From an uncultured Bacteroidales bacterium (GTDB taxonomy: Bacteria > Bacteroidota > Bacteroidia > Bacteroidales > WCHB1-69), in contig ONQE01000008.1 of assembly GCA_900319925.1 (NCBI GenBank), forward strand, positions 1-36,952: a stretch of 36,952 nt of DNA, read 5' to 3'. The notes below the pieces were generated by a model. It saw only the letters and a program-made list of their open reading frames with translations. It did not search any database and was not told where the DNA came from. The position numbers and the translations under genes are program-made. Shown here in pieces: positions 1 to 36,952 of this stretch (position 1 is the stretch's first letter; the number at the start of each line of letters is the position of its first letter).

Positions 1-96
1 CTGCAGCCAAAAGAGTCGCATCGAAATGCAAAAGAAAATTAACAAAAAAGCAATCACCAATAAGAGACAAACGGTCAACCTTATTTAGGCATTGAC

Positions 97-208
97 AACC
101 AAACCCTTAAACCATAAACCTTAACCCTTAAACCCTAAACCATAAACCTTAAACCCTAAACCTTAAACCCTAAACCTTAAACCCTAAACCTTAACCCTTA
201 AACCCTAA
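97..208. repeat. AAACCCT/AAACCTT telomere-like tandem array
   Basis: Degenerate 7-8 bp units (AAACCCT, AAACCTT, AAACCAT) run without interruption up to the base before the phosphatase start codon. No conventional ribosome-binding site or TAnnTTTG element is visible inside the array, so it either forms the 5' leader of the gene or separates it from a promoter further upstream. Bases 1-96 are AT-rich and show no recognisable feature. A second array of the same kind lies at 1703-1762. Confidence 0.85.
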
Positions 209-877
209 ATGAGACTCATCGTATTCGACCTTGACGGCACGCTGCTCAATTCGTTAGAAGACCTGGCGGATTCGGCCAACTGGGTGCTGGAGCAGCATGG
301 ATTCCCGACGCACCCTGTGGATGCCTACCGCTATTTCGTGGGCGACGGCGTGCGGAAGCTCATCGAGCGCATTCTGCCCCAAGAAGAGCGCACCGAAGCA
401 CGAATCGAGCAGTGCCGGCAGGAATTTGTGGCGTATTACAAAGTCCACATGGAGGACAAGACATCTGTGTATGAAGGAATTACGGAGTTGCTTGTCGAGT
501 TGAAGAACCGTGGGCTGAAGATTGCCGTGGCCACGAACAAAGTGCACATTGCCGTTAAGCCATTGATGGAGAAATACTTCCCCGAGATCCGTTTCGACTC
601 GATGATCGGGCAGCGTGAGGGCGTTCCGGTGAAACCCGCCCCGCAAATCATGTTCGATATTCTAAGAGAGACTGGATGCGAGCCGTCAGAGGCCCTGCAC
701 GTGGGCGACACGGCCACAGACATGCAGCTCGCGCACAACGCGGGCGTGACGCCGGTGGGTGTTTTGTGGGGATATCGCCCGTTGAAGGAGTTGCAAGAGG
801 CCGGCGCAAAGTTCATCATCGAGAAGCCGGAAGAACTGCTGGGGTTGGTCCACGAGTATATACTCACGAGTAAATGA
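209..877 (+). CDS. gph: HAD-family phosphatase, phosphoglycolate phosphatase-like
   Basis: This is a 222-residue haloacid dehalogenase-superfamily hydrolase, the usual length for phosphoglycolate phosphatase and related sugar-phosphate phosphatases. The N-terminal motif I FDLDGTLLNS carries the nucleophile Asp7 and the general acid Asp9. Motif II is VATNK near residue 107, motif III is the Lys in VKPAPQIMF, and motif IV is HVGDTATDMQ, which supplies the Mg-binding aspartates. The helical cap between motifs I and II is of subfamily I size. It is expected to be cytosolic and to hydrolyse a small phosphate ester such as 2-phosphoglycolate, but the substrate cannot be read from the sequence. The start codon directly follows the telomere-like array and no Shine-Dalgarno is evident, which is common in Bacteroidota. 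Its 3' end overlaps the palindrome cluster at 854-955. The gene stands alone on its strand. Confidence 0.88.
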   Translation: MRLIVFDLDGTLLNSLEDLADSANWVLEQHGFPTHPVDAYRYFVGDGVRKLIERILPQEERTEARIEQCRQEFVAYYKVHMEDKTSVYEGITELLVELKNRGLKIAVATNKVHIAVKPLMEKYFPEIRFDSMIGQREGVPVKPAPQIMFDILRETGCEPSEALHVGDTATDMQLAHNAGVTPVGVLWGYRPLKELQEAGAKFIIEKPEELLGLVHEYILTSK

Positions 878-955
878 GAATATTCTCATAGCCCAACGCC
901 CGTACAGGCATACGCCAACGCCCGTACAGGCATAAGCTGATGAGAATATACTCAT
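854..955. repeat. Cluster of three palindromes and a 20-bp direct repeat
   Basis: Three related palindromes are present: GAGTATATACTC at 854-865, ATGAGAATATTCTCAT at 874-889 (perfect) and ATGAGAATATACTCAT at 940-955 (one mismatch). Between the last two lie two exact copies of CCAACGCCCGTACAGGCATA, at 893-912 and 915-934. The cluster covers the last eight codons of the phosphatase and the space up to the convergent neighbour. It could be a small non-autonomous repeat element, a regulator-binding array or a transcript end structure. The sequence does not decide between these. Confidence 0.75.
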
Positions 956-987
956 GAGCGGGTAATAACATTGTTGTGTACCGATTC

Positions 988-1398
988 TTATGCGCATACC
1001 TGCTTCGGATACAGCTTTTCGCAATGGTCGATGATGGCGTTGGCGCATTCGAAGCCCGCGTCGCAGACTTTCTTGCTCTTGTTGCCATCGTAGCCCATCA
1101 CAAGGTGCATGGTTTCGTAGCCTGTGTTCACGAACTGCAGCAGTTTCTGGTCGCGTTTGGCAACTGCTTCCGTGTATTTCTTGATGGACGGCCGGCCTTT
1201 GCCCTTCCTCACGCCGAAAACTGCGTCAAGGGCAATGAGACAACCCTTCCAAAGCGTGTCACCCGCTATGCGGACATATTTCTTGTCCCTGTAAAGCTTT
1301 GTTTCTTGATCCAGCTTTGACTTCTGAATGATTTCCGCCGCGTTGGCCACGTAACGACGAGCTTCTTCAAAAGGGTTTGTGTTTATAGACTCTTCCAT
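988..1398 (-). CDS. Small all-helical protein, DUF5618/HEPN-like
   Basis: This is a 136-residue soluble protein, predicted mostly alpha-helical, with no signal peptide or membrane segment. The N-terminal stretch NPFEEARRYVANAAEIIQKS, the middle KGCLIALDAVF and the C-terminal helix resemble the small HEPN-like family I recall as DUF5618, which is widespread in Bacteroidales. The function of that family is unknown to me. The RX4-6H motif of RNase-active HEPN toxins is not visible, and no nucleotidyltransferase partner lies next to it, so a toxin role is not supported. The start is supported by a good promoter at 1435-1466. The gene converges on the phosphatase, with the palindrome cluster between them. 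Confidence 0.65.
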   Translation of the reverse strand: MEESINTNPFEEARRYVANAAEIIQKSKLDQETKLYRDKKYVRIAGDTLWKGCLIALDAVFGVRKGKGRPSIKKYTEAVAKRDQKLLQFVNTGYETMHLVMGYDGNKSKKVCDAGFECANAIIDHCEKLYPKQVCA

Positions 1399-1434
1399 TT
1401 TCTCTACTATTCGTGAGCATTTAGATTAACGCTG

Positions 1435-1466
1435 CAAAGATACTATTTTTTCTATACCTAATACAA
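1435..1466 (-). promoter_or_regulatory. Bacteroidota-type promoter for the DUF5618-like gene
   Basis: On the minus strand a -33 TTG (1466-1464) is followed after 21 bases by TATCTTTG (1442-1435), a match to the Bacteroidota -7 consensus TAnnTTTG. Transcription would start near 1428, giving a short leader of about 30 bases before the ATG at 1398. Confidence 0.7.
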
Positions 1467-1769
1467 TGTCTTAAAAATATTTTTCAATTCACTTTTTATG
1501 CAATTAACTGTTTGTTTTTAACATGAAACGATTCAAAAAATGCATTTAGTTGTCCCGACACCGACTTTTTACATTCACAATTCGCATGTATCCTATTCCA
1601 ACGAACACAGATTTTCGCACCAACGACAACACAATCGTTTGCCGACAGAGAAGAATTATGCAAAGAATGTAATAGACGAAAAATCGGGAAACAAGAATTC
1701 CCCAAACTTCAACCCTTAAACCTTAAACCTTAACCTTAAACCTTAAACCTTAAACTTCAACCACCCCCA
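1467..1769. other. Gene-free spacer between the DUF5618-like gene and meaB
   Basis: This spacer is AT-rich and no convincing gene is visible. It contains the 1703-1762 AAACCTT array at its right end. No hairpin with a T-tract that would clearly terminate meaB transcription was found. The only longer reading frame has unlikely composition and is listed among the rejected items. Confidence 0.6.
1703..1762. repeat. AAACCTT tandem array
   Basis: Repeats of CCTTAAA with occasional single-base loss occupy the space immediately 3' of the meaB stop codon. The unit is nearly the same as in the 97-208 array, but here it lies behind a gene rather than in front of one. Confidence 0.8.
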
Positions 1770-2831
1770 TCACCCTTCCGCCAACTCCGCCGCGGCCTTG
1801 TACGGCGAAATCTGCTTCGACTGGATCATCGGAATCAACTCCTCAATACGGGCTTGCGTGGCCTCGTTGTTATAGAAGCGGTTGTGCAGAGTGTATTCTA
1901 TCCAATGATAGAAAATATTGATTAACTGCTCGTTACGAGTTCTTTCAAAGCTACCGTTCCCTTTGGTCAGCGCGACGAAATCCTGGATGATCTGCCACAC
2001 TTTGTCCAACGCGAAACACTCCCGGGCGGAGCAGACCTCCACGGGCACATCCCAGCCGTTGTCGTTCTTGGGGAAGAGTTTCAACGCGGCGCGATACTGC
2101 GACGCGGCCCCTTTGGCCTTGGGCAGATTGTCGCCATCGGCTTTGTTAATTACCAGCGCATCAGCCATTTCCATGATGCCGCGCTTGATGCCCTGCAGCT
2201 CGTCGCCGGCACCCGCCAACATCAGCAGCAGGAAGAAATCGACCATGGATTTCACCACGGTTTCCGACTGTCCCACCCCGACGGTTTCCACGATGATGGT
2301 GTCGAAGCCGGCGGCCTCGCACAGGATGATGGACTCGCGGGTCTTGCGGGCCACGCCGCCCAGCGCAGAGCCGGAGGGCGAAGGCCGGATGAAGGCGTTC
2401 GGATCGACGGAAAGCGTCTCCATACGGGTCTTGTCGCCCAAGATACTGCCCTTGGTGCGCTCGCTCGACGGGTCGATGGCCAGCACCGCCAACTTGTGCC
2501 CTTGCGCGGTCAGCATCCCGCCGAACGACTCGATGAAAGTGCTCTTGCCCACGCCCGGCACGCCCGTGATACCGATGCGCAACGAGTTGCCGGAATGCGG
2601 CAGGCAACGCTCGATAATGGTCTGGGCCATTGCGATATGCGTGGGATTCTCGCTCTCAATCATCGTGATGGCGCGGCTGAGGATGGTGCGATTGCCCTCC
2701 AAAATACCCTTCACGTAGTCATCCACCGTGAGCTCCGACTTCTTGTGCCACTTGAAGTTGGGGTTCACCTGCATGGGCTGTTCCACGCCCGCGCGCTCCG
2801 TCAGTGCCGATTCATAATAGGGATTCGCCAT
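1770..2831 (-). CDS. meaB: MeaB/ArgK-type P-loop GTPase (methylmalonyl-CoA mutase chaperone)
   Basis: This 353-residue protein is a member of the MeaB/ArgK family of G3E GTPases. The Walker A motif GITGVPGVGKST spans residues 87-98, followed by the family segment VLAIDPSS (about 116-123), a glycine-rich SPSGSALGGVA region, the switch segment TIIVETVGVGQSE and the guanine-specificity motif NKAD. The C-terminal helices form the dimerisation arm. MeaB proteins load and protect the adenosylcobalamin cofactor of methylmalonyl-CoA mutase, an enzyme Bacteroidales use to make propionate. The mutase genes mutA/mutB are not in the window. The start codon directly follows the lon stop codon (TAGATG on the minus strand), so the gene is very probably translated from the lon transcript. 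The TAAACCTT array lies just behind its stop. Confidence 0.93.
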   Translation of the reverse strand: MANPYYESALTERAGVEQPMQVNPNFKWHKKSELTVDDYVKGILEGNRTILSRAITMIESENPTHIAMAQTIIERCLPHSGNSLRIGITGVPGVGKSTFIESFGGMLTAQGHKLAVLAIDPSSERTKGSILGDKTRMETLSVDPNAFIRPSPSGSALGGVARKTRESIILCEAAGFDTIIVETVGVGQSETVVKSMVDFFLLLMLAGAGDELQGIKRGIMEMADALVINKADGDNLPKAKGAASQYRAALKLFPKNDNGWDVPVEVCSARECFALDKVWQIIQDFVALTKGNGSFERTRNEQLINIFYHWIEYTLHNRFYNNEATQARIEELIPMIQSKQISPYKAAAELAEG

Positions 2832-5255
2832 CTATTTCCAATTAAAATTGAACTTAACGGCCTCCTGCATCGTCTCGAAATAGTGAAACTTCATGCCGTC
2901 GATGAAGTTCTCCTTGATGTCGTCGATGTCTTTTTTGTTCTCCTTGGACATCACAATGTCAAAGATGCCGCTACGTTTGGCAGCGAGAATCTTCTCCTTG
3001 ATGCCGCCCACGGGAAGCAGCTTGCCACGCAGCGTGATCTCACCGGTCATGGCAATCTTCTCGCGCACAGGCTCTTGCGTGAACGCAGAGACGAGTGCGG
3101 TGAGGATAGTGATGCCTGCCGAGGGACCGTCTTTCGGCGTGGCGCCTTCGGGCACGTGCACATGCACTTTCTTATTCTTGAAATCCTCCGGATCAACATG
3201 ATATTCGGCAGCGTGGGCCTTGAGATACTCGTAAGCGATGGTGGCCGATTCCTTCATCACGTCGCCGAGGTTGCCGGTCATCGTGAGCTCGCCCTTGCCT
3301 TCGCTGGTGAGGGCCTCCACGAAGAGGATTTCGCCGCCCACAGACGTCCACGCCAATCCAGTAGCCACACCCGGGACGCCACTGTCGAGGGCTTTCTCTA
3401 TCTGGAATATGGGGGAACCGAGAATCTCTTTCAAATCCTTGGGTTTCACCGTCTTGGCCATCTTGCCGTCCTGCACCAGCTGGGCTGCGCGCTTGCGGAT
3501 GATCTTCGCAAGGGTGCGTTCCAACGTGCGCACGCCCGCCTCACGGGTGTATTCACTGATCACCGCCTTCACCGTCTCTTCGGGAATGGTCAACTGTTTT
3601 GGAGTCAACCCGTTGTCTTTCAACTGCTTCGGTATAAGATGCTGCATCGCGATAGCCAGCTTCTCCTCTGCCAGATAGCCCGGGATGTCGATGAGCTCCA
3701 TACGGTCGAGCAATGCGGGATGGATGTTCTGGATATTGTTGGCGGTGGCGATGAAAAGCACCCGCGACAGGTCGTACGGGGTTTCGAGGTAGTTGTCGTT
3801 GAAGGTGCTGTTCTGTTCGGGGTCCATGACCTCCAAGAGCGCCGCCGACGGGTCGCCGTTGACGCTCATACCGGAGACCTTGTCGATTTCGTCGAGCACG
3901 AACACGGGGTTGGAGTAGCCCACCTTGCGCATGCTTTGGATGATACGGCCCGGCATCGCGCCGATGTAGGTCTTGCGGTGGCCGCGGATCTCCGCTTCGT
4001 CATGCACGCCGCCGAGCGAGATACGGACGTACTTCCGCCCGATGGACTCGGCAATGGAGCGGCCGAGGGAGGTTTTGCCCACGCCCGGAGGCCCGGCAAG
4101 ACAGAGTATCGGCGACTTCATATCACCTTTCAGTTTCAAAACGGCTAAATATTCGAGGATACGCTCTTTCACCTTCTCCAAACCGTAGTGATCCTTGTCG
4201 AGAATCTCGCGGGTTTTCTTCAGGTCGAAGTTGTCCTCGCTGTACTCGTTCCACGGCAGGTCGAGCATCAGCTCCAAGTAGTTGAGCTGCACGGAGTACT
4301 CGGGCGACATGAAGTTGGTGCGCTGCAGTTTCTTGAACTCCTTCTCGAAGATGTCGGCGGTCTCCTGGTTCCATTTCTTCTTCGACGCCCGCTCGCGCAG
4401 GTCATCGAAGTCCTTCTCCGTGGAAGGTCCGCCGAGTTCTTCCTGGATGGTCTTCATCTGCTGGTTGAGGATGTACTCGCGCTGCTGTTTCTCCATCTCC
4501 TGGTGCGACTTGGTGTGGATCTGGTGTTTGATTTCCATCACCTGCTGTTCGTGGGAGAGGATGGCAATCACCTTGTCGCAGCGCTCCATAATATCCTGAG
4601 TCTCCAAAATATCCTGCTTCTTGTCTAACTCGACGCTGAGGTTGGAGACGATGAAGTTGATCAGGAAGGAGTTGCTCTCGATATTGTTGACGGCGGTCAT
4701 TGCGTCGCGGGAGACGCCGGGGGTGAGCTGCAGGATGTTGCCCATCGTCTCGCGGATGAGCATCATTTTGGCCTGGAACTCCTCGCTGGTGGTGATTTCG
4801 GGGTTGAGGTCATTGGTGGGATACGGCAGTGTGGTGCAGCGGTAGTACGGGCGGGACTGGGTGACGCGGCCGATTTCGAAAACTTTGACGCCTTGGACGA
4901 CCATCATCACGTTACCGTCGGGGAGGTTGAGGGTTTTGAGGATACGGGCGAGTGTGGCGATACGATAGAGGTCCTTGATGGTGGGATCCTCCACGCTGCT
5001 GTCGCGCTGGGTCACCACGCCGATAGGTTCGTCGGAGCCGGAGCATTCGCGGGCGAGGCGCAGCGATTTCTCGCGCCCGACGGTGATGGGGATGACCATG
5101 CCCGGGAAGAGCACGGTGTTGCGCATGGGCAGCAGCGCCACCACAGAGGGCAACTCCTCCTCGCTCATCCGGACCTCATCCTCGGCCGAAAGGATGGGTA
5201 TGACGTTGGACTCGGCGTTGAAAAAACTGCCAATGGCAAGAATATCTTTCATCAT
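2832..5255 (-). CDS. lon: ATP-dependent protease La (Lon)
   Basis: This is a full-length Lon protease of 807 residues that degrades damaged and regulatory proteins in the cytosol as a homohexamer. The N-terminal substrate-binding LON domain begins around [17 protein letters not shown] (about 41-240) and leads through a coiled-coil linker ([16 protein letters not shown]) to the AAA+ module. Walker A GPPGVGKT is at 388-395 and Walker B VFVLDEID at 451-458. The C-terminal S16 protease domain has the catalytic Ser712 in PKDGPSAG and Lys755 in GGIKEK, forming the Ser-Lys dyad. The start could be Met1 or Met2 because two ATGs are adjacent. No exact TAnnTTTG element was found directly upstream. The rpmE2 terminator hairpin lies between lon and rpmE2, suggesting that lon has its own promoter. 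It is followed without a gap by meaB. Confidence 0.97.
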
Positions 5256-5278
5256 TTCAATAGGTTACAATACAAAAA

Positions 5279-5309
5279 CTGACCTTTTTCGAATATCGGA
5301 AAAGGTCAG
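5279..5309 (-). terminator. Rho-independent terminator of rpmE2
   Basis: CTGACCTTTT at 5279-5288 pairs with AAAAGGTCAG at 5300-5309. The stem extends inward by a T-G wobble and two further pairs to a loop of about five bases. On the minus strand the hairpin is followed by TTTTTG, a short U-tract. It lies 21 bases after the rpmE2 stop codon. Confidence 0.8.
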
Positions 5310-5330
5310 CGAAAATACAAAAAATATGTA

Positions 5331-5600
5331 TTATTTGGACTTGCCTGCTTCGAAATGGCGGGCGTATTTGTTGCGGAACTTATCGACGCGGCCTGCCGTG
5401 TCAACCAGCTTCATCTTGCCGGTGAAGAAGGGGTGAGAGGTACTGGAAATCTCTAATTTCACGAGCGGATATTCATTTCCGTCTTCCCAAACGATGGTGT
5501 CTTTCGTGTTGACAGTTGACTTGGTCAGGAATGCGTAATCGTTGGACATGTCCTTGAAAACCACCGTTCTATACTCTTTCGGATGGATGTCTTTTTTCAT
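5331..5600 (-). CDS. rpmE2: 50S ribosomal protein L31 type B
   Basis: This 89-residue protein matches the type B form of L31: [17 protein letters not shown] at the N-terminus, then STVNTKDT, the [11 protein letters not shown] core and a basic C-terminal tail. It contains no cysteines, so it is the zinc-independent form. L31 bridges the large and small ribosomal subunits. The reading frame can be opened 31 codons further upstream, but the family always starts at the MKKDIHP methionine. An AAGAGAT ribosome-binding-site-like sequence just in front of it supports this choice, and the promoter element at 5638-5645 would lie inside the longer version. It is a single-gene transcription unit with its own promoter and terminator. 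Confidence 0.95.
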
Positions 5601-5637
5601 AATATCTCTTATTTTTTTAGCCGTTAAAATTGGACGG

Positions 5638-5666
5638 CAAAAATACACTTTTTTTAATATCAACAA
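5638..5666 (-). promoter_or_regulatory. Promoter of rpmE2
   Basis: On the minus strand TTG (5666-5664), an 18-base spacer and TATTTTTG (5645-5638) match the Bacteroidota -33/-7 pattern. The predicted leader to the ATG at 5600 is about 30 bases. It is back to back with the azlC promoter. Confidence 0.75.
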
Positions 5667-5750
5667 TATAGGGTTGAGAATTTTTTTCGACACATTTCAA
5701 ATTTCCTCTGAAAAGTCGCTCAGAATGGGGGTTCCGATGAAAGACAACGG

Positions 5751-5779
5751 TTGAGGAATAGGAAAAATGTGTACTTTTG
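5751..5779 (+). promoter_or_regulatory. Promoter of azlCD
   Basis: TTG at 5751-5753, an 18-base spacer and TACTTTTG at 5772-5779 match the Bacteroidota -33/-7 consensus. The ATG of azlC follows about 29 bases after the -7 element. Confidence 0.75.
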
Positions 5780-5808
5780 CGGCGGTTAATCAAAATCATT
5801 AACTGATT

Positions 5809-6552
5809 ATGAATGAATTTATTAGAGGTATAAAGCGCGGGTTCCCCATCTGTTTGGGCTACATTCCCGTGTCTTTCACCTTCGGATTGATAGCTGTGAA
5901 GATGGGGTTCACGCCTGCGCAGGCGACCCTGATCTCGCTGACCAACATGGCCTCGGCCGGGCAGTTCGCCGGCATCCGGCTCATTGAAGGCGGCGCCCCC
6001 TACATCGAACTGGTAATCACCACGCTCGTCATCAACCTGCGCTACTTCCTGATGTCGCTGTCGCTGTCGCAGAAAGTGAACCCGGAGATGCCGTTCTACA
6101 AGCGTGCCGTCATGGCCTACTGCATCACCGATGAGGTGTTTGCGTTGGCGTCCATGGAGCCGGAAGACGTGTCGTTCCCGTTCTTCGGCGGACTGATGCT
6201 GACGCCCATCTTGGGTTGGACGTCGGGCACGCTGTTGGGTGCTATTGCCTCGAACCTGCTCTCGCCGATGATGCAGGGCTGCATGGGCATTGCCTTGTAC
6301 TGCATGTTCATCGCCATCATCATCCCGCCGGCGCGCAAGAGCCGTAAGGTGGCCTTGTCCGTCGTGGTAGCCGCCGCGCTGTCCTGCATCTTCAAGTACG
6401 TGCCCGGCATCAATGCGCTGTCGAAAGTCGGCGGAGGCGGATGGGCCATCATCACCGCCGCCATCCTCGGCGCCGCCATCTGCGCCTCCATCAAGGAGGT
6501 GAAACGCCACCGCAAGGCCGCCCTCGCAGCGGCAGAAAGGAGGGAGGCATGA
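5809..6552 (+). CDS. azlC: AzlC-family branched-chain amino-acid exporter, large subunit
   Basis: This 247-residue integral membrane protein has the AzlC hallmarks GYIPVSFTFGLIAVKMGFTP near the N-terminus and LVINLRYFLMSLSLSQK around residues 68-88. About seven to eight hydrophobic segments follow, ending in a charged cytosolic tail (KEVKRHRKAALAAAERR). AzlC with AzlD forms a two-component exporter of the LIV-E family. In Bacillus it exports azaleucine and in corynebacteria (BrnFE) branched-chain amino acids and methionine. The stop codon overlaps the azlD start (ATGA), which is strong evidence for translational coupling. A well-formed promoter precedes it. The exported amino acid in this organism is unknown. 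Confidence 0.93.
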   Translation: MNEFIRGIKRGFPICLGYIPVSFTFGLIAVKMGFTPAQATLISLTNMASAGQFAGIRLIEGGAPYIELVITTLVINLRYFLMSLSLSQKVNPEMPFYKRAVMAYCITDEVFALASMEPEDVSFPFFGGLMLTPILGWTSGTLLGAIASNLLSPMMQGCMGIALYCMFIAIIIPPARKSRKVALSVVVAAALSCIFKYVPGINALSKVGGGGWAIITAAILGAAICASIKEVKRHRKAALAAAERREA

Positions 6553-6887
6553 ACTACGTGATTGTCTGCATGTTCCTAATGTTCCTGACCACCTACCTCA
6601 TCCGGGTGATTCCCATCGGCTTTGTGCGCCGCAAGATGGAGAACGAGTGGGTCAAGGACTTCCTCTACTACATCCCGTTCTGCGTGCTGTCGGCGATGAC
6701 CTTCCCGGACGTGCTCTACTCAACGAGCGCGGCAGGCACGGAACCGCACATCACGGTCTCCGCCGCCATCGCCACCGCCGTGGCCATCATCATGTCGTGG
6801 CGCAACCGCGGACTGGTGCGCGTGGCCCTCGTCGCCGTGCTGGTCGCCATCATCGTGGAACTGGCGATGCCGGTGCTGTTCCCGTAG
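6549..6887 (+). CDS. azlD: AzlD-family branched-chain amino-acid exporter, small subunit
   Basis: This 112-residue protein has about four hydrophobic segments and the AzlD start NYVIVCMFLMFLTTYLIRVIP. The conserved FLYYIPFCVLSAMTFPDVL segment follows, then a C-terminal hydrophobic pair. It is the small partner of AzlC. A longer frame opens at 6441 inside azlC, but its first 36 codons read as an Arg/His-rich artefact. The ATG overlapping the azlC stop by four bases is the correct start. No clear hairpin terminator follows before the YfhO promoter. Confidence 0.92.
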   Translation: MNYVIVCMFLMFLTTYLIRVIPIGFVRRKMENEWVKDFLYYIPFCVLSAMTFPDVLYSTSAAGTEPHITVSAAIATAVAIIMSWRNRGLVRVALVAVLVAIIVELAMPVLFP

Positions 6888-6933
6888 AAACACAAAATTT
6901 CGCATTCCTTCAGGGAAACAAACCGATTTTTCG

Positions 6934-6941
6934 TACTTTTG
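6934..6941 (+). promoter_or_regulatory. -7 promoter element for the YfhO-family gene
   Basis: TACTTTTG matches TAnnTTTG 38 bases before the ATG. No good -33 TTG at the usual distance is visible, so this is a moderately supported call. Confidence 0.5.
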
Positions 6942-6979
6942 CCGATTCAAATTATATGAAATAATAAAGCAGTAGAAAT

Positions 6980-9448
6980 ATGAAACCGATTCTGAAGAAA
7001 ACCTTAATCCATTGTGGCATCATCCTCATCTTCTTCTTGGTGGCAGGCGCTTACATGTCACCCGCCTTTGAAGGCAAAGTCATCCAGCAAGGGGATGTTT
7101 TGAAATGGGAGGCCATGTCAAAAGAGCAACGCGATTTTCACGACAAAACTGGTGAGTACACCACATGGACAAGTTCGATGTTTAGCGGTATGCCTTCTTA
7201 TCATGTGACATCGCCTCCTTCAAAATCTATATTCAGCAAGATCCAGAACATCCTAAATCTTCGTGCGTTCGGACTCAATGGCGATGTTGGAATTTTGCTG
7301 TTGTATCTACTGGGGTTTTATGTGGCGCTCCTCTCCATTGGAGTGTCTCCGTGGTTAAGTTTGTTGGGGGCTTTGGCTTTTGGGCTTGGGAGTTACAACA
7401 TTATCATCATAGAAGCAGGTCACATCACCAAAGCATACGCCATGTCAATGATGGCCCCGATCTTAGGGGGCATGTTGTTGGTTCTTCAACGCAAAAAGTA
7501 CGTCTGGGGCGGCATTCTGTTTGCTTTAGCCACAGGCATTCAAATTGCCTGCAATCATATCCAAATCACCTATTACACCATGTTGATCGGTCTTATTCTT
7601 GGAATTGTCTACTTTGTATATGCTCTTAAGGACAAGGAATTCAAGCCACTCATCATCAGTGTTGGAGTATTGTTGGTTGGATGTGCCTTCGCGATTGGTG
7701 CCAACGCCCGTCTGCTTTTCATCAACCAAGAGTATGTGAAATATACGATGCGCGGTGGTTCGGAAATCGCAGTGACGCCCGAAGATCTGTACAAGGACAG
7801 CGAAACCAAATCCATTGCCACCTCTAATGGTTTGGACATTGATTACGCCTACAGCTGGAGCTACGGAATAGGCGAAACCTACACGTTGCTCGTCCCAGGT
7901 TCTTACGGAGGTGGCTCCGGTGAAACAGTGGGCACGGACTCCGAATTCTACAAGAACTTCCGCCAAAAGCAGGCTCCGCTCTATTGGGGCGACCAACCCT
8001 TCACCTCTGGCCCCGTCTATTTCGGCGCCATCGTCATCTTCCTGTTCATACTCGGCCTCTTCATTGTGAAAGGCCCTGAACGCTGGTGGATTCTCCTGGC
8101 CACCATCCTCTCCATCCTGATGGCTTGGGGCAAGAACCTGATGGGCTTCAACAGCTTCCTTTTCGACCACCTGCCGCTCTACAACAAGTTCCGCACCCCC
8201 TCTATGAGCCTCGTCATGGCCAACGTAACGATGGTTATCATGGCGGTGCTGGCTTTGAAAACCATCTTCGACAAGGAAAATCCGGTTGACAAGAAGAAAC
8301 TGAACCTCGGTCTCTACATCTCCACAGGTATCACGGCCGGATTCATCCTGCTGATGATGGCCCTGTCGGGCAGTTTCTCCTTCTCGGGTGCCAGCGACGT
8401 GCAGATGGCCGCGCAATACGGCAACCAGTGGGACATGATCCAAGATGTGCTCATCAAGGACCGCAAAGCCCTCTTCATGGCTGACTCTTGGCGTTCGCTC
8501 ATCCTGTTTTTAGTGTCCGCCATATTCTTATGGCTCTTCATCAACGAGAAAATCAAGCAATCCGGCATCATTATCGGGGTGTTGGCCTGCTTGGTGTTGT
8601 TCGACCTGTGGGGTGTCGATCGCCGCTACCTCAACGACTCCAACTTCGTCAACGCGAAACGTCTCAAACTCAAACCCTCACAGACCGACCAGATGCTGGA
8701 CCAGTACGCCGCCCAGTTCAAGGACGAAGACTATCGCGTGTTTGACCTCTCGGTGAACACCTTCAACGACTCCTACCCGTCCGCCTACCATCACCAGATT
8801 GGTGGCTACAACGCAGCGAAACTGCGTCGTTACCAAGACATCATCGACTTCTACCTCTCCCGCCACATCAACACCGGCGTGCTCAACATGCTGAACACCC
8901 GCTACGTGGTGGTGCCCGGACAGGACGGTCAGCCTATGGTGCAGCGCAACCCCGATGCTTTGGGCAATGCTTGGTTCGTCAACGAGTACAAATTGGTGGA
9001 TGATGCCAACGCGGAGATTCTGGCACTGAATGAGTTGAACCCTGCCGACACGGCTGTCATCGACAAACGTTTCGCCGAGATGGTGCAGGGCAAGAACCTG
9101 GAGCGCGACAGCAACTCCGTCATTGTGATGGAGCACCAGAAACCGTACAACCCCGACTATGTGGTCTATAAGAGCAAGTCTTCCAAAGATCAGTTAGCCG
9201 TTTTCTCGGAGGTCTATTACGCCCCCGACTGGCGCGCCTACATCGACGGCAAGCCAGCCGACTACTTCCGTGCTAATTACATTTTGCGTGCCATGGTGAT
9301 CCCTGCCGGCGAGCACAAAATCGAGTTCAAAAACGAGGCACCGCTGCTGCACAAGTTAGACAAAATCGCCATAATTTGCTCGATATTGTTTGTATTGGCT
9401 GTTGCAGGAAGTTTGGTGTTGTATTATAGAAAACCAAAAAAATCCTAA
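6980..9448 (+). CDS. YfhO-family multi-spanning membrane protein
   Basis: This 822-residue protein has a polytopic membrane architecture: an N-terminal anchor (IHCGIILIFFLVAGAYMSP), a periplasmic loop with DVLKWEAMSKEQRDF, and a run of about ten hydrophobic helices. A large soluble region from about residue 545 (VDRRYLNDSNFVNAKRLK) follows, then a last helix (IAIICSILFVLAVAGSLVL) before a basic tail. This is the layout of YfhO/GT-C-like proteins, and the pattern YAPDWRAYIDGKPADYFRANYILRAM near the C-terminus is typical of the family. In Bacillus, YfhO is implicated in glycosylation of lipoteichoic acid. In Bacteroidota the role is unproven but probably lipid-linked sugar transfer at the cell surface. 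It sits directly in front of the surface-polymer island. The first third of the gene looks AT-richer than the rest. Confidence 0.85.
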   Translation: MKPILKKTLIHCGIILIFFLVAGAYMSPAFEGKVIQQGDVLKWEAMSKEQRDFHDKTGEYTTWTSSMFSGMPSYHVTSPPSKSIFSKIQNILNLRAFGLNGDVGILLLYLLGFYVALLSIGVSPWLSLLGALAFGLGSYNIIIIEAGHITKAYAMSMMAPILGGMLLVLQRKKYVWGGILFALATGIQIACNHIQITYYTMLIGLILGIVYFVYALKDKEFKPLIISVGVLLVGCAFAIGANARLLFINQEYVKYTMRGGSEIAVTPEDLYKDSETKSIATSNGLDIDYAYSWSYGIGETYTLLVPGSYGGGSGETVGTDSEFYKNFRQKQAPLYWGDQPFTSGPVYFGAIVIFLFILGLFIVKGPERWWILLATILSILMAWGKNLMGFNSFLFDHLPLYNKFRTPSMSLVMANVTMVIMAVLALKTIFDKENPVDKKKLNLGLYISTGITAGFILLMMALSGSFSFSGASDVQMAAQYGNQWDMIQDVLIKDRKALFMADSWRSLILFLVSAIFLWLFINEKIKQSGIIIGVLACLVLFDLWGVDRRYLNDSNFVNAKRLKLKPSQTDQMLDQYAAQFKDEDYRVFDLSVNTFNDSYPSAYHHQIGGYNAAKLRRYQDIIDFYLSRHINTGVLNMLNTRYVVVPGQDGQPMVQRNPDALGNAWFVNEYKLVDDANAEILALNELNPADTAVIDKRFAEMVQGKNLERDSNSVIVMEHQKPYNPDYVVYKSKSSKDQLAVFSEVYYAPDWRAYIDGKPADYFRANYILRAMVIPAGEHKIEFKNEAPLLHKLDKIAIICSILFVLAVAGSLVLYYRKPKKS

Positions 9449-9664
9449 GACGACGCTATCGTCGCCACTCGTGAAAAACATATTATATGTTGAAACACCC
9501 GACCGACGAACATAAAATTGTCATATCAAACAAAAACTGCACGGACAATCCAAGGGTATATGCCCATTGCCCGCATTCCGACGATGCGCGTTTTGCGAGG
9601 ATTGTTCTTGCAAAAAAATCAAATTCAAATTCTACAACTAAGATAATAACGGTAGTTTTGTAAA
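9449..9664. other. Intergenic spacer with a TAGTTTTG element
   Basis: This 216-base spacer separates the YfhO gene from the AT-rich island. It contains a short hairpin CGACG-CTAT-CGTCG (9451-9464) without a T-tract, an imperfect long-range inverted repeat GGACAATCC (9543-9551) / GGATTGTTC (9599-9607), and a -7-like TAGTTTTG at 9653-9660. That element lies so close to the first ATG (9665) that the transcript would be leaderless or the true start lies downstream. Confidence 0.45.
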
Positions 9665-10591
9665 ATGACTATAGAACAAATCAAACAATCCTTAGATAAG
9701 AAAGGCATTTATTTTTGTCTCATGGAGGCGTGGAAAAGAGTCTGGCCTATCCGATGGGTTAGAGAAAAGTATATTACAGATCAAATCTACGAGGAACGAG
9801 CATATCGCTATCTGAAAAAGAAATATCTTCCCTTATTATTCCACTTCAGCCCCACTCAAAACGAGGTTAGCAGTAACGATAACACTAAAAGAATTTGGGT
9901 TTGTTGGTTGCAAGGTGAGGAGAATGCACCGAAAATCGTGAAGAAATGCATACAGTCTTTTCGAGAATTTGCCGGTGGCCATGAAGTATGTCTCATAACA
10001 AATGATAATATATCGAATTATATTGAGATTCCGACAATCATCAAAAAAAAGCTACAACAAAAGAGGATGCAGTATGCCACCTATTCTGATTATATAAGGA
10101 CCTCACTTCTTGAAAAACATGGTGGAGTCTGGATTGACGCCACCGTTTTACTTACTGCTGAAATACCAAAAGAAGTGTTCGACGCCCCACTGTTTTGTTT
10201 CCAAAAATCGGTTCTGTCAAGATCACCTATCGCGATGTCCAGTTGGTTTCTCAGTTCTATGCCCCACCATAGGATTTTGCAACAAACTAAATTTTTATTT
10301 GAACAATATTGGGAACGAGAGAATCATCTGTGCAATTATTACTTGTTCCACCTGTTTTTTTCCCTCGTTGCAGATTATGACGACACCAACAGGATAGCGT
10401 TTCAGCAGATGCCCTATTACAACAATGTTGATGTTCATGTATTGTCACATAAATTGACATCACCATACTCTGAATCTGAGTTTGCAAGAATATGTAACAA
10501 TGCGTTTGCCCATAAGTTGACCTACAAATTTCAAGACACGTCGTTTTTGAAAAAGGACAACACATTTTATAATTTTATTATCAATAAATAA
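9665..10591 (+). CDS. Capsular polysaccharide synthesis glycosyltransferase (Caps_synth-like)
   Basis: This 308-residue protein resembles the glycosyltransferase family of capsular polysaccharide synthesis proteins (GT-A fold, DXD-containing sugar region). The segment RIWVCWLQGEENAPKIV (about 76-92) is the family start, QSFREF and HEVCLIT follow, and SDYIRTSLLEKHGGVWIDAT at 141-160 is the nucleotide-sugar and metal-binding region with the WIDAT aspartate. It has no signal peptide and probably works at the cytosolic membrane face on a lipid-linked glycan. The promoter-like element at 9653-9660 makes Met20 at 9722 (MEAWKRVW) a possible alternative start. It is followed seven bases later by another glycosyltransferase, so the two form an operon. 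The donor and acceptor sugars cannot be predicted. Confidence 0.82.
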   Translation: MTIEQIKQSLDKKGIYFCLMEAWKRVWPIRWVREKYITDQIYEERAYRYLKKKYLPLLFHFSPTQNEVSSNDNTKRIWVCWLQGEENAPKIVKKCIQSFREFAGGHEVCLITNDNISNYIEIPTIIKKKLQQKRMQYATYSDYIRTSLLEKHGGVWIDATVLLTAEIPKEVFDAPLFCFQKSVLSRSPIAMSSWFLSSMPHHRILQQTKFLFEQYWERENHLCNYYLFHLFFSLVADYDDTNRIAFQQMPYYNNVDVHVLSHKLTSPYSESEFARICNNAFAHKLTYKFQDTSFLKKDNTFYNFIINK

Positions 10592-10598
10592 TGACGTT

Positions 10599-11501
10599 AT
10601 GTTTTCCTTGATAATATGCACATACAATCGAGACAAGTTTCTCTATGACACTCTCCTGCATGTAGTTGCCAATAATTTTCCGACCGACAACTATGAAATC
10701 GTATTGGTCAACAACAACAGTACAGACAACACCGAGCAGGAATGCGAACGATTCAAGGCAGACTTTCCTGATGTACAGTTCCGTTATTTTGTAGAGACCA
10801 AGCAAGGCCTTTCGCATGCTCGAAACAGGGGCATTATCGAAAGCCGGGGTGACGTTTTGGTTTTTTTGGATGATGATTCGTTTGTGAAGCCTGACTATCT
10901 GCGGAATTTGCAAAAACAGATGGACGATCATCCTGAAGCGATGGCTTTCGGCGGGAAGATAACACCTCGTTTCGAAACGGGGGAGACACCAAAATGGCTT
11001 TGCAAATGGACCTATTCCTGGGTTTCAGCAATTGACAAAGGAGATGGGGTGGTCCTTTTTGAAGGATCTTCCTACCCCATTGGGGCCAATATGGGATTCA
11101 GAAAGGAATGCTTGAAACAATGTGGCAACTTTAACACCGAATTAGGACGCACTAAAAAGAATTTGATGGGCGGGGAAGAAAAGGATATTTTCAATCGTGT
11201 CAAAGCTCAAAATATGCTTATCTTCTATTTCCCCGACATAAAGGTTGAGCATGTAATCCCACCGCAACGTACTACAAAGGAATACATTGTCCGAATGGGG
11301 CAAGGTGTCGGCATGAGCGAACGATTACGCTGCCTGAACATCGGGAGAAAAGCCTTGTGGAAACGCTATTTCGCCGAATTCGTGAAATGGGGTGCTTCGA
11401 TTATGCTTTGGCTGTTCTACACCATCTGTTTTCGTCCCGCCGTCGGAAACATGCTGCTTCTATTCAGATGGAATGTGACGAAGGGGTTGTTGGGAAAGTA
11501 A
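10599..11501 (+). CDS. GT2-family glycosyltransferase
   Basis: This is a 300-residue GT-A fold transferase of family 2. The N-terminal FSLIICTYNRDKFL, the nucleotide-binding LVNNNSTDNT and the DXD-type metal site DDD at 91-93 (VFLDDDSF) are all present. KQGLSHARNRGI precedes the DDD motif, as is usual for the family. A hydrophobic C-terminal segment (WGASIMLWLFYTICFRP) may tether it to the inner membrane. The middle region with GANMGFRKECL and GGEEKDIFNRVK matches acceptor-site patterns of GT2 enzymes working on O-antigen or capsule. It is the second gene of a two-gene + strand operon that converges on the lic-type operon. No strong terminator is visible in 11502-11630. Confidence 0.88.
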   Translation: MFSLIICTYNRDKFLYDTLLHVVANNFPTDNYEIVLVNNNSTDNTEQECERFKADFPDVQFRYFVETKQGLSHARNRGIIESRGDVLVFLDDDSFVKPDYLRNLQKQMDDHPEAMAFGGKITPRFETGETPKWLCKWTYSWVSAIDKGDGVVLFEGSSYPIGANMGFRKECLKQCGNFNTELGRTKKNLMGGEEKDIFNRVKAQNMLIFYFPDIKVEHVIPPQRTTKEYIVRMGQGVGMSERLRCLNIGRKALWKRYFAEFVKWGASIMLWLFYTICFRPAVGNMLLLFRWNVTKGLLGK

Positions 11502-11630
11502 CGTATAACAGTATATCGCAAAGACTGTCATAGTGGGTGTTCGATACCGAAATGGCTATCGGCTAACACAGAATCATCTGCCGAAGACTAACAACTGTTT
11601 GGGAAAAGTAAGGCTGCAAATAGTCTGCTG

Positions 11631-12632
11631 TTATCGATTATTAGGAAAAAAAATTCTTCGACAGAGGGCATATGCACGACGACAAAAACCATTTAATGTG
11701 TAATTGCAGATAAAAGCACGAACAAGAGGTTTGTCCCATCCAATTTCATCATAACAATCAGTATATCCAGTAGCAATCTCGTTTTTCATTTTTTCAAAAT
11801 ATTCCCTGTTACGGTGCCTCGCAGCAAGACACATACGACTTTTTTTCATATATAGAACCGCTCGACGTGCCAAGTCTCGATATTCTTGTTCTTTATCAGA
11901 AAAGAAATCCTCCATAATCTTTACAGATTCGATAGATTGATCCCATAATCTGATGCTGGCTTGGTTGGACGTCGTATACATATACGAATTTTCATTCACA
12001 CAATTATAATAATAGATATGATCGTCAATTCTAGCAATACTTTTCGCACAATACACTAATGGTGCAGTTTGTTGCCAATCTTCCAGATTATTCACCCCCT
12101 CTTTAGGCCTGATATTGTTGTCTTTGTAAAGGCTAAGCTTAATCAATCGCCTACATACAGAATGTGTTCCCCCACGTGAGGCAAGAGCTTTTAATAACAT
12201 TTCATGTTGGTTATTATAAGGAGCATCGTATGCTTTCTTTATGCCTGATGGCAAAATTATGTAAGAGTTTCCAGACACAATATCTGCCCCGGTTTCCATT
12301 TGTTTTTCCACCAACAAACGAACAGCATCGAGGTCTAAATAGTCGTCAGAATCCACGTTGCAAATAAAAGTGCCGGTTGCAGCATCAAGCGCAGTGTTTC
12401 GGGAGGCGGCTAAACCTCTGTTTTTTTTATGAGAGACGATATGGACGTGCTCTTTTCTATCAGGATATTCCTCCATCACGTCTTTTAGAATTTCGACGCT
12501 CTTGTCGGGCGAGCAGTCGTCCACGAAGATGTACTCTATGTTTTTGTAGGTTTGCTCAAAAAGGCTTCGCACACATCTCTCGATATATTTTTCTACTTTA
12601 TAAACTGGGACCAAAATACTTACTTGATACAT
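11631..12632 (-). CDS. GT2-family glycosyltransferase
   Basis: This 333-residue GT2 enzyme has VSILVPVYKVEKYIERC at the N-terminus, FVDDCSPDKS as the nucleotide-binding Asp motif, KKNRGLAASRNTAL, and the metal-binding DSD at 94-96 in NVDSDDYLD. The acceptor half ends in a basic tail (YALCRRIFFPNNR). WgaB/EpsJ-like enzymes that add sugars to capsule or O-antigen look like this. It has its own -7 element at 12662-12669 and is separated from the upstream licD gene by a hairpin, so it can be transcribed alone. Its position behind the lic operon suggests that it builds part of the same glycan. The sequence alone does not give the sugar. Confidence 0.88.
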   Translation of the reverse strand: MYQVSILVPVYKVEKYIERCVRSLFEQTYKNIEYIFVDDCSPDKSVEILKDVMEEYPDRKEHVHIVSHKKNRGLAASRNTALDAATGTFICNVDSDDYLDLDAVRLLVEKQMETGADIVSGNSYIILPSGIKKAYDAPYNNQHEMLLKALASRGGTHSVCRRLIKLSLYKDNNIRPKEGVNNLEDWQQTAPLVYCAKSIARIDDHIYYYNCVNENSYMYTTSNQASIRLWDQSIESVKIMEDFFSDKEQEYRDLARRAVLYMKKSRMCLAARHRNREYFEKMKNEIATGYTDCYDEIGWDKPLVRAFICNYTLNGFCRRAYALCRRIFFPNNR

Positions 12633-12661
12633 AACTCATTAAAGCTTAGTGTTATTTGTGG

Positions 12662-12669
12662 CAAAAATA
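12662..12669 (-). promoter_or_regulatory. -7 promoter element for the downstream GT2 gene
   Basis: On the minus strand TATTTTTG matches TAnnTTTG and is followed by about 30 bases to the ATG at 12632. No -33 TTG is clear. Confidence 0.5.
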
Positions 12670-12684
12670 TATTATTTAGATATG

Positions 12685-12707
12685 GACTCGCACACTAAAT
12701 GCGAGTC
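12685..12707 (-). terminator. Hairpin behind licD
   Basis: GACTCGCA (12685-12692) and TGCGAGTC (12700-12707) form a perfect 8-bp stem with a 7-base loop, four bases after the licD stop. The following bases on the minus strand are AT-rich but not a clean U-tract, so termination may be partial. Confidence 0.55.
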
Positions 12708-12710
12708 TTA

Positions 12711-13514
12711 TCACTCAAAGAATTCAACATGTGAAAGGTGCCAAACTCGCTGTTCTTCACTTGGCAATTTCATATAGTCACCATAATAACTGGTTAATAC
12801 CTTATCATAGTTATTGGGTACAAGAAAGGGATGGTTTTCGAACATCATTTCCTTCGTAGGTATAAAATCATCATAATATTTTTGGCATTTTGCTACGTTC
12901 TCGATCGTGCCAAAATCATCCATTCTCAAATTGTTGTCACAAAACGAGCAGAAGAAACGCATCAATTGTTTTGCCAACCACGCAAACGGATATAAAATAT
13001 ATGAAATCATCACTGAAACGCCGAACGGGGCAAAATGATGAACTCTCCGATAGCAACCACCATACAAACGATCGAGCCACCGGCGCAGATGCACATTGCC
13101 TTTAATAACAGGGAATATATCTATCCACAATCCTTGAAATTTCCGTTTGCTTTGGGAATAAATGGCAGTACTGTCAATAGTCTTAGATTTTTTATCCACA
13201 ATTTTTGTAAAAGTCAGGGAATAATACTTGTCTGTACTCAGGTTTTGGACCGCAAATTGTTCAGGAAGCTCTTTAGGAGCGATGGTGAGAAAGCGGTCGT
13301 AGTCTTCCTTCATCATGGAAATATCCATATCATCATCCCATGGAATAAAACCGCCATGGCGCACCGCTCCCAAAAGGGTACCCCAATCTAACCAATAGGG
13401 TATGTTATGATTACGGCAGATTTTATCTACCGCAATCAATATTTCCAACATTCTTAGTTGCGCTTTGCGCAAATCGGTGCCTTCACCATTATATTTTGAA
13501 AAATCTTCTTCCAT
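12711..13514 (-). CDS. licD: LicD-family phosphotransferase
   Basis: This 267-residue protein belongs to the LicD/fukutin nucleotidyltransferase-fold family. The signature is at 45-65: GTLLGAVRHGGFIPWDDD followed by MDI, with the acidic residues Asp60-62 and Asp64 that bind Mg. The N-terminal helix (LRKAQLRMLEILIAVDKICRNH) and the YWLDWG segment are also typical. LicD proteins transfer phosphocholine, or in other members phosphoethanolamine, phosphoribitol or phosphoglycerol, from a CDP-linked donor to a glycan. It lies at the end of an operon containing both a CDP-choline-type and a CDP-glycerol-type pathway, so its donor could be either. Choline is favoured by the adjacent licB and licCA genes. 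It is probably attached to the inner membrane through the basic-hydrophobic C-terminal half. Confidence 0.93.
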   Translation of the reverse strand: MEEDFSKYNGEGTDLRKAQLRMLEILIAVDKICRNHNIPYWLDWGTLLGAVRHGGFIPWDDDMDISMMKEDYDRFLTIAPKELPEQFAVQNLSTDKYYSLTFTKIVDKKSKTIDSTAIYSQSKRKFQGLWIDIFPVIKGNVHLRRWLDRLYGGCYRRVHHFAPFGVSVMISYILYPFAWLAKQLMRFFCSFCDNNLRMDDFGTIENVAKCQKYYDDFIPTKEMMFENHPFLVPNNYDKVLTSYYGDYMKLPSEEQRVWHLSHVEFFE

Positions 13515-13559
13515 AATACATACTCACATTTAAAATGGCTCACAATTTGAAAATTATAT

Positions 13560-14558
13560 CTACTCTTCTTTGGACTTCTTTGGTTTATAAAGCGTTGCCA
13601 TAGTAACACCACCGAGAATCATTAATGCCCCTACAACGATTAACCAAGACAACGCACCGGAGAAATATTGTGGGAAGAACTTTGACAAGATGAATGAGAA
13701 CACCACTCCCCAAAAAGAATATGTAACATTAAGACACAAAGCTTTGGCGGCACCAATATTATCAATGCCAGTATACCAACAAAGGAATGAATACATGCCA
13801 ATCGCAGCTGTCACAATTAACAGAATCCAACATGGGGCATAAGAGAAAACCGCAGAAAAACCATGGAAAGCTGATCCAAAACCTCCAGCGAAAACAGGTG
13901 CAACGACTAAAAGATAGACAAGTGCAGAAGTAGTGTAACGTACCAGCAATCCCAACTCAGGATCAACAAGCCCAGCTTTCATTCCATAACCACACACCAC
14001 CCCTTCAGATGCCCAACCTACGGCAGTAATAAGAGCAAAAACAATACCAAGGCTAACGTTGACATTTTCACCATTAGAAGGAGTCCATCCAATAATAACA
14101 ATACCAATAATACAAATCAGAAGGCCCAACCATGTCTGGGGTCCAGTCTTTTCCTTTAAAATCCATACAGCCAAAGCCGTTCCCAGCAAAGGATAAATAG
14201 CTGATACACTAGTAGTCAAAGCAGCACCGCCAACAGCTATGCTTAATGTGTATGTCGTCATTGCTAAAGGTCCGCCAAGTACAGCGCCAAGAGCACAGAA
14301 CCGACCATCTCTTGTTCTCAAGGCTAGTTTTAGTTCCTTTAATCTGCCTTTTGCGCCCATGTAAATATAGAGCCAAAATGCTGCAACTATGTCATGCAGC
14401 GCACTGCATATTACTCCGCCTGCAGCCAAAAGAACAGGATCTTCAACAAAGGGTGCCATTATCATAACAACGCCCAACAATACAGCGTCAAGGCCCCATG
14501 TAGCACCTGACATAATACCACCATAATAACCCTTGCGGGGATTCATCACTACTGCCAT
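13560..14558 (-). CDS. licB: LicB-like DMT/EamA-family permease
   Basis: This 332-residue protein has ten predicted membrane helices in two EamA-type five-helix repeats, with a short basic tail (YKPKKSKEE). The segments YYGGIMSGATWGLDAVLLG and PLAMTTYTLSIAVGGAALTTSVSAIYPLLGT resemble LicB, the choline permease of lic1 loci in Haemophilus and pneumococcus. The start MAVVMNPRKG has a second methionine at residue 5. Sitting 18 bases behind the LicC/LicA fusion and 45 bases before licD, it most probably imports choline or a related amino alcohol for that fusion enzyme. Substrate specificity is inferred from position and family and has not been shown. Confidence 0.85.
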   Translation of the reverse strand: MAVVMNPRKGYYGGIMSGATWGLDAVLLGVVMIMAPFVEDPVLLAAGGVICSALHDIVAAFWLYIYMGAKGRLKELKLALRTRDGRFCALGAVLGGPLAMTTYTLSIAVGGAALTTSVSAIYPLLGTALAVWILKEKTGPQTWLGLLICIIGIVIIGWTPSNGENVNVSLGIVFALITAVGWASEGVVCGYGMKAGLVDPELGLLVRYTTSALVYLLVVAPVFAGGFGSAFHGFSAVFSYAPCWILLIVTAAIGMYSFLCWYTGIDNIGAAKALCLNVTYSFWGVVFSFILSKFFPQYFSGALSWLIVVGALMILGGVTMATLYKPKKSKEE

Positions 14559-14576
14559 AACTAGTTGATTTTAATT

Positions 14577-17500
14577 TTATATATTTTCTAACAGATTAAT
14601 TGCTCGTTGATAACGGTCTCTACCATAGGTTCCAAAATCATCACCCTTGGCTTCCTTAATAACTGTCCACTGGGCCCAAAGATAATCCCATAGGATCTGG
14701 TAGCACAGGATTTTTTCATAGACATTATGAGGTATTGAACCTCCGAAATACTGCGCCAGAACAAAATCCTGATTTTCTGGTGAAAACCCACTTTCTAAGA
14801 ACAATGCTGCGAAATCCGCCATTGGATCGTTCATTCCTGAGTACTCCCAATCAATAAGATAGATTGTGCCATTCTTAGATTTAATAAAATTCTCGGGAAC
14901 AGCATCGTTGTGACACGGATGAAGATCCACGCCAAGTTGATTGAGTCTTACCTCCAAAGCCATCACTCGTTCCCGAACGTCTTCCCATCCATCATACATT
15001 GTAGCTCTCACTTTAGACAACAGCACATCATACTTCTCTATCTCTCGGAAAATATTGAACTCATTTTTCAAACGGACATGCGAATAATGAAGATTGCGAT
15101 ATATCGCCGCTATTATCTTCATGTTTTCATGCCTTTGAATGGTAGCTGAATTCAGCGTTTCGGCATCTTCTACATAATCAACCAACTTAATTCCAGATTT
15201 TGAATTAAAATACACTATGGGAGGATTGATGCCTAATTTACTGCCTTCTATTGAGTTGAACTCTTCAAAAGAACGATCAACCATTCCGTCCGAGCCGTTC
15301 CCTGGCACTCTCAACACATAGCTTTTGCCATTAAAATCAACTCTGAAATTCTTATTGCTCATCCCTCCAATTTGGGAAATTGCAGCTTTTGAGACATCTT
15401 CATCAGGAAATATATCAACAAGATGCATCAACAGATTTTCTTTGTCATACGGATTCTCTTTGCGGCACAACTTTCTGTATATTACGTTTTTCAAACGCTT
15501 GAAGTCTTCTTGAGAATCCACGTCTCCCCAGATGAGGTTAGTAAAACTGATATACGGTCGGTCAAGCACATCTGTCACATCCATCAACAAGTATTCATAA
15601 CTTAGCAATGGATTAGAACTCTCAGAATATAATGAAACCATTGCACCGTATGTTTGACGGGACAACTTGGTTGCGCCTATCATTTCGCCCTCAATTCGAC
15701 AGACCCGGTGCCTGTCTTTCGTCAGATTAACAACAAAGCCGGCCTTTAATTCCACGTAACACTCGTCGCCACTTCCCGTCTCCTCTGTAACGGTGAAACA
15801 GATGGGATGTCGCGTTGTTGTCAATTGTTCCAGCACCTTTCTTTCATAGAATGTATCACCTTCCAACAACAAGAAATCTTCTTTAATATAGTTTTTGACC
15901 ACGGCAAGCGACGCCATGGATCCCGTAAACTCATAATCCTTGTTAACCACCACTGTCACATCGCTACTTTTGTATTTTTCAAACAATTCTGACTTATAAC
16001 CCGCCACGATGATAATGTCGGTGTAGTCCAGGTCTCTAAGTATGGAAATGGTTCTATCAATCAGATTGTTTTCACCATCAAACGGAATCAAAGGATAGGG
16101 TGTGTCAGAGTCTCTTTCTTGACGAGCCGCTAAAATGACTGCGGTGGTCATACCTTGTTTCTCATACAGAGCAATGGCTTTGTTGAAATACAAGTATGCA
16201 TAATCATGCCAAAGTTTAAGAAAATCACCTGTATCCACAGCATTGGCTTCTTGGAAGATGGCCCAAAGATACCAACAATAAGAAGCAATAGCAGTATATG
16301 CTAAATAGTGGCGCAACTCATTGTCTGAAGGCGCATGGCCTAAATACATGCCAATCGCTGACAGAGCCTCGTCGTAGTTCAAGTCTGAACAAGCGATGAA
16401 AGAACCCAAATCCTGAGCGGTATCTCCTTGACCAGAATACTCCCAGTCAATCAACGTCATATCCCCATCGTCACCAATTAAAAAATTGGCGGCAAGTGCA
16501 TCGCAATGGTTAAGACATTCGGGCCATTCGTCTTTTTGGACGTATTTATAGAGTTTTTCTATTTTATCATGGAGTTTATAGAAATCGGACGTGTCGTCTT
16601 TGTGCAGTTTTTGGATTTTATGAAGGAAATCTGTGGCCGAATCCCACAACCTGTAAGGAAATTCCGACTGCACATTGGCTTTATGCAAATCACTGAGGAG
16701 CTGCATAGCCTGGGACATCTCTATTTCATCATGATAGTCAAGAATGCGAGCGTTTTCAACAAAATAGGAAATCTTCCACCCATCTGTAGGATGCATATAA
16801 ACAAAGGTTTTGTCCAGATTCAGTTCCTTTGCCACTTGCATTGAGAAATACTCGCTGTCCCTGCTAATAAATTCATTGGTTCCAGTTCCCGGATGCCTAT
16901 AAACATACTTTCGGCCATCCTTTTTACAAGTGAAAGCAAACGATGAATTTGTCATGCCCTTCTTCAACACCACTATCTCACGGATATCCTTCTCCTCACA
17001 CTTGAGCACTCCGCAAATATTATGGAATATATCGCACCCTGTGTTATTGACGTATTCTTCATCAAACTCACGCAGATCATCCAAAGTATCAAATTCTTCA
17101 ATATCATGCGATTGATAGCGATGTATCTTTAACGGTGGCAGCTCTTTAATGTATCGAACATACACATCTTCCCAATAACCGAGTCTCGTCTCGCCACGAT
17201 CATATTCCTTTTTCATGATTTCTCGGAATTGTGTCGAAAACTCTTTGTTGAAAAACGCATGCCCAACCATATACCAGGCATTTGCACCTCCGATTTTGAC
17301 ATCGACAATGTTATCCTTATCATCCACTGTGAGACAATACTCGCCTGTTTCGCCTTCGGAATAAAGGGCTGAATAATAACTGTCTTTCGGCTTTTCAACA
17401 AAGACATTATTTGGAAAATAATTGTCAGAAGAGCACAAAAAAGTATCTTCCAATTCGTCAATAACTCGAATAAGTGAAGACGTGTTATTATACCTGTTAT

Positions 17501-17729
17501 AATCTTCGTTCAGGACAATTTTGACTCCAAACTTGTCTTTCAGGTAATCAAAAAGTTCGGCCAAATATCCAACAACTATGAAAATATTGGTAATGCCAGC
17601 CTCTTGTAGTTGTCTAATCTGTCGTTCAATCAGGACCTCACCCTTTACTTTCAGCAAGCCCTTAGGCTTTTCGTATGAGAGCGGTGCAAAACGGGAAGAT
17701 GTTCCCGCAGCCATTATTATAGCGTTCAT
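14577..17729 (-). CDS. licCA: LicC-LicA-LicC'-LicA' four-domain fusion (cytidylyltransferase/choline kinase)
   Basis: This 1050-residue protein consists of two LicC-LicA halves in tandem. Domain 1 (about 1-230) is a LicC-type nucleotidyltransferase with the intact signature MAAGTSSRFAPLSYEKPKG and a SSDNYF metal site. Domain 2 (about 235-520) is a choline/ethanolamine-kinase fold, with NHCDALAANFLI (Asp410, Asn415) as catalytic loop and LIDWEYSG (Asp428) as metal motif. Domain 3 (about 527-760) is a second nucleotidyltransferase whose glycine signature has become VILAARQERDSDTPYPLIPF. Domain 4 (about 765-1050) is a second kinase with CHNDAVPENFI (Asp942) and LIDWEYSG (Asp960). The expected reactions are ATP-dependent phosphorylation of choline or ethanolamine, then CTP-dependent formation of the CDP-alcohol. 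Single licCA fusions are known in Treponema. It is eight bases behind the beta-barrel gene and 18 bases before licB. Confidence 0.92.
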   Translation of the reverse strand: MNAIIMAAGTSSRFAPLSYEKPKGLLKVKGEVLIERQIRQLQEAGITNIFIVVGYLAELFDYLKDKFGVKIVLNEDYNRYNNTSSLIRVIDELEDTFLCSSDNYFPNNVFVEKPKDSYYSALYSEGETGEYCLTVDDKDNIVDVKIGGANAWYMVGHAFFNKEFSTQFREIMKKEYDRGETRLGYWEDVYVRYIKELPPLKIHRYQSHDIEEFDTLDDLREFDEEYVNNTGCDIFHNICGVLKCEEKDIREIVVLKKGMTNSSFAFTCKKDGRKYVYRHPGTGTNEFISRDSEYFSMQVAKELNLDKTFVYMHPTDGWKISYFVENARILDYHDEIEMSQAMQLLSDLHKANVQSEFPYRLWDSATDFLHKIQKLHKDDTSDFYKLHDKIEKLYKYVQKDEWPECLNHCDALAANFLIGDDGDMTLIDWEYSGQGDTAQDLGSFIACSDLNYDEALSAIGMYLGHAPSDNELRHYLAYTAIASYCWYLWAIFQEANAVDTGDFLKLWHDYAYLYFNKAIALYEKQGMTTAVILAARQERDSDTPYPLIPFDGENNLIDRTISILRDLDYTDIIIVAGYKSELFEKYKSSDVTVVVNKDYEFTGSMASLAVVKNYIKEDFLLLEGDTFYERKVLEQLTTTRHPICFTVTEETGSGDECYVELKAGFVVNLTKDRHRVCRIEGEMIGATKLSRQTYGAMVSLYSESSNPLLSYEYLLMDVTDVLDRPYISFTNLIWGDVDSQEDFKRLKNVIYRKLCRKENPYDKENLLMHLVDIFPDEDVSKAAISQIGGMSNKNFRVDFNGKSYVLRVPGNGSDGMVDRSFEEFNSIEGSKLGINPPIVYFNSKSGIKLVDYVEDAETLNSATIQRHENMKIIAAIYRNLHYSHVRLKNEFNIFREIEKYDVLLSKVRATMYDGWEDVRERVMALEVRLNQLGVDLHPCHNDAVPENFIKSKNGTIYLIDWEYSGMNDPMADFAALFLESGFSPENQDFVLAQYFGGSIPHNVYEKILCYQILWDYLWAQWTVIKEAKGDDFGTYGRDRYQRAINLLENI

Positions 17730-17737
17730 AATATTGA

Positions 17738-18520
17738 TTAAAAGGCCAATGATGCGGTGAAGTTCACAAAAGCTTTATTGTATACAGGATTGTAAATGAG
17801 TGCTGCACCCAAAGGCAAGGAGAAATCCTTAATAGTTAAATTATAGAGATATTTAAGCTCTATGTTGCAAATGCTGAAATTCTTTTCGTACCCATTATAG
17901 CAACTTTTGTCAAAAGCAGCACCCAAAGCCAATGAAATTTTATGGTTATGAAGGAAATCATAGTAGGTTCCCAATTCGGCATAAGTTGAATAAGCCTGTT
18001 TGTCTTTTGTATTACCTTCCTCATCTGCCACCTGATACTTATCAGCACCGTAGAAAAAGTTACTCACAGTCAGCCAAAGAGGGATTTTCTCTGGAGAAAT
18101 AGTGATAACTGCCTCTAACCAATGTCCTGTTTCATGTGGTTTGTAATTGAAATACCGATCTATCGGGGTAGTTGTCGTTGGATAGTAGTAATCATTAATA
18201 CCTATAGTAAACCACTTATACGTATAGCTAATACCAAAATCTAATTCGCTGTATTTACCATTTACAGCATAACCGCCCAACACATAGACATAAAATCCCT
18301 TGTTGGAATAGTTAATGCAAGGGAACAGCACAGGAGCAGCATTCTCCGTTATCATTTCCATACCTCTCCAAACATACTTGGATTGAAAATCCAAACCCAA
18401 ATGGAAGTTAGATTCTTTTAATTTCGCACCCCAATTGTTTCTCGGGGGATTGTCTTCACTTTGTGCGAATAAACACACTGCCAATAATAAAATGGCCAAA
18501 GTAGATATCACCTTTTTCAT
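17738..18520 (-). CDS. Putative outer-membrane beta-barrel protein (TorF-like)
   Basis: This 260-residue exported protein has a clear signal peptide (KKVISTLAILLLAVCLFAQ). The mature part is made of alternating aromatic/polar strands, for example FHLGLDFQSKYVWRGMEM, GKYSELDFGISYTYKWFTIG and ISLALGAAFDKS, and it ends in Phe (FVNFTASLAF), as outer-membrane barrels do. The SKYVWRGM motif resembles the first strand of the TorF/Gcw_chp family of putative porins. No enzymatic motif is visible. Lying inside the operon between the CDP-glycerol transferase and the LicCA fusion, it could be a porin for choline or glycerol compounds or a surface protein of the glycan system. A 125-base gap precedes it, without an exact TAnnTTTG element. 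Confidence 0.75.
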   Translation of the reverse strand: MKKVISTLAILLLAVCLFAQSEDNPPRNNWGAKLKESNFHLGLDFQSKYVWRGMEMITENAAPVLFPCINYSNKGFYVYVLGGYAVNGKYSELDFGISYTYKWFTIGINDYYYPTTTTPIDRYFNYKPHETGHWLEAVITISPEKIPLWLTVSNFFYGADKYQVADEEGNTKDKQAYSTYAELGTYYDFLHNHKISLALGAAFDKSCYNGYEKNFSICNIELKYLYNLTIKDFSLPLGAALIYNPVYNKAFVNFTASLAF

Positions 18521-18645
18521 AATAATCAGCCCTTATTTCGTTTATTAACAATCATTTCGTTGTTTTGTGCATCAAAGAATGCCAATTTCACTTTCTCCTT
18601 TAGCTATTGCTTCCGTTTCGGGAATTCAGCATTATATAAAGCACA

Positions 18646-19962
18646 TTAAGATATGTTTCCATTTATATATTGTTCAATCGTATCCAATATCTTTTGAGAG
18701 GGTAAGATTCCATCCTTGGGTTTAAGGTATTCTTCATAGAATTGTTCGCGTTGAACCCTCATCGGATCATCCCCTTTGACAACCACATTCTGAATAAAAT
18801 TCTCAACATCCTCGACGGAATGACCACGATAATGTTGTTCAAAGGATTGTTTGCCAAAAGCATTAAACTTTTCAGTCATCATATCATCTACATCGTTACA
18901 CAAATACATTACCGGTTTCTTCGTGAAAAGGTATTCTGTCGTAAAAGAGCCACAATCATGAATCATGGCATCTGAAGTGAGAAACAAGTCTTCATATCCA
19001 TCTGTAACAAGTTGAGTGTTTTCCATAGAAGCCCACCTATTATAATAAAGCTCTGTTTTCTCTGTACCCCATATTTTCTGAAGTTTTATTTTAAGAGATG
19101 GATGGGGCTTAAAAGCTATTTGAATATCTTCTTCATATTTCTCGGCCAATGACAACAATTTATCACAATAAGCAAAAAAAGTGGAATTATGATCTGTTTC
19201 AATAGAATGATGAGGAGCATAAATCAATTTCTTTTTCTTTCGAGATTGTGTTTTCCATGGATTATTCGGAATATAACTCTTGTCCAAATATATTTCAGTG
19301 GCAGGATACCCTGTAACAAAAGCGTTTTCTCCCTTTACATGCCCGTACTTCTTCGCCAAGTCTTTATGAATATCTGTTTCTTGAAAAAACAATCCGACCA
19401 AATTATGGAACATCAAATCATAATTTATCTTATAGAAATCCATAGATGTAAAGGCGTATGGAAGATAGCAAGTTAACGTATCTTGAAAATGATAGATAAA
19501 ATATTGTGGGAAAACATCTTTATACGGTGTTGTAAAAAAGACTATATCAGGACGATGTGTTTTTTTTATATCCATCCAAACATTCTTTTTTTCATCATAC
19601 GGCACCACGTATTCGTATCCTTTTCGCTCTATAAAATGTCTGGCTCCTTCCACCATTTTTCTCAACTCATCCTCATTATATCCCTTATATGCGGAATAGG
19701 GAAATATGACCACAAATGGATGATAACGAGGGTTTTTCTGCATCAATTCAAAAAGCGGATCAAGTTTCCACATGCTAGGAATAGTCAACAAGAAAGCAAC
19801 ATCCAAACACTGTTTGTTTCGTAACAGATGCGCTGCTTTTAATTGTGATTGGCGGAATCTGTTAATGAAATGCTGCTTTATTGGCCGACAGTGATTTCTC
19901 AAAACATCCTTATGCGCAAGGATAATATGCAACCTGTAAAAAAAAGAATCATCAATTGCCAT
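18646..19962 (-). CDS. CDP-glycerol glycerophosphotransferase family protein (TagB/TagF-like)
   Basis: This 438-residue protein matches the CDP-glycerol:poly(glycerophosphate) transferase family. LIYAPHHS at 246-253, FKPHP at 284-288 and the long signature TSDAMIHDCGSFTTEYLF with KKPVMYL (329-354) correspond to the donor-binding histidine and Asp/Ser motifs of TagF. The N-terminal half is a divergent Rossmann domain without a signal peptide. TagB adds one phosphoglycerol and TagF polymerises it onto a lipid-linked acceptor at the cytosolic membrane face. Which of these applies is not decided by the sequence. The TagD-like gene three positions upstream in the same operon would supply CDP-glycerol. 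A Gram-negative cell has no wall teichoic acid, so the acceptor is probably a surface polysaccharide repeat unit. CDP-ribitol is an alternative donor. Confidence 0.85.
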   Translation of the reverse strand: MAIDDSFFYRLHIILAHKDVLRNHCRPIKQHFINRFRQSQLKAAHLLRNKQCLDVAFLLTIPSMWKLDPLFELMQKNPRYHPFVVIFPYSAYKGYNEDELRKMVEGARHFIERKGYEYVVPYDEKKNVWMDIKKTHRPDIVFFTTPYKDVFPQYFIYHFQDTLTCYLPYAFTSMDFYKINYDLMFHNLVGLFFQETDIHKDLAKKYGHVKGENAFVTGYPATEIYLDKSYIPNNPWKTQSRKKKKLIYAPHHSIETDHNSTFFAYCDKLLSLAEKYEEDIQIAFKPHPSLKIKLQKIWGTEKTELYYNRWASMENTQLVTDGYEDLFLTSDAMIHDCGSFTTEYLFTKKPVMYLCNDVDDMMTEKFNAFGKQSFEQHYRGHSVEDVENFIQNVVVKGDDPMRVQREQFYEEYLKPKDGILPSQKILDTIEQYINGNIS

Positions 19963-19999
19963 AATATGGAATTAAAGACGTGTATACAAATACAAACAA

Positions 20000-21043
20000 C
20001 TATTTCATCATTTCCAAGAAACTTTCCGCACACCAAAGCTGCCACTTCTGGTTTCCCGTCAGAGAGTTCATATCAATATCTTCTCTGAACTCGGGACGCG
20101 TCGGACCAGACCAGTTCTTAAACACTGCATCCACCGGTCGCGGCATCGGAATCTTGAATGGTATTTCCAGTTCTGGATACTTGATGGCATACAATCCCCG
20201 AACTAGATATTTGGGTTCGCCATTGCGCACTCTGTCCATGTCCAATGGATCTGCCATAACCAGCTTGGCATAGGGGTCATAGTAGGGCATCCACGCAGCT
20301 CCGAAAGCGTTCAGATAAGAGCTGCTGCTCTCTATGGAGAACACTTCGTCCATGAATTTTAGCACATCTATTCCGTTTTCCCCTTCACGATATCTCTCGA
20401 ACAGTTCTAATTGGTCAACAGGATTGGCCAACACCATCTTGGGGTCCAAAAACATGTATCGCTTGACAAACGCATCAAAAGTCCATACGGGACTGATAAG
20501 CTTGTCCATCCCCCCAAATATTAAATCCGCACTTTCACCCACAATCATCAACTGCACCCCGTCGTTTTTCGCCATCTCCGCAGCCTTGTAAATCTGGGGC
20601 TCTATAGAATGGACAGGAGCAAATTTATGACGCATCACCGCAGGGGTGAAGTTCTGGTAGTCCTCCATCGTAATGTCAATCAGATGATGCTTCAGCTGGA
20701 ATTTCTTGCAGTACTTTTTAGCACGTTCCACATCAGCATCAAACACTCCGGATGTGGAGTTGAATGTGTAGGCGTGACTTCCAGATTTAAGATAGGCTGC
20801 CAAGTTGGCACTGTCCATACCTCCACTAAGAAGTATACCGATATTGCTGTATTTGGCATATAATGCATCGAACTGCTTTTGTATTTCCAAGTCAATATCT
20901 TCCGATGTCCTTACGGGAATACGATCTTCTTCGGCGACCGGTCGGAAGTTCTTATGCTGGAAACCTTCAACGAAATCGACACCATCTTTCCAAATATACC
21001 GGAAAGCCATGTATGAACTCAAACAAAAATCTTTATTTACCAT
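20000..21043 (-). CDS. Asparagine-synthase-like PP-loop protein, second tandem copy
   Basis: This 347-residue protein contains only the synthetase part of an AsnB-type enzyme. The ATP pyrophosphatase PP-loop SGGMDS is at 73-78 and the second nucleotide-site motif is GESADLIFGGMD at 169-180. The usual N-terminal Cys2 glutaminase domain is absent. The first 60 residues (SSYMAFRYIWKDGVDFVEGF) resemble the linker just after a glutaminase domain. Such proteins activate a carboxylate as acyl-AMP for amide formation with ammonia or another amine. It is end-to-end alignable with the next gene upstream, sharing APVHSIEPQ, PMPRPVD and NQKW segments. It lies in the polymer operon, so amidation of a uronic acid or amino-acid substituent in the glycan is a reasonable inference, not a demonstrated role. 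Confidence 0.85.
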   Translation of the reverse strand: MVNKDFCLSSYMAFRYIWKDGVDFVEGFQHKNFRPVAEEDRIPVRTSEDIDLEIQKQFDALYAKYSNIGILLSGGMDSANLAAYLKSGSHAYTFNSTSGVFDADVERAKKYCKKFQLKHHLIDITMEDYQNFTPAVMRHKFAPVHSIEPQIYKAAEMAKNDGVQLMIVGESADLIFGGMDKLISPVWTFDAFVKRYMFLDPKMVLANPVDQLELFERYREGENGIDVLKFMDEVFSIESSSSYLNAFGAAWMPYYDPYAKLVMADPLDMDRVRNGEPKYLVRGLYAIKYPELEIPFKIPMPRPVDAVFKNWSGPTRPEFREDIDMNSLTGNQKWQLWCAESFLEMMK

Positions 21044-21055
21044 ATAGCCGTTTTC

Positions 21056-22099
21056 TTATTTTTCGTAAATGTTCAAAAATCTTTCCAGACAATAGAGAAG
21101 CCACTTCTGGTTTCCGCTGTAGTTGTTTATGTTAATATCTGTTTTGAATTCCTTGCGTTTCGGTCCCTCCCAGTTCGCGAAGTACTCATCCACCGGACGG
21201 GGCATCGGTTGCTTAAGGGGAACTGCGGTCTCCGGGTACTTCATTCTGAAAAGATCCCGGATCAGATATTTTGTGTCACCGTTCCTGATTCGGCCCAAAT
21301 CGAGAGGTTTGGCCATTTTCAGCAGTTCGTACGGATCTATGAAATCCATTTCTGCCGTTTCAAACGCATTCTCGTAGGATGCATAACTTTCATCGGTTAC
21401 TATTTCATCATAGAAACGCAGATAATCAATGCTGTTCTTGCCAATCCGATAGCGCTCAAAGAGATAATTCATATCGTACGGTTCATTAAGGACATCGGCC
21501 GGATTCACGTATATGGTTCTCTTCACATATTGATCATAACTCCAGTTCTGGGACAGCAGTCCGTCCATGCCGCCAAACACATAATCAGCAGCATCACCGA
21601 TAACAAGCATGGTTACACCGTCCTGCTTGGCTTGTATGGCAGCAGCATAAAGCTGAGGCTCTATGGAATGAACCGGTGCGCCCTTGTGCCGCATTATCTT
21701 GTCCACATTCTGTTCTACCGTATTCCAATCAATGTCCACATAATGCAGATTCAGATGATAATATTGAGCATAATATTCTGCACGTTCCAACTCATCACTT
21801 TGGTATTTGCCTCCAAGAAATCGGAACGTATATGCATCAGCCCCTTCCGGCATATAAGAGGCAAGTATCGAACTGTCCATGCCTCCTGACAATAACATCC
21901 CCAACTTTTCGTGAGCAACTCTTCTAAAAACATTACGCAGTGCTATGTCCACGTCATGGGCATCAGAAACGAAAACCTTTCTCTCTAAAGGTTGCTGCTT
22001 ATACACTTGATGGTGTAAACCTTCGCAAAACTGCTTGTCATCATCTTCCACATATCGCAGTGAAAGATACGAACTCATGCAATAACTTTTATCAACCAT
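21056..22099 (-). CDS. Asparagine-synthase-like PP-loop protein, first tandem copy
   Basis: This paralogue of the following gene has the same length, 347 residues. The PP-loop SGGMDS is at 71-76, and GDAADYVFGGMD replaces the canonical AsnB GEGxDExFGGY motif. The glutaminase domain is again missing, and the N-terminus MVDKSYCMSSYLSLRYV mirrors that of its neighbour. Both copies retain the nucleotide-binding residues, so neither looks like a pseudogene. The family acts by ATP-dependent carboxylate adenylation, and the amine source must be free ammonia or a separate amine substrate. It starts three bases after the tagD-like stop and ends 12 bases before its twin, so the three are translated from one message. 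Two divergent copies in series suggest two related substrates or a heterodimer. Confidence 0.85.
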   Translation of the reverse strand: MVDKSYCMSSYLSLRYVEDDDKQFCEGLHHQVYKQQPLERKVFVSDAHDVDIALRNVFRRVAHEKLGMLLSGGMDSSILASYMPEGADAYTFRFLGGKYQSDELERAEYYAQYYHLNLHYVDIDWNTVEQNVDKIMRHKGAPVHSIEPQLYAAAIQAKQDGVTMLVIGDAADYVFGGMDGLLSQNWSYDQYVKRTIYVNPADVLNEPYDMNYLFERYRIGKNSIDYLRFYDEIVTDESYASYENAFETAEMDFIDPYELLKMAKPLDLGRIRNGDTKYLIRDLFRMKYPETAVPLKQPMPRPVDEYFANWEGPKRKEFKTDININNYSGNQKWLLYCLERFLNIYEK

Positions 22100-22102
22100 T
22101 AT

Positions 22103-22615
22103 TCAAACATTTAGATGATTGTCCTCTGAACATGATGAGGGGTCGTTTGTTGTCCAGCCTCTTGCTGCCTTCAGAGCTTCGGTTATTTTGGTTGAAGAAA
22201 TACCTTTCGTGTAGGGGAAATACACTATTTTGATTCCCTCCTTGGCAAAATCCTCCTCGTATTTCTTCCATTTTTCCGTACCATACCAGTCATCACCCAC
22301 GAAAAGAATGCTGGCGCCCAATTTTTTACAAGCGGTGAGTTTGTCCATATCATACTGTGGAACCACCGCATCCACATATTTTATACTACGCACGATTTCC
22401 GCTCTGTCGGAATAAGGAATCATGGCATGTTTCCCCTTGTAAAGGACCAATTCGTCAACCGTAACACCTACAATGAGTTTGTCGCACATCCCCTTGGCAT
22501 TTTTCAAAAGATTGAGATGGCCGATGTGAAAAAGATCATAAACCCCTGTGGTATAGCCAATCACCATTGCTTTAGATTTGATATCTGGGCCCGTAAAGTT
22601 AATTCTATCATCCAT
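22103..22615 (-). CDS. tagD: TagD-like glycerol-3-phosphate cytidylyltransferase
   Basis: This 170-residue cytidylyltransferase has the HxGH nucleotidyl-transfer motif in GVYDLFHIGHLNLL (HIGH at 30-33). GVTVDELVLYKGK and YSDRAEIVRSIKYVDAVVP follow, then the GDDW motif near residue 107 and the C-terminal TKGISSTKI (about 136-144). These match TagD, which makes CDP-glycerol from CTP and glycerol-3-phosphate. The family also contains ethanolamine-phosphate and other alcohol-phosphate cytidylyltransferases, so the exact alcohol needs testing. An N-terminal extension of about 16 residues before the family core suggests that Met17 could be the real start, although Met1 is preceded by an AAAAAAAGGT stretch. 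It is the first gene of the operon. A -7 element about 120 bases upstream implies a leader of about 115 bases. Confidence 0.9.
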   Translation of the reverse strand: MDDRINFTGPDIKSKAMVIGYTTGVYDLFHIGHLNLLKNAKGMCDKLIVGVTVDELVLYKGKHAMIPYSDRAEIVRSIKYVDAVVPQYDMDKLTACKKLGASILFVGDDWYGTEKWKKYEEDFAKEGIKIVYFPYTKGISSTKITEALKAARGWTTNDPSSCSEDNHLNV

Positions 22616-22736
22616 TATACCTTTTTTTATGTTTCACCAAGAAATCCTTCTGACTTCTCCTCATGCAAAATCCTCGTAAGAATACGATATTTGAACTTAC
22701 CCTTACTGCTTCCGACAAAAGGGATAAGCACGGCGG

Positions 22737-22744
22737 CAAAGATA
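22737..22744 (-). promoter_or_regulatory. -7 promoter element of the surface-polymer operon
   Basis: On the minus strand TATCTTTG matches TAnnTTTG. Transcription would begin near 22730, leaving a leader of about 115 bases before tagD. No -33 TTG is placed well. The leader is long enough for antitermination or other RNA control, but I see no clear structure in it. Confidence 0.5.
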
Positions 22745-22758
22745 CAACTTTTCTCTTT

Positions 22759-25032
22759 TCACCGCACCACCGTCACACTCGTGTGTATTCCCTGCTTTTT
22801 TCTGCCATTGACGACACAGCGATACTCGATGGCGCAGTAATAGACCCCGTCAGGAAGACCAACCGCATCCCACGAAAGCTCCTTTGTGCCCGACTGGGTG
22901 TAAACCTGTTTGCCCCAGCGATTATAAATCATCATCTCCAAACTGACAAAATCCCCTTCCAACTGCGGCTCGAACACATCATTGAAACCGTCCCCATTGG
23001 GAGTAATCACATTGGGAACCGAGACCTCGCAGGGCCGCCCGTCGAAAAAGACGGAATTGTCGCTGGTGTCACACTCAACCTGCAAACCGCCATACTGCGC
23101 CGTTCCCACACCGTTGTCGTTGATCGTGACCCGCAACGGATAGGGAGTGTCGTGTGCCGCCAAGAGGGATGAACTGATGTTCAAGGTCATGGTGACGCAC
23201 TCATCGGGTTGCAAACTCTGATCCATTTCCTCCGTCTGAATCAGATCTCCCGAGGAAGTGTAGGTGGACACGAATAGCGGGTCCCGGAACATCGTCTCCC
23301 CCGTGTTGCAAATGGTTATCGTCACCTGGATATTGTCACCCTCGTAGGTAATCAGGGGGCTAAGGGTGACGGACAAATTCGCCAAATTCAGGAACGGTCT
23401 CCCGTACTGATCCAGCGTGGTGGCCTGCTGCAGGAAGTTGTTGAAGGGCCGCCGCACCACGCCGACGGGGTCGGTGAACACCGTGGCGTTGTTGAACAGC
23501 GAGGATGGCACTGTCAGGTCCTTGTTGATGTTGGTGACGTTGTAGAGGTATTGATTCCAAACCGGACGCGCCGGCGCCCAAGGTTGCCCCGACGACTTGA
23601 AGATGTTCAGCTTCGAACTGCCCACCGAGACAATTTCCGCCGCCCCGTCAGCATCCACGTCGGCGATGACGGGATACTGCATGATGGTGGTTTCCGAATA
23701 TGAGAACGTGTTCAATACATACATTGGCACGGTATCATGATGCGTGATGTGGCTCTTCCCGCTGCCGTTCACGATTTTCAAAGTGGATTGATCGCAAATA
23801 ATCAGCTCTAAAAGCCCGTCCATGTTGAAATCGAAAGCCGTGAAGCTATTCGAAAAGGTGTCTTCGTCAGGAATCATATCCCACATAAGAGAAAAGGACC
23901 GTGTGTCCGCATTATACTTGTAGGCCTGTATCTGGTGCCCCGTCGACGCCCCGCATTGCAGCACAATTTCCAACATGCCATCATTGTCGATGTCCGCTAT
24001 CAATGGTATGCTCTTTCCTGAACGGTTTGTATTGATAATAAGGGGATTGCCCACTTGACCGTTGTGCACGTCCCATACATAGCAATATACCGCCCCTGCT
24101 TGTGCATCTGTGTTTTTGATGCTGATGAAAACATCCAAATATCCGTCCTTGTTGAAGTCCGCAACCTGCACATTTCCGTCAGCGGGTGCACCTCCGGGCG
24201 GCATGATTTGCTTCACCAACGTGATGGTGTTGCCTGCCGTCCCGCTCAGGTTTGTGATGGAGACATCGTAGATTTCGTTCCCTAGTATCAGCTCTGGACG
24301 GCTGTCTCCACATACATCGGCGACAAAAGGAGACGACAATTTTCTATGAGTGTACTGGGTATAGTGCGCATACGACGCCCCGGTGTTCGTGGTGGCCGCC
24401 TCGGCCAGCAAATGGCCGTTCTCAGCGTTATAAACCTTGTTGCGCACATATACCTCCGGATGCCCGTCCCCGTTGAAGTCCACGAAACCCACATTCGCGG
24501 CGTAGTTGTTCGTACCTGAAGTGTAGTCTGCATCCGAGACCCAATAGGGTGTGTTCGGATTTGCCGAGGTGATATCGTAGGCCCGCACTCGGTTGTCACA
24601 ACTCGCCACCACAATCAGCCCTTTGCCGTTGGAAGTTCGAACCAGCCCGTATGACGCCGCATCATATTCTGAAACAGGCGAATCCATCGTCACCGTCACC
24701 TTCAGCTGATGCGTTACTCCATCGAAAACCAACATTTCATAACCCACATTGCCATAATATCCATCGTTTGCATAATGTGACTGTCCGGCAAGCGAAAAGC
24801 AGACGATTTCCGGACGCCCGTCCCCGTCCAAATCCCCCACCAACGGGATGTTGAGATTGGAGACAATCGCGTTCGACGACCAAGCATTTACAACCCCCCA
24901 GGCCATGGATTCGACATCCGCCTCACAGTCCACCATCACCACATTGTCAGGCAAATTGACTTGCGCCTTTGCGTATCCATATAGACCTGTCACACAGACT
25001 ATTATTCCCAATATGGCATGTATCGCTTTCAT
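22759..25032 (-). CDS. Secreted FG-GAP/VCBS repeat protein with T9SS type B sorting domain (second copy)
   Basis: This 757-residue exported protein starts with a signal peptide (HAILGIIVCVTGLYGYAKAQ). About seven FG-GAP/VCBS-type calcium-binding repeats follow, each with a D-x-[DN]-x-D core: VGDLDGDGRPEIV, VDFNGDGHPEVYV, ADVCGDSRPELIL, ADFNKDGYLDVFI, ADIDNDGMLEIVL, FDFNMDGLLELII and ADVDADGAAEIVS. These build an integrin-alpha-like beta-propeller. After a CARDB-like stretch (LSPLITYEGDNIQVTITICN) the C-terminus carries PNVITPNGDGFNDVF and MIYNRWGKQVY, the type B (gliding-motility-associated) sorting domain recognised by the type IX secretion system. It is therefore predicted to be secreted to, and attached at, the cell surface. 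It follows its paralogue after 12 bases. Confidence 0.93.
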   Translation of the reverse strand: MKAIHAILGIIVCVTGLYGYAKAQVNLPDNVVMVDCEADVESMAWGVVNAWSSNAIVSNLNIPLVGDLDGDGRPEIVCFSLAGQSHYANDGYYGNVGYEMLVFDGVTHQLKVTVTMDSPVSEYDAASYGLVRTSNGKGLIVVASCDNRVRAYDITSANPNTPYWVSDADYTSGTNNYAANVGFVDFNGDGHPEVYVRNKVYNAENGHLLAEAATTNTGASYAHYTQYTHRKLSSPFVADVCGDSRPELILGNEIYDVSITNLSGTAGNTITLVKQIMPPGGAPADGNVQVADFNKDGYLDVFISIKNTDAQAGAVYCYVWDVHNGQVGNPLIINTNRSGKSIPLIADIDNDGMLEIVLQCGASTGHQIQAYKYNADTRSFSLMWDMIPDEDTFSNSFTAFDFNMDGLLELIICDQSTLKIVNGSGKSHITHHDTVPMYVLNTFSYSETTIMQYPVIADVDADGAAEIVSVGSSKLNIFKSSGQPWAPARPVWNQYLYNVTNINKDLTVPSSLFNNATVFTDPVGVVRRPFNNFLQQATTLDQYGRPFLNLANLSVTLSPLITYEGDNIQVTITICNTGETMFRDPLFVSTYTSSGDLIQTEEMDQSLQPDECVTMTLNISSSLLAAHDTPYPLRVTINDNGVGTAQYGGLQVECDTSDNSVFFDGRPCEVSVPNVITPNGDGFNDVFEPQLEGDFVSLEMMIYNRWGKQVYTQSGTKELSWDAVGLPDGVYYCAIEYRCVVNGRKKQGIHTSVTVVR

Positions 25033-25044
25033 TCTAACCTATAA

Positions 25045-27675
25045 TCATAATACCGTGATAGAGCCCTTCTTCGTAAACCTCTTCCCGAACATGTTCGAGT
25101 AATGAACCACATACTGATAGACATTGTTGTAGAACGTCTTTCCCTTGTACTCCCCATTCCATTGGAACCCCGGGTCGGTAGAGTAGAACACCATCTCGCC
25201 CCATCGGTTGAAGATCATAATCTCAAAATCCTTTATCTGGTTCTTCACCCTCTCGGGAAGTGAGAAGACATCGTTCACACCGTCAGACTTGGACGGCGTG
25301 ATGGCGTTGGGAAGATAGAGGACTATGTCCGTGACGGCGACCGCGACGGAAACGTGGATGACGCTGTCGCAGCCATAGACACTCTGGTAGGTGATGGACG
25401 TATCTATATGGTCTCCGCCTTCCAACAGGCTCTCACTCAGGAAGATTCCATGGTTGTCGTAGGGATAGCCCTCGGGAATGGTCTCCGTGAAATGGAGGTC
25501 ATACTCAGGGTGCACCTGCAACCGCAGAACAATCACACTGTCGCAATCCTCCACTTGGAATACGCGGGTGAAATAGTGCGTGCCTGCCGTCTGCGTCTCC
25601 GCCGCTTGGATGTCGAAATTACTGTCGGCGTATGGCTCACGTACGCAGATGTCCGCCGTGACGGTGTCCCGAATAATGGGGCACGAACTTGCGGGGAAGC
25701 GGAAGAAATTGTCGGTGGTATCACATTCCTCATGCTGCCCGCCGGTCTGCGCCACACCCTGCCCGTTGTCATTCACTGCCACCACGATGGTGTCCAAACC
25801 CGGGAAATCAATCAAATCATCCTCCGTGAATTGAGCCGTAATGGTCATACAGTTGCCCACCGTCAGTGAATTGTTGACGGTTTTCGTACGGATTATCGGA
25901 CCTTGGTAATTACCGGCATAATAGGTGATGCGGAACGGAGCCGGCAAGGTTTGTCCACCGGTATTGCAGAATTTATACGAGACGGTGAGTGTCCCGTTCT
26001 CGAACGTCACGCTGGTGTCCGTGGTGGCGTGGACGTTCAGCATCCGGGAGAACGGCCGCCCGTACTGGTCGAGCGTGGTGGCCTGCTGCAGGAAGTTGTT
26101 GAAGGGCCGCCGCACCACGCCGTCGGGATCAGTGAACACCGTGGCGTTGTTGAACAGCGAGGACGGAACTGTCAGGTCTTTGTTGATGTTGGTGACGTTG
26201 TAGAGATACTGGTTCCAAACCGGACGCGCCGGCGCCCAAGGCTGCCCCGACGACTTGAAGATGTTCAGCTTCGTGCTGCCCACGGAGACGATTTCCGCCG
26301 CTCCGTCCGCATCCACATCGGCGATGACGGGATACTGCATGATGGTGATTTCCGAGAACGAAAACGTATTCAGCACATAAACCGGCACCGTATCCTGATG
26401 CGTGAGATGGCTCTTACCGCTGCCGTTGACTATCTTCAACGTGTTCTGGTCGCAGATAACCAGCTCCAAAAGCCCATCCTGGTTGAAGTCGAACGCCGTG
26501 AAACTGTTCGAGAAGGAGTCCTCGTCGGGATGCATACCCCATATCATCGAAAACGATCCAGAAGTGGCATCATATCGGTAGGCCTGTATCCTTTTGGACA
26601 TATTCAACCACCCGTTCTGAATCACCACCTCCATGGATCCGTCATTGTCAATATCCGCTATCAAGGGGATGCTCTTGCCCGAATGCGTGGTGATTACGGT
26701 CATCGGGGTGCTCACGGTGCCGTTATGGACATCCCACACATAGAAATACACCATTCCATTGACAATATCCGTATCCCGAATACTGATGAAGACATCCAGA
26801 TAGCCGTCCAGGTTGAAGTCCGCCACCTGCGGATGCCCGTCTGAGGGCACGGAGCCAGGCGGGGAAGTCTGCTCCCACAAAGTAATCGCATTGCCCGAGG
26901 TGCCGTCCAGATTGGTGATGGAGACTTGATATATTTCGTTGCCGAGTATGAGTTCCGGCTTGCCGTCCCCAGTGAAATCGGCGACCATCGGCGACGACAG
27001 CTTTCGATGTGTGACATGCGTCCAATGCGCATACGACAAAGCGGCATTCGTTGTGGAGGCTTCCGCCAGCAACTTCCCGTTCTCGGCATTATAGACCTTG
27101 TTACGCACGTACACCTCCGGATGCCCGTCCCCGTTGAAATCCGCAAAACTCACATTCGCCGCGTAGTCATTATTGCCTGAAACATAGTCGACATCGGAGA
27201 CCCAATGAGGGGAGCTCGGATTTGGAGAAGAAATGTCGTATGCACGCAGTTTGTTGTCGCAGCATGCGGTTACGATCAACCCCACACCGTCTGAGGTGCG
27301 CACCAGACCGTAAGCTGCCGCATCGTAAGCCGAAACAGGGGATTCCATCGTGATGGTCGCCTTCAGTTGCTTGGTGACCCCGTCGAACACCAGCATCTGG
27401 TTGTCAATATTACCCTGACCCGAATATGACGACTGCCCGGCGAGCGAGAAACACAGCACTTCCGGATGCCCGTCCCCGTCCAAATCCCCCACCAGCGGGA
27501 TGTTGAGATTGGAGACAATCGTGTTCGACGACCAAGCGTTCACAACTCCCCAAGTCATGGATTCGACATCCGTCACACAGTCCGCCTCCTCCATATTGTC
27601 GGGCAGCACGACCTGCGCATGTGAAATCACCCATGCGAACAAACATAGCATCCCGATTGTCAGCCGTTTTATCAT
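25045..27675 (-). CDS. Secreted FG-GAP/VCBS repeat protein with T9SS type B sorting domain (first copy)
   Basis: This 876-residue paralogue of the next gene has a signal peptide (IGMLCLFAWVISHAQ) and the same seven-fold calcium-binding propeller (VGDLDGDGHPEVL, ADFNGDGHPEVYV and so on). It is longer because of an insertion after the propeller: a stretch with CDSVIVLRLQVHPEYDLHF and YGCDSVIHVSVAV, a repeat type common in large Bacteroidota adhesins. The C-terminus has PNAITPSKSDGVNDVF, MIFNRWGEMVF and a final YVVHYSNMFGKRFTKKGSITVL, a type B T9SS sorting domain. An adhesin or surface-binding role is the usual inference. The two genes form an operon read away from the redox-fusion gene. No exact TAnnTTTG element was found within 70 bases upstream of the ATG. 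Confidence 0.93.
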   Translation of the reverse strand: MIKRLTIGMLCLFAWVISHAQVVLPDNMEEADCVTDVESMTWGVVNAWSSNTIVSNLNIPLVGDLDGDGHPEVLCFSLAGQSSYSGQGNIDNQMLVFDGVTKQLKATITMESPVSAYDAAAYGLVRTSDGVGLIVTACCDNKLRAYDISSPNPSSPHWVSDVDYVSGNNDYAANVSFADFNGDGHPEVYVRNKVYNAENGKLLAEASTTNAALSYAHWTHVTHRKLSSPMVADFTGDGKPELILGNEIYQVSITNLDGTSGNAITLWEQTSPPGSVPSDGHPQVADFNLDGYLDVFISIRDTDIVNGMVYFYVWDVHNGTVSTPMTVITTHSGKSIPLIADIDNDGSMEVVIQNGWLNMSKRIQAYRYDATSGSFSMIWGMHPDEDSFSNSFTAFDFNQDGLLELVICDQNTLKIVNGSGKSHLTHQDTVPVYVLNTFSFSEITIMQYPVIADVDADGAAEIVSVGSTKLNIFKSSGQPWAPARPVWNQYLYNVTNINKDLTVPSSLFNNATVFTDPDGVVRRPFNNFLQQATTLDQYGRPFSRMLNVHATTDTSVTFENGTLTVSYKFCNTGGQTLPAPFRITYYAGNYQGPIIRTKTVNNSLTVGNCMTITAQFTEDDLIDFPGLDTIVVAVNDNGQGVAQTGGQHEECDTTDNFFRFPASSCPIIRDTVTADICVREPYADSNFDIQAAETQTAGTHYFTRVFQVEDCDSVIVLRLQVHPEYDLHFTETIPEGYPYDNHGIFLSESLLEGGDHIDTSITYQSVYGCDSVIHVSVAVAVTDIVLYLPNAITPSKSDGVNDVFSLPERVKNQIKDFEIMIFNRWGEMVFYSTDPGFQWNGEYKGKTFYNNVYQYVVHYSNMFGKRFTKKGSITVL

Positions 27676-27741
27676 TTTGACGCAGTTATTTCCTATAACG
27701 AGTAAACATCATTTTTGTTGCAAAAAATTGCATCTGATGTC

Positions 27742-27796
27742 TTACCATAGACTTACCATAGAGTTACCATAGACTTACCATAGAGTTACCATAGAG
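27742..27796. repeat. Five 11-bp direct repeats TTACCATAGAS
   Basis: Five contiguous 11-bp units (TTACCATAGAC or TTACCATAGAG, last base alternating C, G, C, G, G) lie between the divergent T9SS operon and the redox-fusion gene. The period equals about one turn of B-DNA, so every unit would face the same side of the helix. Confidence 0.9.
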
Positions 27797-27883
27797 TTAG
27801 AGCTTTTTTTTGAACCGTTACGGACAGTTAGAGCAAGCCTTGTGACATTTTTTTTCAGAAAACCACCCGATAATAAAAAATGC

Positions 27884-27891
27884 TATTTTTG
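27884..27891 (+). promoter_or_regulatory. -7 promoter element for the redox-fusion gene
   Basis: TATTTTTG matches TAnnTTTG and lies 53 bases before the chosen ATG at 27944. No -33 TTG is present at the usual distance. It argues against using the TTG at 27905 as start codon, since that would leave almost no leader. Confidence 0.55.
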
Positions 27892-27943
27892 CCCCTTGTA
27901 ATTTTTGGAATCAACAACAATCAAAAATATAAGAACGAGAATC

Positions 27944-30900
27944 ATGTATCCGATTTTGCATCATCCTATCTTGGACATCCCCGAAAGGGAGATGACGACC
28001 TTTGAATACAAGGGTCAGCAAGTGAAGGCCGCGAAAGGCTACACCATCGCGGCGGCCCTCCACCAGGCGGGTTTCCCCATCCACAGCCACAGCTTGAAAG
28101 GCCGCGAGCGCAGCATGGACTGCGGCATCGGCAAGTGCGGTGCCTGCGAAATGCTCGTCGACGGCGTGGTGAAACGCATCTGCGTCACCCTCGTCGACGG
28201 CGTGAAGAAGGTGGAGGAGATCGCCCACAACTATCTTCCCGAAACCGACACTATCAAACCCGCAGAAGGCCCGAAAGTCTATAAGACAGAGGTCGCCATC
28301 ATCGGCGCCGGTCCCGCCGGCCTCGCCTGCCGCGAACAACTCAACAAGTTCGGCATCCCCAACATCGTCATCGACAACAACGACCGCATCGGCGGACAGT
28401 TCACCATGCAGACCCACCAGTTCTTCTTCTTCGAGAAGGAGCAGAAATACGGCGGCATGCGCGGTTTCGACATCGCCAAGACGCTCGCCGGCGACAACCA
28501 CTCCGGCATCCTGCTCAACAGCACCGTGTGGGACATCCTTGAAGGCAAGCGCGTGGCCGCCAAGAACATGCAGGACGGCAGCATCTTCTTTGTGGATGCC
28601 AACTTCCTCGTCGTGGCTACGGGCGCGTTCCCGTTCATGCCCACCTTCGAGAACGACGACCTGCCGGGCGTCTATACCGCCGCCGTCGTGCAGAAGATGA
28701 TGAACCTGCAGCACACGCTCCTCGGCAAACGCATCCTCACCATCGGCGCCGGCAATATCGGCTACCTTACTTCGTATCAGGCGGTTCAGGCAGGTGCGAA
28801 AGTGGTGGCCATCGTCGAGGCCATGGACCACGAGGGCGGATTCCCGGTGCAGGCCAACCGCGTGCGCCGTCTCGGCATCCCCATCATCACCTCCCACACG
28901 CTGCTGAAAGCCATCCCCAACGAGGACCACACCGGCGTAATCGGCGCGGTGATTGCCGAATGCAAGAACTTCCAACCCGTGCCCGGCACGGAACAGGTCA
29001 TCAAAGACATCGACCTCATCAATATATGCACCGGCCTGAAGCCCGACAACCTCATCCTCGAAAAGGGCAAGGTCACTTTCGGGCTCAACACCTACGGCAT
29101 CGGTGACGCCACCCGCGTGGGCGAAGGCACCTGCGCCGTGCTGCGCGGCAAACAAGCCGCCATGGAGATCGCCCAAGCCTTGAACGTGCGCTTCAACTAC
29201 GACGACTACCTCGCCGTGACCAAAGACTACGCGGATTCCCAGCAACATCCGGTGCGCGTGCTCGAGAAACCCAACCGTCCCTGCGGCGACCGTCTGCAGA
29301 AGCCGTTCGTCATGGCCGACTGCCTCTACGGTTTCGCCTGCAACCCCTGCACGTTCGCCTGCCCGCAAGGCGCCATCACCAAAATCGCCACCAACCACGT
29401 GCCGCAAATCGACTACGACAAGTGCATCGGCTGTATGAAGTGCGTCAACCACTGCCCCGGCTTAGCCCTCTTCGGCTACAACATCCCGAAGAACTGGCTC
29501 TTCCTGCCGTTCGAGTACGACGCGGAGGAGAATGCTGAGGTCTTCTTGGTGGATGATAACGGTAAGAAGGTCGGCGAAGGCATCATCGAAAAAATCACGA
29601 AGGGCGCGAACAAGACGCATGTGGCCCGCGTGAAAGCCTTGGATGTCAGCGGTGAAGCATTGATGAGCGTCACTGGTTTCATCCTGAAGGCGAACTACCC
29701 CGAGCCGCTGAACTGGCAGAAACTCGATAAGAAGGAGGAAGATCCCGCCTTCGTCTGCCACTGCGACGACGTGAAAATCGAGACCATCCTGGAAGCCGTG
29801 AAGGGCAAGAAGATTATCTCCGTGGATGAGCTGAAGCACATTACCCGCATCGGCATGGGACCGTGCCGCGGCAAACGCTGCATCCCGCGCGTGAAGCTGC
29901 TGCTGGCCGGCCATGGTGTGGAGGTCGTGGGCGACGCCACCCCGCGCGGCCCGCTCTCCTCGCAGCTCAACATCGGCGAGCTCTGCCCGAACGACAAGCC
30001 CGAAACATTCGTGACGAACGTCAACGGCCACCCGACCAAGAAGGTCGAGTGCGATGTCTTCGTGGCGGGCGGCGGCATCACGGGCAGCGGCCTGTTCCGC
30101 TACTTCGCCGAAGCCGGCAAGAAGGTGGTGCTCTGCAACGCCGAACGCGGCTCCTCCTGGCGCTGTATCGGCGGCGGCCGTCCCAGCTTCTCCGTGCCGG
30201 AAATCGCCGACATCGCGGAACACAACCGCGCCATCTTCGAATCCATCCAGAAGGTCACCAACATCAACTACAAACCCACGCGCTACGTCGGATTCGCCCA
30301 CGACGAGGCCAACTACAAGGCATTGGAGAAATCCCTCGAGTGGAGCGACGGCTATATGGTCGATAAGAAGGACTTCGTGAAGGAGGTTTCGCCCTACTTC
30401 AACCCGAACCTCAACACCTACCAGGCCGCCTGCATCACCAATGCGTGCTGGCAGGCCACGCCCGGCCCCACCATCAACTATATCCGCAACATCGCCATCG
30501 AACACGGCGGCGAGCTGTTGGAGGACACCCGCCTCTTAGAGGTGCGCAAGACCGCCAAGGGTTTCATGGCGTTGGTGAAGACCCACGACAAAGAGTACGT
30601 GGAGTACCATTGCGAGCATTTCGTGAACTCCCTCGGACCGAGCGCCAACAAGTTCGCGGAACAGTTAGGTATGTACCTCGGCTTGTACCCCATTAAGCAC
30701 CAAGCCTTTATCACGCATCGTCTGCCGATGTTGGGTAAGGACGGCGACTCTTTGGACATGCTCATCGACCGCCGGAAGTACAAAGGTTTCTCCGCCGTCT
30801 ATGGACAGCAGTTCGCGGAGACCGGCCAAATCATCGGCTGCGCGTCACCCGCGACCGAACAGCAACAAGCCGGCAAGGAACTGAAGTACAACACGCAGGA

Positions 30901-31174
30901 GTTCCTGCAGGTGTGCGCGGAGATGTTCATCGACTGGATTCCGCAGCTCAAAAACGTCAGCTTCCAGGCCACGTGGGCAGGCTACTACACCGAGCCGCGC
31001 TACATCGTGGATCCCGAGCACGGCCTGTTGGTCGGCATGCGCGGCCACGGCTTCATGTTGGGACAGTACCTCGCCAAGATCTACGTCGACAAGTACCTCG
31101 GCAAGGAGGCCCCATCCTATATGTCGCGCCTCGCCATCTCCGGCGACGGCCTGAGCGAGAACGCCTTCCAGTAG
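27944..31174 (+). CDS. Multi-domain redox fusion: 2Fe-2S ferredoxin, NAD/FAD oxidoreductase, 4Fe-4S, BFD-like 2Fe-2S, FAD amine-oxidase domain
   Basis: This 1076-residue cytosolic flavoprotein fuses units that are separate subunits in HcnABC, opine-oxidase and D-hydroxyproline-dehydrogenase systems. Residues 1-90 form an HcnA-like 2Fe-2S domain (Cys60, Cys65, Cys68, Cys80). Residues 110-420 form a disulfide-reductase-like module with GAGPAG (121-126) for FAD and GAGNIG (268-273) for NAD(P). Residues 455-510 form a ferredoxin with a complete CIGCMKCVNHCP cluster (494-504) and a second cluster using Cys466, Cys469, Cys473 and probably Cys460. Residues 605-646 form a BFD-like 2Fe-2S site (CHC, then CRGKRC). 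From about 701 a DAO-type FAD domain begins with AGGGITG. It probably oxidises an amino acid or imino acid and passes electrons through the clusters; the substrate is unknown. The frame opens earlier only through a TTG, so ATG 27944 is preferred. Confidence 0.88.
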   Translation: MYPILHHPILDIPEREMTTFEYKGQQVKAAKGYTIAAALHQAGFPIHSHSLKGRERSMDCGIGKCGACEMLVDGVVKRICVTLVDGVKKVEEIAHNYLPETDTIKPAEGPKVYKTEVAIIGAGPAGLACREQLNKFGIPNIVIDNNDRIGGQFTMQTHQFFFFEKEQKYGGMRGFDIAKTLAGDNHSGILLNSTVWDILEGKRVAAKNMQDGSIFFVDANFLVVATGAFPFMPTFENDDLPGVYTAAVVQKMMNLQHTLLGKRILTIGAGNIGYLTSYQAVQAGAKVVAIVEAMDHEGGFPVQANRVRRLGIPIITSHTLLKAIPNEDHTGVIGAVIAECKNFQPVPGTEQVIKDIDLINICTGLKPDNLILEKGKVTFGLNTYGIGDATRVGEGTCAVLRGKQAAMEIAQALNVRFNYDDYLAVTKDYADSQQHPVRVLEKPNRPCGDRLQKPFVMADCLYGFACNPCTFACPQGAITKIATNHVPQIDYDKCIGCMKCVNHCPGLALFGYNIPKNWLFLPFEYDAEENAEVFLVDDNGKKVGEGIIEKITKGANKTHVARVKALDVSGEALMSVTGFILKANYPEPLNWQKLDKKEEDPAFVCHCDDVKIETILEAVKGKKIISVDELKHITRIGMGPCRGKRCIPRVKLLLAGHGVEVVGDATPRGPLSSQLNIGELCPNDKPETFVTNVNGHPTKKVECDVFVAGGGITGSGLFRYFAEAGKKVVLCNAERGSSWRCIGGGRPSFSVPEIADIAEHNRAIFESIQKVTNINYKPTRYVGFAHDEANYKALEKSLEWSDGYMVDKKDFVKEVSPYFNPNLNTYQAACITNACWQATPGPTINYIRNIAIEHGGELLEDTRLLEVRKTAKGFMALVKTHDKEYVEYHCEHFVNSLGPSANKFAEQLGMYLGLYPIKHQAFITHRLPMLGKDGDSLDMLIDRRKYKGFSAVYGQQFAETGQIIGCASPATEQQQAGKELKYNTQEFLQVCAEMFIDWIPQLKNVSFQATWAGYYTEPRYIVDPEHGLLVGMRGHGFMLGQYLAKIYVDKYLGKEAPSYMSRLAISGDGLSENAFQ

Positions 31175-31231
31175 GGGCGAATAATATTCACCTTGCAAGC
31201 ATCGCAAGTGCTTGCATATCACCAAATCTGC

Positions 31232-31270
31232 AAAAAGGAAACGGTCACAAATTGTGGCCGTTTTCTTTTT
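31232..31270. terminator. Bidirectional terminator between convergent genes
   Basis: An A-rich arm followed by GGAAACGGTCACA pairs with TGTGGCCGTTTTC followed by a T-rich arm, with a three-base loop. The stem has GT wobbles and is flanked by A-runs on the left and T-runs on the right, so it would work in both directions. A smaller hairpin GCAAGCA/TGCTTGC lies at 31195-31215. Confidence 0.85.
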
Positions 31271-31294
31271 GTCAAAACGTAATGCGGAGAATCG

Positions 31295-33325
31295 TTATGC
31301 CAAACCGTCCCGCTTCAACAGAGCGTCGATTTTCGGTTCGCGGCCGCGGAAGTTGACGAACATCTCCATCGCATCCACGGAACCGCCCTTGGAGAGGATG
31401 GTCTCCAAATAGCGTTGTGCCGTCTCCGGATTCATCACGCCGGTTTCCTGAAAGAGCGAAAAGGCGTCGGCTTCGAGCATTTCTGCCCACTTGTAGCCGT
31501 AGTATCCCGCTGCGTAACCGCCAGAGAAAAGGTGTCCGAACGTGGGACTCATGCACGCGCCCGGAACCACCGGCAGCACCTCCACGGTGTCAAAGACGGA
31601 ACGCTCCAGTCGCAGGATGTCATCGACATCGGCGGCAGGCATAGTGTGCCACATCATATCGAGATAGCCGAAGGAAAGCTGCCGCACGCAGAGATAGCCG
31701 GCCATGAACTGGTTCAGATGTTTCAGCTGCGCCACATACTCCTCGGGAATCGGCTCTCCGGTCTGGTAGTGGCGGGCGAAGGTCTTCAAAAACTCGGGTT
31801 CGGTGAGCCAGTTCTCGTTCAGCTGAGAAGGCAGTTCCACGAAATCGCGGGGCGAATGCGTGCCCGACAAGGTTGAATACTCCACCTCCGACAGCATGCC
31901 ATTGAGCGCATGGCCGAACTCGTGCAGGAAAGTGTTCACCTCATCGACGGTCAACAGGGAGGGCTGCTCCGGGGTCGGCGGGGTGAAGTTCATCACGAGG
32001 CTCACCCACGGGCGCACATCGTGCCCGTCGGCGTCCACATACTGGTCGCGAAACTCCGTCATCCAAGCGCCGCTGCGTTTCGTGCTGCGCGGGTGGAAGT
32101 CAAGGTACAACACTGCCATGAACTGCTCCCCTCTCCAGACCTCATACACCTGTACATCAGGATGATAAGGTTGTATCTCGTCTGCCTTCTCAAAGCGCAA
32201 TCCATAAAGGGTGGATGCCAACCCGAAAACACCGTCAATCACCTGATTAAGCGGGAAATAGACTTTCAACTTCTCCATATCGAGACTGAACTTCGCCTGT
32301 CGCAGTTTCTCCATATAGTAGCTGAGGTCCCAACGCTGGAATACGCCTTCAAAGCCCTGTTGTTTTGCAAACTGCTCCAGTTCAGCTATTTCGCGATGCG
32401 CTGCGGGCAGGGCGGCAGCCTTGAGGTCGTCGAGCAGTTGATAGACGTGGGCAAGGTCTTTGGCCATGCGATTGCGCAACGCATAATCAGCATAATGCTT
32501 ATAACCCAACAGTTTAGCTATTTCCTCACGACATTTCAGAATGGTTTTGATATTGTCGCAGTTGTCGAAATCGTCACCGTAGGCTTTCTTGCTGGAATGC
32601 ATATAGACCTCCTCCCGAAGGGAGCGGTCATCGGCGTGGGTCAACACCGTGTTCACATCGGGAGCTGAAAGGTCGAAGAGATAGCCTTCGAGGCCTTTGT
32701 CCGCGGCCTTCTTGGCGGCGATGGCGCGGGCGCTTTCCGGGATGCCCGCCATCCGGGGCGAATCCTTCTCTAAATGCACCGTCCAAGCGTATGTAGCCTT
32801 CAAGGCACGTTGCCCGAAGTCCAGCTGCCGGTTGGCGAGCTCCATGCTCAGCTCGCGGTAACGGGCCTTGTCCTGCTCGGAAAGGTCGGCTCCGCCCGCC
32901 ACGAAAGCATCGTAAGTCTTGTCCAACAAGATTTTGTCGGCACCCTGCAGGGCACTGTCCTGCTGCTGTTGTTCGTAAACCGCCTTCACCCGCTGGAAAA
33001 GGCCGGGGTCCTGATAGACCTCATTTTCGTACTGTACCAACAGCGGCTGCACCTTCTCAGCAATGGCATTCATCTCGTCATCGCCATTGCATTCGAGAAG
33101 GTTGAAAAACAGGTCGGCCACGGTGCTGAGGCGGTCGCCGGCACGGTCAAGCGCAACGACGGTGTTCCCGAAGTCCGGCGCAGCCTCGTTGCCGACGATG
33201 GCCTGGATATCCTTTTTCGCTTCGGCAATGGCCTCCTCAAAGGCCGGCAGCCAGTGCTCGTTTTTGATTTCGTTGAACGGCGGGGTCTCCCGCGGCGTAG
33301 TCCATTGTTTTAGTAAAGGATTCAT
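31295..33325 (-). CDS. M3-family zinc metallopeptidase (oligopeptidase/dipeptidyl carboxypeptidase type)
   Basis: This 676-residue enzyme has the thermolysin-like zinc motif HEFGH at 468-472 in FLHEFGHALNGML and the third ligand Glu497 in FVELPSQ, as in Dcp and oligopeptidase A. The upstream helical half (residues 1-380) forms the clamshell that limits substrates to short peptides. The SGTHSPRDFVELPSQ stretch and the later PGACMSPTFGHLFSGGYAAGYYGYKWAE segment are typical of the family. No signal peptide is present, so it acts on short peptides in the cytosol, although some Bacteroidota relatives are exported. Substrate length cannot be predicted, hence no gene symbol (dcp or prlC). The start lies directly after an AACCTATA-type repeat array on its own strand, with no obvious ribosome-binding site. 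Confidence 0.93.
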   Translation of the reverse strand: MNPLLKQWTTPRETPPFNEIKNEHWLPAFEEAIAEAKKDIQAIVGNEAAPDFGNTVVALDRAGDRLSTVADLFFNLLECNGDDEMNAIAEKVQPLLVQYENEVYQDPGLFQRVKAVYEQQQQDSALQGADKILLDKTYDAFVAGGADLSEQDKARYRELSMELANRQLDFGQRALKATYAWTVHLEKDSPRMAGIPESARAIAAKKAADKGLEGYLFDLSAPDVNTVLTHADDRSLREEVYMHSSKKAYGDDFDNCDNIKTILKCREEIAKLLGYKHYADYALRNRMAKDLAHVYQLLDDLKAAALPAAHREIAELEQFAKQQGFEGVFQRWDLSYYMEKLRQAKFSLDMEKLKVYFPLNQVIDGVFGLASTLYGLRFEKADEIQPYHPDVQVYEVWRGEQFMAVLYLDFHPRSTKRSGAWMTEFRDQYVDADGHDVRPWVSLVMNFTPPTPEQPSLLTVDEVNTFLHEFGHALNGMLSEVEYSTLSGTHSPRDFVELPSQLNENWLTEPEFLKTFARHYQTGEPIPEEYVAQLKHLNQFMAGYLCVRQLSFGYLDMMWHTMPAADVDDILRLERSVFDTVEVLPVVPGACMSPTFGHLFSGGYAAGYYGYKWAEMLEADAFSLFQETGVMNPETAQRYLETILSKGGSVDAMEMFVNFRGREPKIDALLKRDGLA

Positions 33326-33333
33326 TTTTTAAT

Positions 33334-33373
33334 GGTTATGGGTTATATTATAGGTTATAGGTTATTGGTTATT
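33334..33373. repeat. GGTTATA-type tandem array upstream of the M3 peptidase
   Basis: Degenerate 7-8 bp units (GGTTATG, GGTTATA, GGTTATT; on the gene's strand TAACCTA) occupy the bases just in front of the minus-strand start codon. The arrangement echoes the array in front of the phosphatase at the left end of the window. Confidence 0.75.
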
Positions 33374-33388
33374 GAAGCCTGCTCACCG

Positions 33389-33422
33389 CTAACTAATCAC
33401 TAATCACTATTCACTACTCACC
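33389..33422. repeat. TAATCAC/TATTCAC short tandem array
   Basis: Units CTAATCA, CTATTCA and CTACTCA follow one another. This is a second low-complexity array next to the GGTTATA array, in the spacer between the M3 peptidase and the ompH genes. Confidence 0.7.
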
Positions 33423-33432
33423 ACAAACAACA

Positions 33433-33458
33433 TAGAGACGCCAAAACTGACGTCTCTA
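33433..33458 (-). terminator. Hairpin behind the bamA-ompH operon
   Basis: TAGAGACG (33433-33440) pairs with CGTCTCTA (33451-33458) around a 10-base loop. It lies 28 bases behind the last ompH stop. The following minus-strand bases are T-rich (TGTTGTTTG) but not a clean U-tract, so it could be a terminator or a dispersed palindromic repeat. Confidence 0.5.
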
Positions 33459-33485
33459 CCATATATTATATTATACAATACAAGA

Positions 33486-33989
33486 TTACTTGATACCCAA
33501 TTCGGTGCGGACGGCGGCGGTGAGGTCGTCGGCATCGTTGTGGAAGGCGCACATCGTGATGTCGAACACGTAGGTGTATTTATCGCGCTCGGCCACGGTC
33601 TTGATGGCGGCGAGGAGTTTCTCCTGGAAAGGTTTCAACAGCTCCAACTGCTTGGCCTGCAAATCCTGTTCGCTGGAGGCGACAAAATCCTGTAACCGTT
33701 GGTAAATCTTCATCAGCTCGTCCTCCTTGACTTTGAGGATGGCGGAAGAGGTGGTGGTGGAGGTCAGATTGGCGTACTCCGCCTGTTTGGTCTTGAACTC
33801 GTCGGCCATCTGCTTACCCACGGCCTCCAACTCCTGTTGGTAGGTCATCAGAGCCTGCTGGGCCGTGTCAATGCCGGGCATCTCCTTCATGACAGCGGCG
33901 TAGTCCACGTGACCAAATTTGGCCTTCTGGGCGTAACCCGTGGTCACACAAAGGAGTGCAACGCATAAAATCGTCAGTAACTTTTTCAT
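33486..33989 (-). CDS. OmpH/Skp-family periplasmic chaperone (third copy)
   Basis: This OmpH-family protein has a signal peptide (KKLLTILCVALLCVTTGYAQ), then KFGHVDYAAVMKEMPGIDTAQ and a long coiled-coil (LMTYQQELEAVGKQMADEFK), which forms the tentacles of the jellyfish-like Skp trimer. It ends in the conserved sheet motif YTYVFDITMC. The family keeps unfolded outer-membrane proteins soluble on the way to BamA. A longer start at 33998 overlaps the preceding stop codon (TAATG), but the methionine three codons later gives a standard signal peptide and is used here; the longer form is possible. It is the last gene of the bamA-ompH operon and is closely similar in layout to the gene before it. Confidence 0.88.
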   Translation of the reverse strand: MKKLLTILCVALLCVTTGYAQKAKFGHVDYAAVMKEMPGIDTAQQALMTYQQELEAVGKQMADEFKTKQAEYANLTSTTTSSAILKVKEDELMKIYQRLQDFVASSEQDLQAKQLELLKPFQEKLLAAIKTVAERDKYTYVFDITMCAFHNDADDLTAAVRTELGIK

Positions 33990-33997
33990 TGCCGTCA

Positions 33998-34495
33998 TTA
34001 TTTAATGCCCAGTTCTTTCTTCACCATAGGCGTGATATCATCGCCAGTGCCGTAATAGAGCAGCGTCTTCGTGTCGAAGATATAGGCATAGCCGTTGGCT
34101 TTGGCCACCTTGTTGATAGCTTCCTGGATGGCATCCTGGAACGGTTTCGCCAGTTCATACTGCTTGTCTTCCAAGTCTTCCTGCGCACTGGCCTGGAACT
34201 CCTGGATACGGTTGCCGAGGTCGTTCAGCTCCTTCTCGCGCAGCTGGCGCACGGAGGAGGACATGGTGCCCACTTCGCGGTCGAATTTGTCTTTTTTCGT
34301 CTGATATTCCGTCATCATGCTCTCATACATGCCTTGCAGCTCCATCTGGAAGGCTTGCAACTTGATTTGGAGGGAGTCGATGCCGGGCATCACCTCGAGA
34401 ATTTCGCTTGAGTTGACGTGTCCGTACTTCTGCGCCTGCGCGGCCTGTACGGAGAAGAGTCCGGCAATGGCCAGAATCAAAACAATCTTTTTCAT
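33998..34495 (-). CDS. OmpH/Skp-family periplasmic chaperone (second copy)
   Basis: This 165-residue Skp-like protein has a signal peptide (KKIVLILAIAGLFSVQAAQAQ), the KYGHVNSSEILEVMPGIDSLQ start of the mature chain, and a central coiled-coil with many Glu/Lys/Gln residues (EKELNDLGNRIQEFQASAQE). It ends with YAYIFDTKTLLYY. It is expected to form a trimer in the periplasm and to hold unfolded outer-membrane proteins. It is 30 bases behind the first ompH copy and overlaps or abuts the third. A cysteine is absent from the mature part, so it is not a lipoprotein. Confidence 0.9.
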   Translation of the reverse strand: MKKIVLILAIAGLFSVQAAQAQKYGHVNSSEILEVMPGIDSLQIKLQAFQMELQGMYESMMTEYQTKKDKFDREVGTMSSSVRQLREKELNDLGNRIQEFQASAQEDLEDKQYELAKPFQDAIQEAINKVAKANGYAYIFDTKTLLYYGTGDDITPMVKKELGIK

Positions 34496-34525
34496 TGACT
34501 TTCTTTACTTTATGTTCGTACTAAA

Positions 34526-35059
34526 TTAATCGTCTGAGTCTCTGCTGACGGAGATGCCCATCTTCTGGAGCACCTGCTCGTTGATGTCCCATTTCGGGTC
34601 GGCGTAGATGATGGTGAGGTCGCCGGCGGTGTCAAACACGAAGGCGTAACCGCGCTCCTTGGCGTAGTCGTTCACGGCGTTGATGACACGGTCCTGGATG
34701 GGCTTCACCAGCTCCTCGCGTTTCTTGAAGAGGTCGCCATTCTGTCCGAAGCGTTTCTTCTGCAGGTCTTTGGCGGCCTTCTCCTGGGCGATGATAGCCT
34801 CCTCGCGGCTCTGCTTGATCTGCTCAGGCAGCGTGATGGACTCCACCTGATAGCGTTTGTACATGGAGTCGATGGTGGAGAACTTGGCTTCGATTTCCTT
34901 CTGCCACTGCACGGCCACGCGGTCGAGTTCGGCCTGAGCCTCCTTGTATTCGGGAATCTGCGAAAGAAGGTACTCGGAATTGATGTACGCATACTTCTGC
35001 GCGAATCCGAAAACCATCATCAGGGTGAATAATCCGGTTAATAGGAGTTGTTTTTTCAT
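34526..35059 (-). CDS. skp: OmpH/Skp-family periplasmic chaperone (first copy)
   Basis: This 177-residue OmpH protein lies directly behind bamA, the normal skp position. A signal peptide (KKQLLLTGLFTLMMVFGFAQ) is followed by KYAYINSEYLLSQIPEYKEAQAE and a coiled-coil with a distinctive KRFGQNGDLFKKREELVKPIQ segment. The closing sheet is YAFVFDTAGDLTIIYADPKWDI. It differs more from the other two copies than they do from each other, and its C-terminal tail (VSRDSDD) is acidic. Its place 51 bases behind bamA suggests that it is the original member, with the other two arising by later duplication. Confidence 0.9.
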   Translation of the reverse strand: MKKQLLLTGLFTLMMVFGFAQKYAYINSEYLLSQIPEYKEAQAELDRVAVQWQKEIEAKFSTIDSMYKRYQVESITLPEQIKQSREEAIIAQEKAAKDLQKKRFGQNGDLFKKREELVKPIQDRVINAVNDYAKERGYAFVFDTAGDLTIIYADPKWDINEQVLQKMGISVSRDSDD

Positions 35060-35110
35060 CTTGCTTAATATTTTAAATGACGTTGGTTTGACTGTTTTTA
35101 TTGGATAAGT

Positions 35111-36952
35111 TTAATCGATGGACTGGTTGATGGAGATATGGAAGTGGCTGCCGGAAGCGGTGGACGACAGACCGGGCACCGGGTCGAAACCGTAACCCCA
35201 GTCGAAACCGAGCAGACCGAACATCGGCAGATAGACACGCACACCCAGACCGAGCGACTTGTAGAGGTCGAACGGATTGTACTGGCGCTTGTCGATCCAG
35301 CCCTTGCCGGCTTCCGCGAACGCCAACACATAGACGGTGGCCGACGGGTTCAGCGTGATCGGATAGCGCAACTCCGCCGTGAACTTGTGGTAGATGGACG
35401 CACCGACAACCCTTCCGTTCACGTTGGGTGACAGCGCTTCGTCCTCGTAACCGCGCATACCGATGACCTCACGACCGTCGTACGACCAGTTGGTCATGCC
35501 GTCGCCGCCGAGGTAGAACCGTCCGAACGGCGCAATACCGATGGTCTGGTTGTAGCACCCCATAAAGCCCATCTTCAAGCGCACGTTGAGCACCAAGTTG
35601 TCCACGATGCGCGTGAACCACGACATGTTGAGCTTCCATTTGTGGAATTCCAGGAACTTGTACTTCTCCTGATCCGAGGCACCAGTGTAGTCCTTGTGCC
35701 CGATGATGGAGTATGGCGGGGTCAGCTGCACCGAGAAGGAGAGGTCGGAACCCTCACGCGGGTAAATCGGCGCATTGACGGAATTTCTCGACAAAGTGAA
35801 TATGTAGCTGATACTGTGGGCGTAACCTGTGGAGAAGATGAAACCTCCCCAGTTCTTGACCTTGTAGTATTCGTAAGCGAGCGTGTGCGACATGTGGAAG
35901 TAATCGTCCGGCCAGCGGAGCTTGTTGGCCAAGGAGAGCGAAGCACCCGCAATGCTGGTGTACGCGTAGAGGCTGTCGCGCTTGGAGTAGGCGTTGTTCT
36001 GCCGCTGGTAGTAGGCACCGAGGGTGAGCGCGTTGGGACGCTTGCCGCCGAGCCAGGGCTCCGTGAAAGAGAAACTGTAGTACTGGTAATATTTCGTACT
36101 GACGGAGGCCTGCAGGGAGATGCGCTGTCCGTCACCGCCCGGAATGGGATTCCAGGCATCCTTCTTGAAGAGCTTCCTCGTGGAGAAGTTGTTGAAGGTG
36201 ATACCCGCGGTGAGCATGAAACCCGTGGCACCGTAACCCGCAGAAAGCGACAGCTGGTCGGAAGAGGTCTCCTCCACCACATAGTTGATGTCCACCGTAC
36301 CGTCGGCCTCGTTAGGCTTCGGCTGCACGTCCATCTTCTCCTGGTTGAAGTAGCCCATCGACATGAGCACTTGCTGCGAACGGATGATGTCGGAACGGTT
36401 GAAGAGCTGTCCCGGAATGGTGGTCAGCTCACGCAAGATGACATTGTCATGGGTTTTCGTGTTGCCGACGACGGTGATCTTGTTGTACTTCGCCTTCTTT
36501 CCCTCGCGGATACGAATCTCGATATCAATGGAGTCGCCGTCAATGCCGACCTCCACAGGACTGGCACTGAAGAACAGGTAACCGTTGTTCATGTACAGGG
36601 AGGCCAAGTCGTCGCCGTCCTCTTTCATCGTCAGGTTTTTGTTGAGCAACGTCTGGTTGTAGATGTCACCCTTGTTGATGCCGAGGAGCTGTCTGAGCAA
36701 AGAGGTCGGATAGACCGTGTTGCCGACGAATTCAATGTTGCGGAAATAGTACTGCCGTCCCTCGTTGACATCGATATCGATGTACATTTTGTTGGCTTTC
36801 ACGTAGAAAGTGTCGTGCGTGATGACGGCGTCGCGGTAACCAAGCTCGTTATAGCGGTTGATGAGGTTCACCTTGTCCTTCTCGTAATTGGCTTTGATGA
36901 ACTTCGAGGGTTTGAAGATACGGAGTTTCACGCGGTCGGCGAAATAGTTGTC
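35111..36952 (-). CDS. bamA: Outer-membrane assembly factor BamA (3' part; 5' end outside the window)
   Basis: The frame runs through the right edge of the window, so the real start is not present and the first about 613 visible residues are the C-terminal portion. It begins inside a POTRA repeat (RYNELGYRDAVITHDTFYV), contains further POTRA modules (FRNIEFVGNTVYPTSLLRQ and YNKITVVGNTKTHDNVILRELTTIPGQ), then the 16-strand barrel. The lid-loop motif is GMRGY near GREVIGMRGYEDEALSP, the equivalent of the VRGF motif of Omp85 proteins. The last strand ends HFHISINQSID; a terminal aromatic is not obvious. BamA inserts beta-barrel proteins into the outer membrane. Its operon continues with three ompH genes. 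Confidence 0.95.
   Translation of the reverse strand, partial: DNYFADRVKLRIFKPSKFIKANYEKDKVNLINRYNELGYRDAVITHDTFYVKANKMYIDIDVNEGRQYYFRNIEFVGNTVYPTSLLRQLLGINKGDIYNQTLLNKNLTMKEDGDDLASLYMNNGYLFFSASPVEVGIDGDSIDIEIRIREGKKAKYNKITVVGNTKTHDNVILRELTTIPGQLFNRSDIIRSQQVLMSMGYFNQEKMDVQPKPNEADGTVDINYVVEETSSDQLSLSAGYGATGFMLTAGITFNNFSTRKLFKKDAWNPIPGGDGQRISLQASVSTKYYQYYSFSFTEPWLGGKRPNALTLGAYYQRQNNAYSKRDSLYAYTSIAGASLSLANKLRWPDDYFHMSHTLAYEYYKVKNWGGFIFSTGYAHSISYIFTLSRNSVNAPIYPREGSDLSFSVQLTPPYSIIGHKDYTGASDQEKYKFLEFHKWKLNMSWFTRIVDNLVLNVRLKMGFMGCYNQTIGIAPFGRFYLGGDGMTNWSYDGREVIGMRGYEDEALSPNVNGRVVGASIYHKFTAELRYPITLNPSATVYVLAFAEAGKGWIDKRQYNPFDLYKSLGLGVRVYLPMFGLLGFDWGYGFDPVPGLSSTASGSHFHISINQSID

Follow-up and report, generated by a model that had tools for sequence, protein, structure and literature searches.

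A Bacteroidales gene cluster that may join a candidate CDP-glyceramide pathway to a four-domain choline enzyme

The described systems closest to the locus analysed here include the lic1-type phosphocholine operons, with their LicA, LicB, LicC and LicD functions, where LicD standing next to LicB and LicC is a known arrangement. Other likenesses come from clusters connected with glyceric acid. The O antigen of Escherichia coli O82 presumably carries this residue. PMC4732683 mentions neither O82 nor glyceric acid. The slg locus of Paenibacillus alvei CCM 2051T contains an asparagine-synthase homologue, wsfA, and a glycerophosphotransferase domain in WsfC, and its glycan has an adaptor with GroA-2-phosphate; tagD is named in a legend that covers two model clusters and leaves its cluster unspecified, and the residue is written as glyceric acid and not as the amide, despite the listed AsnB homologue (excerpts of PMC2943079). 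This parallel is our own reading, drawn from the description and not from sequence, and the system differs from ours in being a Gram-positive S-layer protein glycan, with no Lic genes mentioned in the excerpted part of the legend. A D-glyceramide 2-phosphate residue is known from the O antigen of Providencia alcalifaciens O22 (excerpt of PMC6222762), which we liken by glycan chemistry to our proposed product only. An excerpt of PMC3684757 places an asparagine synthase and a cytidylyltransferase in two separate loci, and a brief literature search returned no description of a TagD-AsnB module as a pathway.

The window, that is, the whole stretch of 36,952 nucleotides that we analysed, carries at 12711-22615 eight tightly packed genes on the minus strand, separated by gaps of 3-125 bp according to the ORF coordinates, in the order TagD-like, AsnB 1, AsnB 2, TagF family, barrel, Lic fusion, LicB and LicD. 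Profile and PDB matches recovered on this strand every gene that an earlier note had named, and its picture of two CDP-activation systems and two phosphotransferases in one Gram-negative cluster stands, while the CDP-glycerol product that it assigned to one of them is not supported. In comparison with lic1-type operons all four Lic functions are represented, but two kinase and two cytidylyltransferase domains (one of them degenerate) share one chain, and a barrel protein lies within the gene set. The TagD- and TagF-like genes are the only members of the tag families identified in the window; the genome beyond it was searched with TIGR01518 only.

We propose, with a confidence that falls somewhat short of even, that the cluster makes two CDP-activated donors, CDP-glyceramide (or CDP-glycerate) and CDP-choline, together with two transferases that decorate a surface glycan. 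For the first donor, the TagD-like enzyme would use CTP to activate a phosphoglycerate from glycolysis, whose carboxyl group the AsnB-like enzymes would amidate either ahead of this step or following it. The product would be CDP-glyceramide or CDP-glycerate, from which the TagF-family enzyme would move the substituent onto the glycan. For the second, choline would be taken up through the small outer-membrane barrel and then LicB, phosphorylated by the kinase domains of the fusion, charged by its LicC domain and transferred by LicD. Both substituents would be phosphodiester-linked to one surface glycan. The weakest step of this scheme is which transferase uses which donor.

The first gene (22103..22615, minus strand) encodes a TagD-like cytidylyltransferase of a PYTKGISST subfamily (PF01467, 73 bits), for which we propose a phosphoglycerate or phosphoglyceramide cytidylyltransferase activity. 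It scores 97.4 bits against TIGR01518, the equivalog model of TagD glycerol-3-phosphate (G3P) cytidylyltransferases, below the curated cut-off of 165.4, and PYTKGISST stands where two solved TagD/TarD sequences have their RTEGIS signature. Most AsnB-linked TagDs likewise read PYTKGxSST where the canonical sequence is PRTEGISTTK: in our alignment R113 is replaced by Y in 79 of 82 relatives, and E115 by K in 73 of 82. Among the best 30 TIGR01518 loci from 393 genomes of the order, the four above the cut-off all have R113. The TagDs of loci L125 and L128 (PYTGG/PYTPG) have no AsnB in their flanks, and a Parabacteroides plasmid carries a PYTKGISST TagD next to a LicD and has no annotated AsnB within the 8.4 kb covered; we count these loci against the proposed mechanism, along with L020, the LicD grouping and the internal promoter-like matches described below.

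Two AsnB-like amide synthetases of 347 aa, 47% identical to each other, follow at 21056..22099 (AsnB 1) and 20000..21043 (AsnB 2), both on the minus strand. PF00733 matches of 64 and 70 bits identify the synthetase domain with its PP-loop, but neither of these proteins, which the earlier note called amide-forming enzymes, has a Pfam match to an N-terminal glutaminase (GATase) domain. In AsnB 1 the residues S71, G72, G73, D75, S76, K277, Y278 and R281 are all invariant across a 55-row alignment, and the top PDB fold matches of its AF2 model (pLDDT 94.1) are asparagine and carbapenam synthetases. Why there are two AsnBs is not explained by the proposed pathway, and this counts against it.

The association of these enzymes with TagD extends over several phyla. 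At 75 of 83 AsnB loci a TagD-like gene is found no more than 300 bp away (58 loci) or in the same frame (17 loci); at 4 more it is within 3 kb, and 4 have none. Same-frame fusions exist in both domain orders. The named loci are the best 80 of 311 relatives, and the 83-locus count leaves out L012, L013 and L014 (duplicates or flank) and includes two pairs that each come from one genome (L037 with L049, L062 with L093). At L020 an AsnB pair stands without a nearby TagD, beside a gene read as TarI-like. Many of the close relatives are in genomes labelled as coming from ruminant-gut metagenomes.

Two better-known hosts carry related sets. On exopolysaccharide (EPS) plasmids of Lactiplantibacillus plantarum (e.g. 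p83-18.1), genes for a TagF-family protein, TagD (82% identity) and AsnB (39%) are consecutive and followed by a flippase; they differ from our locus in having one AsnB, in serving a Gram-positive EPS and in the lack of annotated Lic genes in the stretch seen. Among 24 Lactiplantibacillus plasmid records with a TagD match, the six with the ~82% TagD are the same six that have AsnB. Even on these plasmids the subfamily is distinct from canonical tagD, with R113 kept in the three annotated Lactiplantibacillus tagDs that we opened. In E. coli, TagD-AsnB was found in 7 of 5426 genomes; the four opened all contain O82 clusters with a glycerophosphotransferase-family gene, and AsnB is uninterrupted in three of them. 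A control search with canonical tagD gave short partial matches, covering 10-29% of the query among the matches listed. In the O82 cluster of NCTC9082, a TagD 67% identical to that of the window, with the motif PYTQGTSST, adjoins AsnB and a gene of the CDP-glycerol glycerophosphotransferase family. Here the AsnB has its full length and includes a glutaminase domain (one AsnB scanned), the transferase and the window TagF do not match in BLAST at 1e-3, and no Lic genes are annotated in the cluster.

The earlier note had taken the TagD-like protein for an ordinary G3P cytidylyltransferase, which would leave TagF to add glycerol phosphate and the AsnBs to amidate something unrelated, e.g. a uronic acid. 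The best PDB match is indeed Bacillus subtilis TagD (1coz, 77.5 bits), and the PF04464 family is named after glycerol phosphate, but the missed cut-off, the replacement of R113 and E115 in most of the subfamily, the fusions in either order and the split among the Lactiplantibacillus plasmids make this reading unlikely. On the TagD signature and the plasmid split we rejected an ordinary CDP-glycerol pathway for the cassette; the sub-cut-off score, the apparent tie of the subfamily to AsnB-like enzymes and the O82 and P. alvei parallels point the same way, and 'CDP-glycerol' was probably a misreading. The AsnB enzymes are probably core parts of the TagD cassette, because the TagD subfamily is tied to them and because of the Lactiplantibacillus split, the O82 cluster and the P. 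alvei parallel.

It is also possible to imagine the TagD-like enzyme charging phosphoethanolamine or a phosphonate alcohol, with AsnB joining its amine or another small acid to give an N-acylated or phosphonate donor. Ethanolamine-phosphate cytidylyltransferase (3elb, 69.1 bits) ranks third among the PDB matches, the hydroxyethylphosphonate domain of Fom1 (5x3d) has the same Y of PYT.GISST, and at individual loci a PEP mutase (L021, L058) or a nucleotidyltransferase-aminotransferase protein resembling PntC (L025) lies near AsnB. However, the same TagD is paired in E. coli O82 with a glutaminase-bearing AsnB, a pairing suggestive of ammonia transfer, and we regard this alternative as improbable. 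A PntC/phosphonate function for the window itself was rejected, since none of the window proteins that were run against Pfam matched PEP mutase.

Tentatively, and with clear reservations, we would go further and read TagD-PYTKG plus AsnB as an unrecognised, horizontally spread CDP-glyceramide pathway, served by transferases of the TagF or LicD family, of capsules, O antigens and EPS in several phyla, joined here to a four-domain choline enzyme so that glyceramide-phosphate and phosphocholine would sit on one glycan. The 'CDP-glycerol' enzymes annotated across many gut bacteria, on EPS plasmids and for a single E. coli O antigen may be makers of glyceric-acid or glyceramide phosphate, and their reannotation would alter the glycan structures predicted from sequence. 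The TagD signature with a neighbouring AsnB offers a simple annotation rule, and E. coli O82 and L. plantarum are culturable test systems.

The divergent TagF/Glyphos_transf-family phosphotransferase (18646..19962, minus strand) matches PF04464 at 51 bits (cut-off 22.1), over profile positions 151-366 only. It is 61% identical to its homologue at L094, which is located after TagD-AsnB-AsnB, and 51-61% identical to the TagFs of TagD-AsnB loci. PF04464 was confirmed in 8 of 9 neighbours checked from 54 TagF-profile matches; that of L018 had no Pfam match. Between TagF and the Lic fusion, 8 bp from the latter, lies the gene for a TorF-like protein of 260 aa resembling outer-membrane beta-barrels (17738..18520, minus strand; TIGR02001, 22.6 bits, below the cut-off of 47.15; signal peptide by eye).

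What had been described as licCA (14577..17729, minus strand) is a Lic kinase/cytidylyltransferase gene, but it encodes a fusion of 1050 aa that carries NTP-transferase and kinase domains, two of each: LicC (aa 2-227), a choline-kinase-like domain (~240-520), a degenerate cytidylyltransferase (~528-756) and a LicA choline kinase (777-1046). APH and Choline_kinase domains were detected, and the PDB matches are 1jyk (LicC, 122.6 bits), 4r77 (LicA, 219.9 bits) and 6pd1 (83.7 bits). The third domain has LAARQERDSDTPYPLI in place of AAGTSSRFAPLSYEKPKGLL of the first, with loss of the glycine loop and the lysine, and for this reason we rejected it as a second working cytidylyltransferase. Changing the corresponding lysine abolished activity in two relatives (excerpt of PMC6697681). 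The next gene (13560..14558, minus strand) encodes a predicted LicB choline permease (EamA/DMT), whose sole PDB match is LicB (7b0k, 98.9 bits), and the last (12711..13514, minus strand) a predicted LicD phosphotransferase (PF04991, 141.4 bits, cut-off 22.6), so that LicA, LicB, LicC and LicD homologues co-occur. The phosphocholine branch of the earlier note is thus borne out at the level of gene content, and the Lic half fits phosphocholine. The two kinase domains share 26% identity and both have HxDxxxxN and DWE stretches, which would suit activation of ethanolamine, or of choline and ethanolamine by separate domains, instead of choline alone; the LicB match, and the LicB-like or BCCT transporters that neighbour same-type genes of both fusion halves elsewhere, favour choline and leave that variant a low probability.

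The donor used by LicD is ambiguous. In a LicD tree the window protein groups with LicDs of TagD-AsnB loci, apart from the two LicDs of LicC-kinase loci that were compared (L159, with a BCCT transporter, and L170, without LicB). Downstream of LicD lies a family 2 glycosyltransferase (GT2; 11631..12632, minus strand; profile match and sequence comparison), whose closest relatives among the loci, at 41% identity, follow LicD in the TagD-AsnB loci L045 and L048; the window LicD and GT2 resemble the LicD-GT2 pairs there. Because of this grouping and this pair LicD may serve the first donor, in addition to or instead of CDP-choline, in which case the choline genes would supply an unrelated transferase or a different acceptor. 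Against this, TagF already occupies the transferase place of the cassette, with its similarity to the TagFs of TagD-AsnB loci, LicD next to LicB and LicC is the known phosphocholine arrangement, and the tree included only two LicC-kinase-locus LicDs; we judge it unlikely. With those two proteins for comparison, and the window LicD among the TagD-AsnB-linked ones, an assignment of its donor from sequence was dropped.

A single transcript for all eight genes is a likely but tentative reading. A candidate promoter element, TATCTTTGC, matches the Bacteroidales-type -7 consensus and falls at 22736..22744 on the minus strand, in the 143-bp gap preceding the TagD-like gene; a second consensus match, TATTTTTGC (12661..12669, minus strand), lies ahead of the GT2 gene and may mark a separate transcript start. 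The 125-bp TagF-barrel gap contained no -7 element in the consensus scan and no terminator-like site. Over the whole window such elements number 15 against 9.5 expected, with one inside AsnB 2 (20627-20619). A single transcript is opposed by the stricter pattern TTTG-N21-24-TANNTTTG, with 3 matches against 0.34 expected, within the AsnB 2, TagF and barrel genes, and by a sigma-70-like match in the TagF-barrel gap (18548-18519, minus strand), one of 41 against 34 expected.

The Lic half is rare in the order. Of the 393 genomes sampled from it, the window's own was the only one with a match to LicB and the only one with a match to the fusion (cut-offs in the genus and order searches 1e-20, 1e-30 and 1e-15), and among the best 30 TIGR01518 loci only that of the window had an AsnB in the flanks read. 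This rarity would suit an assembly error, or unrelated neighbours on separate transcripts, as would the finding of the nearest relatives of both parts of the fusion in the class of genome G431 and in Collinsella, the promoter-like matches within the unit and the state of the source genome (a 252-contig draft with 4.39% contamination). The outer-membrane-type barrel between TagF and the fusion, with its 8-bp spacing, and the presence to either side, on this contig, of genes with T9SS domains or with relatives at Bacteroidales loci make this explanation very unlikely. The contig is known from one assembly. Within the class of G431, matches to the two halves came only from separate proteins. The choline half would give a phosphocholine epitope to a bacterium from a Gram-negative gut group, LicB being otherwise not found among the sampled genomes. 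The last kinase domain alone was also matched in two further genomes of the genus at 1e-20.

In the window, which is an entire contig of 36,952 bases, eight genes form a tightly spaced unit on the minus strand, as the earlier note had described, running from 22615 down to 12711 with gaps of 3–125 bp and encoding, from 5' to 3', a TagD-like protein, two AsnB-like proteins (AsnB 1 and AsnB 2), a TagF-like protein, a small barrel, a four-domain Lic fusion, LicB and LicD. GC content, in 1-kb windows, is 34–46% at 9–23 kb, a region broader than the gene set, and 44–61% in the rest of the window. The source genome is a draft (3.12 Mb in 252 contigs, 86.81% complete, 4.39% contamination), and the barrel argues against contamination because it is an outer-membrane-type protein. 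A Bacteroidales-type −7 element lies upstream of the TagD-like gene and another before the gene that follows LicD. In the 125-bp gap between the TagD and Lic halves we found neither a −7 element nor a terminator-like site, and a sigma-70-like match there is at chance frequency. A stricter two-box Bacteroidales-type promoter pattern gave three minus-strand matches in the window against 0.34 expected, all within coding sequence: at 18369–18401 inside the barrel gene, 19285–19320 inside TagF and 20991–21023 inside AsnB 2. The gene set and spacing of the proposed operon stand and a single transcript is their simplest reading, but the promoter-like matches inside the unit count against it, and internal transcription starts, including one serving the Lic half, may exist. 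Directly upstream on the same strand (22759–27675) are two FG-GAP proteins in tandem that bear CHU_C domains for T9SS sorting, and 27905–31174 encodes a 1089-aa oxidoreductase with 2Fe-2S, Pyr_redox_2, 4Fe-4S, BFD and DAO domains in a single chain.

The assignment of the TagD half to CDP-glycerol chemistry was not borne out, since TIGR01518 gives the TagD-like protein 97.4 bits, under the cut-off of 165.4, since two residues (B. subtilis TagD numbering) are replaced in most relatives, R113 by Y in 79 of 82 TagD-like sequences and E115 by K in 73 of 82, and since the gene is linked to AsnB. Tyrosine at the R113 position is also present in the hydroxyethylphosphonate domain of Fom1. A TIGR01518 match of some kind was found in 200 of the 393 genomes of the order and exceeded the cut-off in 4, the loci of which all keep R113. 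Among the 30 best TIGR01518 loci of the order, AsnB lies within the ~1.5-kb flanks in that of the window only; the remaining loci are of PRT, DRT, ERT or PYG type, apart from single PRG and KHT loci and from L125 and L128, which have a PYTGG or PYTPG TagD and no AsnB seen in the ~1.5-kb flanks. Loci L112–L124 except L114 represent a third TagD-like type in the order, PYGxGxSS, far under the G3P cut-off, and six Bacteroidales loci (L106–L111) have open frames of ~450 aa containing an R-type TagD domain, putative TagD fusions, with LicD in the flanks of four.

A TagD match was found in 24 plasmid records of Lactiplantibacillus. The 6 at ~82% identity are exactly the 6 with AsnB; the others are at less than 60%, and the three of these that were opened have R-type tagD. 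Such a pairing would have a chance of 1 in 134,596 if the labels were independent, but the plasmids are related. What counts against strict exclusiveness is a Parabacteroides plasmid in which a PYTKGISST TagD adjoins LicD and the stretch shown has no annotated AsnB.

A five-row AsnB alignment searched against named bacterial genomes gave 311 relatives, the best 80 of which were fetched (Bacteroidales and kin, Clostridia, Bacilli, Selenomonadaceae, Synergistales, Kiritimatiellae and others); together with genome G263, one L. plantarum plasmid and the window, 83 AsnB loci were counted. In 58 of the 83 the distance from AsnB to a TagD-like gene is at most 300 bp, in 17 the two share a reading frame, and in 4 more the TagD-like gene is found within 3 kb. 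Four loci have no TagD-like gene: L008 is cut by the contig end, L020 has what we read as a TarI-like gene some kilobases off, and at L079 and L091 none was found near AsnB. Among the in-frame cases, 15 have AsnB before TagD and 2 have TagD before AsnB, and in one of the latter (L044) the TTG-started frame shows just the end of TagD. The Selenomonadaceae frame L053:2658–4142, checked with Pfam, is TagD-AsnB, the opposite order to the Bacteroidales AsnB-TagD fusions, and a 707-aa Quinella frame (L031:3073–5196) holds two AsnB-like domains, the second by eye closer to the L. plantarum type. A same-strand gene matching the TagF or LicD profile was found within 4 kb of AsnB in 67 of the 83 loci, and 8 of 9 TagF-profile neighbours checked with Pfam passed PF04464. 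At L021:8506–10948, a PEP mutase fused to a cytidylyltransferase adjoins an AsnB pair, along with a gene that by eye is phosphonopyruvate decarboxylase-like. The TagD half is not an ordinary one, and a widespread TagD-AsnB cassette has probably been mis-annotated.

The PP-loop and the KY..R stretch are retained in both AsnBs of the window, neither of which has a glutaminase domain. The AF2 model of AsnB 1 (pLDDT 94.1) best matches asparagine synthetases and carbapenam synthetase, with TM scores by query length of ~0.4–0.55; for an AsnB-TagD fusion the model is weaker, with a pLDDT of 78.9, and supports no claim. A TagD-AsnB query matches 7 of 5426 E. coli genomes, through its TagD part, and an asparagine-synthase-type gene adjoins TagD in all seven. 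In all four loci opened, NCTC9082 among them, the flippase and polymerase bear O82 names, and in one (HCP30S3_I2, L130:4701–7001) AsnB is broken by an IS1 element. In O82 strain NCTC9082, TagD is 67% identical to that of the window, whereas its AsnB, unlike those of the window, has a glutaminase domain, which suggests that ammonia is the group transferred. The O82 glycan presumably carries glyceric acid.

A study of the P. alvei S-layer locus describes wsfA as an asparagine-synthase homologue, a glycerophosphotransferase domain in WsfC and GroA-2-phosphate on the glycan adaptor; tagD is named there in a figure legend shared with another cluster and, in our own reading, belongs to P. alvei (PMC2943079). 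The O antigen of P. alcalifaciens O22 is known to contain D-glyceramide 2-phosphate (PMC6222762), and glyceric acid is reported in some E. coli serogroups (PMC9912281). We infer that the donor of the TagD half is derived from phosphoglycerate, and it is probably amidated. TagF and LicD would each take one of two donors, CDP-glyceramide or CDP-glycerate from the TagD half and CDP-choline from the Lic half.

Within the fusion, domain 1 matches LicC (1jyk) with 122.6 bits and domain 4 LicA (4r77) with 219.9 bits; HxDxxxxN and DWE are retained in domains 2 and 4, and domain 3 has lost the nucleotidyltransferase signature, the lysine of which is reported to be needed for activity in two relatives (PMC6697681). 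In the class of a Colidextribacter genome (G431), the fusion query matches 21 of 291 genomes at 1e-30, and no listed match spans both halves. Relatives of the second half (40–43% identity) have a separate LicC-like gene in the same stretch in 6/6 cases and a LicB-like gene too, adjoining in three. In a Collinsella record a first-half relative adjoins a LicB-like gene; in E. eligens and L. paracasei, other relatives of this half lie beside BCCT transporters. Closest to a multi-fusion is an open frame of 932 aa, its domains being LicC, kinase and LicC. On an EPS plasmid of L. paracasei (L159:6896–11791), genes for LicD and a BCCT transporter are accompanied by one for a LicC-kinase protein and one for another LicC-like protein, which suggests that the plasmid encodes a phosphocholine EPS.

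The earlier note proposed a search for the joint Tag/Lic set in other Bacteroidales; the fusion (1e-30) and LicB (1e-15) each match 1 of the 393 genomes of the order, that of the window. Within the genus, AsnB is present in 3 of 40 genomes, with a full-length fusion match in one and partial kinase matches in two others. A locus of the same genus (L015, by coordinates in genome G010) has the order TagD-AsnB-AsnB-LicD near relatives of the YfhO (87% over 153 aa) and glycosyltransferase (48%) of the window, with no match to Lic choline genes there. The parts are ordinary and their combination unusual; the interest rests on this combination and on the probable mis-annotation of a widespread cassette. 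TagF of the window is 51–61% identical to its best five relatives, from TagD-AsnB or AsnB loci, and a family 2 glycosyltransferase (GT2) directly follows TagF in two loci (L073 and L094). The window GT2 is closest (41%) to GT2s placed after LicD in L045 and L048, the LicDs of which are also among the closest to that of the window (38–40%). Since GT2 and LicD are both near these pairs, the LicD-GT2 pair may have long belonged with the TagD-AsnB cassette, and the barrel, the fusion and LicB may have been acquired.
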